Origin: Acidobacteriaceae bacterium
Lineage (GTDB): Bacteria > Acidobacteriota > Terriglobia > Bryobacterales > Bryobacteraceae
Assembly (NCBI GenBank): GCA_019233755.1
Contig: JAFAMD010000015.1
Location: 1 to 64,000 of the forward strand
Length of the DNA: 64,000 nt
Direction: 5' to 3'
The notes below the pieces were generated by a model. The model made no database searches and had not been told where the DNA came from. It saw nothing but the letters and a program-made list of their open reading frames with translations. Positions 1 through 64,000 of this stretch are shown piece by piece; within the stretch, counting starts at the first letter, position 1, and each line of letters opens with the position of its first letter. A program made the position numbers and the translations under genes.

Positions 1-104
1 GCAATCGCCTCATTTCCGTTCTGGAAGGCGGCTATAACCTGGAAGGCCTGGCTATGGCTGCCGAGGCCCATGTCCGCGGACTGATGGGTGAACACAAAAT
101 CTAG
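1..104 (+). CDS. Histone deacetylase family protein, C-terminal end only
   Basis: Only the last 33 codons are in the window, reading from base 3 to a TAG. The peptide contains SVLEGGYNLEGLA followed by AHVRGLM, which is the usual C-terminal strand and helix of the prokaryotic histone-deacetylase/acetoin-utilisation (AcuC/AphA) superfamily, zinc-dependent deacetylases of acetyl-lysine or acetyl-polyamines. The catalytic residues lie upstream of the window, so activity cannot be judged. The family call rests on the LEGGY motif alone. Confidence 0.7.
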   Translation, partial: NRLISVLEGGYNLEGLAMAAEAHVRGLMGEHKI

Positions 105-207
105 CCAAGGATAACTTGAAATCTATTCTTGAGCGCGCATAACGGGCAACAAACGCGCTGTGCGCTTGCCGAGGAGAGCTTTCAGGAGAGCAGTCAGCCC
201 ACACACA

Positions 208-274
208 CTGATAGCTGAAAGCTGATAGCTGAAAGCTAAAGCTGATAGCTGAAAGCTAAAAACTGACAGCTATC
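208..274. repeat. Short tandem repeat, unit CTGATAGCTGAAAG
   Basis: Three exact copies of the 14-base unit CTGATAGCTGAAAG begin at 208, 222 and 242, with AGCTAAAG-like filler and a degenerate fourth copy (ACTGACAGCTATC) at the end. It lies in the 105-443 gap between the deacetylase and the DUF4142 gene. I see no gene in the rest of that gap. Confidence 0.7.
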
Positions 275-443
275 ACCCGAGCTCTGGCCCAAATCTGAGG
301 GAGAAGTTCTCAGACAAGCTGGCCAAGAATTTAGCCATCTGCCCGGCACTCTCAATACTGTATCCGTGTAAAAGTTCTGGTGATCGTTTAGCCTCACGAA
401 CGGTTTCTAAAGAGTAGCTGCAGATCTCTGGAGGTGAACGAAG

Positions 444-953
444 ATGAAAAAAATCCTGGCTGCTTTGGGCTGTGGTGCTCTCCTGAGTGTAGTTGGTCTC
501 ACTCAAACTGCCCCGACAAGCAAGACAGACCAAGAGTTTATCGACATGGTCGCGCAAACCGACATGCTGGAAGCGCACCTGGGCCAGATGGCGCAGGATC
601 AGGCGTCCAGCCAGAAGGTTAAAGATTACGCGCAGATGCTCGTTTCGGATCACACGGCGGACTACAAGCAGATTGGGGCCGTTGCCGCAAAGATCGGCGC
701 AACGGCCCCGAACGGCCTGGGTGCCGCCGAAAACCACATGATTGCTCCCTTCGCGAAGCTCAAGGGTGCCGCGTTCGACAAGCATTTCATTCACGAGATG
801 ATTGCGGGGCACACGAAGGCCATCGCGGCCTATAAGCGAGAGGACGCGAAAACCCAGAATGCCGACCTGAAAGCCTATATCGCTCAGGCGCTACCCGTGC
901 TGGAAAAGCACCTGAAGGACGCGCAGGATCTGGAGAACGAAAAATCGAGCTGA
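444..953 (+). CDS. DUF4142 domain-containing exported protein
   Basis: The 169-residue product begins with a basic start and a hydrophobic stretch (about residues 3-20), a probable signal peptide. The rest is a helical DUF4142 domain: it opens with DQEFIDMVAQTDMLEAHLG and has repeated His-containing helices (SDHTADY, HFIHEMIAGHTKAI, LEKHLKDAQ). The family has a ferritin-like four-helix bundle, is exported, and is often stress-linked; its biochemical role is unknown. The start is supported by GGAGGTG a few bases upstream. A strong bidirectional hairpin follows the stop, so it is probably transcribed alone. Confidence 0.85.
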   Translation: MKKILAALGCGALLSVVGLTQTAPTSKTDQEFIDMVAQTDMLEAHLGQMAQDQASSQKVKDYAQMLVSDHTADYKQIGAVAAKIGATAPNGLGAAENHMIAPFAKLKGAAFDKHFIHEMIAGHTKAIAAYKREDAKTQNADLKAYIAQALPVLEKHLKDAQDLENEKSS

Positions 954-984
954 CGTCTTTGCACTAAAGCTTGTCATCACGCAA

Positions 985-1020
985 AAAAGAGGGGCGCCAG
1001 CCTTCGCCGGCCCCTCTTTT
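985..1020. terminator. Bidirectional intrinsic terminator
   Basis: A perfect 11-bp stem, AAAAGAGGGGC at 985-995 with GCCCCTCTTTT at 1010-1020, encloses a 14-base loop. Runs of A on one side and T on the other make it usable from both directions. It sits between the convergent DUF4142 gene and the TonB receptor. Confidence 0.8.
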
Positions 1021-1040
1021 CGTTTTGAATTGTTTGGGAA

Positions 1041-4000
1041 CTACCAGGTAATGCGAAGCGCAGCTTGCGCGCGCCGGGCGGTGGTGCCATCAGGGGGTGC
1101 CTGCGTCTGGGTGGCCGCACCGTAGTACTGATACGGCATCAGGCCCACCCCGCCGTTGTAAGCTACCGTCGTGTACTGCTGCGCGATGCGTGGCGCTGAT
1201 CCCTCCAGGATGAAATGATTGAACAGATTTGTCGCCTCGAACATAAGCTGCAGGCGAAGCCGCTCGCCAATTGGGAAGATCTTGCTCAAGCGTGCGTCCG
1301 TGCGGAAAATCGGGGCGATGTTCAGCACCGAAATCGATTCAAACGGTACACGAGTAGATCCACCCAAACCGTCGAGAGTGCCGGTTTGGAGAAGGCCGAG
1401 GCCCTTTGGCAGAACGCTTGAATTCACCGATACGGTCGTAGGCAGGGCGAAGGAGGAGCCGAAGGTGGAAATGACCGAGAGTTGCCAGCCGTTGATCAGG
1501 TACCGGTCAGACCAGCCGTTGCCGTGCGTGAAAGTCGGATTGAACACTCCGTTCAGCACGAGACGGTGTCTTTGGTCATTCGAGCTCGATCCCTTCTCAA
1601 ACTGCTCGTTGCCATTAAACACCGAAGTCGGGTAATACGGCGCGTAGAGAATTCCGCTGGAACCGCCAGGTCCGCCCGCCGCACCGCCGATATTGTCATC
1701 GATGGCGTGCGACCACGTGTAAGCGGCATCAGCCTGGAACCAGTTGGTGTAACGCTTTTGCAATTGAACTACGAGCGCGTTGTAGTAGCTGTTGGCGTTC
1801 GATTGCATTTCAATAATCGATCCGTACGCCGGGTTAATGCGCTTGGTATAAATCGGAGTCGTGTATGTGCCGACCTGCTGTCCCGCGGAGTTCAGAATGT
1901 AATACGTGTAATTTGAGGTCGGGGCGGCAGCGTTGGCATCGCTCGCTGAAGTGATGTGGAGAGAGCGGCTCCAGATACCCGAAACCGTCAGGCTCGTGCC
2001 GGGAGCAATCTCGCGCTGAATCGCAGCCGTGGCCTGTTCGGAGTACGCGTTGCGCCACGAAGGGTCCGCGAAGTCAACCGTTGCAGCGCCCTGCAAATTC
2101 TTTACGTTCGGGGGTGCTGCGAGCGGGTTGGGAAAAACCGGACCCGCCTGTACCTGAGCTGCTACGGTGTTCTGCAGCGTATAGCTCATCTGGTTTAAAC
2201 CGTTGTTCAGGAACAGGCTCTCGATGCCCGCGGAGACGTAGCGGTTATAGAAGATGCCGTAGCCTGTGCGGAACACGGTCTTACTGTCGATCTGATAGGC
2301 GAGTCCCAAACGCGGGGCCAGGTTCAGATCGGTTTGCGGAATATGCCCGGTCAGCGGCCACGCCGCATTCGTCTCGGTCGGCTCAGGCAGGAATGTCTTT
2401 TCATACCGCAAGCCGGGGCTGATGGTCAGCTTCGGGGTGATATGCCACTCGTCTTGCGCGAAGAGGCCGAATTCATTGAAGTTGAGATCGATATTCGGAT
2501 TCCCGAAGGTTTGCGAGAACCTCGACCAGTTCTTTGCTCCGCTGTTCCCGCTGAAATCCTCCGCGAAAGCCGTCAGGCTGTTGTAACTGTAAGTGCCATC
2601 TACGTTCGGAATGCTGTAGACGTAATCTTCCACGTGCTCATAGTCGTAGCCGAACTTCAGGCTGTGCTTGCCGGCGGTGTAGGAAAAGGTATCCGAACCC
2701 TGGAAGTGCAGTTCGCTCGGCAGCAGGCGCGGATAGCTGGTCGCGTAGCCGAGATTGCTGATAGCCGGAGTGCCGACCGACAAGGCGATCGGGCCGACGG
2801 AAGGCAACAGGCTGGCGCTTGCCGGATCATATTGGCGGTCCTTGAACATGCCGAATCGCAATTCATTCACGGCGTTCGGCGAAAGCACCGAGGTCAGGTT
2901 CGATTTCACTGTGCGGTCGAAAACCGTTGTGTCGGCGTTGTTGCCGATACCAGCGCCGTTCGAGAGTGCCGCCTGGGTTTGAATTCCGTTCGGCGAGTCG
3001 AAGTCGAGATAACTCATCTCGGTTGTCCAACGGTTGTTGTCGTTGATCTGATAGTCGATCTTTCCAAACAGCAGGTTGACGTCTGACGTGCGCGGGACCA
3101 GTTGCGGCGCAACGCGGCTTTCAATGTAGGCGATTGCTGCTGCGCATTGTGCCGCGGTTGCGGGTGCACCGCAATTCGGCTTGCCCTGGGGGGATGTGGG
3201 TAAGTACTGGCCTTGCGCGTTAAACAGGGTCAGGTTGCCGGTGTTTGTTGAAACAATCGGGAAGTCTCTGCGCTGTACTTCGCCGTTGAAGAAGTAGAAC
3301 AGCTTCTCTTTCTTGATCGGTCCGCCAACGCTTACGCCGGCCTGATGCCGCCAGTCCTGAGGGTTAATGCCTTGCGCTTCAGGATCGGTGGCGTTCAAGG
3401 TGCGATTTCGGAAAAACCAGTAGGCTGTTCCGTGCAGATCGTTGCTGCCGCTGCGGGTGATCGTGTTTACTACGCCTCCCGAGGCATTGCCGTACTCGGC
3501 CAGGAAGTTGCTCGCGATCACCTGGAACTCCTGAACCGCATCCTGCGAAATGTTGTAGGTGCGCGTCCGGCCGGCGTTCTCGTCGTAGAACTGGTTCGTG
3601 GTATCTATACCGTCTGTAAGGAAGGAGTTCCCGCCAGGGTTGCCGCGGAACGTCAGGAGCCCGAATGCCTGGTCTGAAGTGACACCGGGTGTCAGCAGTA
3701 CGAAGCTGTCAACACGTCTTCCGTTGATTGGCAAATCCATAAGTTGCCGCGAGCTGACTACCTGGGAGACGTCTGTCTGTGTTGTGTTAATTACCGGTGC
3801 GGCTGCAGTAACCTCTACCTTCGTGGTAGAAGAAGAGATCTGAAGCCGAGGCGTCAAGCTGACGGTCTCGCCGACTTGTACGGTGATATTGGTTGCCTCA
3901 TACGCGGAGAAGCCGTCCCTGGTGACCTTCGCGCTGTAACCAGATGCCGGAACCAGAGAGGGTGCCGCGAAAATACCGGCATCGGTGGTGCTGAGCTCGC

Positions 4001-4172
4001 GGTGAATACCCTTGGCTGCGTTGTCTACGGATACGCGGGCGCCTGGAACAACCGCGCCGCTTGCGTCAGTCACAATACCGGAGATGCCCCCGGTGCCGGA
4101 AGCGTTCTGTGCCGGCAGCGAGAAACAACACACTGCGGCTAGACACCCTAGTCGTGTAATTGTTTTGTACAT
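1041..4172 (-). CDS. TonB-dependent outer-membrane receptor, Oar-like
   Basis: The 1043-residue protein has a signal peptide (residues 1 to about 23), then a carboxypeptidase-regulatory-like beta-sandwich (about 27-115; GGISGIVTDASGAVVPGA), a plug region (about 125-235; SRQLMDLPINGRRVDS) and a long beta-barrel that ends in RITW, an aromatic C-terminus typical of BAM-inserted barrels. Acidobacteria carry many such receptors, thought to take up large glycans or peptides; the substrate cannot be told here. No SusD-like partner or anti-sigma gene is adjacent, so it looks like an orphan receptor. Very long reading frames on the opposite strand are shadows of its GC-rich codons. Confidence 0.9.
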   Translation of the reverse strand: MYKTITRLGCLAAVCCFSLPAQNASGTGGISGIVTDASGAVVPGARVSVDNAAKGIHRELSTTDAGIFAAPSLVPASGYSAKVTRDGFSAYEATNITVQVGETVSLTPRLQISSSTTKVEVTAAAPVINTTQTDVSQVVSSRQLMDLPINGRRVDSFVLLTPGVTSDQAFGLLTFRGNPGGNSFLTDGIDTTNQFYDENAGRTRTYNISQDAVQEFQVIASNFLAEYGNASGGVVNTITRSGSNDLHGTAYWFFRNRTLNATDPEAQGINPQDWRHQAGVSVGGPIKKEKLFYFFNGEVQRRDFPIVSTNTGNLTLFNAQGQYLPTSPQGKPNCGAPATAAQCAAAIAYIESRVAPQLVPRTSDVNLLFGKIDYQINDNNRWTTEMSYLDFDSPNGIQTQAALSNGAGIGNNADTTVFDRTVKSNLTSVLSPNAVNELRFGMFKDRQYDPASASLLPSVGPIALSVGTPAISNLGYATSYPRLLPSELHFQGSDTFSYTAGKHSLKFGYDYEHVEDYVYSIPNVDGTYSYNSLTAFAEDFSGNSGAKNWSRFSQTFGNPNIDLNFNEFGLFAQDEWHITPKLTISPGLRYEKTFLPEPTETNAAWPLTGHIPQTDLNLAPRLGLAYQIDSKTVFRTGYGIFYNRYVSAGIESLFLNNGLNQMSYTLQNTVAAQVQAGPVFPNPLAAPPNVKNLQGAATVDFADPSWRNAYSEQATAAIQREIAPGTSLTVSGIWSRSLHITSASDANAAAPTSNYTYYILNSAGQQVGTYTTPIYTKRINPAYGSIIEMQSNANSYYNALVVQLQKRYTNWFQADAAYTWSHAIDDNIGGAAGGPGGSSGILYAPYYPTSVFNGNEQFEKGSSSNDQRHRLVLNGVFNPTFTHGNGWSDRYLINGWQLSVISTFGSSFALPTTVSVNSSVLPKGLGLLQTGTLDGLGGSTRVPFESISVLNIAPIFRTDARLSKIFPIGERLRLQLMFEATNLFNHFILEGSAPRIAQQYTTVAYNGGVGLMPYQYYGAATQTQAPPDGTTARRAQAALRITW

Positions 4173-4271
4173 GGAAAAACCCGGCCACCAGAATAGCGAT
4201 GAATCGTTTCAACACAGTAAATCTTCGAGCCTCGGGATGCATGATTAGCTGGGTTTAATGGGCCGTCTTAG

Positions 4272-5321
<1,050 letters not shown>

Positions 5322-5372
5322 AGAACGCCTGCGGCGTAGCACATATTTCAGAGATCGGCTAATCTGACGAGC

Positions 5373-5852
5373 ATGGCGCTTATGAAATCTGCCAACGGTG
5401 CGAAGGCAGACAGCGACAGTCCCAGCATCGACCCGAGATACGCCCGCTTCGGGATAAAGCTGGCTCCTTCTAAAATTCATCGCTGGGGCGTTTACTCGAC
5501 GCAATTTATTCCGGCCGGTCGCAAGGTGATCGAATACACGGGTGAGAAGATCAGCCGCCGCGAAACAAAGCGCCGCGCTGACGCGAGTAACCTCATTTAT
5601 CTCTTTACCCTCGACGCATATTGGACGATTGACGGCTCGGTGGGCGGCTCGGGCGCCGAATACATTAATCACTCGTGCGAGCCGAACCTGGTTGCCCGGA
5701 TTCTGAAGGGGCATATCCTCTATATGAGCGCGCGCGATATCCGGCCTGGTGAAGAACTGACCGTCGACTACCACTTCGACAAGAAGGTCGAGCGCGTTCC
5801 CTGCAGTTGCGGTGCAGCGAAGTGCCGCGGAACCATTAACGTTCTTGATTAG
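5373..5852 (+). CDS. SET-domain protein-lysine methyltransferase
   Basis: The 159-residue protein is nearly all SET domain: HRWGVYSTQFIPAG near residue 36, the SAM-binding and pseudoknot motif NHSCEPN at 99-105, and ELTVDYHF with the catalytic Tyr at about 133. A post-SET zinc motif (C144, C146, C151; CSCGAAKC) closes the fold. SET enzymes methylate lysines using S-adenosylmethionine; the bacterial target is unknown and could be a ribosomal or DNA-bound protein. All key residues are present. A second ATG lies three codons in. This is a compact stand-alone version of a fold best known from eukaryotes. Confidence 0.9.
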   Translation: MALMKSANGAKADSDSPSIDPRYARFGIKLAPSKIHRWGVYSTQFIPAGRKVIEYTGEKISRRETKRRADASNLIYLFTLDAYWTIDGSVGGSGAEYINHSCEPNLVARILKGHILYMSARDIRPGEELTVDYHFDKKVERVPCSCGAAKCRGTINVLD

Positions 5853-5964
5853 GTGGCGTTCTCCGCGTCCCTGTCTGTCATTTCCCCCGCAAAAAAAAGA
5901 CCCGCCTTTTCCATTTCCTGCTCAACTTAATGCCGAATGCTGTCGATAAGGGCTTAGGCAGCAT

Positions 5965-6636
5965 ATGGATCAGGAACTAGGTAAGAGTAAGAAGCTCGTT
6001 TCTATCTGTGAGACTCAGCCCCTCACTGTTTACGGTCTCAGTCACCTGCTGGCGTCCACGCAGGATCTGCAATTCGGAAGAGCGCATAATACACCCGCGG
6101 AATGGATGGTCAGCCCACAGTCAGATCAGACGGACATCCTCATTGTCGATAAGGCACTAGGGGCGCATGCCGTGCTCGAAACCCTTAGCCGCCTGCCTGG
6201 CGAGCCTGCTTCCATGAATTCCCACGTTCCTGCCGTTGTTATCTGGGGTATTTCGCTCACCGAGGTGGAAGCTCTTCGATTTCTTCAGGCGGGCGCGAAA
6301 GGCATTCTCCGGAAATCTGCCGAAACCACAACCGTACTTGCCTGCCTGAGGGTGGTTGCACAAGGACGGAGCTGGATGCAGGATTCTGTCTTTCGCGATT
6401 CAGCACCCGTCGAGGAACAACTGCGATGTGATCTCACGCCGCGGGAATATCAGATCATGGAGTTGGTCGAGCAGGGATTCAAGAATCGGGAAATTGCAGA
6501 GCAACTCGGAATTCGGCCCGGGACGGTGAAGATTCATCTGAAGCACATCTTCGAAAAAACCGGCGTTCGGGGCAGGCACGGTCTCGCGTTGAACGGCTTG
6601 CGCCAGAAGGGCGTGATCTCGCTCCTCGCATCCTGA
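5965..6636 (+). CDS. LuxR/NarL-type transcriptional regulator with divergent receiver
   Basis: The 223-residue protein has a receiver-like N-terminus (about 11-130) and a clear LuxR helix-turn-helix (about 155-215; LTPREYQIMELVEQG, NREIAEQLGIRPGTVKIHLKHIF). In the receiver the phospho-acceptor position is D62 (DILIVDKALG) and the Lys near GILRK is kept, but the usual acidic pair near the N-terminus reads E16-T17. Phosphorylation may thus be weak or replaced by another signal. No histidine kinase is adjacent. The 112-base gap upstream shows no obvious operator. Confidence 0.88.
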   Translation: MDQELGKSKKLVSICETQPLTVYGLSHLLASTQDLQFGRAHNTPAEWMVSPQSDQTDILIVDKALGAHAVLETLSRLPGEPASMNSHVPAVVIWGISLTEVEALRFLQAGAKGILRKSAETTTVLACLRVVAQGRSWMQDSVFRDSAPVEEQLRCDLTPREYQIMELVEQGFKNREIAEQLGIRPGTVKIHLKHIFEKTGVRGRHGLALNGLRQKGVISLLAS

Positions 6637-6696
6637 AACGACCGTTGACAATAGGCGAACAAAAGGAGAATATGGTAACGAGAGGAGATCGCTCTC

Positions 6697-7683
6697 GTGG
6701 ACGAGTTCGTCAAGCTGGTGGGGATTGCGCGCGCTGCGGCAGAAGGAACACTCGTCGCCGAAAAGCGCCGGGTCGATTACCGTACGCTACCCACCCGCAA
6801 ATGGCTAAACCGGTGCCATCCCAAGCGCGTTCCGTTCGACTGGTCGATCAATCCCTACCGGGGATGCGAGTACGGTTGTAAATACTGCTACGCCCGGTTT
6901 ACCCACGAGTTTCTGGAACGGCGCGATCCTGACCTTTTCGAAACCGAAATTTACGCCAAGGACTGGAACGAAGCGGGCTTTCTGAACGAACTCAAAACCG
7001 TTCGTCCCGGGCACATTCTGGGAATCGGCACCGCCACCGACCCTTATCAGCCGGCCGAGCGGCGCTTTGGCAGAACCCGGAAAGTACTCGAGGCGTTGCA
7101 GGCATTGCGTGGCGTCTCAATCTTTATAACCACCAAGTCGGACCTCGTATCGAGAGATGCGTCGCTGCTCAAAACCCTCGCCGGGTACAACGAAGTTCGC
7201 GTGACCCTCACGGTCACCACCATGAACCGGGATCTCGCCAGGCTGACCGAACCTTTTGCGCCCAGGCCGGATCTTCGCTTGCATGCAGTCGCCGAGTTAG
7301 CCTCTGCGGGAGTGCGGGTGGGCGTTATCGCCAGTCCTGTTTTGCCGCTGATTACAGATTCAGAGGACAATCTCGAACGCGTCGCGCGGGCAGCCAAGAC
7401 TGCTGGGGCGGATCAGTTCGGGGCCAATGTTCTGTTTCTCCAACCGGCTGCACAGAGGGTCTTCTTTGCATTTCTGGCTGGGAACTTCCCGCGCCATCTT
7501 GCCCGCTATCGCCGCAGCTACGGGCAGGGTGCTTTTCTGACGGGCTCCTACCCTGAGCGCATTCGTGAAATGGTGAATGACATCCGTTCGCGCATCGGCA
7601 TACCGTCGCGCGATATGGAGCGTACGGCTCTCCCGCGCCCGCCCGGATGGGAACTGAGCGGCTCCCAAATGATGCTGTTCTAG
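6697..7683 (+). CDS. Radical SAM protein, PA0069/Rv2578c (spore-photolyase-like) family
   Basis: The 328-residue protein has the 4Fe-4S radical SAM motif C57-x3-C61-x2-C64 in NPYRGCEYGCKYCYA. The following text (RFTHEF, GTATDPYQPAER, ITTKS) matches the PA0069/Rv2578c subgroup, which is related to spore photoproduct lyase and whose reaction is unknown. The GTG start is chosen because GAGGAG lies 9 bases upstream and an ATG at 6672 is out of frame. It stands 60 bases after the LuxR gene and could be read with it. Confidence 0.9.
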   Translation: MDEFVKLVGIARAAAEGTLVAEKRRVDYRTLPTRKWLNRCHPKRVPFDWSINPYRGCEYGCKYCYARFTHEFLERRDPDLFETEIYAKDWNEAGFLNELKTVRPGHILGIGTATDPYQPAERRFGRTRKVLEALQALRGVSIFITTKSDLVSRDASLLKTLAGYNEVRVTLTVTTMNRDLARLTEPFAPRPDLRLHAVAELASAGVRVGVIASPVLPLITDSEDNLERVARAAKTAGADQFGANVLFLQPAAQRVFFAFLAGNFPRHLARYRRSYGQGAFLTGSYPERIREMVNDIRSRIGIPSRDMERTALPRPPGWELSGSQMMLF

Positions 7684-7751
7684 AAAACTGCTCTGCTATT
7701 CTGGCCCGGTACGGCGGAGGGGGCCGGAGCAGGTGCTGCCGGTCTTGCTGA

Positions 7752-8582
7752 ATGAACATCTCACTGGCAAACAGATCGGCTCTGATAACAGGCGCAGGCC
7801 GCGGAATCGGGCGCGCCATAGCAAAGAAACTGGCCGACGCCGGAGCATCCGTGCTCCTCGTCGATGTGGATGAAGGAGCGCTGCAGGAGAGCCGGGAAGT
7901 GCTTGAAAAATCAGGCGCCCGGGTCTGCACCATGGCTGGCGATCTCACCGAGCCCGATTTTCCACAAAAGGCCATCTCGCAATTGGCGCTCTGGGCCGGA
8001 TCCGTCGATATAGTCGTGAACAACGCCGGCTATACCTGGGATAACGTCATCCAGAAAACCTCGGATGAGCAGTTCCAGGCCATGCTCGATATTCATCTGG
8101 TTGCGCCATTCCGGCTCTTGCGCGCTGCCGCGCACTGGCTCCGCGACGCGGCAAAAAAAGAAAAAGAGGCAGGAAAGCTCGTGATGCGCAAGGTGGTCAA
8201 CATCACGTCGATTTCGGGTCTCGACGGCAACGCCGGCCAGATCGGCTATGCTTCAGGCAAAGCCGGTATCGTCGGTCTCACGAAGACGCTTGCCAAAGAG
8301 TGGGGCCGCTATAACGTGACGGTAAACGCCGTGGGTTTCGGTTTGATCGATACCCGGTTGATCAAGCCGATGGAAGATGCGGAAACGAGTATTGCCATCG
8401 GCGAGCGCCGTGTACGCGTGGGAATGCAGGCGCAGGTACGCGACGAGGCGGTCCGCATGATTCCTCTGGGACGTTTGGGAACGCCTGACGATGCTGCCAA
8501 CGCCGTTTTCTTTTTCTGCTCGCCCCTATCGGACTACATCACCGGAGAAGTGTTGGTCTGCAGCGGCGGCATTCACTTCTGA
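7752..8582 (+). CDS. Short-chain dehydrogenase/reductase, FabG-like
   Basis: The 276-residue classical SDR has the cofactor motif TGAGRGIG at 13-20, NNAG at 90-93, a Ser near 153 and the catalytic Y166-x3-K170 (YASGK). The aspartate after strand 2 (LLVDVDEG) favours NAD(H). The C-terminal SPLSDYITGEVLVCSGG is the usual end of FabG-like enzymes. The insert KKEKEAGKLVMRK near residue 136 is found in SDRs tied to acyl-CoA or polyketide metabolism, but the substrate cannot be named. It converges with dedA, with 19 bases between stops. Confidence 0.9.
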   Translation: MNISLANRSALITGAGRGIGRAIAKKLADAGASVLLVDVDEGALQESREVLEKSGARVCTMAGDLTEPDFPQKAISQLALWAGSVDIVVNNAGYTWDNVIQKTSDEQFQAMLDIHLVAPFRLLRAAAHWLRDAAKKEKEAGKLVMRKVVNITSISGLDGNAGQIGYASGKAGIVGLTKTLAKEWGRYNVTVNAVGFGLIDTRLIKPMEDAETSIAIGERRVRVGMQAQVRDEAVRMIPLGRLGTPDDAANAVFFFCSPLSDYITGEVLVCSGGIHF

Positions 8583-8601
8583 GCCAATACCGCCCGGCCA
8601 T

Positions 8602-9264
8602 TTATCGGAGGACGGCGGGCTCGGAGGTCTTGCGGCTCTTTAACACCTGCAGCGCGGCCGGAATCAGCGAGATCACGATGATGCCCAATACCACCTTTTC
8701 GAAGTTCGATCGGATCAGTGGCACATTGCCTAACACGTAGCCGGCGGTGAGCATAGACGTCACCCAGCCAATGGCTCCGAAGACGTTGAATGCCAGAAAT
8801 CGCGTGTAGCGCATCCGCCCTACGCCCGCGATGAACGCCGCGAACGTACGGATGATCGGCACGAACTTGGCATATAGGATCGTCTTGCCGCCGTGCCTCT
8901 CATAGAATGCATGTGTCCGATCGAGATACTCGCGGCGGAAGATGCGGGAGTTCGTTCGCTTAAACAGCGAATAGCCGAGCGTACTGCCGAGATAGAAGCC
9001 GATGCCATCGCCAAGAATGGATGCGGCCGCCAGCATCGCGATCATGCCGCCAATCGGCAGTTTGCCCGCTCCGGCGACCACCCCGACCGTGAAGAGCAGG
9101 GAATCGCCCGGTAGGAAAAAGCCGATCAGCAGCCCGCTCTCGGCGAACACGACGGCGAAAAGGACGACGTACCCGAGCCATCCGGTAAGCACCGTCGAGA
9201 GCAACTGAATGAGCTGATTCGGATCTGTCAGGCTGCGGATAAAGTGCAGTGCTTCAGCCAGCAA
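8602..9264 (-). CDS. DedA family membrane protein
   Basis: The 220-residue integral membrane protein has the DedA signatures ESGLLIGFFLPGDSLLF and AKFVPIIRTFAAFIAG. DedA/SNARE-associated proteins recycle undecaprenyl phosphate or phospholipids across the inner membrane in several bacteria. It starts at TTG with AGGAG 5 bases upstream, only 8 bases after the PpiD-like gene. It is thus the last gene of the minus-strand run that begins with uppP, which fits a shared role in lipid-carrier supply. Confidence 0.93.
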   Translation of the reverse strand: MLAEALHFIRSLTDPNQLIQLLSTVLTGWLGYVVLFAVVFAESGLLIGFFLPGDSLLFTVGVVAGAGKLPIGGMIAMLAAASILGDGIGFYLGSTLGYSLFKRTNSRIFRREYLDRTHAFYERHGGKTILYAKFVPIIRTFAAFIAGVGRMRYTRFLAFNVFGAIGWVTSMLTAGYVLGNVPLIRSNFEKVVLGIIVISLIPAALQVLKSRKTSEPAVLR

Positions 9265-9272
9265 AAGGACTC

Positions 9273-11201
9273 CTATCCCTGGTACGACTGAATGATGCGC
9301 TGCAGATTGGCTTCGTTCAGCTTGATCTTGCCGCGGCGCTTCAAGTCCGTCACTACACTATCGCGGAACAACGGATCTTCGATCTGCTGCCGGCGCTGCG
9401 CCAGGCTCTCCACGATAGCTTGTTTGTTCTGCGCAAACTGATTCATGTCGGCCGGGATCTTTTCCGCTACGCGGCAGACGAACTGTCCTGTCCCGGTAGC
9501 TAGCGGGCCGACGATATCGCCGACATTTGCCTTGAAGGCCGCCGCCAGCGTGGAGGCGGATCCAATTCCTTCCGCTGCGCCGTCGACAGTGAACGGCGCG
9601 GCCGTCTTCACCGTCAGACCGTCGCTCTTGGCGATTGCCTCCAGGCTCTCGCCCTTGCGCGCGCGATCGGCTGCCGTCTTCGCCGCCTCCTGGGCGAGCC
9701 GCTGAGATTCGGCAGTCGTGTAGCGCTGCAGAACGTCGTTTTGTACCTCGGCGTAATCGGCGTTGTGCGCCGGAATCACATTGGTTACCACTGCGAACGC
9801 CGCCTTCCCCTGATTGCTCATCGCCGTGACATCCGTCACCCCGCCCTTCGGCGCAGCGAATATCGCGTTTGTGAGCTCCGGCTGCGTGTTCACGCTGGGC
9901 AACGCCGAGCTGGTGGTTACGTCGTTCAGCTTGTAGAACTGCAGAGCGTATTTTTTCGCAATCGCTTCCGCTTGGCTCGGGTTCCGGGCAATTTCGGCTC
10001 GCGCGGCATCCACAGCCCTGGTCAAATTCTCTGTCGCTATCTGCTTCTTGGCGTCCGCCAGCAACTGGGCCTTAACCTCATCGAAGCTTTGCGTGTGAGC
10101 GGCCTGCTTCTCTTCGACCTGGATGATGTGATACCCGTATTCGGTCTCAATCACCCCGCTCAATTGCCCGGGAGTTAGAGAGAAAGCGGCCTTCTCGAAA
10201 TTAGGCACCGTTTGGCCCTTAACGATCCAACCCAGTTCGCCGCCCTTCTCCGCTGATCCGGGGTCCTCTGAATTCTTCTTCGCCAGCTCTGCAAAGTCAC
10301 CCCCATGTTGGAGCTGCTTCAATATGTCTTCTGCCTTCGCCTTCAGCTTGGGAGCCTCATCCTTCGGCTTTCCTTGTGTCTTTATGAGGATGTGGCGCAC
10401 TCTCACGCGTTCCGGTGTCCGATAGCTATCGATGTTGTCTTGATACTGCTGCTGGAGTTGCTGGTCTGAGACTTGTGCGTTCTGCAAGAAGTCCGCCGTC
10501 GTCCCGACAATCAGATTCACTTCCCGCTTTTCAGGGGTACGGAAGAGTGCCCGATTCTTGTCGAAATAGGCCTTCACGGCTGCCGGATCCTTGTTGACCT
10601 TCGACGCGAAGTCCTTCGGATCGAAATCGAGGTACTGCAGGCCGACTTTCAGGTTCTTCCGCTGGTATTCCGCTCGCGCGTCCTGATCGGACACGATCAG
10701 CGACTGCATTGCCACGCTCTCGAGCCGCCCTGCAAGCATGCTCTGCCGGCGTTCCTTTTCATAGTCTGCCGGGGTCAGGCCTTGCTGCGCCAGCAGCGCC
10801 TGGTACGTCTGCATGTTGAATTTGCCGCCCATTACCGGCGCTACATCGGCCTGGATGGCGTTGGCTAATTCCTGGTCGGAGATCGACAGACCCATCTCCT
10901 GCGCCTTGTACGCCATCGCCTTCGCTTCGATCATCTGGTTTACCAGCGAAGGTACATACATTGCCACGAGGCCTTTCGGCAGATTACTCTGGCTGCGGGT
11001 AATGCGCTCAACTGCGCGCTGCACGTCAAGCGCCGTGATCTTTTCTGATCCCACTGCCGCCACCACGTTTTGGCCGGATACGTTCGGCCCTCCGAGGCCG
11101 CCTGGAATCAGATAAACCAGCATGGAGGCCGCCACGAGGACCAGCATGGCGCCCAGCAAAAGGCGCACACTCTTCTCACGGCTGCGGAACAAATCGAACA
11201 T
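9273..11201 (-). CDS. Membrane-anchored peptidyl-prolyl isomerase/chaperone, PpiD/SurA-like
   Basis: The 642-residue protein has one N-terminal transmembrane helix (about 12-33), a SurA-type chaperone region (about 45-200) and a parvulin domain (about 265-365; RVRHILIKT, GGDFAELAKKNSEDPGS, GGELGWIVKGQTVPNFEKAAF, ETEYGYHIIQVEE). A second, divergent parvulin-like half may lie near 480-600. PpiD-type foldases sit at the periplasmic exit of the Sec translocon and help outer-membrane and secreted proteins fold. Length and order match PpiD. It precedes dedA by 8 bases. Confidence 0.92.
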   Translation of the reverse strand: MFDLFRSREKSVRLLLGAMLVLVAASMLVYLIPGGLGGPNVSGQNVVAAVGSEKITALDVQRAVERITRSQSNLPKGLVAMYVPSLVNQMIEAKAMAYKAQEMGLSISDQELANAIQADVAPVMGGKFNMQTYQALLAQQGLTPADYEKERRQSMLAGRLESVAMQSLIVSDQDARAEYQRKNLKVGLQYLDFDPKDFASKVNKDPAAVKAYFDKNRALFRTPEKREVNLIVGTTADFLQNAQVSDQQLQQQYQDNIDSYRTPERVRVRHILIKTQGKPKDEAPKLKAKAEDILKQLQHGGDFAELAKKNSEDPGSAEKGGELGWIVKGQTVPNFEKAAFSLTPGQLSGVIETEYGYHIIQVEEKQAAHTQSFDEVKAQLLADAKKQIATENLTRAVDAARAEIARNPSQAEAIAKKYALQFYKLNDVTTSSALPSVNTQPELTNAIFAAPKGGVTDVTAMSNQGKAAFAVVTNVIPAHNADYAEVQNDVLQRYTTAESQRLAQEAAKTAADRARKGESLEAIAKSDGLTVKTAAPFTVDGAAEGIGSASTLAAAFKANVGDIVGPLATGTGQFVCRVAEKIPADMNQFAQNKQAIVESLAQRRQQIEDPLFRDSVVTDLKRRGKIKLNEANLQRIIQSYQG

Positions 11202-11377
11202 AAATGTAGAGTGGAAACTCCTGCAGAGAACTTCGTTTAGCGATTACGGATAGCCGGGACGCTATGCCACTCGCCTTCTTGCCAGTATAGCGGAGCTCCG
11301 GCTATCCTCGCTGTTGCGTGAAGTGCAAAGATTTAATCGAATTGTGCTATGCGTCGCTCGGCGAGCGACCGCTTATC

Positions 11378-11662
11378 TCAACCGGCTGCAACGGCCGATG
11401 CCGCGGGCTTCTTCTGAAGCTCCAGATCCTCCAGAAAGATGAAGTAAGAGGATCCGCCTGAACGGACTCGAACCGTCCGATCGTCGAACCCCGGCCCTCC
11501 CAGGTATACTTCAGCCCCTTCCGGCAGTTGAGTAAGCAAACCAAGTCGTGACCGTATCCCATCTTCCGCGGGAAGAATCTGGATGGCGGACACGTTTCGC
11601 GAGAGCGTATACGTTTTCTCAGGTGGGAACGGAGAGTTACTCAGTAGTACTTCAGGATTCAC
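11378..11662 (-). CDS. Small hypothetical protein
   Basis: I do not recognise the family. The frame is open back to 11794, but the upstream part looks unlike coding sequence. I favour a GTG start with GGAGG 10 bases before it, giving 94 residues. The conserved-looking core is LTQLPEGAEVYLGGPGFDDRT and SYFIFLEDLE, a likely beta-rich domain with an Ala-rich tail. There is no signal peptide or membrane helix. It lies in the same direction between cmk and the PpiD-like gene, with about 240 and 175 bases of apparently empty DNA on its two sides. Confidence 0.5.
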   Translation of the reverse strand: MNPEVLLSNSPFPPEKTYTLSRNVSAIQILPAEDGIRSRLGLLTQLPEGAEVYLGGPGFDDRTVRVRSGGSSYFIFLEDLELQKKPAASAVAAG

Positions 11663-11903
11663 TAGTACTAGACCTCCAAGGTTCAAGGTGCGAGTGGCTT
11701 GATGGAACCACTCTACTGGAGTTTTTCCTTCCGGGTAACACTTTTTGTCGATAACTGTAATAACTACGAGGATTAGTACTCGTAGAACAAACAAGTTCTT
11801 GATCTTGTCATCTAAGATCTGAAAACTGTATCTTGGCTTGTATTTGGGTTTTCGATCCGCTCTATCGGCCAGAAATGCAAGAGCTTATGGGACAATGCAC
11901 CGG

Positions 11904-12608
11904 CTAGTCAGCTCTCACTGCACCTTGCTCATCATGCCTCTTGGCTCCCTTGCCGTTCGACGTGCGTGCCCTCACAATTCGCAGGATGACTTCTTCCACT
12001 TCCTCCGGTGACAGCCCGGTCGTGTCCACCAGTTCAGCATCGGGCGCCTGGACAAGAGGCGCCTCTGCTCGCCCGCGGTCCCGCTCATCTCTCTGCCGGA
12101 GATCACCCTCAACCGCAATGGCGTCATCTTGCAACTCCAAAGCTCGCCGCCGCGCGCGCTCCGCCGGATCGGCATCGAGAAATATCTTCACTTGCGCGTC
12201 CGGGAACACGACCGACCCGATATCACGGCCCTCCATCACTACGCTGTTCTGCTCGGCCAAGCCCCGCTGAACGCCCAACAGCGCGCGCCGCACACCCGGA
12301 ACCGCCGACACCTGCGAAGCGGCGTCCGAGACGTGCGGCTCACGGATAGCATCCGTTACGTCTTCGCCATTCAGCAGCACACGCCCGTCGCGGGTCAGCT
12401 CAATTCCGGCTTCTTTCGCGAGTTGCTCCAGGCGGTGCATGTCCGTCAAGCCCACGCCGAGTTGCAAGGCCCAGAGCGCAACCGCCCGGTACATCGCGCC
12501 TGTGTTGATGTAGATAAAGCCAAGCCTCTCGGCAACGCGCTTGGCGAGTGTACTCTTCCCCGAGCCTGCCGGCCCGTCAATTGCAATAATTACTCGCTTC
12601 TCAGACAT
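11904..12608 (-). CDS. cmk: Cytidylate kinase
   Basis: It phosphorylates CMP and dCMP for nucleotide synthesis. The P-loop DGPAGSGKST is at residues 11-20 and the CMP-binding region includes GAMYRAVALWAL and EGRDIGSVVFPDA. The lid is RARRRALELQ. I place the start at the ATG (MSEKRV), 234 residues, because the 15 extra codons upstream overlap the preceding amidohydrolase gene and precede the family start. The gap to that gene's stop is 11 bases, so the two are probably co-transcribed. Confidence 0.95.
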   Translation of the reverse strand: MSEKRVIIAIDGPAGSGKSTLAKRVAERLGFIYINTGAMYRAVALWALQLGVGLTDMHRLEQLAKEAGIELTRDGRVLLNGEDVTDAIREPHVSDAASQVSAVPGVRRALLGVQRGLAEQNSVVMEGRDIGSVVFPDAQVKIFLDADPAERARRRALELQDDAIAVEGDLRQRDERDRGRAEAPLVQAPDAELVDTTGLSPEEVEEVILRIVRARTSNGKGAKRHDEQGAVRAD

Positions 12609-12619
12609 GATGGTATTCG

Positions 12620-13939
12620 CTAGCGCCCTTCGAACGCGACCACCGGGTGCCACTCGTTCTTATAGACCATCCCGTTCTTCATCACGAATCGTACGTGCTG
12701 CAACTGCTCGACGTTGACCCGCGGATCGGATTCCACCGCAATGAGGTCGGCGAAAGATCCGGCTTTTACCACACCGGCCTTGCCCTTCAGGTTGAGCAGA
12801 TCCGCTGCATTCACGGTGGACATGCGGATGGCGTCAATCGGTTTCGCGCCGAATTCCACCATCGTTGCGAACTGCTTCGCATTGTCGCCATGCGGATAGA
12901 CTCCGCCATCGGTTCCGAAAGCGAGCGGTGCGCCGGCCAGGTAGGCCGTGCGGAAATTCGCGCGCTGCAATTTTCCAATCGCCTTCTCTTTTTCAATCGA
13001 TTCCGGCAACATACCCACTTTCGCGCCTTCCTTCAGGATGTAAGTGTCGTTGTAGATATCGAAGACAAGATAGGTGTGATGCTGCTTTGCGAGCGCGATG
13101 CCTTCGTCATCAATCAGGCTTGAGTGTTCGATGGAGTCGATGCCGGCGTTAATGGCATCTTTGATTGCCTGCGTTCCGTGCGCGTGCGCTGCCACTTTCC
13201 GTCCCAGCTTGTGCGCTTCCTCGGCGATCGCCAGCATTTCTTCGAGCGTGTATTGCTCGGCCCCGGCCGCATCGCCCTTGGAAAGAACTCCGCCTGACGC
13301 ACAGATCTTGATGACATCCGCGCCGTACTTAATTGTCTCTCTCACTCTTCTTCGGGCGGCCCACGGCCCGTCCGCTACACCGGGTTCCGTGTAGTTGAAC
13401 TCGGGCGCCAGCAGGTTGTTATCGCAGTGACCGCCGGTAATTCCTAGCGGCGGTCCCGAAACGAACAGCCTGGGCCCCGGGATCTCCCCCGCATTGATGC
13501 CGTCGCGCAGCGCCACATCGCTCCAACCTTCTGCGCCTACATTCCGTACCGTCGTGAATCCGGCGAGCAGAGTAATCCGCGCATTCTTCGCGCCCGTAAC
13601 GGCTTGCCGCGGGACGGAAACGCCTAAGGATTCATACCCGGAGTCCGTTGGATTCGATGTCAGGTGGTCGTGTACGTCAATCAAGCCCGGCAGGCAGAAG
13701 CCTTGTGCGGCATCCACCCGGGTTGCGTTCGCCGGGACTTCGCCCGCCTGGCTGGCCGGCAGCACCTGCTTTACCGTGCCTGCCTCGGCAACCACGAACA
13801 CGTCATGCGCGACGGTATCGGTTTCAGGATCAAGCAAGGACCCGCAATGAACGGAAACCACATTCTGCGGCTGTTCTGCCGCTGCTATCCCGCAAAACCC
13901 GAGCAGGCACAAAAATACACCGCAACAAATTGCACGCAT
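12620..13939 (-). CDS. Secreted metal-dependent amidohydrolase (imidazolonepropionase/Xaa-Pro dipeptidase-like)
   Basis: The 439-residue protein has a signal peptide (1 to about 21), then an amidohydrolase barrel with the metal ligands in order: DVHDHL near 107, a metal-bridging Lys in DVIKICASGG, AHAHG, IEHSS and the catalytic Asp in FGTDGG. These match the secreted amidohydrolases that cleave Xaa-Pro or Xaa-Arg dipeptides. The periplasmic location argues against a histidine-degradation role. It lies between ftsK and cmk in the envelope gene run, perhaps only by chance. Confidence 0.9.
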   Translation of the reverse strand: MRAICCGVFLCLLGFCGIAAAEQPQNVVSVHCGSLLDPETDTVAHDVFVVAEAGTVKQVLPASQAGEVPANATRVDAAQGFCLPGLIDVHDHLTSNPTDSGYESLGVSVPRQAVTGAKNARITLLAGFTTVRNVGAEGWSDVALRDGINAGEIPGPRLFVSGPPLGITGGHCDNNLLAPEFNYTEPGVADGPWAARRRVRETIKYGADVIKICASGGVLSKGDAAGAEQYTLEEMLAIAEEAHKLGRKVAAHAHGTQAIKDAINAGIDSIEHSSLIDDEGIALAKQHHTYLVFDIYNDTYILKEGAKVGMLPESIEKEKAIGKLQRANFRTAYLAGAPLAFGTDGGVYPHGDNAKQFATMVEFGAKPIDAIRMSTVNAADLLNLKGKAGVVKAGSFADLIAVESDPRVNVEQLQHVRFVMKNGMVYKNEWHPVVAFEGR

Positions 13940-14012
13940 CGGGAGTTGTCACCTCTTGGAATGGAAATCACTCCGAGTATGGCACGCACGTTGCTCCCGG
14001 TGCGGTCGTCGC

Positions 14013-16475
14013 TTATCGCATCTGGCCTTCGACTTCGCGCAGCCAGTCAGGCCGCTTCAGAACTTCACGCGGCTTACTGCCGTCCGGCGGACCAATGATC
14101 CCGTCTCGCTGCATCATATCCAGGATCCGGGCGGCCCGCCCGTAACCCAGCCGCAGCCGGCGCTGCAGTGTCGAGGTAGAAGCCTTTCCCATCTCCACCA
14201 CCACCCGCACGGCATCTTCGTACATAGGGTCCTGCGCGCCGTCGAATTCCTCGGCATCGTCGCCGGCATCTTCCTCGGAAGGCGGCGTCAGGAGGAAGCT
14301 TTCGTCGTACTCCGGCGCAGCCTGCTCCTTCCAAAAATCGACGACACGGTTCGTTTCCGCCTCCGTAACAAACGCTCCATGAACGCGCGTGAGTCTGGAG
14401 GATCCCGGCGGCAGGAACAGCATGTCGCCCTTGCCCAGCAGATGCTCCGCGCCCATGCTGTCGAGCACGGTTCGCGAGTCTACGCGCGTTGCCACCCGGA
14501 AACTGATGCGGGAAGGGAAGTTCGCCTTGATTAGGCCGGTAATTACATCCACGCTCGGGCGTTGCGTTGCGAGCACGAGGTGCATGCCAACCGCCCGCGC
14601 CATCTGGGCCAGCCGCGTGATGCACTCTTCGACATTGGCGCGCTCCAGCATCATCAGATCTGCCAACTCGTCGATGAGAATCAGTACGTACGGCAGCGGC
14701 TGTAGGCTTTCGTCCTCTTCCTGCTGTTCTTCGAATAACCCGCGCGGCTCTTTTCTCAGGTCCGCCATTTTGCGGTTGTACTGGTCGATATTGCGAACGC
14801 CGTGAGAGGCCAGCAGTTTCAGACGCCGTTCCATTTCGAGCACCGCGTTCCGCAGCGCATTGGTCGCCTTTTTCGGCTCGGTGATGACGGGCGTCAACAG
14901 GTGCGGTATGCCTTCATAGATTCCGAGTTCCACCCGCTTCGGGTCCACCATGATCATGCGGACTTCGTCCGGCGTCGCCTTGTAGAGGAACGACATGATC
15001 ATCGCGTTCAACATTACGCTCTTACCTGCTCCGGTAGAGCCCGCTATCAACAGGTGCGGCATCGTCTCGAGCGATGCAACCTTGATCCGTCCGTTGATGT
15101 CCTTGCCGAGCGCTATAGTCATCTTCGAGGCCGAATCATGAAATTCATCCGACTCGAGGATCTCCCGCAAGCTGATCAGTTCGCGCCGCGTATTCGGAAC
15201 TTCGATGCCCACGGTAGGCTTGCCCGGCAGCCTTTCAATCAGCACCGATTCGGCCTGCAATCCGAGGCAAAGATCCTCCGTCAGCGTAGTAATCCGGCTG
15301 TATTTCACGCCTGCTTCGGGCTTGTACTCGAACGTCGTGACAACCGGTCCGGGGTTGATCTGCGTGACCGACCCTCGTACGTTGAATTCCTCGAGCTTCG
15401 ATTTGATGCGGCTCGCGATCTCTTTCAGTTCCTGTCCGTCATAGCCGTTTCCCGACGGTATTTCATTCAGTAACGGAGTGCCGGGGAGCTTATAGAACCG
15501 CTTCCGCTTCTTCGGACTCGGCGCCTGGGTAAAGGGTTCCGCGAATTCCGGCTCGCTTTCCTCTTCCACCGGCACCGCTGCCTGCGCGCGCATGCTTGGC
15601 TGGTATTCGAGCGTTCGAATCGGGATCTCGTCTTCGCCCTCCCCTTCCGCTTCCGGCCCTAAGTCGAAGGGTGGTTCGTTGTCGTCTGTTCCGGAAGGAG
15701 CGTTAAGGGGCGTGATCGGAATCTCGCCCTCGGCTGCCTGCTCGTCCTCTAGCACGGCCTTTCGGCGTCGTGCTCTTGTGGTTTGCGCCGCTTCCACCGG
15801 GTCGGCTTGCACCTGCCGAGCCTGTCGGCGAGCCGCCCGCTCGGCCGCCTTAGCCTTTGCATTCTCTAGGGCGCGCTGCCGTCGTGCCTCGTGCGCTGCC
15901 TTCCATCGCGCCATCACCTTCTGCCACCAGGCAATGGGCCCACTCAGCCACCGCATTAAGGTGGCGACTTCAAAAGTGGATGCGAAGTACAGAGCCAGGA
16001 CACCCGCACCCACCGTGATAATGGCTGCACCCGCGAAATCAAATCTCGCAAGTAGTGCATCGGCCAAGACCATTCCCAGCATGCCGCTGGGATGGATGAC
16101 GCGGAAAATGTGCCAGCTGCGTGGTAGGAGGCCGCCCGCCGTCGAAAGGCAGAACCACAGCGCCAGGCTTCCGAAGACCCGGAACCATACGCTCTCGATT
16201 GCCGAGGATCGCACCCACTTCCAGCCCAGCGCCCAAATGTGAATCGGAAGCAGGAAAACACTGATGCCGAAGACCTGCAGCAGCAGGTCGGCCCATTTCG
16301 CGCCGGACACGCCCAGTAGGTTGTGGGTGCGTACGGCGCCCGTTGCCGTATTCCACGACGGGTCGGTAGGCGAATAGGAGACCAGGCTTAAAGAAACTGC
16401 CAGGCCCAGAAGAAGCAATAAAATACCGACGGCTTCATTCAGCCGGGTATAGCGAGACGGCGCGAGGAACCTCAT
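14013..16475 (-). CDS. ftsK: DNA translocase FtsK/SpoIIIE
   Basis: The 820-residue protein has about four N-terminal membrane helices (residues 15-170), a charged Ala/Arg/Glu-rich linker, and a RecA-like motor with Walker A GSTGAGKS near 477-485 and Walker B LILIDELADLMM. A winged-helix gamma domain closes it (STSTLQRRLRLGYGRAARILDMM), used to read KOPS-like polarity sites. FtsK pumps chromosome ends through the closing septum and activates XerCD. The ATG chosen overlaps the uppP stop as ATGA, showing translational coupling; an upstream in-frame start would lie inside uppP. Confidence 0.96.
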   Translation of the reverse strand: MRFLAPSRYTRLNEAVGILLLLLGLAVSLSLVSYSPTDPSWNTATGAVRTHNLLGVSGAKWADLLLQVFGISVFLLPIHIWALGWKWVRSSAIESVWFRVFGSLALWFCLSTAGGLLPRSWHIFRVIHPSGMLGMVLADALLARFDFAGAAIITVGAGVLALYFASTFEVATLMRWLSGPIAWWQKVMARWKAAHEARRQRALENAKAKAAERAARRQARQVQADPVEAAQTTRARRRKAVLEDEQAAEGEIPITPLNAPSGTDDNEPPFDLGPEAEGEGEDEIPIRTLEYQPSMRAQAAVPVEEESEPEFAEPFTQAPSPKKRKRFYKLPGTPLLNEIPSGNGYDGQELKEIASRIKSKLEEFNVRGSVTQINPGPVVTTFEYKPEAGVKYSRITTLTEDLCLGLQAESVLIERLPGKPTVGIEVPNTRRELISLREILESDEFHDSASKMTIALGKDINGRIKVASLETMPHLLIAGSTGAGKSVMLNAMIMSFLYKATPDEVRMIMVDPKRVELGIYEGIPHLLTPVITEPKKATNALRNAVLEMERRLKLLASHGVRNIDQYNRKMADLRKEPRGLFEEQQEEDESLQPLPYVLILIDELADLMMLERANVEECITRLAQMARAVGMHLVLATQRPSVDVITGLIKANFPSRISFRVATRVDSRTVLDSMGAEHLLGKGDMLFLPPGSSRLTRVHGAFVTEAETNRVVDFWKEQAAPEYDESFLLTPPSEEDAGDDAEEFDGAQDPMYEDAVRVVVEMGKASTSTLQRRLRLGYGRAARILDMMQRDGIIGPPDGSKPREVLKRPDWLREVEGQMR

Positions 16476-17299
16476 CCTCCAACGCGGAAGAACACTGCCA
16501 GAGCGACTATTATTATGCCAAAGACTATGCGGTACCACACGAATAGTGCCAGGCTGTTGCGCCGCAGGAAGCGCAGGAAGAACGCAATAACCACGATTCC
16601 CACCACCGCGCTCACCAGGATTCCCACAATCCAGGGCAGCCGCATATCGGCCGGCAACCCGCCGTTCTTGTGCAGGTCAAGCGCATCCTTTGCCGCAGCA
16701 CCGGCAATGACTGGCGCCGACAGCAGGAACGAAAATCGGGCCGCGGCCTCCCGGTCCATGTGCCGGAACCGTGCCGCGGAAATCGTAATGCCGCTCCGCG
16801 AGACGCCGGGAATCAACGCGGCGGCCTGCAGAATCCCCACCGTCATCGCATCCCACCAGCTCATTGCATCCAGGCCCTTCTTCTGCCTGCCGAACCGGTC
16901 GGCAATCGCCATCACGATGCCGACGACAATCATTGCCGTCCCGATAACGTAGAAATTCCGCCACGGTCCTTCGGCATACTTGTTCAACTTCGCTCCGGCC
17001 ACCGCGGCTGGTATCGTTCCGATAATCAGAAACCACAGAAGCTTGCGGCTGTTCTCGTCGGGTCTCGTCCCGCGATAAGAGAATCCCAACCCGTTTGCAA
17101 TGATCTGCACCCAATCCTGAAAGAAGAAAACAAAAATTGCCGCCAGTGTGCCAACATGTAGGGCAATATCAAATCCGAGGCCCGGATCCTGCCATTTGAG
17201 CAGACGCGGAATGATGGTGAGATGCGCCGTACTGCTAATTGGTAAAAACTCAGTGAATCCTTGAATAATCCCAAGTAGGATCGCTTGATAAAGCGGCAT
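16472..17299 (-). CDS. uppP: Undecaprenyl-diphosphatase
   Basis: The 275-residue, roughly eight-helix membrane protein has both BacA/UppP active-site motifs: QGFTEFLPISSTAHL near the N-terminus and PGVSRSGITI near residue 165. It removes a phosphate from undecaprenyl diphosphate so that the lipid carrier can be reused in peptidoglycan synthesis; overproduction gives bacitracin resistance. It is the first gene of the minus-strand run and is divergent from pyruvate kinase, with 76 bases between for both promoters. Confidence 0.96.
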   Translation of the reverse strand: MPLYQAILLGIIQGFTEFLPISSTAHLTIIPRLLKWQDPGLGFDIALHVGTLAAIFVFFFQDWVQIIANGLGFSYRGTRPDENSRKLLWFLIIGTIPAAVAGAKLNKYAEGPWRNFYVIGTAMIVVGIVMAIADRFGRQKKGLDAMSWWDAMTVGILQAAALIPGVSRSGITISAARFRHMDREAAARFSFLLSAPVIAGAAAKDALDLHKNGGLPADMRLPWIVGILVSAVVGIVVIAFFLRFLRRNSLALFVWYRIVFGIIIVALAVFFRVGG

Positions 17300-17375
17300 A
17301 ATGACTGTGTAGTGACCTTGTCCTTCGCGTGGAAGCCTTCGCTATCGTAGCGTACCGGCGTTCATTTACCAATTG

Positions 17376-18797
17376 ATGCGAGCCACCAAAATAGTAGCCA
17401 CTCTCGGACCATCTACCGACTCAGAATCTGTTCTCCGCAAACTTTTTGAAGCAGGTGTCGATGTTTTCCGGCTGAACGCTTCTCACGGCACGCACGATGA
17501 TCACGCGCGCCGTATTCATGCGGTTCGCGAGCTCGACGAGGAGTTCAAAAGAAACGTTGGAATCCTCCTCGATTTGCAGGGCCCGAAGATACGTCTCGGT
17601 ACGTTTCGCAGCGGGCCACACTATCTCCCTGAGGAATCCACCTTCACCATCACGACAGAAGCGGTTGAAGGTACCGCGGAAATTGCTTTCACGTCCTACG
17701 CCGAGTTCGCGCGTGATGTCAAACCGGGCGACCCCGTACTGCTTGCCGATGGCGCGGTTCGCCTGGAAGTGCTCGAAACCGACGGTGTCGCTGCACGCTG
17801 CCGCGTCGTGCACGGTGGCTACATAAGCGATCGCAAAGGCATCAATCTGCCCGGTGTGAACATCAGCGTTCCTTCGCTTTCGAAAAAAGACATAGCCGAT
17901 GCGCACTTCGGGGTCCAGCACGCCGTAGATTTCTTTGCACTTTCGTTTGTCCGCCAGGCGCGCGACGTGCTCCGTCTTCGTCACCTTTTGGAAGAAGTCG
18001 ATGCGAAGCAGCCCATCATCGCGAAGATTGAGAAGCCGGAGGCCTGGCAGAACCTTGAGGCCATTCTCGATGAGTGCGATGGCGTAATGATTGCCCGCGG
18101 CGACCTTGGGGTCGAAATGGCGGTGGAGAAGGTTCCGGCCATTCAAAAAACCATCATCGAGAAAGCACGCGAACGCAATCGGTTCGTCATCACCGCCACG
18201 CAGATGCTCGAATCGATGATCGAGAACGCCATGCCCACCCGCGCTGAGGTCAGCGACGTGGCCAATGCCATCTATGACGGCACCAGCGCCGTGATGCTTT
18301 CGGCCGAAACGTCAGCCGGAAAAAACCCCGTGGAAGCAGTCCGCGTCATGCACCGTATTGCCTGCGAAACGGAATCGTCGCTGAAGACTAAGGGCTTCTC
18401 TGACAGACCAAGAGACGAGGAACACACCATTCCGGAGATTATCAGCGGCGCCGCCTATCATTGCGCCCGCACAGCCGGAGTCGCGGCACTTGCGGTGGGA
18501 ACTATGTCCGGCGCATCCGCGCGCCTTCTGGCCCGATACCGCCCGCCGGTGCCGATCTACGCCTTCACTTCCCACGCTAACGTTGCGCGCCAGCTCTCGG
18601 TTGCCTACGGCGTGAATGCCATCATCTGCCCAGCCATGCAATCGACCGATCAGATGCTGCAACAGATGGAGCAGCTTTTAGTCGAAAGCAATCGGGTCCA
18701 CCCGGGAGACAACATTGTCTTCGTCGCAGGCCAGCCGGTGAACCTCCGCGGTTCTACAAATATGCTGAAGCTGTATAAGGTTGGCGGCATCCGTTAG
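17376..18797 (+). CDS. pyk: Pyruvate kinase
   Basis: It makes pyruvate and ATP from phosphoenolpyruvate and ADP. N-terminal ATKIVATLGPSTDS binds substrate (RLNASHGTHDDH follows), the signature IIAKIEKPEAWQN carries the catalytic Lys, and MIARGDLGVEM binds the metal. The C-terminal allosteric domain is present, giving a normal full length of 473 residues. I use the ATG rather than the in-frame TTG one codon before. The ferrochelatase ATG follows the stop by 6 bases, so the two genes form an operon. Confidence 0.96.
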   Translation: MRATKIVATLGPSTDSESVLRKLFEAGVDVFRLNASHGTHDDHARRIHAVRELDEEFKRNVGILLDLQGPKIRLGTFRSGPHYLPEESTFTITTEAVEGTAEIAFTSYAEFARDVKPGDPVLLADGAVRLEVLETDGVAARCRVVHGGYISDRKGINLPGVNISVPSLSKKDIADAHFGVQHAVDFFALSFVRQARDVLRLRHLLEEVDAKQPIIAKIEKPEAWQNLEAILDECDGVMIARGDLGVEMAVEKVPAIQKTIIEKARERNRFVITATQMLESMIENAMPTRAEVSDVANAIYDGTSAVMLSAETSAGKNPVEAVRVMHRIACETESSLKTKGFSDRPRDEEHTIPEIISGAAYHCARTAGVAALAVGTMSGASARLLARYRPPVPIYAFTSHANVARQLSVAYGVNAIICPAMQSTDQMLQQMEQLLVESNRVHPGDNIVFVAGQPVNLRGSTNMLKLYKVGGIR

Positions 18798-18803
18798 GAA
18801 ACG

Positions 18804-19853
18804 ATGTACGATGCGATCCTGCTGGTCTCCTTTGGCGGACCGGAAACTCGCGAAGACGTTTTGCCGTTTCTCGAAAACGTCACTCGAGGCCGCAACATCC
18901 CGCGTGAGCGGCTGCTCGAAGTGGCCGAGCACTACTATCATTTCGGCGGCAAAAGCCCTATCAACGACCAGTGCCGTGAACTGATGGCTGCCCTTCGCCG
19001 CGAACTTGACCAGTTCGCCATCCACCTGCCCATCTATTGGGGCAACCGCAACTGGCATCCGTTCCTTACGGACACACTTCGTGAGATGCGCGCCGCTGGT
19101 GTCCGGCACGCGCTGGCATTCGTTACTTCCGCCTACAGTTCATACTCCGGTTGCCGGCAATATCGCGAAAATATCGCTGCCGCCCAAAAAGAAGTGGGGG
19201 AGGGCGCGCCGCAAGTCGATAAGCTGCGCGTCTTCTACAACCATCCCGGCTTCATCGAAGCTTCGGCCGAGCGCGTCCGCGAAGCGCTCGCACGGTTCTC
19301 GCCGGAGGAGCGTGGCGATCTCCGGTTCGTTGTTACCGCCCACAGCATCCCGTGCTCGATGGCCCAGACCAGCGATTACGAAAAACAACTGCGCGAGACC
19401 GCCCGCCTGGTCTCCGAGTCTGTCGGAGTTCCCGATTGGGAACTGGTGTTCCAGAGCCGCAGTGGTCCGCCTTTGCAGCCCTGGCTCGAGCCCGATATTC
19501 TCGATCATCTGCGCACGCTTCATTCCCAAGACGTGCGCAACGTTCTCATCGCTCCGCTCGGCTTCCTCTCAGATCATCTTGAAGTCTTGTATGACCTCGA
19601 TAGCGAAGCCCGGCATCTGGCAAACGAACTGGGCATGAAAATGGTTCGAGCCGCGACTGTCGGCGTGCACCCTGCATTCATCCGGACGATTCGCCAGCTC
19701 ATCGCAGAACGCCTCTCTCCCGCCGAACCCAAACTGGCTATCGGTCTTTTCGGGCCGTATCCTGACGTGTGTCCGGCGGATTGCTGCCCTCCGCCATCGC
19801 GAGCCGGTAGACCTCCCGCTTCGGAAGCCCCATCTGCTTCGCCACGCGCTTGA
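18804..19853 (+). CDS. hemH: Ferrochelatase, coproporphyrin-type candidate
   Basis: The 349-residue protein inserts iron into a porphyrin. It has LLVSFGGPE at the start, LPIYWGNRNWHPFL, TSAYSSYSGCRQYREN and the catalytic His in VTAHSIP. The C-terminal DVCPADCCPPP matches the cysteine motif of ferrochelatases from actinobacteria and acidobacteria; that group mostly uses coproporphyrin III (cpfC), though the sequence alone does not settle the substrate. The last 39 codons overlap the 3' end of rsmI on the other strand. The Pro/Ser/Ala-rich tail after the Cys motif comes from this overlap. Confidence 0.92.
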   Translation: MYDAILLVSFGGPETREDVLPFLENVTRGRNIPRERLLEVAEHYYHFGGKSPINDQCRELMAALRRELDQFAIHLPIYWGNRNWHPFLTDTLREMRAAGVRHALAFVTSAYSSYSGCRQYRENIAAAQKEVGEGAPQVDKLRVFYNHPGFIEASAERVREALARFSPEERGDLRFVVTAHSIPCSMAQTSDYEKQLRETARLVSESVGVPDWELVFQSRSGPPLQPWLEPDILDHLRTLHSQDVRNVLIAPLGFLSDHLEVLYDLDSEARHLANELGMKMVRAATVGVHPAFIRTIRQLIAERLSPAEPKLAIGLFGPYPDVCPADCCPPPSRAGRPPASEAPSASPRA

Positions 19854-20628
19854 TTGCTTCCATTGGATCTACCCCTTCGCCCTTCAGTCGCGCCACTTCG
19901 GCGGCCGGGTCGCCGCTCTGCACCACTTCCCCGGCGCCTCCGATCACGAGTGTGATCTCGCCCTTCACCGTGCCGCGCCCTGCGAGCGCTTTCCGAATCT
20001 CGTCCGGCGTTCCGCGCAGAAACTCTTCGTATATTTTCGTAAGCTCCCGCGCCAACACCATGGGCCGCTCGCCGAGTATCTCTGCCATATCGGCCAGCGC
20101 GTCCACGATGCGGTGCGGACTCTCGTAGAGCACCACCGTCGCAGTCTCGTCTTTCAACGTCTCCAGCCTGCGCCGCCGCGCGGCGCTTTTCGGGGGCAGA
20201 AAACCAATAAACCGGAACTCGTCCGTCGGTAGTCCCGATGCGACCAGTGCTGTCATGGCCGCCGAGGGTCCCGGAATCGGCACAACCTTCACACCACGCG
20301 CGGCTGCCTCGGTCACGACGCGGTAGCCGGGATCCGAGATCAATGGGGTTCCCGCATCGCTGACGAGCGCGACCGATTCGCCTTCCGCCAGTCGCTTTAG
20401 AATCTCCGCAGTGCGGCTTGCCTCGTTGTGCTCGTGATAGCTGAGGAGCGGCTTCCTGATTTCGTAGTGTTCCAGCAGCTTTTGCGTCTGCCGCGTGTCC
20501 TCGCAGGCAATCACCGCCGCATCGTCGCGCAAAACTCGCAGCGCGCGCAGCGTGAGATCCTCCAGGTTGCCGATCGGTGTCGCAACAAGATAAAGTGTGC
20601 CGCTCAAGTATTGAAGTGTACCGTCCAA
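19738..20628 (-). CDS. rsmI: 16S rRNA (cytidine1402-2'-O)-methyltransferase
   Basis: RsmI methylates the 2'-OH of C1402 in 16S rRNA, tuning P-site fidelity. The 296-residue protein has YLVATPIGNLEDLTLRAL at the start, the SAM-pocket PGPSAAMTALVASGLP near residue 120, and DTRQTQKLLEHY. The C-terminal helix-turn-helix-like LPKREVYRLAMA is followed by a short polar tail. Its last 116 bases run through the ferrochelatase 3' end on the opposite strand. The start is only 31 bases from the divergent JAMM-like gene. Confidence 0.95.
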   Translation of the reverse strand: MDGTLQYLSGTLYLVATPIGNLEDLTLRALRVLRDDAAVIACEDTRQTQKLLEHYEIRKPLLSYHEHNEASRTAEILKRLAEGESVALVSDAGTPLISDPGYRVVTEAAARGVKVVPIPGPSAAMTALVASGLPTDEFRFIGFLPPKSAARRRRLETLKDETATVVLYESPHRIVDALADMAEILGERPMVLARELTKIYEEFLRGTPDEIRKALAGRGTVKGEITLVIGGAGEVVQSGDPAAEVARLKGEGVDPMEAIKRVAKQMGLPKREVYRLAMAEGSNPPDTRQDTARKDR

Positions 20629-20659
20629 GCTGCACCTTCAACCTGTACCTTAGAAGGGG

Positions 20660-21646
20660 ATGCCCCGCAGCTTCGAGCCTCGCGCGCAGGAAGCGCCTCT
20701 ATATGTCCGCTGGCCGCCTGAACGTTCCCGCTATGCCGTGGAATTGCGGCTCGATCTCGTACCGAGGCTTTCGGCCGAGCTTGCCAAAGCGGCGCAGCAG
20801 GGAACTGAGATTGGCGGCGTTCTACTCGGGTTCTTGCTCAATTCACCCTCCCCCACTATGCGGATCGAAGGGCTGGAGCTGTTGCCGCGCCGGCCGGAGG
20901 AGGGCCCGGTCTTTCTTCTCGATCCTGCACAGGTGCAGCATTTTCAGCAGCTCTGCCAATCCGCGAGAATCCGCCAGCACGCAGTACTGGGTTTGTTCCG
21001 AACACATCTGCGCCAAGGCCCGGTGCAGCCGTCTATTGCCGATCGCAGCCTGCTTTCACAGCAATTTGGCCATGGTCCACATGCTCTACTGCTTATCCAG
21101 GGCCTGCCGCCGCACCTCTCCACATTCTTCGTCGCAATGGACGGGCAGCTTCCGCCGCAACCTGCCGTCGCGGAGTTCCGCTTCGACGAGGCGGCATTCA
21201 AGGCGCTCCCGGAAGTTCCGGCCGAGGAGCCCGTGGCGCCCACCAGGCCACTGCGCCGTCAGACGCCTGCCTCACGCAGAAGCCTGGTTTGGCTTCTTGG
21301 GCTGGCCATTCTCGTAGCTGCCTCCTTTATCTGGCAGTTTCTTCGTCAACCGGTAACCGCCACCTCCAGCCTGCCATCGAATCAGATCGGCCTTGCACTG
21401 AGCCCTGCCGGAGGATTGCTGCGCATCAGTTGGAACCACGCCAGCCGGGCGATTTCTCGGGCGCGCGGCGCCACACTCAACATTACGGATGGTTCCCGTC
21501 GCGTTCAGATGACGCTTGGCTCGGCTGACCTGAAACTCGGATCTGTCGCATACCAGAACACATCGCCGCAGGTGAGCGTCTCCATGACACTCGATGCACC
21601 GGGCCTGACCCTGCCGGCGCAATCGGCGAGTTGGCCCGCCAAATAG
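20660..21646 (+). CDS. Degenerate JAMM/MPN-like domain fused to a membrane-anchored beta domain
   Basis: This 328-residue protein is not a named family. The cytoplasmic half (about 25-160) resembles a JAB1/MPN fold: E50 in EIGGVLLG, then FRTHLRQGPVQPSIADRSLL, where H116 and S125-xx-D128 match the JAMM metal site but the first His of HxH is R114. It is therefore probably not a metalloprotease. After a Pro-rich linker there is one transmembrane helix (about 209-227) and an extracytoplasmic domain with the acidobacterial-type text ISWNHASRAISRARGATLNI. AAGGGG precedes the ATG. It converges with the ClpB-like gene. Confidence 0.75.
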   Translation: MPRSFEPRAQEAPLYVRWPPERSRYAVELRLDLVPRLSAELAKAAQQGTEIGGVLLGFLLNSPSPTMRIEGLELLPRRPEEGPVFLLDPAQVQHFQQLCQSARIRQHAVLGLFRTHLRQGPVQPSIADRSLLSQQFGHGPHALLLIQGLPPHLSTFFVAMDGQLPPQPAVAEFRFDEAAFKALPEVPAEEPVAPTRPLRRQTPASRRSLVWLLGLAILVAASFIWQFLRQPVTATSSLPSNQIGLALSPAGGLLRISWNHASRAISRARGATLNITDGSRRVQMTLGSADLKLGSVAYQNTSPQVSVSMTLDAPGLTLPAQSASWPAK

Positions 21647-21666
21647 CGTCACAAGACAGCGGAACC

Positions 21667-22698
21667 TCATTGCCGCAGCAGGATGCTGAACTCGCCGCCC
21701 CGTGCGTCGAGAATCACTGTGCTGTGCGGGGGAATCTGCCCCTGCGCCACCAGTGCGGCCACGGGCTGTATAAAATTCCGCTGTACTGTCCGCTTCAATT
21801 CACGCGCCCCATAGTCTGCGCTGATTCCCAGTTCCAGCAACTGGTCGCGCCCCGCCGGTGTGCACTGTAACCGGAAGGCGCGCAGCCCGAGCCGATTGTG
21901 AATCAAACGGGCGAAATTTGCCAGAATCTGGTCCAGTATCACCTCGCACGCCGCGCGGTCCAACGGCCGGTACGTAATCACCGAATCGATCCTGTTCACG
22001 AACTCGGGTGAAAACTTCTGGCGCACCGCCGCCATGCCGATTCCCTGCAGGCGTCCCGTATCCTTCGTCTCCTTCGGCGGAAGCATGGCTTCAAAACCGA
22101 AATCGGGCCGGCTGACTCGCTGCATTGCCTTCGCGCCCAGGTTGCTGGTGAGGAAAATCAGCGTGCGCTCGAAGTTCACATTACTGTTGTCGCCGAGCCG
22201 CAGGGTGGCCTTGTCCAGAATCCCGAGCAGCAGCCGCGCCATCGAAGCCGCCGCCTTCTCAATTTCGTCGAACAGGATCAGCGAGATGTCGCTGCTGTCG
22301 CTAGCCACGCCGTTGATCTTCGCCTGCGTAAGCATCGGTTGCGTTTCGCGATGCCCCAGGTAACCCGGCGGCGCGCCGATGAGCTTCGCCACTTCATGCT
22401 CCATCTGGAACTCCCCGCAGTCCACTCGCAGCAGGTTCTTGCCGCTGCCGTGCAGCACTTCGGCGAGCGCCTCTACGGTGCGGGTTTTGCCTGTTCCGGT
22501 CGGTCCTAGCAGTAGAATCACCCCAACTGGCCTTCCTTCGGGCGCAAGGCCGGCCTGTTGCATCTGAATGTACGGGATGATCGTGTCAATCGCTTCGGAT
22601 TGGCCGACCAGCAACTCACCCAGCCGGACAGCCAGTCCATCCGGATCTTCCGCCAATCTGGGACGCCTGCCGCGCCCGCTCAATGTGTAAGTGCGCAT
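21667..22698 (-). CDS. Stand-alone ClpB/ClpA D2-like AAA+ ATPase
   Basis: The 343-residue protein is a single AAA-2 module: Walker A GPTGTGKT at 65-72, Walker B LILFDEIEKA ending near 149, sensor 1 LTSNLG, an arginine-finger region KFSPEFVNRID and the ClpB D2-small domain with DYGARELKR (sensor 2). There is no N-domain, D1 ring or middle coiled coil, and no IGL/F loop for ClpP, so neither ClpB nor ClpX fits. It could act with its convergent neighbour, but nothing in the sequence shows this. AAGAGGT precedes the ATG. The 272 bases up to the OPT gene contain no gene I can support. Confidence 0.85.
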   Translation of the reverse strand: MRTYTLSGRGRRPRLAEDPDGLAVRLGELLVGQSEAIDTIIPYIQMQQAGLAPEGRPVGVILLLGPTGTGKTRTVEALAEVLHGSGKNLLRVDCGEFQMEHEVAKLIGAPPGYLGHRETQPMLTQAKINGVASDSSDISLILFDEIEKAAASMARLLLGILDKATLRLGDNSNVNFERTLIFLTSNLGAKAMQRVSRPDFGFEAMLPPKETKDTGRLQGIGMAAVRQKFSPEFVNRIDSVITYRPLDRAACEVILDQILANFARLIHNRLGLRAFRLQCTPAGRDQLLELGISADYGARELKRTVQRNFIQPVAALVAQGQIPPHSTVILDARGGEFSILLRQ

Positions 22699-22970
22699 CC
22701 GTACCTCTTGGTGAAGTACCGGCTGAGTATGGTGTGTTTGGCCGCGCCCGATGAGAAGGCGCTAACGCCTACCGCTGCCGGATTCCGAACCCTTGACTCG
22801 CCTGAAGTCTAGCCACAGCAGCAGCATCATCGGTTTCGACTGGCGCTCGCGGACTGTATTTCGCCGTTCGAATTATCAGCCAAACGCAATTGATTCTGAA
22901 AGAGTTGGCCCGCGCCATGCCGGCGCGCGAATATTTCCTCGAAGATTGTGATCGTATGATCTCCGGCCGC

Positions 22971-25010
22971 TTACATCATCGCGACCGGGGGAGCCGGCTC
23001 ATCCGGACTTCCAGCGCTGCCCAGAGGTCCTCGAATCATGACGAACGCCAGCTGGACCAGCACCGCTAGACCGATGAAATAAGAAGGATGACGGAATATT
23101 TGCAGGTGCTCCCGGACATTCGGTGGCGCGAACTGTAAACCGGCCCAGACAAGGCCGAGGATCGCCTCCCCCGCGATCAAACCCGATGCGGTCAGCACAC
23201 CGGCGTTTTCCACTCGTGCCCGCTGCGCTTCGTTATATCCACGTCGCTCTGCAATCTTGTCTCCGATCCAGCGGATTACGCCGCCCACGAAGATAGCGAA
23301 CGTCGTCTCGAACGGCAGATACATTCCCACTGCTACCAGCATCGGGCTTTTCACGTTCATGGCGATAAACGCGAAGCCCATCAGAATGCCCACGAGCACC
23401 AGCGGCCATGGCATGTCCCCCCCGACAATGCCCTGTGCGAGCAGCGCCATCAGGCCGGCTTGCGGAGCAGGAAGCTGCCGGTCTCCGAATCCCGTTCCGC
23501 CGGCGCGAATATTCCCCTCGTTTAGCAGCACCAATGGAAAATACATGATGAGACTTGCCACCACCACAGCAATCAGTTCAGCCACCTGAATATTGCGTGG
23601 CGTCCCGCCCAGGATGTAGCCGACCTTGAAATCCTGCAGTAGCTCACCGGCGACCGCTGAGGAAACGCACACCACCGCGGCTACGCCAAGCACCGCCGCT
23701 ACTCCGGCGCCCCCTGAAACGCCGAGCATCACCATCAGCAGCGCCGCCACAATCAGTGTCGAAAGCGTCAGTCCCGAGACCGGGTTATTCGAGGAGCCGA
23801 TCAGGCCGCACAAACTCCCCGAGACCGTCGCAAAGAAGAAACCGAGAACCAGCATGATGACAGCAGCCGTCACTCCGCCCGTCACCTGGCCGGAGAAATA
23901 AATGTAGAGCCCGATCATCGCCATGAACACCACGGCAATCAGCGAAAACACCACCTTCGAGCTCATGTATCGCTCGGTGCGGCTCAATGCCGCGCTTTCC
24001 TCGGCAGTCTGCTTGACGTCGCGCACTGCACGCCTCAGGCCTGACGCCAGGTTGTTTCTCATGCGGAATAACGTGTACGCCGCGCCTACCAGCATCCCGC
24101 CCACCGCAATCGGCCGGACGATATAGCGCCAAACGCCGCCTGCAATGTCGCCCCATGAACCGTCGGGTGCGCCCGGAGGCAGAAACGCATGCAGTTGCGG
24201 GCCAAGAAAATAGATCAACAGCGGAACCATCAATCCCCACGCCAGCACGCCGCCTGCAAACTGAAGGGCCGCCAGCTTCGGTCCGATGATGTATCCCACG
24301 CCCAGGTATGCCGGACTCACACTCGGCGCGGAGAACACCGTCCTTCCACCCGTATGAAGAATATTGCTGGATTCCGGTCCGCCCAGCCGCACGCGGCTGG
24401 CGCCCAGCGCGCCCACTGGCGCGGAAAACTCCTTATCGGATGCGAAGAACCCAAACCTGCCCAGCAGGAACACGAGCCCGCCCAGTCCTATGTTCCAGAA
24501 CAGATACTTGGCTGCTTGTGCTCCGCGTTGTCCCGCCTTGTGTATTTCGGACGCGGCGACGGATTCCGGAAAGGGAAGCTCCGCGTCTTCCACCATCACG
24601 CGCCGCACCAGCGATATGAACAGCACGCCCAGTACGCTGCCCACCAAAATCAGTACCGAGGTCTTCCAGTAGGCAGCGCGAAAGCCGAACGAAGGCCAGG
24701 CGCGCGCAATCAAAAACGCCGGTATTGTGAAAATCGCTCCTGACGCCACTCCCTCGCCGATTGATCCGCTGGTGCGGGCAATATTCTCCTCCAGCAGCGA
24801 TCCCTTCCACGTTCTGAGCACCGCCATGCTGATCACGGCTGCCGGATAGGTTGCCGCCACCGTTACCCCGGCGCGCAAACCCAGATAAGCATTCGCCGCA
24901 CCCAGAATCACCGTCATGCACAGACCCAGCAGTACGGCCCGCAGGGTGAGTTCCCGCATTTCGAGATGTTCGGGGACGAACGGCTTGAAGGGCTTCGCCT
25001 GTGTGCTCAT
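22971..25010 (-). CDS. OPT family oligopeptide transporter
   Basis: The 679-residue protein has about 14-16 membrane helices and the OPT family layout: ELTLRAVLLGLCMTVILGAA at the N-terminus, GLRAGVTVAATYPAAVISMA, and LGGTPRNIQVAEL with LIGSSNNPVSGLTLST in the second half. Bacterial OPT proteins import small peptides, or metal chelates in the YSL branch, by proton symport. The substrate is not clear from sequence. It is monocistronic as far as can be seen, with YqeY 103 bases upstream in the same direction. Confidence 0.93.
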   Translation of the reverse strand: MSTQAKPFKPFVPEHLEMRELTLRAVLLGLCMTVILGAANAYLGLRAGVTVAATYPAAVISMAVLRTWKGSLLEENIARTSGSIGEGVASGAIFTIPAFLIARAWPSFGFRAAYWKTSVLILVGSVLGVLFISLVRRVMVEDAELPFPESVAASEIHKAGQRGAQAAKYLFWNIGLGGLVFLLGRFGFFASDKEFSAPVGALGASRVRLGGPESSNILHTGGRTVFSAPSVSPAYLGVGYIIGPKLAALQFAGGVLAWGLMVPLLIYFLGPQLHAFLPPGAPDGSWGDIAGGVWRYIVRPIAVGGMLVGAAYTLFRMRNNLASGLRRAVRDVKQTAEESAALSRTERYMSSKVVFSLIAVVFMAMIGLYIYFSGQVTGGVTAAVIMLVLGFFFATVSGSLCGLIGSSNNPVSGLTLSTLIVAALLMVMLGVSGGAGVAAVLGVAAVVCVSSAVAGELLQDFKVGYILGGTPRNIQVAELIAVVVASLIMYFPLVLLNEGNIRAGGTGFGDRQLPAPQAGLMALLAQGIVGGDMPWPLVLVGILMGFAFIAMNVKSPMLVAVGMYLPFETTFAIFVGGVIRWIGDKIAERRGYNEAQRARVENAGVLTASGLIAGEAILGLVWAGLQFAPPNVREHLQIFRHPSYFIGLAVLVQLAFVMIRGPLGSAGSPDEPAPPVAMM

Positions 25011-25113
25011 ATATATGCCTCTAACCTTGGGATCGGGTGCTGCTATTGTACGTTCGGTAAGGGATCACCCGCATGGCTCAGCCGCACTGGCGAAGAAGGG
25101 GTCCGGAAGGACA

Positions 25114-25560
25114 CTAGCCCAGGCGGCTCTTGACGAGTTCACTGAGCGCCTTTCCATCGACGCGCTTGCCGGCAAGCCGGGCCTGTGCGGCCTTCATTAC
25201 CGCGCCCATCTGCTTTGCCGACGTCGCGCCCGTTTCAGCAATTGCTGCTGAAACAGCCTCCTCTATTTCCCCCTGTGAAGGCGCTGCCGGCAAATAGCTC
25301 TCCAGAATCTTGATTTCCGCTTCTTCCTTTTCCGCCAGCTCGGCCCGGCCGCCTTTCCGGAACAGATCCGCCGATTCCTGCCGCTGCTTCAGCAGGGTGT
25401 TCATGACCTGCATCTCCGTGGCTTCATTCAGCGGCTGCATGGAGTCGACTTCCTGCTTCTTCAGCGCCGCCTTCGCCATCCGGAGCGCCCCCAGTCGGCT
25501 CTCGTCCTTCGCTCTCATGGCTTCCACCATGTCTTTTTGCACTCTATCCAGAAGGGACAT
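25114..25560 (-). CDS. GatB/YqeY domain-containing protein
   Basis: The 148-residue, all-helical protein has the YqeY order: SLLDRVQKDMVEAMRAKDE at the start, LGALRMAKAALKKQEVD, LLKQRQESADLFRKGGRAEL, and a C-terminal tRNA-binding-like GKRVDGKALSELVKSRL. It matches the C-terminal domain of GatB and may bind tRNA, but its role is unknown. Length is normal for the stand-alone family. Confidence 0.93.
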   Translation of the reverse strand: MSLLDRVQKDMVEAMRAKDESRLGALRMAKAALKKQEVDSMQPLNEATEMQVMNTLLKQRQESADLFRKGGRAELAEKEEAEIKILESYLPAAPSQGEIEEAVSAAIAETGATSAKQMGAVMKAAQARLAGKRVDGKALSELVKSRLG

Positions 25561-25686
25561 CGCCCATCATTGTACGCATTGAGGTCGCAGTTTCAACCGT
25601 TCTGAAACATACATACTTTGCGTAACCTGGCACGGGCACTCCACGTCCCAACCGCTGTTATACTTAGCTGTTTCCGGGGTCATCGT

Positions 25687-28600
25687 TTGAGCAAGTACCG
25701 AGTTATCTCTCTTCTATTTGTGTGCGCGTTCGCTCTAGGGGCGCAGACCACTCCGTGGGTGAATGGGCAGGCGGCACGAGCCATGATCGGCCAGACCAGT
25801 TTCTCGAATCTGCAGGGGCCGAATCAATATGTATTGGGCGCTGCCGGCGGTGTGGCTTACGCCAATGGCACGCTGTGGGTGGCTGATTCGAATACGTTCA
25901 ATGCAGCCAACACTGCGGGTTCAGGTCTGACTCCCCAGGATAATCGCGTGCTGGGCTTCCCCACATCCAGCATTCCTTCCCCCACTGCGGATTTGACCGG
26001 CCTCACCAACCCTGCCTGCAACCTATGCACTTTCCCCGCGGACCTGGTCTTGGGACAAGTCGATTTCAATAGCTTTAAGGCGGGGCTCGCCCAGGTGGGG
26101 ACTTCGGCCGGCGGGAGCATGAACGAGCCGACCGACGTGGCTACGGACGGCACTCGCTTAGCCGTTGCCGACACCAATAACAACCGCGTCCTTCTCTGGA
26201 ACAGCATCCCTACCTCAAATAACGCCCCTCCCAACATCGTCCTCGGTCAAAGCAACTTCACCTCGGGCGCCACGCTCTCGCCTCCTAGCGCCAGTTCGTT
26301 TCGCGGCCCGCAAGCCGTCTGGATCAACCCGGATGGGCACGTGTTCGTTGCCGATTCCCAGAACTATCGCGTCCTGATCTGGAATCACTTCCCCACCAGC
26401 AACAACCAGCCGGCTGACGTTGTCCTGGGCCAGGCGAACTTTACCACCGGCACGCAGCAGGCCTGCAATCCCCAAATCAAAGGGACGAACTACACTGCGA
26501 CCGCAAGTGAGCTTTGCAACCCTGCCTCCGTGACCTCCGACGGTACTCGCGTCTACGTCGCCGATCTTGGCTTCAACCGTGTGCTTATCTGGAACAGCAT
26601 TCCGACCACAAACGGCCAGCCGGCCGACGTTGTGGTGGGGCAGCCTGACATGACCAGCACCGCGCCCAACAACACCGGTACGCTCAATGGCCACACCTAC
26701 AGCTTCTGCCCGAATGGCGCCGGTCTGAACGGCATATGCCAGACCAACCTGAATTTCCCTCGTTTTGCGCTGGCCGACCCGGTTTCGAATCAACTCTTTG
26801 TCGCCGATGGCGGGGATGACCGCATCCTGATATTCAGTCCGATCCCGACCACGAACGGCGCGGCCGCAGTCGCCGTCCTCGGCCAGCCGAATTTCACTAC
26901 CGACGTGGTCAGCACGCAGGCGTCCAGCATCGCCAGCACCGTCATCGACAACACTGCCGCGGTCGATGTCATCCCGACTCCTACCGCGCTCGCATATGAC
27001 GGCCAGAACCTTTACGCGGCGGATCCCACTGATGACCGCGTCCTTGTCTTTACGCCCGGTCAGACGCCTCTTCCCAGCTACTCTGTTCTGAACTGGGCCA
27101 GCGAAATCATCCGCCAGGAAGGTACGGTGACGTTTACTGTCACGGCCGGCGGCTCCATCACCGCGGGCGATACCGTTACCGTCACCATCTCCGGCACAGG
27201 CTATACCTACACCATCGTGAAAGGCGACACGCTCGATGCAATTGCGCAGGGCGTAGTCAAGGTCATCAATTCCAGTAACTCCGGTGCGGGTGATCCCAAT
27301 GCCACGGCGACTTTCGCAGGCGCCGGAACCGGTTCGTTGTATCTGGCATCGAAGCAGGTCAACCCCGGCTTCGACACCATTTCGCTTGCCGCCAGCGCTT
27401 CCAATACCGCCAATATCACGGTCGGTACTTCCGGCACCTACCTCTCTTCCGGAACGGCGGCCACCGGTTCGCCCGGCATGCTGGTCGAAATCAACGGTAC
27501 CAATCTGTCGGACGCGTCGCCGAGCAACCCGGCGGTCGCTGCGCTTTCCGGCACCATCCCGCTGACGCTTGGTGGCGCGCAGGTTTATATGAGCGGTGTG
27601 GCGACACCGATCTACCGCGCCCAATCCAATCAGATCATCACGCAGGTTCCGTACTCCTTTGTCGGTCAGAACAGTACTTCGGTTTACGTGCGGACAGTTC
27701 ATACCGATGGCAGCACCACGGTGACGAACGCCACCCCGCTCTACGTTGCTCCTGCGAATCCGGGTATCTTTAGCGCGCCGGCGACGGCCGGTCAGGTCCG
27801 GCCCTGGCCGGCTACCAACGCCTATCATCAGCCCGGCAACCCCAACGCCGTAGTCTCCGTTGACGGCACCATCAAGGCGGGCGACACCGCAACCATCACG
27901 ATCGCGGGCAAAGCTTATAACTACACGATTCAGAGCAGTGACACCACGTATACCGTTGCGCAGGCGCTGGCCGGCATGATCAATTCCGCTCCTGATCCGA
28001 ATGTGACCGCCTCGCTCGGTGGCGCTTTCTCGCGCGTAATCCTTACTGCCCTCCAGGGCGGCGCAGCCGGCACCGGCATTTCAATTAAGGCCAGCAGCAA
28101 CTCCGGCTCCAACATCGCCTTGACTGCCTATACCGGCTCTACCTGCTGCAATGTCACGCCGGGTTCTCTGATCACAACTTCGAATCCGGCCCTTCCTGGC
28201 GAACTGATCACAGTTACCACTGCAGGACTGGGGAGGTTGACAAATCAGCAAAGTCCGGCTAACACCGCGTCACAATTCCAGATCACCGGCCAACCCTATA
28301 ATGGCCCTCAACCCAACGTTGCCGCCAATTCCGTTAGCGCGACAATGGGCGGCTCTACGGGTGAAGTCATCAACGCCGGACTCCCGTCAGGCTCTTATGG
28401 CATGTATGGCGTGCAGGTCATCGTTCCCAGCAACCTGACAGCAAACAACGACACACAGTTGTATATCGCCCAGAACGCGTACATCAGTAATACCGTAACG
28501 GTTGCCGTCGGGACCGGATCCTCGGCTCCGCCTCCCCCGAGTTCCAGCGGCTCCATCGTTGTTCACATCGACAACCCGAGCGCAAACAGCACCGTCAGCG

Positions 28601-30579
28601 GTACCACAGCGGTGGCTGGGTGGGCTGTCGACTCCCGTGCCGCGATTTCAACAATTGAGATGTTGGTTGACGGCGTTCCGGTCCAATCCGCCGCTTATGG
28701 CAGCACCCGGAATGATGTGTGCGCTGCTTATCCCAGTTACTCCGTCGGCTGTCCGAACGTTGGCTGGAATGGCATGCTTGACACCACTCAATTCGCCGAT
28801 GGGTCGCATACTCTTGAAGCCACTGCGACGGATGCAAATGGCGATCGCTCCACTGTCGGTACTACCTTCGTTACCTCGAACTACACGGGCTCGAATCCGA
28901 CCCGGATCTATATGGATCAGCCGTTTTCCCAGAGCGGGCCGTTCCAGGGAACCGCGATCTTCCGCGGCTGGGCGTTCAACGTGAACTCGCCGGTCGCCAG
29001 CGTCCAGGTGTCCATTGACGGCGCCGCTCGCGGCCAAGCCACCTATGGCGTGGCTCGCCCGGACGTGTGCTCGGCCTATCCGAACGAACCGGGGTGCCCG
29101 AACGTCGGCTGGTCTTACCTGATCGACACCACCACGCTTTCTAACGGCACCCACACGTTTGCCGTAACCGTCACAGCCGCGAATGGTCAGAAGGCCATCT
29201 CTGCGAACCCCTTCACTGTTGCAAACTGGACGACGGCAAATCCCCTGATCGTCAACATCGACACTCCCAATGCCCAGAGTGCTCCTTTTAGCGGTATCGC
29301 ATTCTTCGGCGGTTGGGCCATCGATCGCGAGTCTCCCATCAGCAGCGTGACCGTATCCATAGATGGTATTCCCTATGGGAATGCTGCCTATGGCGGCAAC
29401 CGCAGTGACGTGTGTGCCATTTACACAAACGTGCCCGGTTGCCCGAACGTCGGCTGGAACTTTAGCGTCGACACCACTCTGCTCGCCGACGGGACGCATA
29501 CTCTCCAGATCACTGCCAACCCGGCAAGCGGCAATGGCTTTACCGCAACTCGCCAGTTCACGGTTGGGAACATGCCTCCTTACAGCGGCACCAGAATCAC
29601 GATCGATACGCCGAATCAGCAGGGAACGACGGTTCTGAGCGGGGTGACGAACATTGGCGGTTGGGCCGTGAATGATTACAGTATGATCGCTACCGTTCAG
29701 GTCTCGGTCGATGGCACATCGAAAGGCTTTGCCGCATACGGTGGTAGCCGCCCCGATGTCTGCGCCACGCTCGGTTATCGCCAGGGCTGTCCGAATGTCG
29801 GCTGGAACTATATGCTCGACACGACAACGCTGACGAATGGCAATCACGTGCTTGAAATCACCGTGACCGCAGCCAATAACCAGCGCGCCTCTACGAGTGC
29901 CACCTTCACGGTTTCGAATAGTGCGCCAACCGGACCCACCACCGTTTCGATCAGTCGGCCCGGTTCGAATAACAATCCCTACCAGGGAATCGCTTCATTC
30001 TCAGGCACGGCTGCCAGCACCACTTCTCACATCACGAGCGTCTCGGTCACGGTTGATGGTGTGCCGTATGGCGCCGCAACTCCCGCCACCGGGGAGTTCT
30101 TCGCGTCCTTCGCCAGTTGGACCTTCCTCCTGAACACGGTCCAGCTCACCGACGGTACCCACACGCTGGGCGTCACGGCGCTTGCTGCGGATGGCACGTT
30201 TGCGGTTGCTTCCGCAAGCTTCCAGGTCGGAAACTGGTCCTCGCCGGATCCGATCCTCGTCGACATCGATACTCCATCTGCTTCTCAGACGCTCTCCGGT
30301 TTCTCGCATATCGGAGGCTGGGTCGTCGACGCAAATGCGTCTATCAGTTCCGTTACGATTGCGGTTGACGGCATCCCATACGGTGCTGCTCAATATGGTG
30401 GCGTGCGCTCCGACGTTTGTGCGGTGTACCCCGGAAGCCCCGGCTGCCCGAATGTCGGTTGGGACGCCGAACTTGAGACGGGTTTCCTTTCCAACGGGCC
30501 GCACACTTTAGCTGTTACGGGCACTACGTCGGCCGGCCAGAGTTCGACTTCGACCGTGAGCTTCTCCGTCCTCAATTAG
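25687..30579 (+). CDS. Giant secreted NHL-propeller / Solibacter-module / Ig-repeat protein
   Basis: The 1630-residue product starts with a signal peptide (SKYRVISLLFVCAFALGA, cleaved before QTT). I prefer the TTG at 25687, after GGGG and directly before the signal peptide, over a TTG 69 bases upstream. An NHL-like propeller follows, with about five copies of VFVADsqnyRVLIWN...DVVLGQ. Two similar beta modules come next (27.1-27.5 and 27.8-28.2 kb; ITAGDTVTVTISG, IKAGDTATITIAG), each before a TIGR03437-like Solibacter domain (GMLVEINGTNLSD; GELITVTTAGLG). Six Ig-like repeats close the protein. It is probably a cell-surface or secreted binding protein; no catalytic site is visible. Confidence 0.88.
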   Translation: MSKYRVISLLFVCAFALGAQTTPWVNGQAARAMIGQTSFSNLQGPNQYVLGAAGGVAYANGTLWVADSNTFNAANTAGSGLTPQDNRVLGFPTSSIPSPTADLTGLTNPACNLCTFPADLVLGQVDFNSFKAGLAQVGTSAGGSMNEPTDVATDGTRLAVADTNNNRVLLWNSIPTSNNAPPNIVLGQSNFTSGATLSPPSASSFRGPQAVWINPDGHVFVADSQNYRVLIWNHFPTSNNQPADVVLGQANFTTGTQQACNPQIKGTNYTATASELCNPASVTSDGTRVYVADLGFNRVLIWNSIPTTNGQPADVVVGQPDMTSTAPNNTGTLNGHTYSFCPNGAGLNGICQTNLNFPRFALADPVSNQLFVADGGDDRILIFSPIPTTNGAAAVAVLGQPNFTTDVVSTQASSIASTVIDNTAAVDVIPTPTALAYDGQNLYAADPTDDRVLVFTPGQTPLPSYSVLNWASEIIRQEGTVTFTVTAGGSITAGDTVTVTISGTGYTYTIVKGDTLDAIAQGVVKVINSSNSGAGDPNATATFAGAGTGSLYLASKQVNPGFDTISLAASASNTANITVGTSGTYLSSGTAATGSPGMLVEINGTNLSDASPSNPAVAALSGTIPLTLGGAQVYMSGVATPIYRAQSNQIITQVPYSFVGQNSTSVYVRTVHTDGSTTVTNATPLYVAPANPGIFSAPATAGQVRPWPATNAYHQPGNPNAVVSVDGTIKAGDTATITIAGKAYNYTIQSSDTTYTVAQALAGMINSAPDPNVTASLGGAFSRVILTALQGGAAGTGISIKASSNSGSNIALTAYTGSTCCNVTPGSLITTSNPALPGELITVTTAGLGRLTNQQSPANTASQFQITGQPYNGPQPNVAANSVSATMGGSTGEVINAGLPSGSYGMYGVQVIVPSNLTANNDTQLYIAQNAYISNTVTVAVGTGSSAPPPPSSSGSIVVHIDNPSANSTVSGTTAVAGWAVDSRAAISTIEMLVDGVPVQSAAYGSTRNDVCAAYPSYSVGCPNVGWNGMLDTTQFADGSHTLEATATDANGDRSTVGTTFVTSNYTGSNPTRIYMDQPFSQSGPFQGTAIFRGWAFNVNSPVASVQVSIDGAARGQATYGVARPDVCSAYPNEPGCPNVGWSYLIDTTTLSNGTHTFAVTVTAANGQKAISANPFTVANWTTANPLIVNIDTPNAQSAPFSGIAFFGGWAIDRESPISSVTVSIDGIPYGNAAYGGNRSDVCAIYTNVPGCPNVGWNFSVDTTLLADGTHTLQITANPASGNGFTATRQFTVGNMPPYSGTRITIDTPNQQGTTVLSGVTNIGGWAVNDYSMIATVQVSVDGTSKGFAAYGGSRPDVCATLGYRQGCPNVGWNYMLDTTTLTNGNHVLEITVTAANNQRASTSATFTVSNSAPTGPTTVSISRPGSNNNPYQGIASFSGTAASTTSHITSVSVTVDGVPYGAATPATGEFFASFASWTFLLNTVQLTDGTHTLGVTALAADGTFAVASASFQVGNWSSPDPILVDIDTPSASQTLSGFSHIGGWVVDANASISSVTIAVDGIPYGAAQYGGVRSDVCAVYPGSPGCPNVGWDAELETGFLSNGPHTLAVTGTTSAGQSSTSTVSFSVLN
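28549..30576 (+). repeat. Six tandem Ig-like repeats of about 110 residues
   Basis: The repeats begin near 28549, 28900, 29245, 29593, 29940 and 30247. Each has a VxIDxP start, GGWAxD, VSVDGxPYG, DGTHTLxV and a closing FTVxN strand. Five carry the pair DVC...GCPNVGW, which probably forms a disulfide across an extended loop; the fifth repeat has lost both cysteines and that loop. The DNA copies have diverged, so these are old duplications. Confidence 0.85.
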
Positions 30580-30613
30580 CGGCTGATGGGGCGGGTGCCT
30601 TGTGCCTGCCATG

Positions 30614-30638
30614 CAGGGCGAGGCGCCGCCTCGCCCTG
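30614..30638. repeat. Perfect 25-bp palindrome, GGGCGAGGC family
   Basis: CAGGGCGAGGCG and its exact reverse complement CGCCTCGCCCTG flank a single C. It lies 35 bases after the stop of the giant gene. No T-run follows, so it is either a weak terminator or a REP-like dispersed palindrome; a related one occurs at 31905. Confidence 0.7.
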
Positions 30639-30730
30639 TCGCCGCCCTCTTGGCCCTTTGCTAACCTGAGAGTTCCCAATTCGGTTATCGGACTTCATCC
30701 GCTAACCCGGCCCTGGAGCACATTCCCGTA

Positions 30731-31903
30731 ATGCACATCAAAAAGCAACGTCTTTTGACCCCCGGTCCGACGCCCCTCCTGCCTGCGGCTCTTCACGCGA
30801 TGATGGGTTCCGACATCCACCACCGCACCGAGGACTTCCGTACCCTGTATAAGCAGGTCCTCTCCGACCTGAAAGATGTACTGGGTACCTCCCACGATGT
30901 TCTGGTTTTGGTCGCATCCGGTTCAGGCGGTCTCGAAGCGGCCACTCAGAACTTCTTCTCCCCCGGCGACGAAGTGCTCGTCTGCTCGGCCGGCAAATTC
31001 GGTGAGCGCTGGGTAGAGATCATGAAGGCCTGGGGAATGAAGGCGACCGTTCTTACCGCTCCCTACGGGGACGCTGTGCAGCCCGAGGCGGTCGAACAGG
31101 CGCTCGCCCGAAATCCAAATCTGAAGGGCGTCTTTGTTCAGGCTTCCGAAACCTCCACCGGCATGCAGCACGATGTGAAGGCCATGGGGCTGGCGGTCAA
31201 AAAGACGAACGCGCTCTTCGTCGTCGATGCCATCACCGGCATTGGCACCATGCCGCTCGACATCGAAGGCTGGGGGCTCGATGTTGTGGTGGGCGGTTCG
31301 CAGAAGGCTTTCATGATCCCGCCTGGCCTCGCATTCGTAGCTATCAGTCCGAAGGCGTGGGCCGCTGCCGATACAGCCAAGGCTCCGCGTTTCTATTTTG
31401 ATCTTAAGAAGGAACGGAAGAACGCCGTTAGCGGCGAGTCTGCCTGGACGCCTAACACCGCGCTCCTGCTCGCCTTTGCCGAGGCTCTGAAGTACATCAA
31501 GTCAATCGGTATGGACAAGGTAGTCGAGAATGCCCAGTTGCTCGCTCGCGCCACCCGAGAGGCCATGCAGGCGCTCGGCCTTGAGCTCTTTTCCACTTCC
31601 CCGGGGTCTTCGGTCACCGCGGTCCGTCCGCCTGCTGGCATGGATTCCGGAGTGATCATCAAGGAATTTCGCAATCGCTTTAACGCCATCATCACGAACG
31701 GCCAGGGTTCGATGAAGGGTCAGATCTTCCGCCTCGCGCATCTGGGCTACTTCGATTTCCATGACCTCTTCGCCATCGTGGCCGAACTCGAACTGATCCT
31801 GGCCGCCAACGGTCATGCGGTCCGGTTTGGCTCCGGTGTAGCAGCCGTTCAGAGGGTTTACGCCGAAGTCGCATTGCCGAAACTCGAACTTGCGCTGTCG
31901 TAG
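30731..31903 (+). CDS. Class V aminotransferase, probable phosphoserine (or serine-glyoxylate) transaminase
   Basis: The 390-residue PLP enzyme begins LLTPGPTPLLPAA and has DAITGIGTMPLDIEGWGLDVVV before the PLP lysine K192 in GGSQKAFMIPPGL. This is the alanine/serine-glyoxylate aminotransferase branch, not classical SerC. Because serA follows by 46 bases on the same strand and no serC is present here, I infer that it provides the transaminase step from 3-phosphohydroxypyruvate to phosphoserine. A serine-glyoxylate or alanine-glyoxylate activity is the main alternative. Confidence 0.88.
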   Translation: MHIKKQRLLTPGPTPLLPAALHAMMGSDIHHRTEDFRTLYKQVLSDLKDVLGTSHDVLVLVASGSGGLEAATQNFFSPGDEVLVCSAGKFGERWVEIMKAWGMKATVLTAPYGDAVQPEAVEQALARNPNLKGVFVQASETSTGMQHDVKAMGLAVKKTNALFVVDAITGIGTMPLDIEGWGLDVVVGGSQKAFMIPPGLAFVAISPKAWAAADTAKAPRFYFDLKKERKNAVSGESAWTPNTALLLAFAEALKYIKSIGMDKVVENAQLLARATREAMQALGLELFSTSPGSSVTAVRPPAGMDSGVIIKEFRNRFNAIITNGQGSMKGQIFRLAHLGYFDFHDLFAIVAELELILAANGHAVRFGSGVAAVQRVYAEVALPKLELALS

Positions 31904-31904
31904 G

Positions 31905-31920
31905 GCGAGGCATGCCTCGC
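31905..31920. repeat. Perfect 16-bp palindrome, GGGCGAGGC family
   Basis: GCGAGGC-AT-GCCTCGC is a perfect inverted repeat directly after the aminotransferase stop. It shares the GGGCGAGGC arm with the palindrome at 30614, so the aminotransferase gene lies between two members of the same family. It is too close to serA to be sure it acts as a terminator. Confidence 0.65.
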
Positions 31921-31949
31921 TCCTGCAGAAATCATCTTCCTGAGACACC

Positions 31950-33545
31950 ATGAAAATCCTTGTTGCTGAGCCGCTCGCGCCGGCGGCCATCGAACTCCTG
32001 CGCGCCAAGGCGGATTGGGATATCGTTGTAGCCGATCCGAAGACCTACCAGGCACACCTGGCCGATTGTGAAGCGCTGGTGGTACGCAGTGCTGTGAAAG
32101 TCACCAAAGATGTTCTCGCTGCAGCTCCCAAGCTGCGCGTAATCGGCCGCGCCGGCGTGGGTGTCGACAATGTCGATCTTCCGGCCGCAACCGAAGCCGG
32201 TGTGCTCGTCATGAACACTCCCGGCGGCAATGCGGTCTCCGTCGCCGAGCACACGCTCGCTCTCATGCTTTCCATGGCCCGATCCGTGCCGCAGGCCAGC
32301 ACCTCCACCAAGGCCGGCAAATGGGAAAAGAAGAAGTTTCTCGGCAACGAACTGCGCGGCAAGACTCTCGGCATCGTCGGCTTGGGGAGCATCGGCCGCG
32401 AAGTGGTCCGGCGCGCTCAGCCCTTCGAAATGCGCATCATCGGCCACGACCCATATATCAGCTCGCAGGCTGCGCGCGATCTGGGCATCGAACTCGTCAG
32501 TCTGCCGGACCTTTATCGTCAAAGCGACTACATCACGCTGCACGTCGCATTGACGCCTGAAACCGATCACATGCTGAACGCCGAAGCGCTCAAACAGATG
32601 AAGCCCGGCGTCCGTATCGTGAACTGTGCGCGAGGCGAACTCATCGATGCTGCTGCGCTGCAATCCGCGATCGAAAGCGGTCATGTGGCCGGCGCCGCAC
32701 TGGATGTTTTCGAAGTCGAGCCTCCGGGCGAAACCGCGCTCCTGAAACTCGAGCCCGTCGTCGCTACGCCTCACATCGCCGGTTCTACCGAAGAAGCCCA
32801 GGAGATTGTGGGCATCCGGATTGTCGAGCAGATGATCGAATACCTGACGAGCGGGGTGGCTCTGAACGCCGTCAATATGCCGGCGCTTACCGCCGAGCAA
32901 TACCGCACCCTGGGTCCGTTCGTAAATCTGGCCGAGAAGCTGGGCCTCTTCCTGAGTCACATCGTTCCCGGAAACGCGCACACGATTCGCCTGTCGTATT
33001 CCGGCCGCCTCGCGGAGAACAACACGCAGATTCTCCGCAACGCCGGACTGGCCGGCGTCCTCAGCCGGTCACTCGAATATCGCGCCAACGTCGTGAATGC
33101 TATGCAGCTTGCGACCCAGCGCGGCTTTCGCGTCATTGAGCAGTTGGAGCCCGGTCCGGTCCACATGGATTCCATACGCATGGAAGTCGAATCCGATGCC
33201 GGCGCTTTCTCAGCCGTTGGCGCGGTTGTGCTCGACAAGCCGCGGCTGCTGCAGGTGGAAGGTATTTCCTGTGAAGCCACTCTCGATGGCAACCTGATGT
33301 ATTCGAAAAATCAGGATGTGCCCGGTGTGATTGGTTTCCTCGGCACCGTTCTCGGAAAGAATGGCGTCAATATCGCCAATTTCGCCCTCGGCCGTCAGGA
33401 TTCCAACGAAGCCGCGCGGAAATCCGGCGAGCCACTAACCGCCATCTCCATTGTTGAGACCGACCAGCCTGTTTCGGACGCCGTCATTTCGCAGCTCTTC
33501 GAAAACCCGGCTGTGAAATTCGTCCGGCGCGTCCCGCTCGCTTAA
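31950..33545 (+). CDS. serA: D-3-phosphoglycerate dehydrogenase
   Basis: The 531-residue enzyme oxidises 3-phosphoglycerate to 3-phosphohydroxypyruvate, the first step of serine synthesis. The Rossmann motif GLGSIGREV is near residue 145-155, RGELIDAAAL and the catalytic His in ATPHIAGSTEEAQ follow. Unlike short SerA forms it has the intervening ASB domain (about 315-450) and a C-terminal ACT domain (about 455-531; DVPGVIGFLGTVLGKNGVNIANFALGR is its ligand-binding strand-helix), so feedback control by serine is expected. It is the second gene of the aminotransferase-serA pair. Confidence 0.96.
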   Translation: MKILVAEPLAPAAIELLRAKADWDIVVADPKTYQAHLADCEALVVRSAVKVTKDVLAAAPKLRVIGRAGVGVDNVDLPAATEAGVLVMNTPGGNAVSVAEHTLALMLSMARSVPQASTSTKAGKWEKKKFLGNELRGKTLGIVGLGSIGREVVRRAQPFEMRIIGHDPYISSQAARDLGIELVSLPDLYRQSDYITLHVALTPETDHMLNAEALKQMKPGVRIVNCARGELIDAAALQSAIESGHVAGAALDVFEVEPPGETALLKLEPVVATPHIAGSTEEAQEIVGIRIVEQMIEYLTSGVALNAVNMPALTAEQYRTLGPFVNLAEKLGLFLSHIVPGNAHTIRLSYSGRLAENNTQILRNAGLAGVLSRSLEYRANVVNAMQLATQRGFRVIEQLEPGPVHMDSIRMEVESDAGAFSAVGAVVLDKPRLLQVEGISCEATLDGNLMYSKNQDVPGVIGFLGTVLGKNGVNIANFALGRQDSNEAARKSGEPLTAISIVETDQPVSDAVISQLFENPAVKFVRRVPLA

Positions 33546-33561
33546 GTTGCGGGTTCCGCCG

Positions 33562-33576
33562 GGCGCTCCGAGCGCC
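33562..33576. terminator. Short hairpin between convergent genes
   Basis: GGCGCT-CCG-AGCGCC forms a 6-bp stem with a 3-base loop, 17 bases after the serA stop and just before the stop of the gene on the opposite strand. It has no T-run, so termination is only suggested by position. Confidence 0.4.
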
Positions 33577-33591
33577 ACATTCACACGGCCG

Positions 33592-34326
33592 CTAAACGCG
33601 GGCGTTGTCCTCGATGATGTTGTTCGTGATCCAGCCAAGCACCGGCTCGTTCTGGTTGCCCGTCTTGGTTACGAACACGTCCTGCGCATATTTGACCGCG
33701 TCCATTGCAATCTTGGCATCCGCCAGGGTAGCGTCCTGGCGAATCGTTGCGAAGCTGTTTTCAAGCATCGATTTGCGATCCGGATCGCTCAACATGTCCG
33801 CCAGGGTCAGTCCGCTCAAATCCGCCGCTGCGGCTCCGCGCACCTTCGCGACCAGAAATGCGTCGACGGTGCTTCGGTGAGCCACATAGAGCGGATGATC
33901 ACTCGCGTCCAGCACGGGAAGCCGATCTCCCTTCTTCGAATCCTCCAGCGCCTTCAGCGCCCCGAGTAGGTTCACCTGCGGCGCCGGTCCGCGCACGATG
34001 AACATCTGGTCGCGCGGGATCATCACTGACTGGGCTGGCTTGGATCGCAGCTTTTCCTCCGGTGTGACTTCCCGGGCGATGGCGCTCACGCTGCGTGTCG
34101 CCGCTTCCAGGCTCTCTTTTGAGAAATAGTAGGCCAGCACCGTTCCAACCCACGTTCCGATAACCGGCAGCACCGTGCCGAGAATCGTCTGGGCCGCGGT
34201 ATTCGGCCGCAGGATAGCCACTGCGCCGAGCACAACGGCGCCAACAATTGCTACCGCGGTGATACCGCCGGCCAGCCAATGACGAAAACTGTTTTCGCGC
34301 AACGGGTCCTGGTTCATATCAGGCAT
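33592..34326 (-). CDS. Membrane protein with CBS-like region
   Basis: The 244-residue protein has two membrane helices (about 17-40 and 45-67) and a soluble C-terminal half. That half looks like a divergent CBS pair: SVMIPRDQMFIV, then LGALKALEDSKKGDRLPVLDASDHPLYVAHRSTVDAFL, and later DATLADAKIAMD with a closing VLGWITNNII. CBS pairs bind adenine nucleotides and gate transporters or enzymes; what this one senses is unknown. AAGGAG lies 6 bases before the ATG. It stands alone between serA and hyuB. Confidence 0.7.
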   Translation of the reverse strand: MPDMNQDPLRENSFRHWLAGGITAVAIVGAVVLGAVAILRPNTAAQTILGTVLPVIGTWVGTVLAYYFSKESLEAATRSVSAIAREVTPEEKLRSKPAQSVMIPRDQMFIVRGPAPQVNLLGALKALEDSKKGDRLPVLDASDHPLYVAHRSTVDAFLVAKVRGAAAADLSGLTLADMLSDPDRKSMLENSFATIRQDATLADAKIAMDAVKYAQDVFVTKTGNQNEPVLGWITNNIIEDNARV

Positions 34327-34354
34327 TCATACTCCTTCTAGAGTCAGCGCGCCA

Positions 34355-35932
34355 TTATACTCGTCCCCAGCCGCCGCCCCCCGGGGTTTCGATCCGTACA
34401 ACCGCTCCCGCACCCGCATGAATATTGCACTTTCCCGGTAATTCGCGGAGGCGTCCATTCTCTGTGATCGTGTTCCGGCCCTTGGCTCCTTCCGCACCGC
34501 CTTGCAGGCCGTACGGCGGGAAGATGCGCCGGTCAGACAGGATGGTGACCTGTGCGGGCGCCAGCAATTCGATCTCCCGCACCAGCCCGTCCCCCCCGGG
34601 ATACTTGCCCGCGCCACCTGAATGCTTTCGATAGACGTATTGCCGCACACGGAATGGATAAGCGTACTCCAGCGCCTCAACCGGCGTGTTCAGCGAGTTC
34701 GTCATGTGTGTGTGTACGCCCGAAACGCCGGGCCCATTCGCTCGTCCGCCCGACCCGCCCGCAATGGTCTCGTAATATGCATACGGTTGGCCGGTCCTCG
34801 GATCAATACCGCCCACCGTCAGGTTGCTCATCGTCCCGGAGCTCGCGGCGGGAATGCGGTCCGGCAGGACCTGTGCGAAGGCTCGCAACAGCACGTCCAC
34901 GATTCGCTGCGATGTCTCTACATTTCCGCCGGCAACTGCGGCGGGTGGGCGCGCATCCACTACGGTTTCTGGGCGGGTGATCACTTTCACTGGCCGCATT
35001 AGTCCCGCTGTTGGCGCCGCTTCTTCCGGCAGCAGGCAGCGCAAGACGTAGAAAACCGCCGAATACGTAATCGCGAGCACCGCATTGAGACTGCCCGAAA
35101 TCTGCTCGTCGGAAGCCGAAAAATCTACCGTCGCCTGCCGGAGTTTCGGACTCGTTGTAACCCTGACGCGAATTCCAACCCGATCATCCGTAATGCCATC
35201 GTTGTCGAGAAAGTCTTCGGCTTCGAATTGGCCCTCGGGCAGGCGCTCCAGCTCCACTCGCATCAATTCTTCCGAGTGATCCAGCAGCGCGGTCACGTTC
35301 TTTGTTACACGCTCCAGACCATACTTCTCAACGAGTTCCGTCACACGTTGCACCCCTATGCGGCAGGCGCCGATCTGGGCCGTCAGATCGCCTTCGCGCT
35401 CCCGCGGCGTGCGCACGTTGTTCAGGATCAGGTCCAGCACCGCCCTATTCACACTGCCGCCGGCAACGAGTTTCACCGGAGGGATGCGAATGCCTTCCTG
35501 CCAGATCTCGCGGCACAGACCCATCGATCCCGGATACATTCCGCCTACATCCGCATGATGGGCGCGATTCGCCGCGTAAAACGAAGCCGTGCTGTTTTCC
35601 CCCACAAATACCGGCATCGCCAGCGTGATATCCGGCAGATGCGTTCCGCCGTCATATGGATCGTTCAGAATTGCCACATCACCGCGTTCAAGCTGCAGCT
35701 TTCCGAGTATCGCCTGCACCGACATGGGCATTGACCCAAGGTGAACCGGCATGTCATCGCCCATCGCAATTACCTGCCCGCTGCCGTCGAAGACCGCACT
35801 CGAGTAGTCGCGCCGCTCTTTGATGTTCGGGGAGAACGCCGTTCGCCGCAGGGCGGCGCCCATTTCCTCGGCTACCGAATGAAGTGCGCTCTTGAAGACT
35901 GCGAGCTCTATCGGATCATGTCCCTCCCTCAT
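34355..35932 (-). CDS. hyuB: Hydantoinase/oxoprolinase B subunit
   Basis: The 525-residue protein matches HyuB/N-methylhydantoinase B from its start (DPIELAVFKSALHSVAEEMG, RTAFSPNIKERRDYS) through DPYDGGTHLPDI and a C-terminal GGGGWGR. With HyuA it forms the ATP-dependent enzyme that opens hydantoins, 5-oxoproline or related cyclic amides; acetone carboxylases share the fold. The ATG overlaps the hyuA stop as ATGA, showing translational coupling. No racemase or carbamoylase is adjacent, so the true substrate is open. Confidence 0.92.
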   Translation of the reverse strand: MREGHDPIELAVFKSALHSVAEEMGAALRRTAFSPNIKERRDYSSAVFDGSGQVIAMGDDMPVHLGSMPMSVQAILGKLQLERGDVAILNDPYDGGTHLPDITLAMPVFVGENSTASFYAANRAHHADVGGMYPGSMGLCREIWQEGIRIPPVKLVAGGSVNRAVLDLILNNVRTPREREGDLTAQIGACRIGVQRVTELVEKYGLERVTKNVTALLDHSEELMRVELERLPEGQFEAEDFLDNDGITDDRVGIRVRVTTSPKLRQATVDFSASDEQISGSLNAVLAITYSAVFYVLRCLLPEEAAPTAGLMRPVKVITRPETVVDARPPAAVAGGNVETSQRIVDVLLRAFAQVLPDRIPAASSGTMSNLTVGGIDPRTGQPYAYYETIAGGSGGRANGPGVSGVHTHMTNSLNTPVEALEYAYPFRVRQYVYRKHSGGAGKYPGGDGLVREIELLAPAQVTILSDRRIFPPYGLQGGAEGAKGRNTITENGRLRELPGKCNIHAGAGAVVRIETPGGGGWGRV

Positions 35933-37887
35933 GCGCCTACCTCGATAATGAGATTCCCGTGCCGATCAACCGAGACCTGCCCCTCAGGGGGAACAAAAGT
36001 CGTAGCACTGTATTCGACAACCACCGCCGGACCGCTAAATCGATCGCCCGTCTGCAGACGCGACCGGTCGTACACCGCGCCGTTTTGCCACTGCCCATCG
36101 CAGAAGATCGGCTTGGTGCGGAGGAATGCCCGGCTCGGGTTACCGTCACCCGGCTGGGAAAGTTCGTTTGGCAAAAACCGGGTTCGCGCCACCATACGCA
36201 CCCGAACGTTCACCACCTCCACCGGCCTCTCACGGTCCGCATACCCGTATCGCTGCTCGTGCAGCCGATGAAATTGCTCTACGAAATCGGCGCTCCATTC
36301 GACCGGTAACTCGAAACCCTGTCCCGCATACCGCAGATCCACCGACCGCTGCGCTACCGAACGCAGCCCCTCTGCCTCCATCGCGCGCGTTCCAGCGGCT
36401 TCCAGCCGGGTCAGGTGCTCCGCGAGCGCCGGGTTGTCCGGCCGAAGCATAACGGTTCGGGAGAAGTCCCGCACTACGTCTGACACGAGAATCCCGTATG
36501 CCGATAACGCTCCTGGTGAGCGCGGCACCATTACTACCGGAATACGCAGGGCGCGCGCCAGCGCGCAGGCGTGCACCGGGCCGGCGCCGCCGAAGCTCAC
36601 CAGTACGAAATCGCGTGGATCGTACCCTTGTTCTACCGAGATCCGCCGGAGGGCTTTCTCAATGTGGGAATCCGCCAGCCGTACGATTCCTTCCGCAAAA
36701 GCCTCGACGCTCGCCAGTGTCCCCTTCGCTTCGGCGAACCGCTCATGGGTTCGTGATTCGTCGAGCTTCATGCCGCCGCCCAGAAACCACTCTGCTTCCA
36801 GCCGTCCCAGCAGAAGGTTGGCGTCCGTTACCGTTGGATGCTCGCCCTGGCCGTAGCAAATCGGTCCCGGATCCGCGCCCGCCGATTCGGGTCCCACCTT
36901 GAGTGCCCCGCCGCGATCAAAGCTCGCCAGCGAACCTCCGCCCGCGCCGACTGTATGAATGTCGAGCATCGGCACCGCAACCGGCATCCCCAAAATCTGC
37001 GATTCCTTCGTCGTCCGCAACCCCGCCGCGCTGTTCACCAGTGCCACATCCGTCGATGTGCCGCCCATATCGAATGTCAGGATGCGTTCGAATCCCGCCG
37101 CCTTGGCAACCGCGATTGCGCCGACCACGCCGCCCGCCGGCCCGGACAGAATCGTCCGCACGGGCTCCCGGGCAGCCACTGCGGCGGGAACAATTCCTCC
37201 CGAAGACTGCATGACGTGGAGTGTCGAGCGCTGCGCTTCGCATGCGCGGTTCAGTCGCTCCAGGTACCGCTGCATCTTTGGCGCGAGGTACGCGTTGATC
37301 AGCACCGTAGAGCCGCGTTCATATTCGCGGAACTCCGGCAGAATCTCATGCGACGCCGAGACCGGAACGCCCAGATCGCGCAGCGCATCCACGACTGCCC
37401 GCTCATTCGCCGGATTCGCAAACGAGAAGAGCAGGGAAACGGCGATAGCTTCAGGTCCCGCCGCCGCTACGCGGCGCTTTAGTTGAGCGAGATCTCCTTC
37501 GGCGGCCTCCTCGACGATCGATCCGTCGCATGCCGTTCGCTCCTTCACTCCGAAACGAAGTTCTTCGGAAGCGAGAGGCGGCTCTTTCGTGAAGAACAGG
37601 TCGTACAGCCGCGGCCGCGCCTGCCGTCCGATCGCAATCGTGTCCTCGAAACCAGCGGTCGTAACAAAGGCTACCCGTGCGCCTTTGCGCTCCAGTAGCG
37701 CATTAGTCCCGACGGTGGTTCCGTGCCGCACTTCGGCTGCCTGCTCGCCCGCTATCTGCTCCACTGCTCGCAGCACCGCCTCGCCCGGATCCGCGGGCGT
37801 GGATGGGATTTTCAGCACCTGCAGCCTGCCGCGGTCCTCATACACGCAATCAGTGAACGTGCCGCCGGTATCGATCGCAATGCGCAT
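35929..37887 (-). CDS. hyuA: Hydantoinase/oxoprolinase A subunit
   Basis: The 652-residue protein has the ATP-binding actin-like fold of HyuA: IDTGGTFTDCVYED at the start, HGTTVGTNALLERKG, LSGPAGGVVGA, DMGGTSTDVAL and GGAGPVHACALA. It activates the cyclic amide with ATP and passes it to HyuB. It is the first gene of the pair and its start abuts the divergent MFS gene, so both promoters must lie in or beside coding DNA. A 5-oxoprolinase or acetone carboxylase beta-like role cannot be excluded. Confidence 0.93.
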   Translation of the reverse strand: MRIAIDTGGTFTDCVYEDRGRLQVLKIPSTPADPGEAVLRAVEQIAGEQAAEVRHGTTVGTNALLERKGARVAFVTTAGFEDTIAIGRQARPRLYDLFFTKEPPLASEELRFGVKERTACDGSIVEEAAEGDLAQLKRRVAAAGPEAIAVSLLFSFANPANERAVVDALRDLGVPVSASHEILPEFREYERGSTVLINAYLAPKMQRYLERLNRACEAQRSTLHVMQSSGGIVPAAVAAREPVRTILSGPAGGVVGAIAVAKAAGFERILTFDMGGTSTDVALVNSAAGLRTTKESQILGMPVAVPMLDIHTVGAGGGSLASFDRGGALKVGPESAGADPGPICYGQGEHPTVTDANLLLGRLEAEWFLGGGMKLDESRTHERFAEAKGTLASVEAFAEGIVRLADSHIEKALRRISVEQGYDPRDFVLVSFGGAGPVHACALARALRIPVVMVPRSPGALSAYGILVSDVVRDFSRTVMLRPDNPALAEHLTRLEAAGTRAMEAEGLRSVAQRSVDLRYAGQGFELPVEWSADFVEQFHRLHEQRYGYADRERPVEVVNVRVRMVARTRFLPNELSQPGDGNPSRAFLRTKPIFCDGQWQNGAVYDRSRLQTGDRFSGPAVVVEYSATTFVPPEGQVSVDRHGNLIIEVGA

Positions 37888-37943
37888 TGGTTCGGTTCAT
37901 GCCTATCCTAGCTGTTGAGCCAAAACGGCATGCGCCCTGCCCG

Positions 37944-39206
37944 ATGAGCACCGCCAAACCCACTCCGCAACATATCTCCGCACCGCCGTTTCGCTGGCGG
38001 GATACAACGCCGGCTCAACGGCGCACGCTGTTAGCGGCCGGACTCGGCTGGATGCTCGACGCCTTCGACGTAATGCTGTACTCCATCGTGCTCGCCACGC
38101 TGATACGCGCATTCGGAATGAGCAAGTCCACCGCCGGTTTGCTGAACACGCTGACACTCGTTGCATCGGCCATCGGCAGCTTTGCGTTTGGCATCCTGGC
38201 CGACCGCTTCGGCCGCCGCAGAATGCTCAGCTTGAGCATTCTCACCTACTCGCTCTTTACCTTTGCCTGCGGGTTCTCGAGCACTATCACTATGCTCGCC
38301 GTCTTCCGTTTTCTACTCGGGCTCGGCATGGGTGGCGAATGGAACTCCGGTGCCACGTTGGTCGCCGAAACGTGGCCGGGCGCGTGGCGCGGCCGCGCTA
38401 TTGGAATTGTTCAGAGCAGTTGGGCGATCGGCTACGCACTGGCGGCTATCGTTGCGAACGTTGTCCTCGCGCACTTGAACTGGCGCTGGGTCTTCTTCGT
38501 TGGAGTTGGGCCTGCCATTCTGACGCTCTGGATCCAGCATGACGTTCCCGAGCCCCTCCTCTGGACACAGCGCATTCGCGAGCATCCCGCATCCGCCGCG
38601 GGGAACCGCGCCCTCTGGCATACGGCGATGCCTCGCCTGCTCGCGTTGTTGAGCATGAATACGTTCGGCATGTTCGCCTGGTGGGGACTCTTTACCTGGA
38701 TTCCGGCCTACCTCGCGCTGCCCGCCTCCCGCGGCGGCCGCGATTTCAGCGCGCTCGGCTTCACAGCGTTCCTCACGGTATTAAATCTCGGCGGCATGTT
38801 GCCTGGTTATCTGCTCTTCGGCGTCTTCGCCGACAAATTCGGCCGTAAGCGAACAGTTGTGGTCTACCTTGCCCTGGCCGCTCTGTGTGTGCCCGCATTT
38901 GCGCTGGCGCGACAGCCCGCGTTTATTTTGCTCACAGGCTCCGTCACCGCGTTCTTCGGAACGGGCTTCTTCACCGGTTCCGGCATTCTCGGCAGCGAAT
39001 TATTCCCCACTGCCATCCGTGCCACAGCGTTGGGCGTCTCCTACAACGGCGCTCGGGGGATCAGCGCAATTGCGCCGCTTCTCATCGGGGCGATTGGCGA
39101 GGCGCATGGCTTATCCTGGGGTTTTGCCGCTTGCGCGGTCGCCTTCGCGCTGGCTGCAATTAGCGCACTCTGGGTGCCGGAGACGCGCGGAACTGAGATC
39201 GCATAA
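37944..39206 (+). CDS. MFS transporter, metabolite:proton symporter type
   Basis: About twelve membrane helices in 420 residues, with motif A twice (ADRFGRRRMLSLS after helix 2 and ADKFGRKRTVVVY after helix 8), the mark of a duplicated six-helix MFS. GWMLDAFDVMLYSIVLATL in helix 1 resembles sialate/aromatic-acid and other organic-acid symporters. The start is uncertain: ATGs at 37899 and 37944 and a TTG at 37887 share the frame, and none has a good ribosome site. Being divergent from hyuA, it may import the HyuAB substrate. Confidence 0.88.
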   Translation: MSTAKPTPQHISAPPFRWRDTTPAQRRTLLAAGLGWMLDAFDVMLYSIVLATLIRAFGMSKSTAGLLNTLTLVASAIGSFAFGILADRFGRRRMLSLSILTYSLFTFACGFSSTITMLAVFRFLLGLGMGGEWNSGATLVAETWPGAWRGRAIGIVQSSWAIGYALAAIVANVVLAHLNWRWVFFVGVGPAILTLWIQHDVPEPLLWTQRIREHPASAAGNRALWHTAMPRLLALLSMNTFGMFAWWGLFTWIPAYLALPASRGGRDFSALGFTAFLTVLNLGGMLPGYLLFGVFADKFGRKRTVVVYLALAALCVPAFALARQPAFILLTGSVTAFFGTGFFTGSGILGSELFPTAIRATALGVSYNGARGISAIAPLLIGAIGEAHGLSWGFAACAVAFALAAISALWVPETRGTEIA

Positions 39207-39255
39207 GAAGCTCAAATCGCAGTACTTTCACTCGCAGATATTAAACTGAACCATC

Positions 39256-40236
39256 ATGACTCGACGTACGCTGGTTGGCTCGCTCGCTCTCGCGGCAACA
39301 CTCCGATCGCAAACCGCACAGGCGGCCGCGCCTGAAACCCGACCGCAACACCCGACCGAATGGAAGCCGTATCTCGGCGTGCTGGGGCCTTATACTCCTT
39401 CGAATGTCGAGTGGGCAAGGTCGCAGGGATTCAACAACATGATCCTGGACGGCGGGGTCAGAGAAGAGCGCGTTCCTGAAGTAAAGAGCACGCTCGACAA
39501 ACACCAGATGCATGTCTCCGCGTTCCAGATCACAGTGAACCATCTCGATCCGAGTGCTGAGAAACGGGCGCGCGTCAATGAACATTTCGTGAAGGCGATA
39601 GAAGTTGCGGGGAAACTCGGCGTCCCCTATATCGGCACGGCGTCCGGCAAGGATCCATCGAAGCCGTTCCAGCAGCAGGTTGACGACATCGTCCGGCTTT
39701 ATACCGAGAAATATTTTCCCGCGTGCGAGCGCAACCACGTCCGCATCCTCTGGGAACCATGGCCCGACGGTCCGAATCTGGCGACGAGTCCGGTGGGGTA
39801 TGAGGCCCTGTTCAAGGGCTTCGGCGATTCACCGTACGTCGGCTTGCAGTTCGATCCGTCGCACCTGGTCCGGCAGTTCATGGATCCTATCCAGACCGCG
39901 CGCGATTTCGTCAACAAGATCTATGACGTGCACCTGAAGGACACCGAAATCCTTTGGCCGGTCTTGCGTGCCGGGGGAATCAACCCGGTGAACGGCGCGG
40001 AGTGGTGGCGTTATCGCATTCCCGGAGCCGGTTCGATCAACTGGCGCGAGTTCTTCAATGTGCTCGAGAACGTCGGCTACAAGGGCGCGATGAGTATTGA
40101 GCAGGAAGATCCGCTGTACGGCGCGGATAACAATCCGGGACCCGACTTCAGCGACGAATTCAAAGTAGGCTTCATCATGGCGCAGCGATACCTGAAGCAG
40201 TACGTGCCGTGGGACGTGAAGCCGAATGCTGCTTAG
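39256..40236 (+). CDS. Exported sugar phosphate isomerase/epimerase-like TIM barrel
   Basis: The 326-residue protein starts with TRRTLVGSLALAATL, a Tat-like signal, and then has an AP-endonuclease-2/xylose-isomerase-type barrel: WARSQGFNNMILDGG, IGTASGKDPSKP, LWEPWPDG, GLQFDPSHLV, YDVHLKD and SIEQEDP provide the usual Glu, Asp, His and Glu metal ligands. It most likely epimerises or isomerises a sugar or its oxidised form outside the cytoplasm. It begins a three-gene cluster with a GMC oxidoreductase and a dehydrogenase small subunit. Confidence 0.88.
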   Translation: MTRRTLVGSLALAATLRSQTAQAAAPETRPQHPTEWKPYLGVLGPYTPSNVEWARSQGFNNMILDGGVREERVPEVKSTLDKHQMHVSAFQITVNHLDPSAEKRARVNEHFVKAIEVAGKLGVPYIGTASGKDPSKPFQQQVDDIVRLYTEKYFPACERNHVRILWEPWPDGPNLATSPVGYEALFKGFGDSPYVGLQFDPSHLVRQFMDPIQTARDFVNKIYDVHLKDTEILWPVLRAGGINPVNGAEWWRYRIPGAGSINWREFFNVLENVGYKGAMSIEQEDPLYGADNNPGPDFSDEFKVGFIMAQRYLKQYVPWDVKPNAA

Positions 40237-40279
40237 CAAAAAATAGCCTTGAAAGCAACACGTGCAAAACTTGAATAGA

Positions 40280-41995
40280 ATGCCCCAGGTTAAGGCAACC
40301 CCTAAAACATATGACGTCGTGATTGTTGGGTCCGGCGCAGGCGGCGGCGTCGCCGCACAAGTACTAGCAAATGCCGGTGCAAAGATTTGCATGCTCGAAG
40401 CAGGAGACTGGTACGACTGCACGCATGATTCGAAGATGTTCGGCTGGCCGTATCAAGTCCCACACCGCGGGGCCGGAACCAAGTACAAACCGTGGGGCTA
40501 CTTCGATGCAACCCCGGTAGGCGGCTGGCAGATCGCCGGCGAACCCTACACCACTGCGCCGGGTTCCGACTGGATGTGGTGGCGCGCCCGTATGCTGGGC
40601 GGCCGCACGAATCACTACGGACGCATTTCCTTACGCATGGGTCCGTACGACTTCAAACCGTACAGCCGTGACGGAAAAGGCTTCGACTGGCCCATCAGTT
40701 ACGAAGATCTTGCGCCGTACTATGACAAAGCCGAGGAACTCATCGGCGTCTTCGGTTCCGCGGAGAATCTGGAAAACACGCCCGACGGAAAATTCCTTCC
40801 GGCGCCGGCGCCGCGCGGTTACGAACGCCTCATTAAGACCGCCAGCGACCAATTGAACATTCCCTGCGTTCCTTCGCGTCTGGCGATCCTGACGCGCCCG
40901 CACAACGGCCGCCCGGCCTGCCACTATTGCGCACAGTGCGGACGTTCCTGCGCGGTGAACGCGAACTTCAATTCTCCGGGCGTCCACATCTTCCCCGCGC
41001 AGAAGACAGGCAATCTGGAAATCCGCACCAGCGCCATGGTTCGCGAAGTCCTTGTCGGACCCGACGGCCAGGCAACCGGCGTCTCTTACGTCGACAAGAA
41101 GACCCGCAATGAAGTGCAGGTGCGAGCCAGGATCGTCGTCCTCGCCGCGAGCTGCTGCGAGACGGCGCGCATCATGCTCAACTCCAAGAGCAGCCAGTTT
41201 CCGAACGGTATCGCCAACTCCTCCGGATTGGTCGGCCGCTACATCATGGATACGGTCGGCTCCTCGGTCAGCGGCTTCCTGCCTATCCTGCAGGATCTTC
41301 CGCCCCAGAACGAAGACGGGGTCGGCGGTATGCACGTGTACATGCCCTGGTGGCTGTACAAGGAGCAGAAGGCCGGCAAGCTGCCCTTCGCACGCGGCTA
41401 TCACATCGAGCTCGGAGGCGGACGCGCACAGCCCGGCGCCAGCACGATGGGTGGCTATCCTGTCCGGTTCCTCGACGGCGGCTACGGCGTAGAGATGAAG
41501 AAGGATCTTCGCAAACTTTACGGCTGCGAAGTACACTTTGCCGGCCGTGGCGAGATGATCCCGAACGAGCAGAGTTATTGCGAGATCGACCCGAACGTTG
41601 TCGATGAGTGGGGTATTCCGGTGCTGCGCTTCCACTTCAAATGGAGCGATGATGAGATCCTGCAGGCCAAGCACATGCAGGAGACCTTCCAGGAAATCAT
41701 TCACCAGATGGGCGGAATTGTCACTCGCAGCGCCGATGCGGACCGTAACTGGGGCATTGCGGCCGGCGGCGAAATCATCCATGAAGTCGGCGCGACGAAA
41801 ATGGGCGACAATCCGAAAACGTCTGTACTCAACCAGTACTGCCAGGCGTGGGACGTGAAGAATCTGTTCATCACCGACGCCGCTCCGTTTGTCAGCAACG
41901 CCGACAAGAACCCGACGCTCACCATCAGCGCGCTCGGCTGGCGCACGTCGGATTACATCGTAGATCAAGTAAAGAAACTGAACGTGAAGGTATAG
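40280..41995 (+). CDS. GMC family oxidoreductase, sugar dehydrogenase large subunit
   Basis: The flavoprotein has the FAD motif VIVGSGAGGGVAAQVL at the start, LGGRTNHYGR, a Cys-rich segment CHYCAQCGRSC, and the C-terminal GMC part with EVGATKMGD and NPTLTISALGWR. It belongs with the large subunits of membrane-bound gluconate/glucoside dehydrogenases. It lacks its own signal peptide, and the downstream subunit 3 has a Tat signal, so export as a folded complex is likely. I use the ATG six codons after an in-frame GTG because homologous proteins usually begin near MPQVKATP. Confidence 0.92.
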   Translation: MPQVKATPKTYDVVIVGSGAGGGVAAQVLANAGAKICMLEAGDWYDCTHDSKMFGWPYQVPHRGAGTKYKPWGYFDATPVGGWQIAGEPYTTAPGSDWMWWRARMLGGRTNHYGRISLRMGPYDFKPYSRDGKGFDWPISYEDLAPYYDKAEELIGVFGSAENLENTPDGKFLPAPAPRGYERLIKTASDQLNIPCVPSRLAILTRPHNGRPACHYCAQCGRSCAVNANFNSPGVHIFPAQKTGNLEIRTSAMVREVLVGPDGQATGVSYVDKKTRNEVQVRARIVVLAASCCETARIMLNSKSSQFPNGIANSSGLVGRYIMDTVGSSVSGFLPILQDLPPQNEDGVGGMHVYMPWWLYKEQKAGKLPFARGYHIELGGGRAQPGASTMGGYPVRFLDGGYGVEMKKDLRKLYGCEVHFAGRGEMIPNEQSYCEIDPNVVDEWGIPVLRFHFKWSDDEILQAKHMQETFQEIIHQMGGIVTRSADADRNWGIAAGGEIIHEVGATKMGDNPKTSVLNQYCQAWDVKNLFITDAAPFVSNADKNPTLTISALGWRTSDYIVDQVKKLNVKV

Positions 41996-42012
41996 CGAGA
42001 CGAGAGGGAACC

Positions 42013-42717
42013 ATGTCTGAACCCAACAACACTACAACACAGAAAGAAACGGTCAGCCGCCGCAATCTTTTTCAGATCATCGGCTCTGTTCCCGCGCTCG
42101 CGGCTGTGACTGCGGACGCAGCGGCTGCTCAGACGCACGACCATGCTCATATGGCTGCTGCGGTGCAGGAGACGGCCGCAAAGGGGCCGTATAAGCGCCA
42201 GATCTTCGACGATCACCAATGGCAGACGGTGCATGTCCTTTGCGACCTGATCATTCCCGCCGACGAATCCGGCCCCGGCGCTTCGGACGCCGGTGTTCCC
42301 GAATTTTTGGACGACTGGATCGCCTTCCGAACCGAGCAGGACGGCAACGAAAATCTGAAAGCTCAGATTTTCGGCGGGCTCATGTGGCTCGACCGCGAGT
42401 CAAACGAGAAATTTGAAAAACCGTTCGCGGAAGCTTCCGCAGACCAGCAGAAACAACTGCTCGACCGTGTTGCGTATCCTGCGAAAGCCGCTGCTGAGGA
42501 CCACGTCTGGGTGGTCTTTTTCAATGAGTTCCGAAGCCTGACCGTGGGTGGCTACTTCTCGAGCAAGGTTGGTGTTGCCGCACTGCCCTATCTCGGGAAC
42601 ACAGCGGTGGCGAACTGGACCGGTTGCGATCCGAAGGTCTGGGCGATTATCGAAGACCGCATGAAAAACGGCTATAAGGGCATTCTCGAATCAAAACCCT
42701 GGACCGGCATGTCGTAA
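42013..42717 (+). CDS. Gluconate 2-dehydrogenase subunit 3 family protein
   Basis: The 234-residue protein starts after GAGAGGGA and has a Tat signal (SRRNLFQIIGSVPALAAV) that would carry it, and probably the bound GMC subunit, to the periplasm. The mature part is the subunit 3 domain: QWQTVHVLCDLIIPADESGPGASDAGVPEFLDDW, where the paired acidic residues and Pro are family-typical. It follows the GMC gene by 17 bases. A cytochrome c subunit, the third partner in classic enzymes, is not next to it. Confidence 0.92.
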   Translation: MSEPNNTTTQKETVSRRNLFQIIGSVPALAAVTADAAAAQTHDHAHMAAAVQETAAKGPYKRQIFDDHQWQTVHVLCDLIIPADESGPGASDAGVPEFLDDWIAFRTEQDGNENLKAQIFGGLMWLDRESNEKFEKPFAEASADQQKQLLDRVAYPAKAAAEDHVWVVFFNEFRSLTVGGYFSSKVGVAALPYLGNTAVANWTGCDPKVWAIIEDRMKNGYKGILESKPWTGMS

Positions 42718-42735
42718 AACAGGGCCGCGTATTCT

Positions 42736-43842
42736 CTAAGCTTTGGTTACGGCCGCGGCACGCTGGCGCCGATGAAGGGCATTCTGAATCATCAGGTATT
42801 CGCCTAGATTGTCCAGCGTGACGAGGCCGACCATCTTACCGTTATCCATCACCGGCATCGTGCGGCTGGGCGACGCGGAAAGCCGATTCACCACCGCTTC
42901 CAGCATTTCATTCGGCTGTGCCGTATCAAACTCCCGCTGCATAACTGTCGTGACGTATTGATCGGGTCCGAATTGCGTTAGACCGGAAAGCAGATTGGCC
43001 CGTGTCAGAATGCCCATGACCGTGTCGCCCCACAATACGGGAAACTCGTGCTGTGCGCCCTCGAGAGTCAGTTTCACCGCATCACCCAGGGTGCTGCTGG
43101 TATTGAGCGTGTCAAAATTCGTCTGCATCGCCGCCCGAATGGGTATCCCGGAAAAGGATTCCCGGGCTTGTGCAGCCTGTGCTTCATGGGCGGCGCCGAT
43201 CCAAACAAAAAATGCGATGAACAGCAGAAATGGATCGGTAAACAATCCGATAAAGCCGAACAAAAGCGCGAGGGCTTGACCGATCGCTGCCGCCTTCTGC
43301 GTCGCGCTTACGTGATCCATTCGGGTTGCGAGCAGCGCGCGCAAGACCCGGCCGCCATCCATGGGGAACGCCGGAATCAGGTTGAATCCCGCCAGTATGA
43401 CGTTGGCAACCATCAGCCTTTCGAGGAACGGGCCGCTGGTAATGCTCAAGCCGCGGATTGGTTTAAAGCCGGCGCTGAGAAACAGCACGATATAGATGAG
43501 GATGGCGATTGCGATGTTCGACAGCGGCCCGGCGACCGAGACCCAAAACTCCTGCCAGGGTTTCTCGGGCATCTTCTCGAAATGGGAAACTCCGCCGATC
43601 GGAAGCAGTGTGATGTCCTTGGTCTTAACTCCGAATCGTCTGGCTGTCAGTGCATGGCTAAACTCGTGCAACACGACGCAGGCGAAAAGCGCCAGGATAA
43701 ACTCAACCCCGCTCACGACGGCCGCCACAGATCGCCCAACCAGCCAATGCAGAATCACCACCCAAAGGATTAATAGGAAAAACGTCGCGTGGACGTAAAG
43801 ATCAATTCCCGCAAACCTTCCGATCTTCCAGGACCAGCGCAT
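42736..43842 (-). CDS. Site-2 protease family (M50) membrane protease with CBS pair
   Basis: The 368-residue protein has the zinc site VVLHEFSHALTARRFG, with a second ligand motif NLIPAFPMDGGRVL in a later helix, about six membrane helices and a C-terminal pair of CBS domains (about 235-355; GDAVKLTLEGAQHEFPVL, SRTMPVMDNGKMVGLVTLDNL). This is the SpoIVFB-like rhomboid-unrelated group that cuts membrane-bound regulators, with CBS domains sensing nucleotides. The substrate is unknown; no anti-sigma factor is adjacent. Confidence 0.93.
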   Translation of the reverse strand: MRWSWKIGRFAGIDLYVHATFFLLILWVVILHWLVGRSVAAVVSGVEFILALFACVVLHEFSHALTARRFGVKTKDITLLPIGGVSHFEKMPEKPWQEFWVSVAGPLSNIAIAILIYIVLFLSAGFKPIRGLSITSGPFLERLMVANVILAGFNLIPAFPMDGGRVLRALLATRMDHVSATQKAAAIGQALALLFGFIGLFTDPFLLFIAFFVWIGAAHEAQAAQARESFSGIPIRAAMQTNFDTLNTSSTLGDAVKLTLEGAQHEFPVLWGDTVMGILTRANLLSGLTQFGPDQYVTTVMQREFDTAQPNEMLEAVVNRLSASPSRTMPVMDNGKMVGLVTLDNLGEYLMIQNALHRRQRAAAVTKA

Positions 43843-43917
43843 TCGGCCTCCGCGTACCAGCCTACTGAAAATGAATGAGGTTGCTTTTTGTCAGCGGCTA
43901 AGACGCGCAGGCTCGTC

Positions 43918-44076
43918 TCAAACGCGGGCTACCGGTTCGCACTCGGGATGCCCGCATGCGCACTGCACCTCCGGTGTGTCGGCGAGTCCCTCACAGTAAG
44001 CTCCGCAGAAGTCGCTGCCCTCCTTCGCGGGGCAGTGACAGGAGGGATGCTCACATTTCTTCTCGTCCTCAGGCAT
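43918..44076 (-). CDS. Small Cys-rich metallothionein-like protein
   Basis: This 52-residue frame starts at an ATG with GAGGAG 6 bases upstream. It has eight cysteines (8, 13, 15, 24, 28, 39, 41, 46) and three histidines (10, 14, 43), spaced as C-x4-C-x-C, C-x3-C and C-x-C-x4-C, with CEHPSCHC and CACGHPEC as mirror-like ends. Such spacing matches zinc- or copper-binding bacterial metallothioneins, although the order differs from SmtA/BmtA. The charged N-terminus has no signal peptide, so it should be cytoplasmic. It lies between the SIR2-like and M50 genes, same strand. Confidence 0.75.
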   Translation of the reverse strand: MPEDEKKCEHPSCHCPAKEGSDFCGAYCEGLADTPEVQCACGHPECEPVARV

Positions 44077-44128
44077 GGAAATCTCCTCGGTATGGACGCG
44101 CCGGACCGGCTAACGCTGACCCGGTAAA

Positions 44129-44953
44129 CTAGCCAGCACTCTGCGCCTGTACCTCATCTGAGAGAGTCTCAAAGAACATCTGCAGTGCAGCCGTGGCGTT
44201 ATCCGCTTCCGCGACAATCGGGTGAACGCCCCGTTGGATCAGCAGGCGCTCCTGCACGGCATTGCGCTCGACCATCACGATGTAGGATGCCGGCGGCTTG
44301 TTCTTCTCTTCCGAATGCTGTTCCCAAAGCTCCTGCAGCTTAAAGAGCAGGAAGCGGATGTTCGGGTCGCTCAGGCTGTAGCCGACGAACAGGAGCGGGC
44401 GTGCCAGGCTGTCGGCGCGCAGCCGGATGTCCAGCGGTCCTTCCAAACTCATGCGGCTGAGAAAACTCGATTCAGTCAGCACGATGGAGTCCGGGTCATC
44501 GAAATCGCCGTGAAACTTGATAATTTCGACCTCATCCGGTTTGCGTTCGACAAGGTCGCTCACCCCGATCACCTTTCGGAACGCGCGCCCGCGCGCCGCA
44601 AAAGCGCATTCAATCCACGAATCGTAGTTGGTTGTATAAATGACCGGAAAGTTCAATTTGACAATCCGTTCGTGAATCCTGGACCGGCTGATATCGAGAC
44701 CGTCGGGATGCCACACTTCCTGCATCCAGCGGAGCAACTCGTTCCGGCCTGTTCCTTGCCGTGCAAGGAGAAAATACTCGGCCAGGATGGGAAAGTCGTA
44801 ATCATTCCAATCCTTCAGGTCGAGCTGTTTGCCGAGATAGGCTTCCAACACATCGAAGAGCGGCAGCCCGAGACTGCACGAAAGACCCGCGCCTGCAAAC
44901 AGAATCGCTTTGCGCGCGGCCACCGCCGACACCAGCGCTTCGGGAATCTTCAT
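44129..44953 (-). CDS. SIR2-like domain protein (possible NAD-hydrolysing effector)
   Basis: The 274-residue protein has GAGLSCSLGLP at about 21-31, YTTNYDSW (N109) and IKFHGD (H148), the Rossmann GAG, Asn and His of the SIR2 NAD pocket, then LLFVGYSLSDPNIRFLLFKL. It has no zinc-binding cysteine cluster, so it is the SIR2_2 type rather than a deacetylase. SIR2_2 domains act as NAD-depleting effectors in several anti-phage systems, but a partner is not seen here. The ATG follows one in-frame GTG. The gap to 45157 upstream holds no supported gene. Confidence 0.85.
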   Translation of the reverse strand: MKIPEALVSAVAARKAILFAGAGLSCSLGLPLFDVLEAYLGKQLDLKDWNDYDFPILAEYFLLARQGTGRNELLRWMQEVWHPDGLDISRSRIHERIVKLNFPVIYTTNYDSWIECAFAARGRAFRKVIGVSDLVERKPDEVEIIKFHGDFDDPDSIVLTESSFLSRMSLEGPLDIRLRADSLARPLLFVGYSLSDPNIRFLLFKLQELWEQHSEEKNKPPASYIVMVERNAVQERLLIQRGVHPIVAEADNATAALQMFFETLSDEVQAQSAG

Positions 44954-45157
44954 CACAACACCGCGTAAAAGGAGACGAGAAAACGCGCTTTTCCGTCACG
45001 CTGGTTCTGCCCTTCGAGCGGATGCAGGATCCGGTTCTCTTGCAGACGATGCTGCTGGGGAGGCCGCTGGATCTGGTAGGCTTCGGCTGCACATGCAAGA
45101 TCCGGCTGCTATTTTCGTGAATAGAGCCTGCGGTTCCTTGCCGGCTGCACCACTGCA

Positions 45158-48100
45158 ATGCGTAATACTGTCCTGACACTACTCGTTTCAATCGTTCTTG
45201 CTGCCCAACTCGCTGCAGCAGCATTCGGCGAGACTACGGCGAACAAGCCTGCCGAACCCGATGACAACGACGTCTTTCATAATCTGCATTTCCGCAATCT
45301 TGGCCCGGCCGCGGCGGGCGGACGCGTCACAGCGGTAACGGGCGTTCCTGGGGATCCCAACATTTACTACGTAGGTGCCGCGGCGGGAGGCGTATACAAG
45401 ACCGATAACGGTGGCATTACCTGGAAAGCGATCTTCGAGCACGAGGTGACCGCATCAATCGGCTCCATTGCCCTCGCGCTATCGAACCCGAATTTTGTGT
45501 GGGTGGGTACCGGCGAGGCGAATATCCGCAACGACGTGATGGATGGAGCTGGCGTCTACTTCTCTTCCGATGCTGGGGAGTCCTGGAAATTCATGGGGCT
45601 GCGCGACGCCGGGCAAATCTCGCGTGTCCTGGTGGATCCAAAGAATCCGGAGAATGTTTTCGTTGGGGCGCTCGGCCACGCGTGGGGACCCAATAGCGAA
45701 CGCGGCGTGTTCCGCACATCCGATGGCGGCAAAACCTGGAAGAAGGTGCTCTATGTGGATGACGTGACGGGTGTCGCCGATCTCGCCATGCAGCCCGGCA
45801 ACCCCGAGGTGCTTTACGCGGCGATGTGGCACGTGCGCCGCTACCCATGGACGCTGGAGGACGGGGGCGAAACGAGCGGCCTCTACCGCACCACCGATGG
45901 CGGCGAAACCTGGAAGAAGCTTACGGAGGGCTTGCCGAAGGGACCGCTGGGACGTATGGCAATCGCTGTAGCGCCCAGCAACCCCAACCATCTGTATGCG
46001 TTGGTGACCACGAAGGACGGGGCTGTTCTCTATCAATCGACGGATATGGGAAACCACTGGAACGAGGTCAGCAACAATCATGCGCTGGATGTGCGCCCGT
46101 TCTACTTCTCGCGCCTGGCTGTTTCGCCTGTTGATGAAGACCGCCTCTACTTTCTGTCGTTTCAGCTAATGGAATCCGATGATGGCGGCAAGACCGCGCA
46201 TGTGGCCGACCATGGCGTACACCCGGACCATCACGCAATCTGGATCGACCCGCATGATTCCGACCGCATGATTCAAGGGAACGATGGCGGCGCATTTCTT
46301 ACGACCAACGATGGAAAATCGTGGCGCTTTCTCGATTCGCTGCCCATCGAGCAGTTCTATCAGATAGCCACTGACTCCGAGACCCCCTATCACCTCTGTG
46401 GCGGTCTTCAGGATAATAGCGCCTGGTGCGGGCCGTCGACGAATCAGGCGCGCAGCGGTATCACGAATGCCGATTGGTTCGCCGTGCTTGGCGGCGACGG
46501 CGAATATTCGGTGCCGGCGCCCAGCAACCCTGACATTATTTACTCCGACGCGCAGAACGGCTATATTGAGCGGCTTGATAAGAAGACGCATCTGTCGCAT
46601 TTCGTCCGTCCCTATCTGCCGAGTGTTGAAGGTGCTTCCCCGGCTGACCTTAAGTACCGCTTCAACTGGACGAGTCCGATCGCAGTTTCCGCGACAGATC
46701 CCAACGAGGTGTACCTGGGCGCCAACGTTGTATTCAAAACAATGGACGGCGGCAAAACCTGGAATGCAATCAGCGGAGATCTGACGCGCAACGACAAGAG
46801 CAAGCAGGTAATCGCCGGTGGCCCCGTCAATCACGACATCAGCGGGGCCGAGACTTACGGCACAATTCTTGCCCTTGCGCTCGCTCCGACGGATCCGAAC
46901 GTGATCTGGGTTGGAACGGATGATGGCTGCGTGCAAGTTACGCGCAACGGCGGCAAACAATGGACGCGGGTAGACATCGACATATCCGGTGCTCCGCAGT
47001 GGGCCCGCGTGTATCAGATCGGGGTGTCCCCCTTCGAGGCAGGCACTGCATTCGTCGCTTTCGATGCGCACGAGCTTGATGACCGGCATGCCTACGTATA
47101 CAAAACCAGCGATTATGGCCGCACATGGCAAAAGATCACCGACGGTCTTCCGGACTCGCCCGTTTTTGTTGTGCGTGCAGATCCAAATCAGCGCGGCTTT
47201 TTGGTGCTGGGGAACGACCAGGGCATTTGGTATTCGGCCGACGCGGGCGGGCACTGGAAGCAACTAAAAGCAAATTTCCCGACCGCTCCGGTTTTTGATC
47301 TGAAATTCGTTAAGGAGTCTCGTGACCTGGTGGTGGCCACACACGGCCGCGGCGCGTTTATCTTCGATAACCTCCGGCCGATCGAGGAGATGACGGCGAC
47401 AGCGCAAGCCAGCGACTTTCATCTATTCTCCGCAAGCGATGGGTTCGAGATGCTTCATTGGGATGGGGACGAAGGCAATCCGGTAGCGTACTCCGCCCCG
47501 AATGCGCCCCGCGGCGCAACTGTCGACTACCTGTTGAAAGCCAAGCTGGAGCCTTCCGACGAGCAGAAGCAGCGGCATGAAACTCCCGTGAAGATTACCG
47601 TCACCGACCGCGAGGGCCACCTCATCGCCACTCACTACGGGCCTTCCAATGCGGGAGTGAACCGTTTTGTGTGGGATCTGCGTTACAGCGGCATACGGCG
47701 GCTGGAATCCACTATTTCGCCGGAACCGCCCGAGCCCGGCGAACCGGAAGAGAGCCGGTTCTTTACGACTGGTCCGCGAGTACTTCCCGGCGAATACACC
47801 ATCGAAGTCTCAGTCAACGGCCAGACGCAGAAAACGACCACGCGGGTTTACGCCGATCCCAATCTGCACCTCAGCGCCGAAGACCTGCGGGCGCAGATGG
47901 AAGCCGCGCTGACGCTGCGCCGTGAAGTCGCTGCTTTGAACGAGATGATTGAGCGCATTGACGGCATGCAACACCAGATTGCAGATTTCAAGAAAGATGC
48001 CAGCAGGGATCCGGCGATGCGTGACCAGTACGCTCCCCTGTTGCAGCAGGCGAACGCGCTAGATGACAGGCTGAAGGCTGCCAAGGCTGCTGTTTTGAAT

Positions 48101-48400
48101 CCGAATGTTCAGCACGAAGTTACGGAGGATGACATCCATGCCCTGACCGATCTTCACTCGCATATTGAAGGCCTGGCCGGCGAGATGGCAGATGCTTTCG
48201 ATCAGCGGCCCACTCCCATGTTCCGCGAAGAGATGGAAAAATATGGCAAACAACTCGATGAGCAGCTTGCCGCATTCAATCGTCTGTTGAAAACCGACGT
48301 TGCTGCCTACAACAAGGCGGCATATGGCGCCGGAGCTCCAACGGTCTTCGCCGGCACGCCGATCACCACGGGGCAGGTAGTAGGCGTACAGGGAAAATAG
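45158..48400 (+). CDS. Secreted VPS10/BNR-type beta-propeller protein
   Basis: The 1080-residue protein has a signal peptide (1 to about 24) and a propeller built from Asp-box repeats of the SxDxGxTW kind (SSDAGESW, TSDGGKTW, TTDGGETW, TMDGGKTW, TSDYGRTW, SADAGGHW), spread over about residues 60-750. A short Ig-like strand region and a helical, likely coiled-coil, C-terminus follow (about 900-1040). Acidobacteria often label these glycosyl hydrolase or sortilin-like; sialidase-type catalytic Arg/Tyr residues are not evident, so a binding role is more likely. Its last codons are partly duplicated near 49532. Confidence 0.88.
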   Translation: MRNTVLTLLVSIVLAAQLAAAAFGETTANKPAEPDDNDVFHNLHFRNLGPAAAGGRVTAVTGVPGDPNIYYVGAAAGGVYKTDNGGITWKAIFEHEVTASIGSIALALSNPNFVWVGTGEANIRNDVMDGAGVYFSSDAGESWKFMGLRDAGQISRVLVDPKNPENVFVGALGHAWGPNSERGVFRTSDGGKTWKKVLYVDDVTGVADLAMQPGNPEVLYAAMWHVRRYPWTLEDGGETSGLYRTTDGGETWKKLTEGLPKGPLGRMAIAVAPSNPNHLYALVTTKDGAVLYQSTDMGNHWNEVSNNHALDVRPFYFSRLAVSPVDEDRLYFLSFQLMESDDGGKTAHVADHGVHPDHHAIWIDPHDSDRMIQGNDGGAFLTTNDGKSWRFLDSLPIEQFYQIATDSETPYHLCGGLQDNSAWCGPSTNQARSGITNADWFAVLGGDGEYSVPAPSNPDIIYSDAQNGYIERLDKKTHLSHFVRPYLPSVEGASPADLKYRFNWTSPIAVSATDPNEVYLGANVVFKTMDGGKTWNAISGDLTRNDKSKQVIAGGPVNHDISGAETYGTILALALAPTDPNVIWVGTDDGCVQVTRNGGKQWTRVDIDISGAPQWARVYQIGVSPFEAGTAFVAFDAHELDDRHAYVYKTSDYGRTWQKITDGLPDSPVFVVRADPNQRGFLVLGNDQGIWYSADAGGHWKQLKANFPTAPVFDLKFVKESRDLVVATHGRGAFIFDNLRPIEEMTATAQASDFHLFSASDGFEMLHWDGDEGNPVAYSAPNAPRGATVDYLLKAKLEPSDEQKQRHETPVKITVTDREGHLIATHYGPSNAGVNRFVWDLRYSGIRRLESTISPEPPEPGEPEESRFFTTGPRVLPGEYTIEVSVNGQTQKTTTRVYADPNLHLSAEDLRAQMEAALTLRREVAALNEMIERIDGMQHQIADFKKDASRDPAMRDQYAPLLQQANALDDRLKAAKAAVLNPNVQHEVTEDDIHALTDLHSHIEGLAGEMADAFDQRPTPMFREEMEKYGKQLDEQLAAFNRLLKTDVAAYNKAAYGAGAPTVFAGTPITTGQVVGVQGK

Positions 48401-48410
48401 CGTTCGGTCC
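48380..48410 (+). repeat. Direct repeat, copy 1 (end of the VPS10-like gene)
   Basis: A 31-base segment starting GTAGGCGTACAGG covers the last seven codons of the VPS10-like gene and the 10 bases after. It matches the segment at 49532 in 29 of 31 positions. Together they bracket the next gene. Confidence 0.75.
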
Positions 48411-48426
48411 GTTTTGGTTGGGCTTG

Positions 48427-49275
48427 ATGAAAACATTGGCTGACGATAAATTCTCACTACCTTCACGGGTAAGTTCGGGAGTGCCCTACTGTCGCAGTGC
48501 CGCTTTCATCGGCTTCCTCCTTGCAAGCACCGCCTGGGCGCAAGCCGGCCCGGGTAATGAAGTTTGGGACCGGCTTCTTCAGGATGCATACGCGGACCAT
48601 GTGAAGCATCTTCGCGATGTGCTCCCCGAGCATTCAGCGCTGCCGCCAACGGCGGACCTTTCCAAACCGCAGACGGATCCCCGCGAGGCGGGCCGACTTT
48701 GGGAGGATCGGTTCACAGGCAGCATGGGAGTCAGGGAGCACATCGATCCCGGACTACGAGTGCCTTCGGAAGCGACCTCCATCTCTCTCACAACAACGGA
48801 GTATGCAACTCCGGGCTGGGCTCTGCCCGTACATGAATGCGATGCAATCCTCGTGGGTGTTCCGACAGCGGGTTCAGTTCACATCTCATACAACCAACGT
48901 TTTGTTTATTCCACCTTTTTCGTCAGAGTCGAAAAGGTTCTGAAGGCGAAGAACAAGAACGAATTTCGGGAAGGCAATCAAATCATCACTGCCGAACTGG
49001 GAGGGACTGTTCGTTACCCGTCCGGTCACGAGGCAACGTTCATCCTGGCGGGGAGAGGATTCATCGAGACAGGGAAGCAATATTTTCTGTTTGTCTGGAA
49101 ACCAATCCGATCCGATAAGACCTACATGACGGCCGAAGCCTATGTTATCGAGGAGGGCAAGGTGTTTCCCGTGAATCTCGATTTTAACGAATCGTGGTAC
49201 GAAAAAGGAGTGTCGCTTCCCGATTTCAGAGCCAAGCTAAAGGCCGCTCTGGAAGAAGACACAAACGCCAACTGA
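48427..49275 (+). CDS. Exported hypothetical protein
   Basis: I do not recognise the family. The 282-residue product has an N-terminal hydrophobic segment near residues 25-39 (SAAFIGFLLASTAWAQA), a signal peptide with a long polar front, so a later start is possible. The mature part is alpha-beta with LPVHECDAILVGVPTAGSVHIS, YSTFFVRVEKVLKAKN and HEATFILAGRGFIETGKQYFLFVW, a pattern of long amphipathic strands. No catalytic motif is visible. It lies between two 31-base direct repeats, so it may have been inserted after the VPS10-like gene. Confidence 0.7.
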   Translation: MKTLADDKFSLPSRVSSGVPYCRSAAFIGFLLASTAWAQAGPGNEVWDRLLQDAYADHVKHLRDVLPEHSALPPTADLSKPQTDPREAGRLWEDRFTGSMGVREHIDPGLRVPSEATSISLTTTEYATPGWALPVHECDAILVGVPTAGSVHISYNQRFVYSTFFVRVEKVLKAKNKNEFREGNQIITAELGGTVRYPSGHEATFILAGRGFIETGKQYFLFVWKPIRSDKTYMTAEAYVIEEGKVFPVNLDFNESWYEKGVSLPDFRAKLKAALEEDTNAN

Positions 49276-49531
49276 CGGGATACAGGGCTGAGGCCAAGCA
49301 TCGGGTGGGAGCATCGAGGGGAAACAAAACCGAAAACCGCCGCTAGATAGATCCGTGTGGCCGGACACACTCAGGCCTGCTCAAAGACGCACACCAAGTG
49401 TTGCGGCGTCGAATCCGCTTCGCGCTTCGATTAGCCGACCGCTCGACAGTAAGACACCGACTCGTTGCCCGGCTGCTTTTTCCGCTCCGGTTCTGCGGCC
49501 GCCAACCCCGCTGTGGCCCACTGGCCGGGCG
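49276..49531. other. Non-coding gap before the direct repeat
   Basis: No gene is supported in these 256 bases. A short open frame here ends inside the repeat with a peptide ending VGVQVK, which mimics the end of the VPS10-like protein (VGVQGK). The region thus looks like decayed 3'-end sequence rather than a functional gene. Confidence 0.4.
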
Positions 49532-49562
49532 GTAGGCGTACAGGTAAAATAGCGTCCGGTCC
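49532..49562 (+). repeat. Direct repeat, copy 2
   Basis: This 31-base copy of the VPS10-like gene's 3' end has two substitutions relative to the copy at 48380. It ends 8 bases before the first PadR-type palindrome. Confidence 0.75.
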
Positions 49563-49569
49563 CATCGCA

Positions 49570-49585
49570 GTCTACGGGTGTAGAC
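49570..49585. promoter_or_regulatory. PadR-type operator, distal palindrome
   Basis: GTCTAC-GGGT-GTAGAC is a perfect 16-base inverted repeat. Its arm GTAGA recurs in the palindrome at 49602, 17 bases further on. The two are the likely binding sites of the PadR protein encoded immediately downstream. Confidence 0.6.
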
Positions 49586-49601
49586 TTTCTATAGGCTAGC
49601 A

Positions 49602-49616
49602 TGTAGAATGTCTACA
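49602..49616. promoter_or_regulatory. PadR-type operator over the padR start
   Basis: TGTAGA-ATG-TCTACA is a perfect inverted repeat centred on the first possible padR start codon. Binding here would block ribosome or polymerase access, fitting autorepression, as is common for PadR genes. Confidence 0.6.
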
Positions 49617-49979
49617 CACCGAATGCCTTCTGAAAAATATCAAAACCGTATCGAGCTTCTCCAGGGCACGCTCGACATGCTGATCCTGCAAACGCTGCAA
49701 TGGGGACCGCAGCATGGGTATGGAATTGCGAACGCGATTCGCTGCAATTCCGGAGACTTGCTCCGTGTAGAGACCGGTTCGCTTTATCCCGCCCTGCACC
49801 GGCTGGAAAAGCAAGGATGGCTGAAGTCCGAGTGGAAGCAGACAGAGGCCGGGCAGCGGGCAAAGTTTTATCGAGTAACGCCTGCAGGTAAGAAACAACT
49901 TGTTTCGGAACGGGATCGCTGGGCGCAGTTGGTCGGCGCGATCGCCGGCGTGCTGAATCCGGCAACAAGCGAGGAGTGA
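49608..49979 (+). CDS. PadR family transcriptional regulator
   Basis: The 123-residue protein is a winged-helix PadR: LLQGTLDMLILQTLQWGPQHGYGIA, then RVETGSLYPALHRLEKQGWLKSEW and KFYRVTPAGKKQL, ending in a dimerisation helix. In acidobacteria such genes control the ADOP permease beside them, which follows by 3 bases. The start could also be an ATG five codons later (MPSEKYQ), the usual family beginning; neither has a good ribosome site. Confidence 0.93.
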   Translation: MSTHRMPSEKYQNRIELLQGTLDMLILQTLQWGPQHGYGIANAIRCNSGDLLRVETGSLYPALHRLEKQGWLKSEWKQTEAGQRAKFYRVTPAGKKQLVSERDRWAQLVGAIAGVLNPATSEE

Positions 49980-49982
49980 GGT

Positions 49983-52703
49983 ATGCCTTTCTGGCCCCAG
50001 CGCAAGCGCAACCGTCGCGAGCGGGATTTTGACGAGGAGATCAACTGCCATTTGAGAATGGCCGTTCGCGACCGAATGGAACGCGGCGAATCCATTCAGG
50101 ATGCGCGAGCCGGAGCCCGGCAGGAATTCGGCAACGTGGGTTTGATCAAGGATGTGACGCGTGAAATCTGGGGTTGGGGTTCCGTTGAGCGCCTGCTGCA
50201 AGACGTCCGCTATGCGGGTCGACTTTTACGGAAGAGCCCTGGCTTTGCAGCCGTCGCGATACTCTCGATCGCTTTGGGAGTTGGCGCGAATACCGCGATT
50301 TTTAGCTTGATTGACGCAGTGCTGCTGAAATCGCTGCCGGTCCGGAATCCCAACGAACTGGCGGCAGTGGGCGATCCTTCTCGTACGGGCGGCGTGTCCA
50401 GCGGTGGCGGTCGGGTGGACATGTTCTCGTATCCGTTCTTTTTGCGCTTTAAGGCGCAGAATCAGGCATTCAGCGACGTCTATGCGACGGGACGCTCGGA
50501 ACATCTCGACGTCCTCCTGCCGAACGGAACGGCTGCCACGAGCAATGCCGGCCCCAGCGCCCGATTCGTGACCGGCAATTATTTCTCCGTCCTGGGTGTG
50601 CCGGCCATCCTCGGCCGGCCGTTCACTGAGGAGGAAGTGCGTGTGCCCGGAACGGCGCCGGCTGTCGTGATCAGCTTCGGGTACTGGGAGCGGCAGTTCG
50701 GGCGCGACCCCAATGTGATTGGCCAGAAGCTGATTGTGAACGGCTCGAAATTCACCGTCATCGGAGTAACCCCGCCTGACTTCTCGGGCGATATCGTTGG
50801 ACGTCCGACCGACATCTGGTTTCCGATTACGATGCAGGCGCAGGCGAATCCGGGTCACGATTACCTCAAACAGGCAGGCGTGAGCTGGCTTTTGATTATG
50901 GGCCGGCTAAAACCAGGCGTCCCGCTTGCGCAGGCGAGCGCTGAAACGCAGGTGCTTGGGAGGCAGTTTTTCGCGGAGCTCAACAAGAACGATTCAACTG
51001 CCGAGGAACTCCAGGCGCTGCTCAAGAAGAAGATCGAGGTCACCCCTGGAGCGAAGGGTTTCTCGCGGCTGCGGCATGATTTTTCCCGGCCACTTTTGAC
51101 GTTGATGTGCATTGTGGGCGTGGTTTTGCTGATCTGCTGTGCAAACGTCGCGAACCTGCAATTAGCGCGAGCCGCCAGCCGGGGACGCGAAATGGGGCTG
51201 CGGCTTGCCGTCGGTGCAGGGACCATGCGGCTGGTTCGTCAACTCCTGACGGAAAGCCTGCTGCTTTCGATTGCCGGAGGTGTGGTCGGGCTTTTCTTTG
51301 CGTTCTGGGGATGCCGGTTGCTGTTGCAGCTTGTGTCGGCAGACAATCACGTATCACTTGACGTGCATCTCGACGCTGCAATTCTTCTGTTTACGATCGC
51401 GACGGCCGTGCTGGCGGGATTATTGTTTGGCTTTGCTCCCGCTTTGCAGACCAGGCGGCTCGATCTGGTCTCCAGCTTGAAGGAGAGCAAATCCGGGCAG
51501 TTCCAGGGATTCGCACCGCGCTTCGGAAGGGCACTGATAGTTTGTCAAATTGTTTTTTCCCTGTTACTGCTGGTGGGGGCCGGATTGTTCATCCGCACGC
51601 TGCAGAATCTGGAGAGAGTGGATGTGGGCTACACGCGGACAGGGCTCGTCGTCGCCCGGGTCGACCCTATCAGTGGCGGGTATGCCGACAAGGATGTGAA
51701 TGCGCTCATAAGGCGGCTACTCGGTAAGCTTGAAACGTTGCCTGGAGTTGAATCTGTCAGTGTCTCCGAAAACGGGCTCTTCAGCGGCACCTACTCCTCA
51801 TCCAATATCGATGTCGAAGGCTACGTTCCGCATACTCTGGCGGACAAGTCGAATGATTCGGACCGCGTCGGGCCGCACTATTTCGAAACAGTGGGTACAC
51901 CCGTCATCGTGGGGCGCGGCATTGAATCGCAGGACGCAGAGAATGGTGCCAAAGTCGCAGTCATCAATGAGAAGATGGCGCGGTTCTACTTCCCCAACGA
52001 AAATCCGGTGGGCCGGCATCTCTTCGACGGAGAAGGCGCAAAGAGATTCGCGATTACGATCGTGGGCGTTGTTGGTGATGCGAAGCAGAGTCAATTACGG
52101 CTGCCCGCTCCGCGACGATACTACACACCAATACAGCAGCACAGCCCTGACGACCCGGTGGCAATTTTGAATTTCGAAATTCGGACTCGTGGATTGCCGT
52201 CTTCTGCTGTTCTCAAAGAACTGCGCCCGGCAATTAAGAGCGTGAATGCTAACTTGCCGATTCTCGACACAAATACCGCTGACGATCTGATAGGCCAGGA
52301 TCTGGACCAGGAGAAACTCGTCGCCAGGCTCTCCGGTTTCTTCGGGTTACTGGCGCTGGCGCTTTCCGGAATCGGGCTGTATGGAGTAATGTCCTATCTC
52401 ACGGTCAGGCGGCGTACTGAGATTGGAATTCGCATGGCATTGGGCGCCAGGCGATGGACGGTCATCGGAATGGTGCTGCGCGAGACCTTCCGGCTGGTTG
52501 CCGCCGGCATCGCGATAGGCCTGGTGCTCTCGCAGGCGGCTGCCGCGATCCTCGAAAAGAGCTTGTTCGGGTTATCTGCCTTTGATCCGCTGACTGTAAC
52601 TCTTGCCGTTCTGGTCATTATTCTCGCCGCGGTAATGGCGACCTACCTTCCAGCCTGGCGAGCTTCGCGGATCGACCCGATGATTGCTTTGCGTTACGAA
52701 TAG
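49983..52703 (+). CDS. ADOP-type MacB-like ABC permease
   Basis: The 906-residue protein has an acidic N-terminal region (RRERDFDEEINCHLRMAVRDR), then a first membrane helix in SPGFAAVAILSIALGVGANTAIFSL, a MacB periplasmic core (about 120-350), three central helices, a second core and a FtsX-like C-terminal trio (ALSGIGLYGVMSYLTVRRRTEIGIRMALG). This duplicated architecture is the acidobacterial orphan permease. It lacks an ATPase domain and no ABC ATPase gene is adjacent. GGAG in the end of padR serves as its ribosome site. Role: probably efflux or signalling at the envelope. Confidence 0.93.
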   Translation: MPFWPQRKRNRRERDFDEEINCHLRMAVRDRMERGESIQDARAGARQEFGNVGLIKDVTREIWGWGSVERLLQDVRYAGRLLRKSPGFAAVAILSIALGVGANTAIFSLIDAVLLKSLPVRNPNELAAVGDPSRTGGVSSGGGRVDMFSYPFFLRFKAQNQAFSDVYATGRSEHLDVLLPNGTAATSNAGPSARFVTGNYFSVLGVPAILGRPFTEEEVRVPGTAPAVVISFGYWERQFGRDPNVIGQKLIVNGSKFTVIGVTPPDFSGDIVGRPTDIWFPITMQAQANPGHDYLKQAGVSWLLIMGRLKPGVPLAQASAETQVLGRQFFAELNKNDSTAEELQALLKKKIEVTPGAKGFSRLRHDFSRPLLTLMCIVGVVLLICCANVANLQLARAASRGREMGLRLAVGAGTMRLVRQLLTESLLLSIAGGVVGLFFAFWGCRLLLQLVSADNHVSLDVHLDAAILLFTIATAVLAGLLFGFAPALQTRRLDLVSSLKESKSGQFQGFAPRFGRALIVCQIVFSLLLLVGAGLFIRTLQNLERVDVGYTRTGLVVARVDPISGGYADKDVNALIRRLLGKLETLPGVESVSVSENGLFSGTYSSSNIDVEGYVPHTLADKSNDSDRVGPHYFETVGTPVIVGRGIESQDAENGAKVAVINEKMARFYFPNENPVGRHLFDGEGAKRFAITIVGVVGDAKQSQLRLPAPRRYYTPIQQHSPDDPVAILNFEIRTRGLPSSAVLKELRPAIKSVNANLPILDTNTADDLIGQDLDQEKLVARLSGFFGLLALALSGIGLYGVMSYLTVRRRTEIGIRMALGARRWTVIGMVLRETFRLVAAGIAIGLVLSQAAAAILEKSLFGLSAFDPLTVTLAVLVIILAAVMATYLPAWRASRIDPMIALRYE

Positions 52704-52728
52704 CGCCATTTCGATAAATAGAACGGCG

Positions 52729-53556
52729 TCAGATCCACCAGCGCTCCGGGTGTGAACCAGGCTCGGCCAGTTCGCCCAAAGCAGAGGCGTTTATGTGCTC
52801 CGGGCGGCAGACCCAGCATTGCCAGTCGCCTTGCTCGAGCATCTCCTCGAAGACGAAGCGCTTGGGCTGGTTCTCGCGGATAAAGCCGGATATGATGACG
52901 AGGCCGCCCGGCTTGGTCACTCGCTTCAGCTCCGAGGCGATGCGATCGAGCACCCGGGGCGTGATATTCGCGATGGTTACATCGGCCGTAGACTCGCAGA
53001 CTGCATCGGCGGAGCCGATGAACAGGGGAGCGCGCACATGTAAGCGTGCGACGGTGAGTGCGTCGAAGTCAATGTCGCACCCGACCATTTGGCCTGCTCC
53101 AAGAAGTCCCGCCGCGGCGAGCAGGATACCCGAGCCGCAGCCGACATCAAACACCGCATCGCCGTGCTTGAGATGCTTCTCGAGCGCCTGGATGCAGAGT
53201 TGCGTGGTCTCATGCCGTCCGGTTCCAAAGGCCGTGCTGGCATTGATTTCAAGCCGGAAGCGGCCTGCCGGAGCAGGGGTGGAGATCCACGGCGGCGCAA
53301 TGTAAAAGCGCTCTCCGGCAAGCACGGGTTCCCAGTCGTCCTGCTGGAAATGCGCCGGGTCAATCGGTTCTTCCGGCCGCACGGTGCTCGGGTTCCCGCC
53401 GAAAGCTGCGGCAATTTCGGCGGCGCTGACCGTGTCCTCGAAAAACGCCCGCAAGCCATCCGCTTCTTCGACAATTCCGCAGGTACCCCGTTCCCACAGG
53501 TCTGCGATTAGAGTATCTTTATCACCGGTGCCGGTTGAGAAAAAAATCGACCACAA
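52729..53556 (-). CDS. prmA: Ribosomal protein L11 methyltransferase
   Basis: The 275-residue SAM-dependent enzyme trimethylates ribosomal protein L11. FGTGRHETTQLCIQALEKHLKHGD leads into the SAM motif DVGCGSGILLAAAGLLGAG, followed by GCDIDFDALTV and an NITPRVLDRI that is the PrmA NxxP-like signature. The N-terminal L11-binding domain is shortened but present. The start is TTG, with GGAG just upstream. It converges with the ADOP gene, 25 bases apart. Confidence 0.92.
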   Translation of the reverse strand: MWSIFFSTGTGDKDTLIADLWERGTCGIVEEADGLRAFFEDTVSAAEIAAAFGGNPSTVRPEEPIDPAHFQQDDWEPVLAGERFYIAPPWISTPAPAGRFRLEINASTAFGTGRHETTQLCIQALEKHLKHGDAVFDVGCGSGILLAAAGLLGAGQMVGCDIDFDALTVARLHVRAPLFIGSADAVCESTADVTIANITPRVLDRIASELKRVTKPGGLVIISGFIRENQPKRFVFEEMLEQGDWQCWVCRPEHINASALGELAEPGSHPERWWI

Positions 53557-53586
53557 GACTCCAGTTTAGTGGCGAGCGGAGGGAAG

Positions 53587-54057
53587 ATGACGGAACAACT
53601 TGCAGAGGCCTGGCGGATCAACAATCGAATCAACCTGTTTCTGCTTGAAAACATCAGCGACCAGGGTATGAAGAGCACCACCTCTGCGCGCGGAGGCCGC
53701 GACGTCGCGCGGCAGTTCGCGCATATGCACAACAACCGTATTGAGTGGCTGGAAAATCACGGCCCACGCAACGCGGCGGAGGGTCTGCAGCAATTCGACG
53801 CCAAATACAGTCCTGGTAAGGAGGAGTTGAAGCGCGCCCTTGTGGCGTCAGGCGACGCTGTCGAACGCTGCCTGACCCAGGCGATGCAATCTGATGGGAA
53901 ATTGCGGGCCTGGAAGTGTGGTGTACTTGCGGCCTATGGCTACCACGTTTCGCATGAGAGCCACCACCGCGGCAGCATTCTGTTGACGCTGAAGCTGACC
54001 GGAAACAGGCTGGACCAGGCCGTCGCCTACGCCATCTGGGACTGGAATAACCGGTAA
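53587..54057 (+). CDS. DinB family protein
   Basis: The 156-residue four-helix bundle protein starts after GGAGGG (an upstream GTG is less likely). It keeps the DinB/YfiT-type metal histidines: FAHMHNNRIEWL in helix 2 and YHVSHESHHRGSILLTL in helix 4. Related proteins are thiol-dependent transferases, such as mycothiol- or bacillithiol-S-transferases, but the substrate here is unknown. It is divergent from prmA. Confidence 0.88.
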   Translation: MTEQLAEAWRINNRINLFLLENISDQGMKSTTSARGGRDVARQFAHMHNNRIEWLENHGPRNAAEGLQQFDAKYSPGKEELKRALVASGDAVERCLTQAMQSDGKLRAWKCGVLAAYGYHVSHESHHRGSILLTLKLTGNRLDQAVAYAIWDWNNR

Positions 54058-54137
54058 GCTCCAGCGCACGGGCTTTGGGATATACTCGGAACCCGGCGCC
54101 GGCGGAGGTTGCCGGCTGAACGCGGCCGGAGGTGATC

Positions 54138-56282
54138 GTGGTTTCTTACAAACGTGTTTTTCGTGGCATTTCGCACGGAATTGCGCTGGCTGGCTTGACC
54201 TTTTTCGGCTTTGGCTCGATCGTCCTGGCCGGCGCCGATCCTTCCGCTTACGTGCGAGTAAGTCAGGTCGGCTATGAAGCGGGCAACACTCCTTTTCGCG
54301 CCTATCTGATGTCGACGGACGTGGAGCCGGGCGCCACGTTCAGAGTAGTCAACTCCCACGGCAACGCAGTCTATTCAGCCGCGGCAGGCCCGCTCCTCGG
54401 TACCTGGAGCAACAGCAAGAGCTTGACGTACCAGGTTTATGCACTGGACTTCAATGCTCCCGAAGGCGACACCTACACAATCTCGGTTTCCGGCCCGGTG
54501 CCGACTACTTCTCCCCGATTTGCGGTTGGCCGTCCGGCTGTGCTTTACCCCGGGTTGCTTCTCAACACCAGGTTCTTTTATGAAAGCGAGCGCGACGGAC
54601 CGGACTACATTCGCAATGCATTGCGCACCGCGCCCGGGCATCTGAACGATGAGCAGGCCAAGGTTTACCTGACTCCGCCTCTGGATGACAACGACCTGAT
54701 TGCCACCTCTTCCGCGCCGCTTGCGGCGACCGGCGCAGTGATCGATGGCTCCGGCGGGTGGTGGGACGCGGGCGACTACATGAAGTATGTCGAGACCACC
54801 AGCTACACGGTTGCGCTTCAGGAGATAGGCATTCGGGATTTCCCAAACCAATTAGGACCAGGCGCGCCGCTGAATCCGCCTTCCCCGCCAGCTTCGATTT
54901 CTTACGCAGGGAACGCCGCGGGCTCCCCCTCCAGCTCAGACTTTACGAGCGAAGCTCAATTCGGCATCGAGTTCCTGATGAAAATGTGGGACGACAAATC
55001 GCGGACCCTTTACTATCAGGTGGGAAACAGCCAGGATTGGGTCAATTACTCCTTCTTGAGCGATTACGACATCTGGCGTCTGCCTCAGGCGGATGATGAC
55101 TGGGACGGTTGCAGCTCTGATGCGACCTACATTTGCCACCGGCCGGCATTTGTTGCGGGACCGGCCGGGTCAAAAATCAGCCCAAACCTGGCGGGCCGTC
55201 TCGCAGCGGACTTTGCGGTTTGCTATCAGCTCAATCGAGAGCGCGAGCCCGGTCTGGCGCACCAGTGCTTGCAAAATGCAGAAGACATCTTCGAACTCGG
55301 GGATACTTCGCTGGCGGACCCGGCTAATTCGGTCGGCGCCGGCACGTGCACATCCGGCTGCCTGCTGACGATCATTCCATTTGACGGCTACCCGGAAACT
55401 GTGTGGGACGACGATATGGAACTCGGCGCAGCCGAATTGTACTTCGCCCTGTGGTCCGCTCAGAAACGAGGCGACGTACCGGCCGGCCTGCCGCATAGCG
55501 ATCCAAGTTACTACCTCAAGCAAGCCGCGCAGTTCGCGCAGAACTATATCACCAGGATCTATAACACCGGCAATACCGATACGCTGAACCTCTATGACGT
55601 AAGCGGTCTGGCTCACTTCGAACTGTACCAGGCGCTCGCTCTTGCCGGAAGCCCGACCGGTCTGGCGGTTACACGGGCCGGCATTCGGGAGCAATTGCTC
55701 AAACAGGTGGGCGACGCAATCAGCCAGGCGAAAAACGATACCTGGGGCTTCGGCGATGCGTGGAACGCCGACACCACCTCGCACGGCGGAGGACTCTCCG
55801 TGATGGCGAGTGAGGCCTATTACCTGACACATGTTCACGAGTATGAGGTCTACTCGCAAAGATGGATGGCGAACGTCCTGGGCGCCAACGCGTGGGGATC
55901 TTCCTTTATCGTCGGCGATGGGTCGGCGACGTTTCCGAATTGCATCCAGCACCAGGTCGCGAACCTCGCAGGGGCATTGGATGGCACCTCAAACGGAACG
56001 CCGGTGCTGTGGGGCGCCGTTTCTGAAGGACCGGCGAGGGCCGCTACTTCAGGAATTGTCTCGGGCATGATTCTGTGTCCGGCAAACGGGGCCGATGCAT
56101 TCAAGATCTTCAATGGCAATAGCGGCGCGTACAACGCAGATAATGTTGCGGTGTACCAGGACAATATGCAGTCCTACAGTACAACTGAGCCTGCCATCGA
56201 CCTGACCGCCACCTCGTTTCTGATGTGGGCATGGCGGTTGGCTGGCGCTCCCGTTGAATGGTGGGAAGCACTAAGGCGTTGA
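54138..56282 (+). CDS. Glycoside hydrolase family 9 (endoglucanase-like)
   Basis: The secreted enzyme has a signal peptide (to about residue 32), an N-terminal CelD-type Ig domain (about 36-150; VRVSQVGYEAGNTPFRAYL) and a GH9 barrel. GGWWDAGDYMKYV near 205 carries the catalytic aspartates, and NVLGANAWGSSFIVG...FPNCIQHQ plus SEGPAR near the end resembles the family's His and Glu site regions. GH9 enzymes cut beta-1,4-glucans by inversion. I use the GTG placed after GGAGG, two codons inside the longest frame. The final 12 bases overlap the convergent oxyR. Confidence 0.9.
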   Translation: MVSYKRVFRGISHGIALAGLTFFGFGSIVLAGADPSAYVRVSQVGYEAGNTPFRAYLMSTDVEPGATFRVVNSHGNAVYSAAAGPLLGTWSNSKSLTYQVYALDFNAPEGDTYTISVSGPVPTTSPRFAVGRPAVLYPGLLLNTRFFYESERDGPDYIRNALRTAPGHLNDEQAKVYLTPPLDDNDLIATSSAPLAATGAVIDGSGGWWDAGDYMKYVETTSYTVALQEIGIRDFPNQLGPGAPLNPPSPPASISYAGNAAGSPSSSDFTSEAQFGIEFLMKMWDDKSRTLYYQVGNSQDWVNYSFLSDYDIWRLPQADDDWDGCSSDATYICHRPAFVAGPAGSKISPNLAGRLAADFAVCYQLNREREPGLAHQCLQNAEDIFELGDTSLADPANSVGAGTCTSGCLLTIIPFDGYPETVWDDDMELGAAELYFALWSAQKRGDVPAGLPHSDPSYYLKQAAQFAQNYITRIYNTGNTDTLNLYDVSGLAHFELYQALALAGSPTGLAVTRAGIREQLLKQVGDAISQAKNDTWGFGDAWNADTTSHGGGLSVMASEAYYLTHVHEYEVYSQRWMANVLGANAWGSSFIVGDGSATFPNCIQHQVANLAGALDGTSNGTPVLWGAVSEGPARAATSGIVSGMILCPANGADAFKIFNGNSGAYNADNVAVYQDNMQSYSTTEPAIDLTATSFLMWAWRLAGAPVEWWEALRR

Positions 56283-57161
56283 ACGCCAAGCGCGCGACGT
56301 TTCGCGGAGCCATTGAATGAAGGCTTTCTGCGCAGTGCCGGCGGCATGCCGCCTGACGCGCACATAGCCGATTCTGCGGTGGGCCTCTCGCTCCAACGGT
56401 AAGAACACGCAAGGCGCATCGGCGGTTACCGCCATATGCGGTACAAGCGACACGCCGAAGCCTGCGCCCACGAGCGGCAGAATGCTCGAGAACTGGTTTG
56501 TCTCGAAGATGGACACGAAGTTCGTTTGCGACCGGCTGCAAATGGTCAAAGCATTGTCTCGGAAACAATGCCCTTCTTTAAGCAGCAGCAAACGTTCGTC
56601 ATTGAGTGCCGGGAGACTGACTTGCCGTGCGGAGGCGAGACGATGTTTCTTGCAGACCGCGACGTAGATCGTTTCGCGAAACAGATCGCTGCAGACAAGA
56701 TCGGGATTATGCAGTGGCGGGCTGACCACAGCGAGGTCCAATTCGCCCGCCTGCAGCAGTTCGACCAGTTTCGGCGTGATCTCTTCTACCAGGCGGAGGT
56801 CGACGTCCGGGAACTTCTGCGCGAAATCGCCGATTTGCGGCGCCAGGAAGTACGGCGTAACGGTCGGGATGCATCCCACCGCCAGCCTGCCGGCCACGCC
56901 GCGCCGGAGCGATTCCACCGCCGTCTTCGCGTTGTTCAGTTGGCGCAGAATCTCGGTTGCCTGCGGAAGCAGGGCGCGTCCTGCTTCGGTTAACTGCACG
57001 CCGCGCCCGAGACGGTCAAATAGCTTCGCGCCGAGACTTTGTTCCAGGCGGGAGATCTGCTGGGAAAGCGACGGTTGTGCTACCCGTTCCTGCTCGGCCG
57101 CTTTCGTGAAACTTCGCGTCCGGGCGACTGCGCAGAAATAACGGAGCTGATGGATTTCCAC
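56271..57161 (-). CDS. oxyR: LysR family peroxide sensor OxyR
   Basis: The 296-residue protein has the LysR winged helix (MEIHQLRYFCAVARTRSFTKAAE, QPSLSQQISRLE) and a ligand-type regulatory domain. KEGHCFRDNALTIC places cysteines at 199 and 208, the same numbers and spacing as the redox pair of E. coli OxyR, and the surrounding text GHCxRDxA is the OxyR signature. It therefore senses hydrogen peroxide by a disulfide switch. It starts at GTG and is divergent from the catalase fragment, with an OxyR-like box in the 112-base gap. Confidence 0.93.
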   Translation of the reverse strand: MEIHQLRYFCAVARTRSFTKAAEQERVAQPSLSQQISRLEQSLGAKLFDRLGRGVQLTEAGRALLPQATEILRQLNNAKTAVESLRRGVAGRLAVGCIPTVTPYFLAPQIGDFAQKFPDVDLRLVEEITPKLVELLQAGELDLAVVSPPLHNPDLVCSDLFRETIYVAVCKKHRLASARQVSLPALNDERLLLLKEGHCFRDNALTICSRSQTNFVSIFETNQFSSILPLVGAGFGVSLVPHMAVTADAPCVFLPLEREAHRRIGYVRVRRHAAGTAQKAFIQWLRETSRAWRSTP

Positions 57162-57172
57162 GGTTCCTGCCT

Positions 57173-57209
57173 ATAGACAAATCCTATCGCAGCCATAAGG
57201 CTCTGACCC
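57173..57209. promoter_or_regulatory. OxyR-like binding site between oxyR and katA
   Basis: ATAG at 57173 and CTAT at 57184 are exact half-elements with the seven-base spacing of the OxyR consensus (ATAG-N7-CTAT-N7-ATAG-N7-CTAT). ATAA follows at 57195, again with seven-base spacing, but the fourth element reads ACCC. The site is in the only place it would be expected, upstream of both oxyR and the catalase start. Confidence 0.6.
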
Positions 57210-57273
57210 TAGGATCGGGCCTTCAGCCGGCATACATTCGAGGGAGGGAAGACCACAAAAGGAGACGCTTTTG

Positions 57274-57450
57274 ATGCCGACAGAAGAACCAGTACGCAAA
57301 CAGTGCCCGGTGATGACAACGAATTCGGGCCGTCCGGTTGGTGACAATCAAAACTCCGTCACGGTGGGCCCGCGGGGCCCGGTGCTGATGGAAGACTATC
57401 TACTTTTCGAAAAGATCGGCTGGAGCGGGAACGCCTCACCCATGGCATAA
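57274..57450 (+). pseudogene. katA: Catalase, N-terminal fragment (interrupted)
   Basis: A 58-codon frame starts at an ATG with AAGGAG upstream. Its residues [28 protein letters not shown] and LLFEKI are the first 48 residues of a heme catalase. From [10 protein letters not shown] the text no longer matches and a stop follows. The next catalase residues ([13 protein letters not shown]) occur at about 61801 on the same strand. The gene is therefore split by an insert at about 57418/61801, inside the arm before the catalytic His. Confidence 0.88.
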
Positions 57451-57576
57451 ACGCGCGACACTGCCACCTGGCGGCAACCACATTGCCGCGGTCGGCTTGG
57501 ACAGCAAGCGGCTGGTGCTCGATGATCGAGTTCCGGCGGGCGGGCGCGGCGCAATCCCAAGTAGAAGGAGAAGACA

Positions 57577-58587
57577 ATGAATTCTAAACTAAGCGCAGTT
57601 CTTGACATCACTCGTGGCGTGAAACCATCGCATTCGTTTGACGCCTTCGCAGCCCTGGCTTCCGACCAGCCGCTGACCTACGAACCCGTAGATGCGGGCG
57701 AGGTCGAAACGGCGGTGACTCACGAATCGGGCCATGCTGGCATGGTCAGGGGCGGATTCGACCTCTCGAATCAGGTCGCGGTCGTCACTGGCGGCGGCCG
57801 TGGAATCGGTCGCGAGATCGCTCTTGCACTTGCCGCCGCAGGGACATCGGTCGCCGTGACAGCACGTTCGGCCGATCAGGTTCAGACAACAGCCGACATG
57901 ATCACCGTCGCGGGTGGCCGTGCCATGGCTGTGCCCGTCGACGTGACGGACGAGACGGGTGTGCAACAAGCGATCGCCTCGATACAAGACAGCCTCGGAG
58001 CGGTGACGCTCCTGGTCAACAATGCCGGCGTGGGAGGACCGATTGGCCCGACCTGGGAGGTAAACGCCACGGAATGGTGGCGAACGATGGAAGTTAACCT
58101 TCGCGGCGTTCTTCTCTGGACGAATGCTGTACTGCCAGGCATGGTGGCACATCGTCGCGGACGAATCGTCAACATCGCCAGCAATGCAGGCGCGTATCGC
58201 TGGCCCAACGTATCCGGGTATTCAGTTTCTAAAACCGCAGTGATCAAGTTCACCGAAAACCTCGCGCTGGAGCTACGGAATAAGGGGATCGCGGTGTTTG
58301 CGGTTCATCCTGGTATTGTCGCCATAGGGTTAACGGAGTTGGCCCTAAATAACGAGTCTTCACCCGACTCTCCAGCCGGCAAAGTCGCAGCCTGGTTCCG
58401 TGAGGAAATCGCCGCAGGACGCGACCTTCCGCCGGAGCGCATCACCAGACTAGTCGTCGAACTCGCCAGCGGTCTTGGTGATGTTCTCAGTGGGCGGTAC
58501 ATAGACGCGCACGATGATCTGACGGAATTGCTGGCGCGCGCTGACCAGATCTTCGAAGGCGACCTGTACACGCTACGGGTCCGATGA
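57577..58587 (+). CDS. SDR oxidoreductase with unusual N-terminal extension
   Basis: The 336-residue protein has an SDR core from about residue 66: VTGGGRGIGREIALALAAAG, NNAGVGG, NIASNAG and the catalytic YSVSKTAVIKF, ending in a short polar tail. The first 60 residues are not SDR. DAFAALASDQPLTYEPVDAGEVETAVTHES recalls the N-terminus of NADP-dependent zinc alcohol dehydrogenases (YEP...GEVEIAVTHCG), but the zinc Cys is replaced. AGAAGGAG precedes the ATG. It is the first gene inside the katA insert, and the acyl-CoA ligase follows by 58 bases. Confidence 0.85.
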   Translation: MNSKLSAVLDITRGVKPSHSFDAFAALASDQPLTYEPVDAGEVETAVTHESGHAGMVRGGFDLSNQVAVVTGGGRGIGREIALALAAAGTSVAVTARSADQVQTTADMITVAGGRAMAVPVDVTDETGVQQAIASIQDSLGAVTLLVNNAGVGGPIGPTWEVNATEWWRTMEVNLRGVLLWTNAVLPGMVAHRRGRIVNIASNAGAYRWPNVSGYSVSKTAVIKFTENLALELRNKGIAVFAVHPGIVAIGLTELALNNESSPDSPAGKVAAWFREEIAAGRDLPPERITRLVVELASGLGDVLSGRYIDAHDDLTELLARADQIFEGDLYTLRVR

Positions 58588-58645
58588 TGTCGCGCGCCAG
58601 AAACACGGAATAGAAAGAAGCATTAGAAATTTCGAAGGAGAACAT

Positions 58646-60544
58646 ATGAACCAGGTTGAGCGCATCGCGATGACCAGCGCAACCGCACGTAGTGCAATCG
58701 AAGCCGGTGGGCTCGACCGATTGCTGCCCTCATGGTCAATTCATGGCGCATTGTCAGCAGCCGCAGCGTGTTCGCCCAATAAGGCCGCCATTCGGTTCCT
58801 TAGAACTGGTAAACCCGGCGAGGAAGCCGAGACTACCACCTATCACGAATTTTTAAACAGCATAGAACGGGCGGCAGGTCTTTTTCAAGAAGCTTCAGAT
58901 GGACCCGCCGTAGTGTCTGTGCTGGCTCCGCTGCTTCCGGAGGCGATCATCGCGATGTGGGGAGCCGCGATTGCCGGTGTATGCAATCCGATCAACCCAT
59001 TCCTTGAGACGCGGCATATAGCTTCGATCATGAACGCGGCACGGAGTACCGTGTTGGTGACGTGCACGGATGCAGAGGGGGCCGGCGCGTGGAACTGCGC
59101 GGAAGAATTGGTCGCCGCCGTCCCGACCCTCCGTAGAATGTTCGTCATCCATCGGCCGGCGAACCGCGCGCAAGCGGAAGATTTTACCAACGCGCTTCGG
59201 CTTCACTCCCGCCGGACCTTCGAATCCGCCGGCATGGACGATCCTAATCGAGTCTGCGCCTACTTCCATACGGGCGGCACGACGTCGGCGCCAAAGTTAG
59301 TGCAGCATACCCAACGCGGGCAACTGCTGAATGCGTGGATTAGCGCGTCGATGCTTGGACCGGAGCAAGATGAAATTATAGGACTGGGGATGCCAAATTT
59401 CCATGTGGCTGGCGCGATCATAATGAGCCTGCGCGCTCTGATCATGGGCCAAACTTTGCTGATCCTCACGTCAGGGGGATTTCGCAATCCTGAGGTGGTA
59501 GCGAATTTCTGGGAGATCGCGCGATCGAACCGGATCACCTCGGTCGCTGCGGTACCAACGTCGTATGCGGCGATCTCGGCGGCTAAAGGCGCCGCGTCGG
59601 ACGGGCATTGCATTCGCACGTTTTCCACGGGTGGTGGCGCAATGCCGCGCGATCTCGCCCGTGCCTTTGAGGAGCGGTTTGGCGTTGTTCTCAAGGAACT
59701 CTGGGGGATGACCGAATTCCAAGGAATCTTGTCGTCGAACCCGTATGGATTGACGCGTCCGCGAATTGGTTCCGTGGGTTTGCCGAATCCGTTTCACAAA
59801 GTGAAAGTTGTACTACTCGAGAACGGCCGCTATCAACGAGAATGCGCGAACGGGGAAAAGGGAACACTCGTCGTTTCCGGGCCATGCATGACGCCCGGTT
59901 ATTTGGGCATCGATCCAAGTGACGGCTTGCTTGTGCGAGATATGCCTGGCCAGGAGGGCTGGCTCAACACCGGCGACTTGGGCGCGTTAGACCCGGACGG
60001 CTATGTTTGGATTTATGGACGCGAGAAGGATGTGATCATTCGCGGTGGGCACAACCTGGACCCTGGAATGGTGGAGGAGGTATTGAATCGTCATCCCTCC
60101 GTTCAGGTCGCTGCCGTAGTAGGGCAACCTGACCCTATGAAAGGAGAACTTCCCATCGCCTACGTCCAGTTGAAGAACGAAGCGAAGGTCAGCGCGGAGG
60201 AGTTGCTCGCGCTGTGCGCGAAGGAGGTACCGGAGCGGGCCGCAGTGCCTGCCCAGGTGGTGATCCTTGACCAAATGCCCGTCACCGCCGTGGGTAAGAT
60301 CTTTAAGCCGCCACTTCGGCTGGACGCAATGGTGCGGGTAGCGCAGCAGACTGTGGCTTCGGTATTGGGTACGGGGTCGGGCGTTAAGGTGGAGGCCGTG
60401 GAAACCACAGCTCGCCCCACAATAATCCTTCGATTGCCGCTTGGACTCGCTACGGAGTCTTGCGAAAAAGCGCTTCAGCAGGCGTTTGCCGGCTATTTGT
60501 TCGAAACACGGATTGTTTTAGAGGAAACGGCTCAAGCAGCCTAA
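58646..60544 (+). CDS. Acyl-CoA synthetase / AMP-dependent ligase
   Basis: The 632-residue ANL-superfamily enzyme has the phosphate loop YFHTGGTTSAPKLVQH near 210, LKELWGMTEFQGIL (A5-type motif), GWLNTGDLGALDPDGYVWIYGREKDVIIRGG, and the C-terminal catalytic Lys in AVGKIFKPPL. It activates a carboxylic acid as acyl-AMP and then acyl-CoA. Chain specificity cannot be read; length and order fit medium- or long-chain or cyclic acid ligases. AAGGAG precedes the ATG. With the flanking SDRs it suggests a fatty-acid or cyclic-acid degradation route. Confidence 0.92.
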   Translation: MNQVERIAMTSATARSAIEAGGLDRLLPSWSIHGALSAAAACSPNKAAIRFLRTGKPGEEAETTTYHEFLNSIERAAGLFQEASDGPAVVSVLAPLLPEAIIAMWGAAIAGVCNPINPFLETRHIASIMNAARSTVLVTCTDAEGAGAWNCAEELVAAVPTLRRMFVIHRPANRAQAEDFTNALRLHSRRTFESAGMDDPNRVCAYFHTGGTTSAPKLVQHTQRGQLLNAWISASMLGPEQDEIIGLGMPNFHVAGAIIMSLRALIMGQTLLILTSGGFRNPEVVANFWEIARSNRITSVAAVPTSYAAISAAKGAASDGHCIRTFSTGGGAMPRDLARAFEERFGVVLKELWGMTEFQGILSSNPYGLTRPRIGSVGLPNPFHKVKVVLLENGRYQRECANGEKGTLVVSGPCMTPGYLGIDPSDGLLVRDMPGQEGWLNTGDLGALDPDGYVWIYGREKDVIIRGGHNLDPGMVEEVLNRHPSVQVAAVVGQPDPMKGELPIAYVQLKNEAKVSAEELLALCAKEVPERAAVPAQVVILDQMPVTAVGKIFKPPLRLDAMVRVAQQTVASVLGTGSGVKVEAVETTARPTIILRLPLGLATESCEKALQQAFAGYLFETRIVLEETAQAA

Positions 60545-60579
60545 CCGAGCGTGCTGTTCACGCGAAAGGAGGCTCGCAA

Positions 60580-60702
60580 ATGACGGGCAAAGTCGCAACA
60601 GCGCTGCAGTATGCGGCCGGGGCAGCGCTGGGACTCCTGATTGACATTGCTGTCGTTCTGGTTGTGCTGTACGGTACAACGCCAACTGGATGGGGTCACT
60701 AA
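60580..60702 (+). CDS. 40-residue membrane peptide
   Basis: A short frame starts 35 bases after the ligase stop, with a textbook AAAGGAGG 8 bases before its ATG. The product has a polar MTGKVATALQY start, one strong hydrophobic stretch (AAGAALGLLIDIAVVLVVLY) and the tail GTTPTGWGH. It is not a family I recognise. The strong ribosome site and operon position make translation likely; function is unknown. Confidence 0.6.
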   Translation: MTGKVATALQYAAGAALGLLIDIAVVLVVLYGTTPTGWGH

Positions 60703-60707
60703 ACGCA

Positions 60708-60943
60708 AAGTGTTCGAAAGTGCAAGTCGCCGCGGCGCGGAATTCGCTTCAACCCCGATTGTCTCGCTCACGCCGAGCGCAATGCAGGGGCACCGCGAGC
60801 GCGCCATTTCCGTGGGTTTCACCGGCTATAGCAGCGAGCCAATCCGCTTGGAGGTACTACGCAGAGAAGTGGAGCGCCTGCTTAATCTCGCGGGAGCACA
60901 TTCGGAAAAGTCGTTACCGCGCTTGCCTTTGTTTGACGGCTGA
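60708..60943 (+). pseudogene. Response-regulator receiver domain, C-terminal fragment
   Basis: The frame contains TPIVSLTPSAMQGHRERAISVG, then FTGYSSEPI and a closing helix LRREVERLL. This is the beta4-beta5 half of a CheY-like receiver (PIVALTAxAMxGDRERA, GYxxKPI), with the conserved Lys replaced by Glu and the phospho-Asp half absent. No start codon with a ribosome site is found at its head. It looks like a truncated remnant inside the cassette. Confidence 0.7.
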
Positions 60944-60975
60944 AACAGGTTGCCGCAATTGCAGAAGAGGAAGCG

Positions 60976-61749
60976 ATGTATCGATACAAAGATGGAAGAC
61001 TGAAAAACAAATGTGCTCTTGTGATCGGGGCAACGAGCGGAATCGGCCAAACTTGTGCCGAGATGTTTGCAGAGCTGGGTGCCCGCGTCATAGTGACCGG
61101 CCGTCGAGTGGTTGAAGGTGAAGCTGTGGCACGGAACATAGTTGCCGCGGGAGGGGATGCGGCTTTCCTGCAATGCGATGTGACCAAGCCAGAGCCGGTT
61201 GCAGAAACCGTCCGGCTGGCTGTCGACCGTCTGGGAAGGCTCGATATCCTGCTTAATAACGCTGGAGGCTCGAGCAGCGCCGACGGCCTCGTGACAACCG
61301 GCTCTCTAGACGAATTCTGGGAAAAAATGCGGGTTGATTGCTTCGGCACATTTCTCACCCTTCGCTTCGCTATTCCCGAGATGGTCAAGTCGGGAGGAGG
61401 ATCTGTCATCAACATGGTTTCGATAGCGGGTTTCGGGAACTTGACCGGCGGACGATCTGCGTATGCTTCCTCGAAGGCGGCCGTTATGAATTTGACGCGA
61501 AGCACAGCGCACGCTTTTGCAAAAGATCGAATTCGGGTCAACGCCATCGCGCCTGCTGGCGTTGGTACCGAGCGAATCAGGAAGATGTTGATGGATCGAC
61601 CGGAGGCCATCGCCGCCTTGGCGACTCAGCAGTTCGGTCTGATCGAACCCGAGGATATTGCGCACGCAGCAGTCTTCCTGGCATCGGACGAGTCTCGCAT
61701 GATCACCGGCCACGTACTTCCCGTGGATGCAGGGGCATTCGCTGATTGA
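60976..61749 (+). CDS. SDR family oxidoreductase
   Basis: The 257-residue classical SDR has [28 protein letters not shown], the catalytic Ser in NMVSIAG, and [13 protein letters not shown], with a C-terminal [13 protein letters not shown] typical of FabG-like enzymes. The residues after strand 2 (TGRR) favour NADP(H). AGAGGAAG precedes the ATG. It is the last gene of the cassette; the katA remainder starts about 50 bases after its stop. Confidence 0.92.
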
Positions 61750-61800
61750 TCAGAACGGCGCTGGCGAGTTTATTTACTGTCGTTTCCACCGGACCTTTGG

Positions 61801-63145
61801 CCGCCTTCAATCGCGAACGGATTCCGGAGCGCGTGGTGCACGCCAAGGGCGCCGGTGCATACGGGATGTTCACCGTCACGCAAGACATTACCAGGTACAC
61901 GACAGCCAAATTATTCAGCGAGATCGGCAAGCAGACCGAGGTGCTGGCCCGTTTCTCGACCGTAGCCGGAGAAAAAGGTTCAGCCGACACCGCGCGCGAT
62001 CCGCGCGGATTTGCCCTTAAGTTTTACACCGAAGAAGGCAATTGGGACATGGTGGGCAACAATACGCCCATCTTCTTCATACGCGACCCGCTGAAATTCA
62101 GTGATTTCTTCACTCCCAGAAGCGCGCGCCGCAGACCAACCTGAGGTCGCCTACCATGATGTGGGATTTCTGGTCGCTCTCGCCGGAGTCGCTGCATCAG
62201 GTCACAATTCTCTTCTCAGACCGCGGCATCCCGGATGGCTATCGCTTCATGAACGGCTATTCGAGCCATACTTACAGTCTGATTAACGCCAGCAATGAGC
62301 GCTTCTATGTGAAGTGGCATTTCAAGAGCATGCAGGGCATCAGAAACCTGAGCGTGGAGAGGGCCGATGAGCTCGCGGGCGTGGACAGCGACTATGCAAC
62401 TCGCGACCTGTTCGAAGCGATCGAGCGGAAGGAATGCCCGAAGTGGCGCGTTTGTGCGCAGATCATGCCGGAAGCGGACGCGGCGAGTTACAAAGTAAAT
62501 CCTTTCGACCTGACCAAGGTGTGGCCGCATAAGGACTACCCGCTCATCGAGGTCGGTGTGATGGAGCTGAACCGCAATCCGAAGAACTATTTTGCGGAGA
62601 TCGAGCAGGCTGCCTTCTCGCCGGTCAACACCGTCCCGGGCATGGGCTATTCGCCGGACAAGATGCTGCAGGGCCGCCTGGTCAGCTATCCGGACGCGCA
62701 TCGTTACCGGCTGGGAGTCAACTTCGAAGCGCTTCCGGTGAACCGCCCGAAGTGCCCGGTGCACAGCTACAACCGCGATGGCTCTATGCGCTTCGACGAT
62801 AACGGCGGCGATGCTCCCAACTATGAGCCGAACAGCTTCGGCGGTCCGGCTGAAGATCATCGCTACCGCGAGATGCGCTACACGGTTTCGGGTGAAATCG
62901 GCCGCTATGATCATCGCGAAGGCAACGACGTTTACACGCAGGCAGGCAACCTCTTCCGGTTGCTTAAGACGGACGAGAAGGCGCGCCTGATCAGGAACAT
63001 CGTCGGTGCGATGAAGACGGTTCCGGAACGCATCCAGCGGCTGCAGATCAGCCATTTTATGAAGGCTGATCCCGCCTATGGCCGCGGCGTTGCCGAGGGA
63101 CTCGGGCTCACCGTGGAAGAGCCTGATTTGGTAAGCGCGAAATAG
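61801..63145 (+). pseudogene. katA: Catalase, main fragment with an added frameshift
   Basis: From [22 protein letters not shown] the frame runs through the catalytic His and Asn ([11 protein letters not shown]). At 62108/62109 one base is missing, so FSDF continues in the wrong frame to a stop at 62144. One frame over, catalase text resumes ([14 protein letters not shown]) to a TAG at 63145, including the heme-tyrosine motif SYPDAHRYRLG. All active-site residues survive, so the decay is recent. Together with the 48 N-terminal codons the sum is about 495 residues, the normal small-subunit size. Confidence 0.88.
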
Positions 63146-63168
63146 GCTGCAACTCATTTCGCGCACCT

Positions 63169-63205
63169 CAAGCCGGTGCTGCCGACAAGCGGCGGTACCG
63201 GCTTG
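63169..63205 (+). terminator. Hairpin after the catalase remnant
   Basis: CAAGCCGGT at 63169 pairs exactly with ACCGGCTTG at 63197, with an inner GC-rich stem-loop possible. No T-run follows. Its position 24 bases after the katA stop suggests the original katA terminator. Confidence 0.5.
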
Positions 63206-63240
63206 AACAGGCAGGTGCCCATAGTCCCCTATCATGAGGA

Positions 63241-64000
63241 TTGACGCGAAAATTGTCGTTCCTTCCTCGTGCTGCAGCCGTTATTGGCTTGTTTGTTCTG
63301 AATGGCACATTCCTCTTTGCGCAGAGCGCCAGACCCTACCGCATTACCGTTGACCTGACGGATGCACCGCGCAAATTCCTGCATGCGGAATTGAGCATAC
63401 CGGTACAGCCCGGCCCCCTCACGCTCGTCTATCCGCAGTGGATTCCGGGAGAGCACGCGTCCACCGGTCCTGTGAACAATTTCACAGGCATCACTTTCAC
63501 GGCGGACGGGCAGGTCATTCCGTGGCAGCGGGATGACGTCGACATGTACGACTTTCACTTGGACGTCCCCATGGGTGTGCGGACGCTTGACGCGAAGGTT
63601 GACTTTCTGGCGACCGCCGCGGCAACGGGCTTTTCCGCCGGCGCGTCCACCAGCGCGAACCTGGCAATTCTGAGTTGGAACGAATTCGTTCTGTATCCGG
63701 CAGGATCGGCAGCGGCAGCCGTGACCTTCGAGCCCTCGCTGAAGGTGCCTGAGGGCTGGAAATTCGGGACGGCTTTGACGCCAGTATCGAGTGAAGGCAA
63801 CGTTACTCGTTTTCAGCCGGTGCCCCTGGACATGCTGGTAGACTCGCCCGTTCTTGCCGGCAAGTTCTTCAAAGAAATTCCGCTGGCGCCGGAGGTGACG
63901 CCGAAGCATTACCTGGATGTCGCCGCCGACGGACCGGAAGACTTGAATCTCAGCGCCGAAGAAATATCAGCATTCAGTAATCTCGTCAGAGAGACCGGCG
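63241..64000 (+). CDS. M61-family peptidase, N-terminal part (cut by window end)
   Basis: The frame runs open to the window end. It has a signal peptide (FLPRAAAVIGLFVLNGTFLFAQS) and a beta-sandwich starting YRITVDLTDAPRKFLHAE, with VYPQWIPGEHASTGPVNNF, the hallmark of the M61 glycyl-aminopeptidase/PDZ family N-terminal domain. The zinc HExxH motif would lie beyond the window. TTG at 63241 or 63253 are the possible starts; an ATG at 63235 is out of frame. Confidence 0.8.
   Translation, partial: MTRKLSFLPRAAAVIGLFVLNGTFLFAQSARPYRITVDLTDAPRKFLHAELSIPVQPGPLTLVYPQWIPGEHASTGPVNNFTGITFTADGQVIPWQRDDVDMYDFHLDVPMGVRTLDAKVDFLATAAATGFSAGASTSANLAILSWNEFVLYPAGSAAAAVTFEPSLKVPEGWKFGTALTPVSSEGNVTRFQPVPLDMLVDSPVLAGKFFKEIPLAPEVTPKHYLDVAADGPEDLNLSAEEISAFSNLVRETG

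Follow-up and report, generated by a model that had tools for sequence, protein, structure and literature searches.

How did a set of metabolic genes with no visible means of transposition come to split a catalase gene? This is the question raised by the katA gene found towards the right-hand end of the window (the whole stretch of DNA analysed, 64,000 nucleotides long), where the following features are found.

56271..57161, minus strand: LysR-family regulator, OxyR-like, divergent from katA (Pfam LysR_substrate, HTH_1)
57173..57198, plus strand: candidate OxyR-like site, ATAG-N7-CTAT-N7-ATAA, between oxyR and katA
57274..57416, plus strand: 5' part of katA, codons 1-48 and two bases (Pfam Catalase; reference katA of G163 and G003)
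57417..61798, plus strand: inserted block, 4382 bp, +/- 1 bp (by comparison with G163 katA)
57577..58587, plus strand: short-chain dehydrogenase SDR1, with an N-terminal extension of ~60 aa (Pfam adh_short, E 6.6e-55)
58646..60544, plus strand: acyl-CoA synthetase, AMP-binding (Pfam AMP-binding, E 1.5e-51)
60580..60702, plus strand: hydrophobic ORF of 40 aa, no Pfam match; segment 97% identical in G004
60708..60961, plus strand: 254-bp segment absent from the G004 copy; its short receiver-like fragment stops at 60943
60976..61749, plus strand: SDR2 (Pfam adh_short_C2, E 2.4e-54)
61780..61798, plus strand: 19-bp stretch at the right end, no match in the G004 copy
61799..63145, plus strand: 3' part of katA, its length altered by one base near 62108-62116 (Pfam Catalase in two frames; alignment)
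63241..63999, plus strand: M61 peptidase, N-terminal part, continuing beyond the window end (Pfam Peptidase_M61_N, E 3.2e-33)

The interrupted gene and its uninterrupted relatives

In profile searches the Pfam Catalase domain is spread over three ORFs (57274-57450, 61746-62144 and 62156-63145). The first of these, 58 aa long with its stop at 57448-57450, corresponds to positions 1-34 of the profile (E 2.6e-6), the second to positions 33-145 and the third to positions 154-382, and katA is therefore cut just past codon 48. An earlier note on this DNA had proposed that the two halves lie on one strand and are in frame once joined; the Pfam matches and the comparison of katA loci bear this out, and the splitting of katA by an insertion is confirmed. 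The same note held that the catalytic residues are intact on both sides. Catalytic motifs are indeed present on either side in the alignment, but a frameshift had been overlooked: the one-base length change puts the second part of katA into two frames, and a full-length Catalase domain in a single frame is not found. As far as sequence can tell, the gene would thus be broken twice, by the insertion and by a frameshift near 62110 representing either decay or a sequence error. With its Catalase and Catalase-rel Pfam domains and its OxyR-like neighbour, the locus resembles the known arrangement of a monofunctional heme catalase beside a divergent oxyR, from which it differs in having katA split and frameshifted. 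The NCBIfam models for OxyR, CynR and GltC all match the LysR-family gene below their cut-offs.

A family-wide search with the katA part matched 29 of 237 genomes (that of the window included) at E values up to 1e-60, and 29 katA loci were fetched from the 28 other matching genomes. Exactly 6 nt (two codons) separate the stretches equivalent to the insert-flanking parts in 25 of these 29 loci. The gene also reads through in L116 and L128, though the short N-terminal query gave no match there; the sequences of L111 and L127 do not cover the insertion point and are hence not assessable. The nearest katA by nucleotide score, that of G163, reads K-M-A-A-F at the insertion point. The left flank in the window ends ...AAGAT and the right flank begins GGCCGCCTTC...; combined, they restore the G163 reading: no base is missing, a duplication would involve a single T at most, and the insertion falls within one codon of this reference gene. 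The ancestor of the window genome presumably read like G163 at this point.

In G003, katA is uninterrupted and has oxyR upstream, the adjoining protein being 71% identical to the OxyR-like regulator of the window. This whole katA beside oxyR, along with a second copy of the insert lying elsewhere (in G004, discussed below), upholds the view that a true insertion into katA took place. It had been suggested that sister genomes be searched for an intact katA with oxyR upstream and the M61 gene downstream; G003 provides the former neighbour and not the latter, and M61 was dropped as a joint mark, with oxyR, of the native locus, as the G003 gene has oxyR without M61 alongside. In the window, a GH9 gene, oxyR and katA with its block all lie between a gene for a PrmA-like methyltransferase (52729-53556) and M61. 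The PrmA-like gene adjoins M61 in three of the eight M61 loci fetched from the genus (L087, L092 and L093, from G010, G011 and G012), and none of these eight has a GH9 or OxyR match at E values up to 1e-20. It would seem that katA itself probably came there within an earlier insertion.

As for the contents of the insert, the five gene-like units previously described are confirmed as an SDR, an acyl-CoA ligase, a second SDR and two fragments. Neither the 40-aa ORF nor the receiver-like fragment has a Pfam match in the profile search, and 'receiver' is a putative label given by motif; segments from two other genera, in five genomes, resemble the fragment at 61-69% identity across 52-55 residues. 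The synthetase is PRK07529-like, with a score below the cut-off of that model (567 of 632 bits). Composition had been put forward as a way of telling the insert from its flanks, and in this it failed: GC shows no clear difference (0.567-0.598 in the three insert genes vs 0.54-0.62 in eleven others in the window), GC at third positions lies a little towards the low side (0.59-0.63 vs 0.59-0.76) and codon-usage distances overlap. With the insert so close to its flanks, composition was set aside as not decisive and could not settle the origin of the block; genome comparison did.

A second copy of the block and the sources of its genes

Among the 237 family genomes, the whole block was found only in the window genome (G000) and in G004, of the same genus, and was absent from the other 235, in wide searches that scored few first-look candidates per genome (2 to 4), such that weak copies may be missed. 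The copy in G004, on contig C649, is 92% identical to the window over 57418-60548, 97% over 60593-60707 and 96% over 60962-61779, and it sits at a different genomic place from the window copy, which is in katA. The flanks are far less alike: the four best G004 matches of window positions 37201-57200 are 75, 75, 70 and 75% identical, and the M61 genes of the two genomes 71-76%. This discrepancy (92-97% for the block vs 70-75% for the best flank matches) shows that the block was transferred horizontally. Either it moved between the two lineages later than their split, or a third lineage that shared the block contributed the G004 contig as contamination. The contig is short (13.4 kb) and the G004 genome about 7% contaminated, and the second copy may therefore belong in truth to another genome; under either reading of the contig, the block was horizontally transferred. 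The direction of transfer was presumably into the window genome.

The two copies are not collinear throughout. At one place ~416 bp in G004 stand against 44 in the window, and at another ~21 bp against the 254 bp of the 'receiver' piece. The last 19 bp of the insert are unmatched in G004, which limits how closely the donor unit can be delimited on the right. Eighteen bases of this 19-bp end (61781-61798) recur once, with one mismatch, elsewhere in the window's own genome (G000:C37:7565-7582), a recurrence that could be copied filler or chance; as a control, the reversed pattern also gave one match with up to two mismatches. Two methods were used to compute dN/dS between the copies. The synthetase gave 0.26-0.32 and SDR2 0.14-0.16, and both genes were therefore under selection after the copies parted. 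For the two parts of SDR1, which is frameshifted in G004, the range is 0.25-0.46.

Several features of the G004 contig may be recorded. In L037 (6247-7290, minus strand), a single ORF of 347 aa takes in both the small hydrophobic segment and SDR2, which share a frame there. A segment beside the right end of this copy (L037 5686-6201, G004:C649) recurs at 83-85% identity in contigs C648, C654 and C861 of G004, two of these recurrences stopping at 6200-6201, 16-17 bp from the block end; its ORF has, by eye, the look of the start of a glycosyltransferase, with no Pfam match. A repeat of up to ~280 bp is also present in three copies on the contig (L037 4086-4365, 11178-11458 and 12582-12770), two of which flank the block on either side.

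The block looks like a mosaic, its genes appearing from their nearest relatives to have been assembled from separate sources. Relatives of the three genes occur singly in other genomes, the window and G004 copies differ by the two internal blocks already described, and no genome beyond G004 was seen in the wide searches with all three block genes. Residues 62-336 of SDR1 have a 78% identical relative in G156, where it forms the C-terminal domain of an AMP-ligase/SDR fusion. For SDR2, relatives at 77-78% nucleotide identity were found in two of 398 other genomes of the class (G529 and G424, at E values up to 1e-15), the other block genes not lying alongside. The acyl-CoA synthetase has relatives at 59-63% in Acidocella and Acidisphaera, whereas 255 further genomes of the order yielded none at E values up to 1e-150. 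A conserved gene cluster residing elsewhere was considered and rejected, only single-gene relatives being found in G156, G529, G424, Acidocella and Acidisphaera. The G156 fusion of AMP-binding ligase and SDR, the nearest relative of SDR1, is 841 aa long (L066 7005-9530, G156:C750) and its gene lies near genes for a GMC oxidoreductase, a glycosyltransferase and a TPP enzyme.

How the block entered katA

The absence of visible transposition machinery, already pointed out in the earlier note, withstood closer inspection. Pfam searches of the insert, covering its five forward units and ten antisense ORFs of at least 60 aa, revealed no transposase and, with integron cassettes in mind, no integrase either. 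Rfam gave no match of any kind, and hence none to group II introns or other structured mobile RNAs, at E values up to 1 in 57100-62200. Terminal repeats were not found in an ungapped comparison of the 60-bp ends, the inverted score being reached by 86 of 500 shuffles and the direct one by 307 of 500, and any target site duplication is at most 1 bp relative to the G163 gene.

The best fit, to which we would give a probability of roughly 60%, is an illegitimate insertion of the end-joining type. A linear piece of foreign DNA bearing a small metabolic cluster (SDR, acyl-CoA synthetase, SDR) would have been joined into a break in katA by such recombination, with loss of the catalase as the outcome. 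Extended homology is absent at the junctions, in line with illegitimate insertion, and Ku is encoded in the window genome (E 3.9e-41); that the molecule was linear and that Ku-dependent end joining was the agent is what we infer. The lack of any base loss at katA counts against end joining, which often loses bases, and the capture of a linear fragment is proposed as the most economical account, arrived at through the absence of alternatives. Homology-facilitated illegitimate recombination in natural transformation also allows foreign DNA to enter with short or no border homology; unlike there, no anchoring homology is recognised here at either side. In insertional inactivation by IS elements or transposons, a gene is likewise split by acquired DNA, but the present insert is without transposase, terminal repeats or target duplication.

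Conventional NHEJ is reported in one study as enriched in Acidobacteria (P 0.05; PMC7719229), and in E. coli most non-mobile variable segments are ascribed to illegitimate recombination in another (PMC2884548). The small variable segments described in the latter resemble our case in being acquired DNA within genes, without a mobile or repeat element and attributed to illegitimate recombination. They differ in coming from a within-species survey in which short segments are stressed, where here a 4.4-kb multi-gene block inactivates a gene.

A rival that we judge unlikely is that the block has defined ends, as a remnant of a transposon or as a mobile element that is non-autonomous, and was moved in trans by a transposase or recombinase of a kind that makes no target duplication. 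Some types of element do make none, and the location of the G004 copy at another place would agree with such an element, as would a target whose bases were neither lost nor duplicated on insertion and a left border that coincides to the base with the start of G004 homology (inevitable, though, if the window flank is katA). Set against this are terminal repeats that do not rise above shuffles, the want of a transposase in the insert, the presence of one copy in its own genome, and the lack of further copies in the 235 other family genomes. Nor was a relative found when a viral collection was searched with the synthetase, and a plasmid search returned 10 records with short matches alone, covering at most 9% of the block.

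Selection for capture of the katA promoter, another improbable account, would give a reason for the persistence of the block: kept under the peroxide-regulated promoter, it would have stress drive a lipid or aromatic acid pathway and not catalase. The block and the katA stub share a strand, no terminator-like site was found on the plus strand of 57100-62000, and strong Shine-Dalgarno-like stretches precede SDR1 and the synthetase. The OxyR-like pattern ahead of the stub (ending in A or G) has a single occurrence on the two strands of the 64-kb window and lies upstream of katA in four of the 29 other loci (L101, L106, L107 and L108). When the sequence between oxyR and katA was shuffled 20000 times, the pattern, which had been written after the site was seen, never arose. 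Against promoter capture, besides this post hoc definition, the candidate does not match the fourth tetramer of the classical OxyR site. Seven loci have an oxyR start ahead of katA; the pattern is present in three of them and absent in four (L104, L105, L115 and L125). In addition, a promoter-like match within the insert (57498-57526) could serve SDR1 alone. It is on this evidence quite doubtful that a horizontally mobile metabolic block has taken the place of catalase at the peroxide-sensing katA promoter, such that OxyR would now drive an acyl-CoA synthetase and two dehydrogenases while the genome has lost the one catalase detected in it. If the OxyR-like site still works, this would be regulatory capture by accident of insertion, and it is directly testable.

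An assembly chimera, or a variant carried by only part of the population, is very improbable: the genome is a draft (71 contigs, 92.7% complete) and katA also has its one-base length change, but two false joins in frame at the same codon of one gene would be needed, an improbable coincidence, and the ~1 bp that the junctions share with the G004 and G163 sequences would be too little to mislead an assembler.

Age of the event and loss of catalase

The proposal that the event is recent finds support in the state of the catalase remnant. Of 204 alignment columns that do not vary among five relatives, the catalase of the window differs at 6, and in a leave-one-out control each relative departs from 5-17 of 203-215 such columns. 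The count covers five small-subunit relatives only; in a wider count, only the G007 enzyme among six larger-type katA loci passed the ORF filter. There is thus no excess of change at invariant columns as a sign of decay, and inactivation is recent when set against the time since the split from G003.

What befell katA is a real, recent and clean insertion of DNA that was acquired horizontally, an event of a known kind seen with unusual clarity, its mechanism being inferred. It shows, almost fresh, several genes entering a chromosome together with no mobile machinery of their own, and for comparison there are both intact katA genes and another copy of the block. A single step here links the gain of genes to the loss of an enzyme of detoxification.

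The window genome has no other KatE-type catalase match and no catalase-peroxidase, these being the two types searched. Catalase is patchy in the genus, with a strong match (E below 1e-50) in 5 of 16 other same-genus genomes, and its loss therefore seems to be tolerated.
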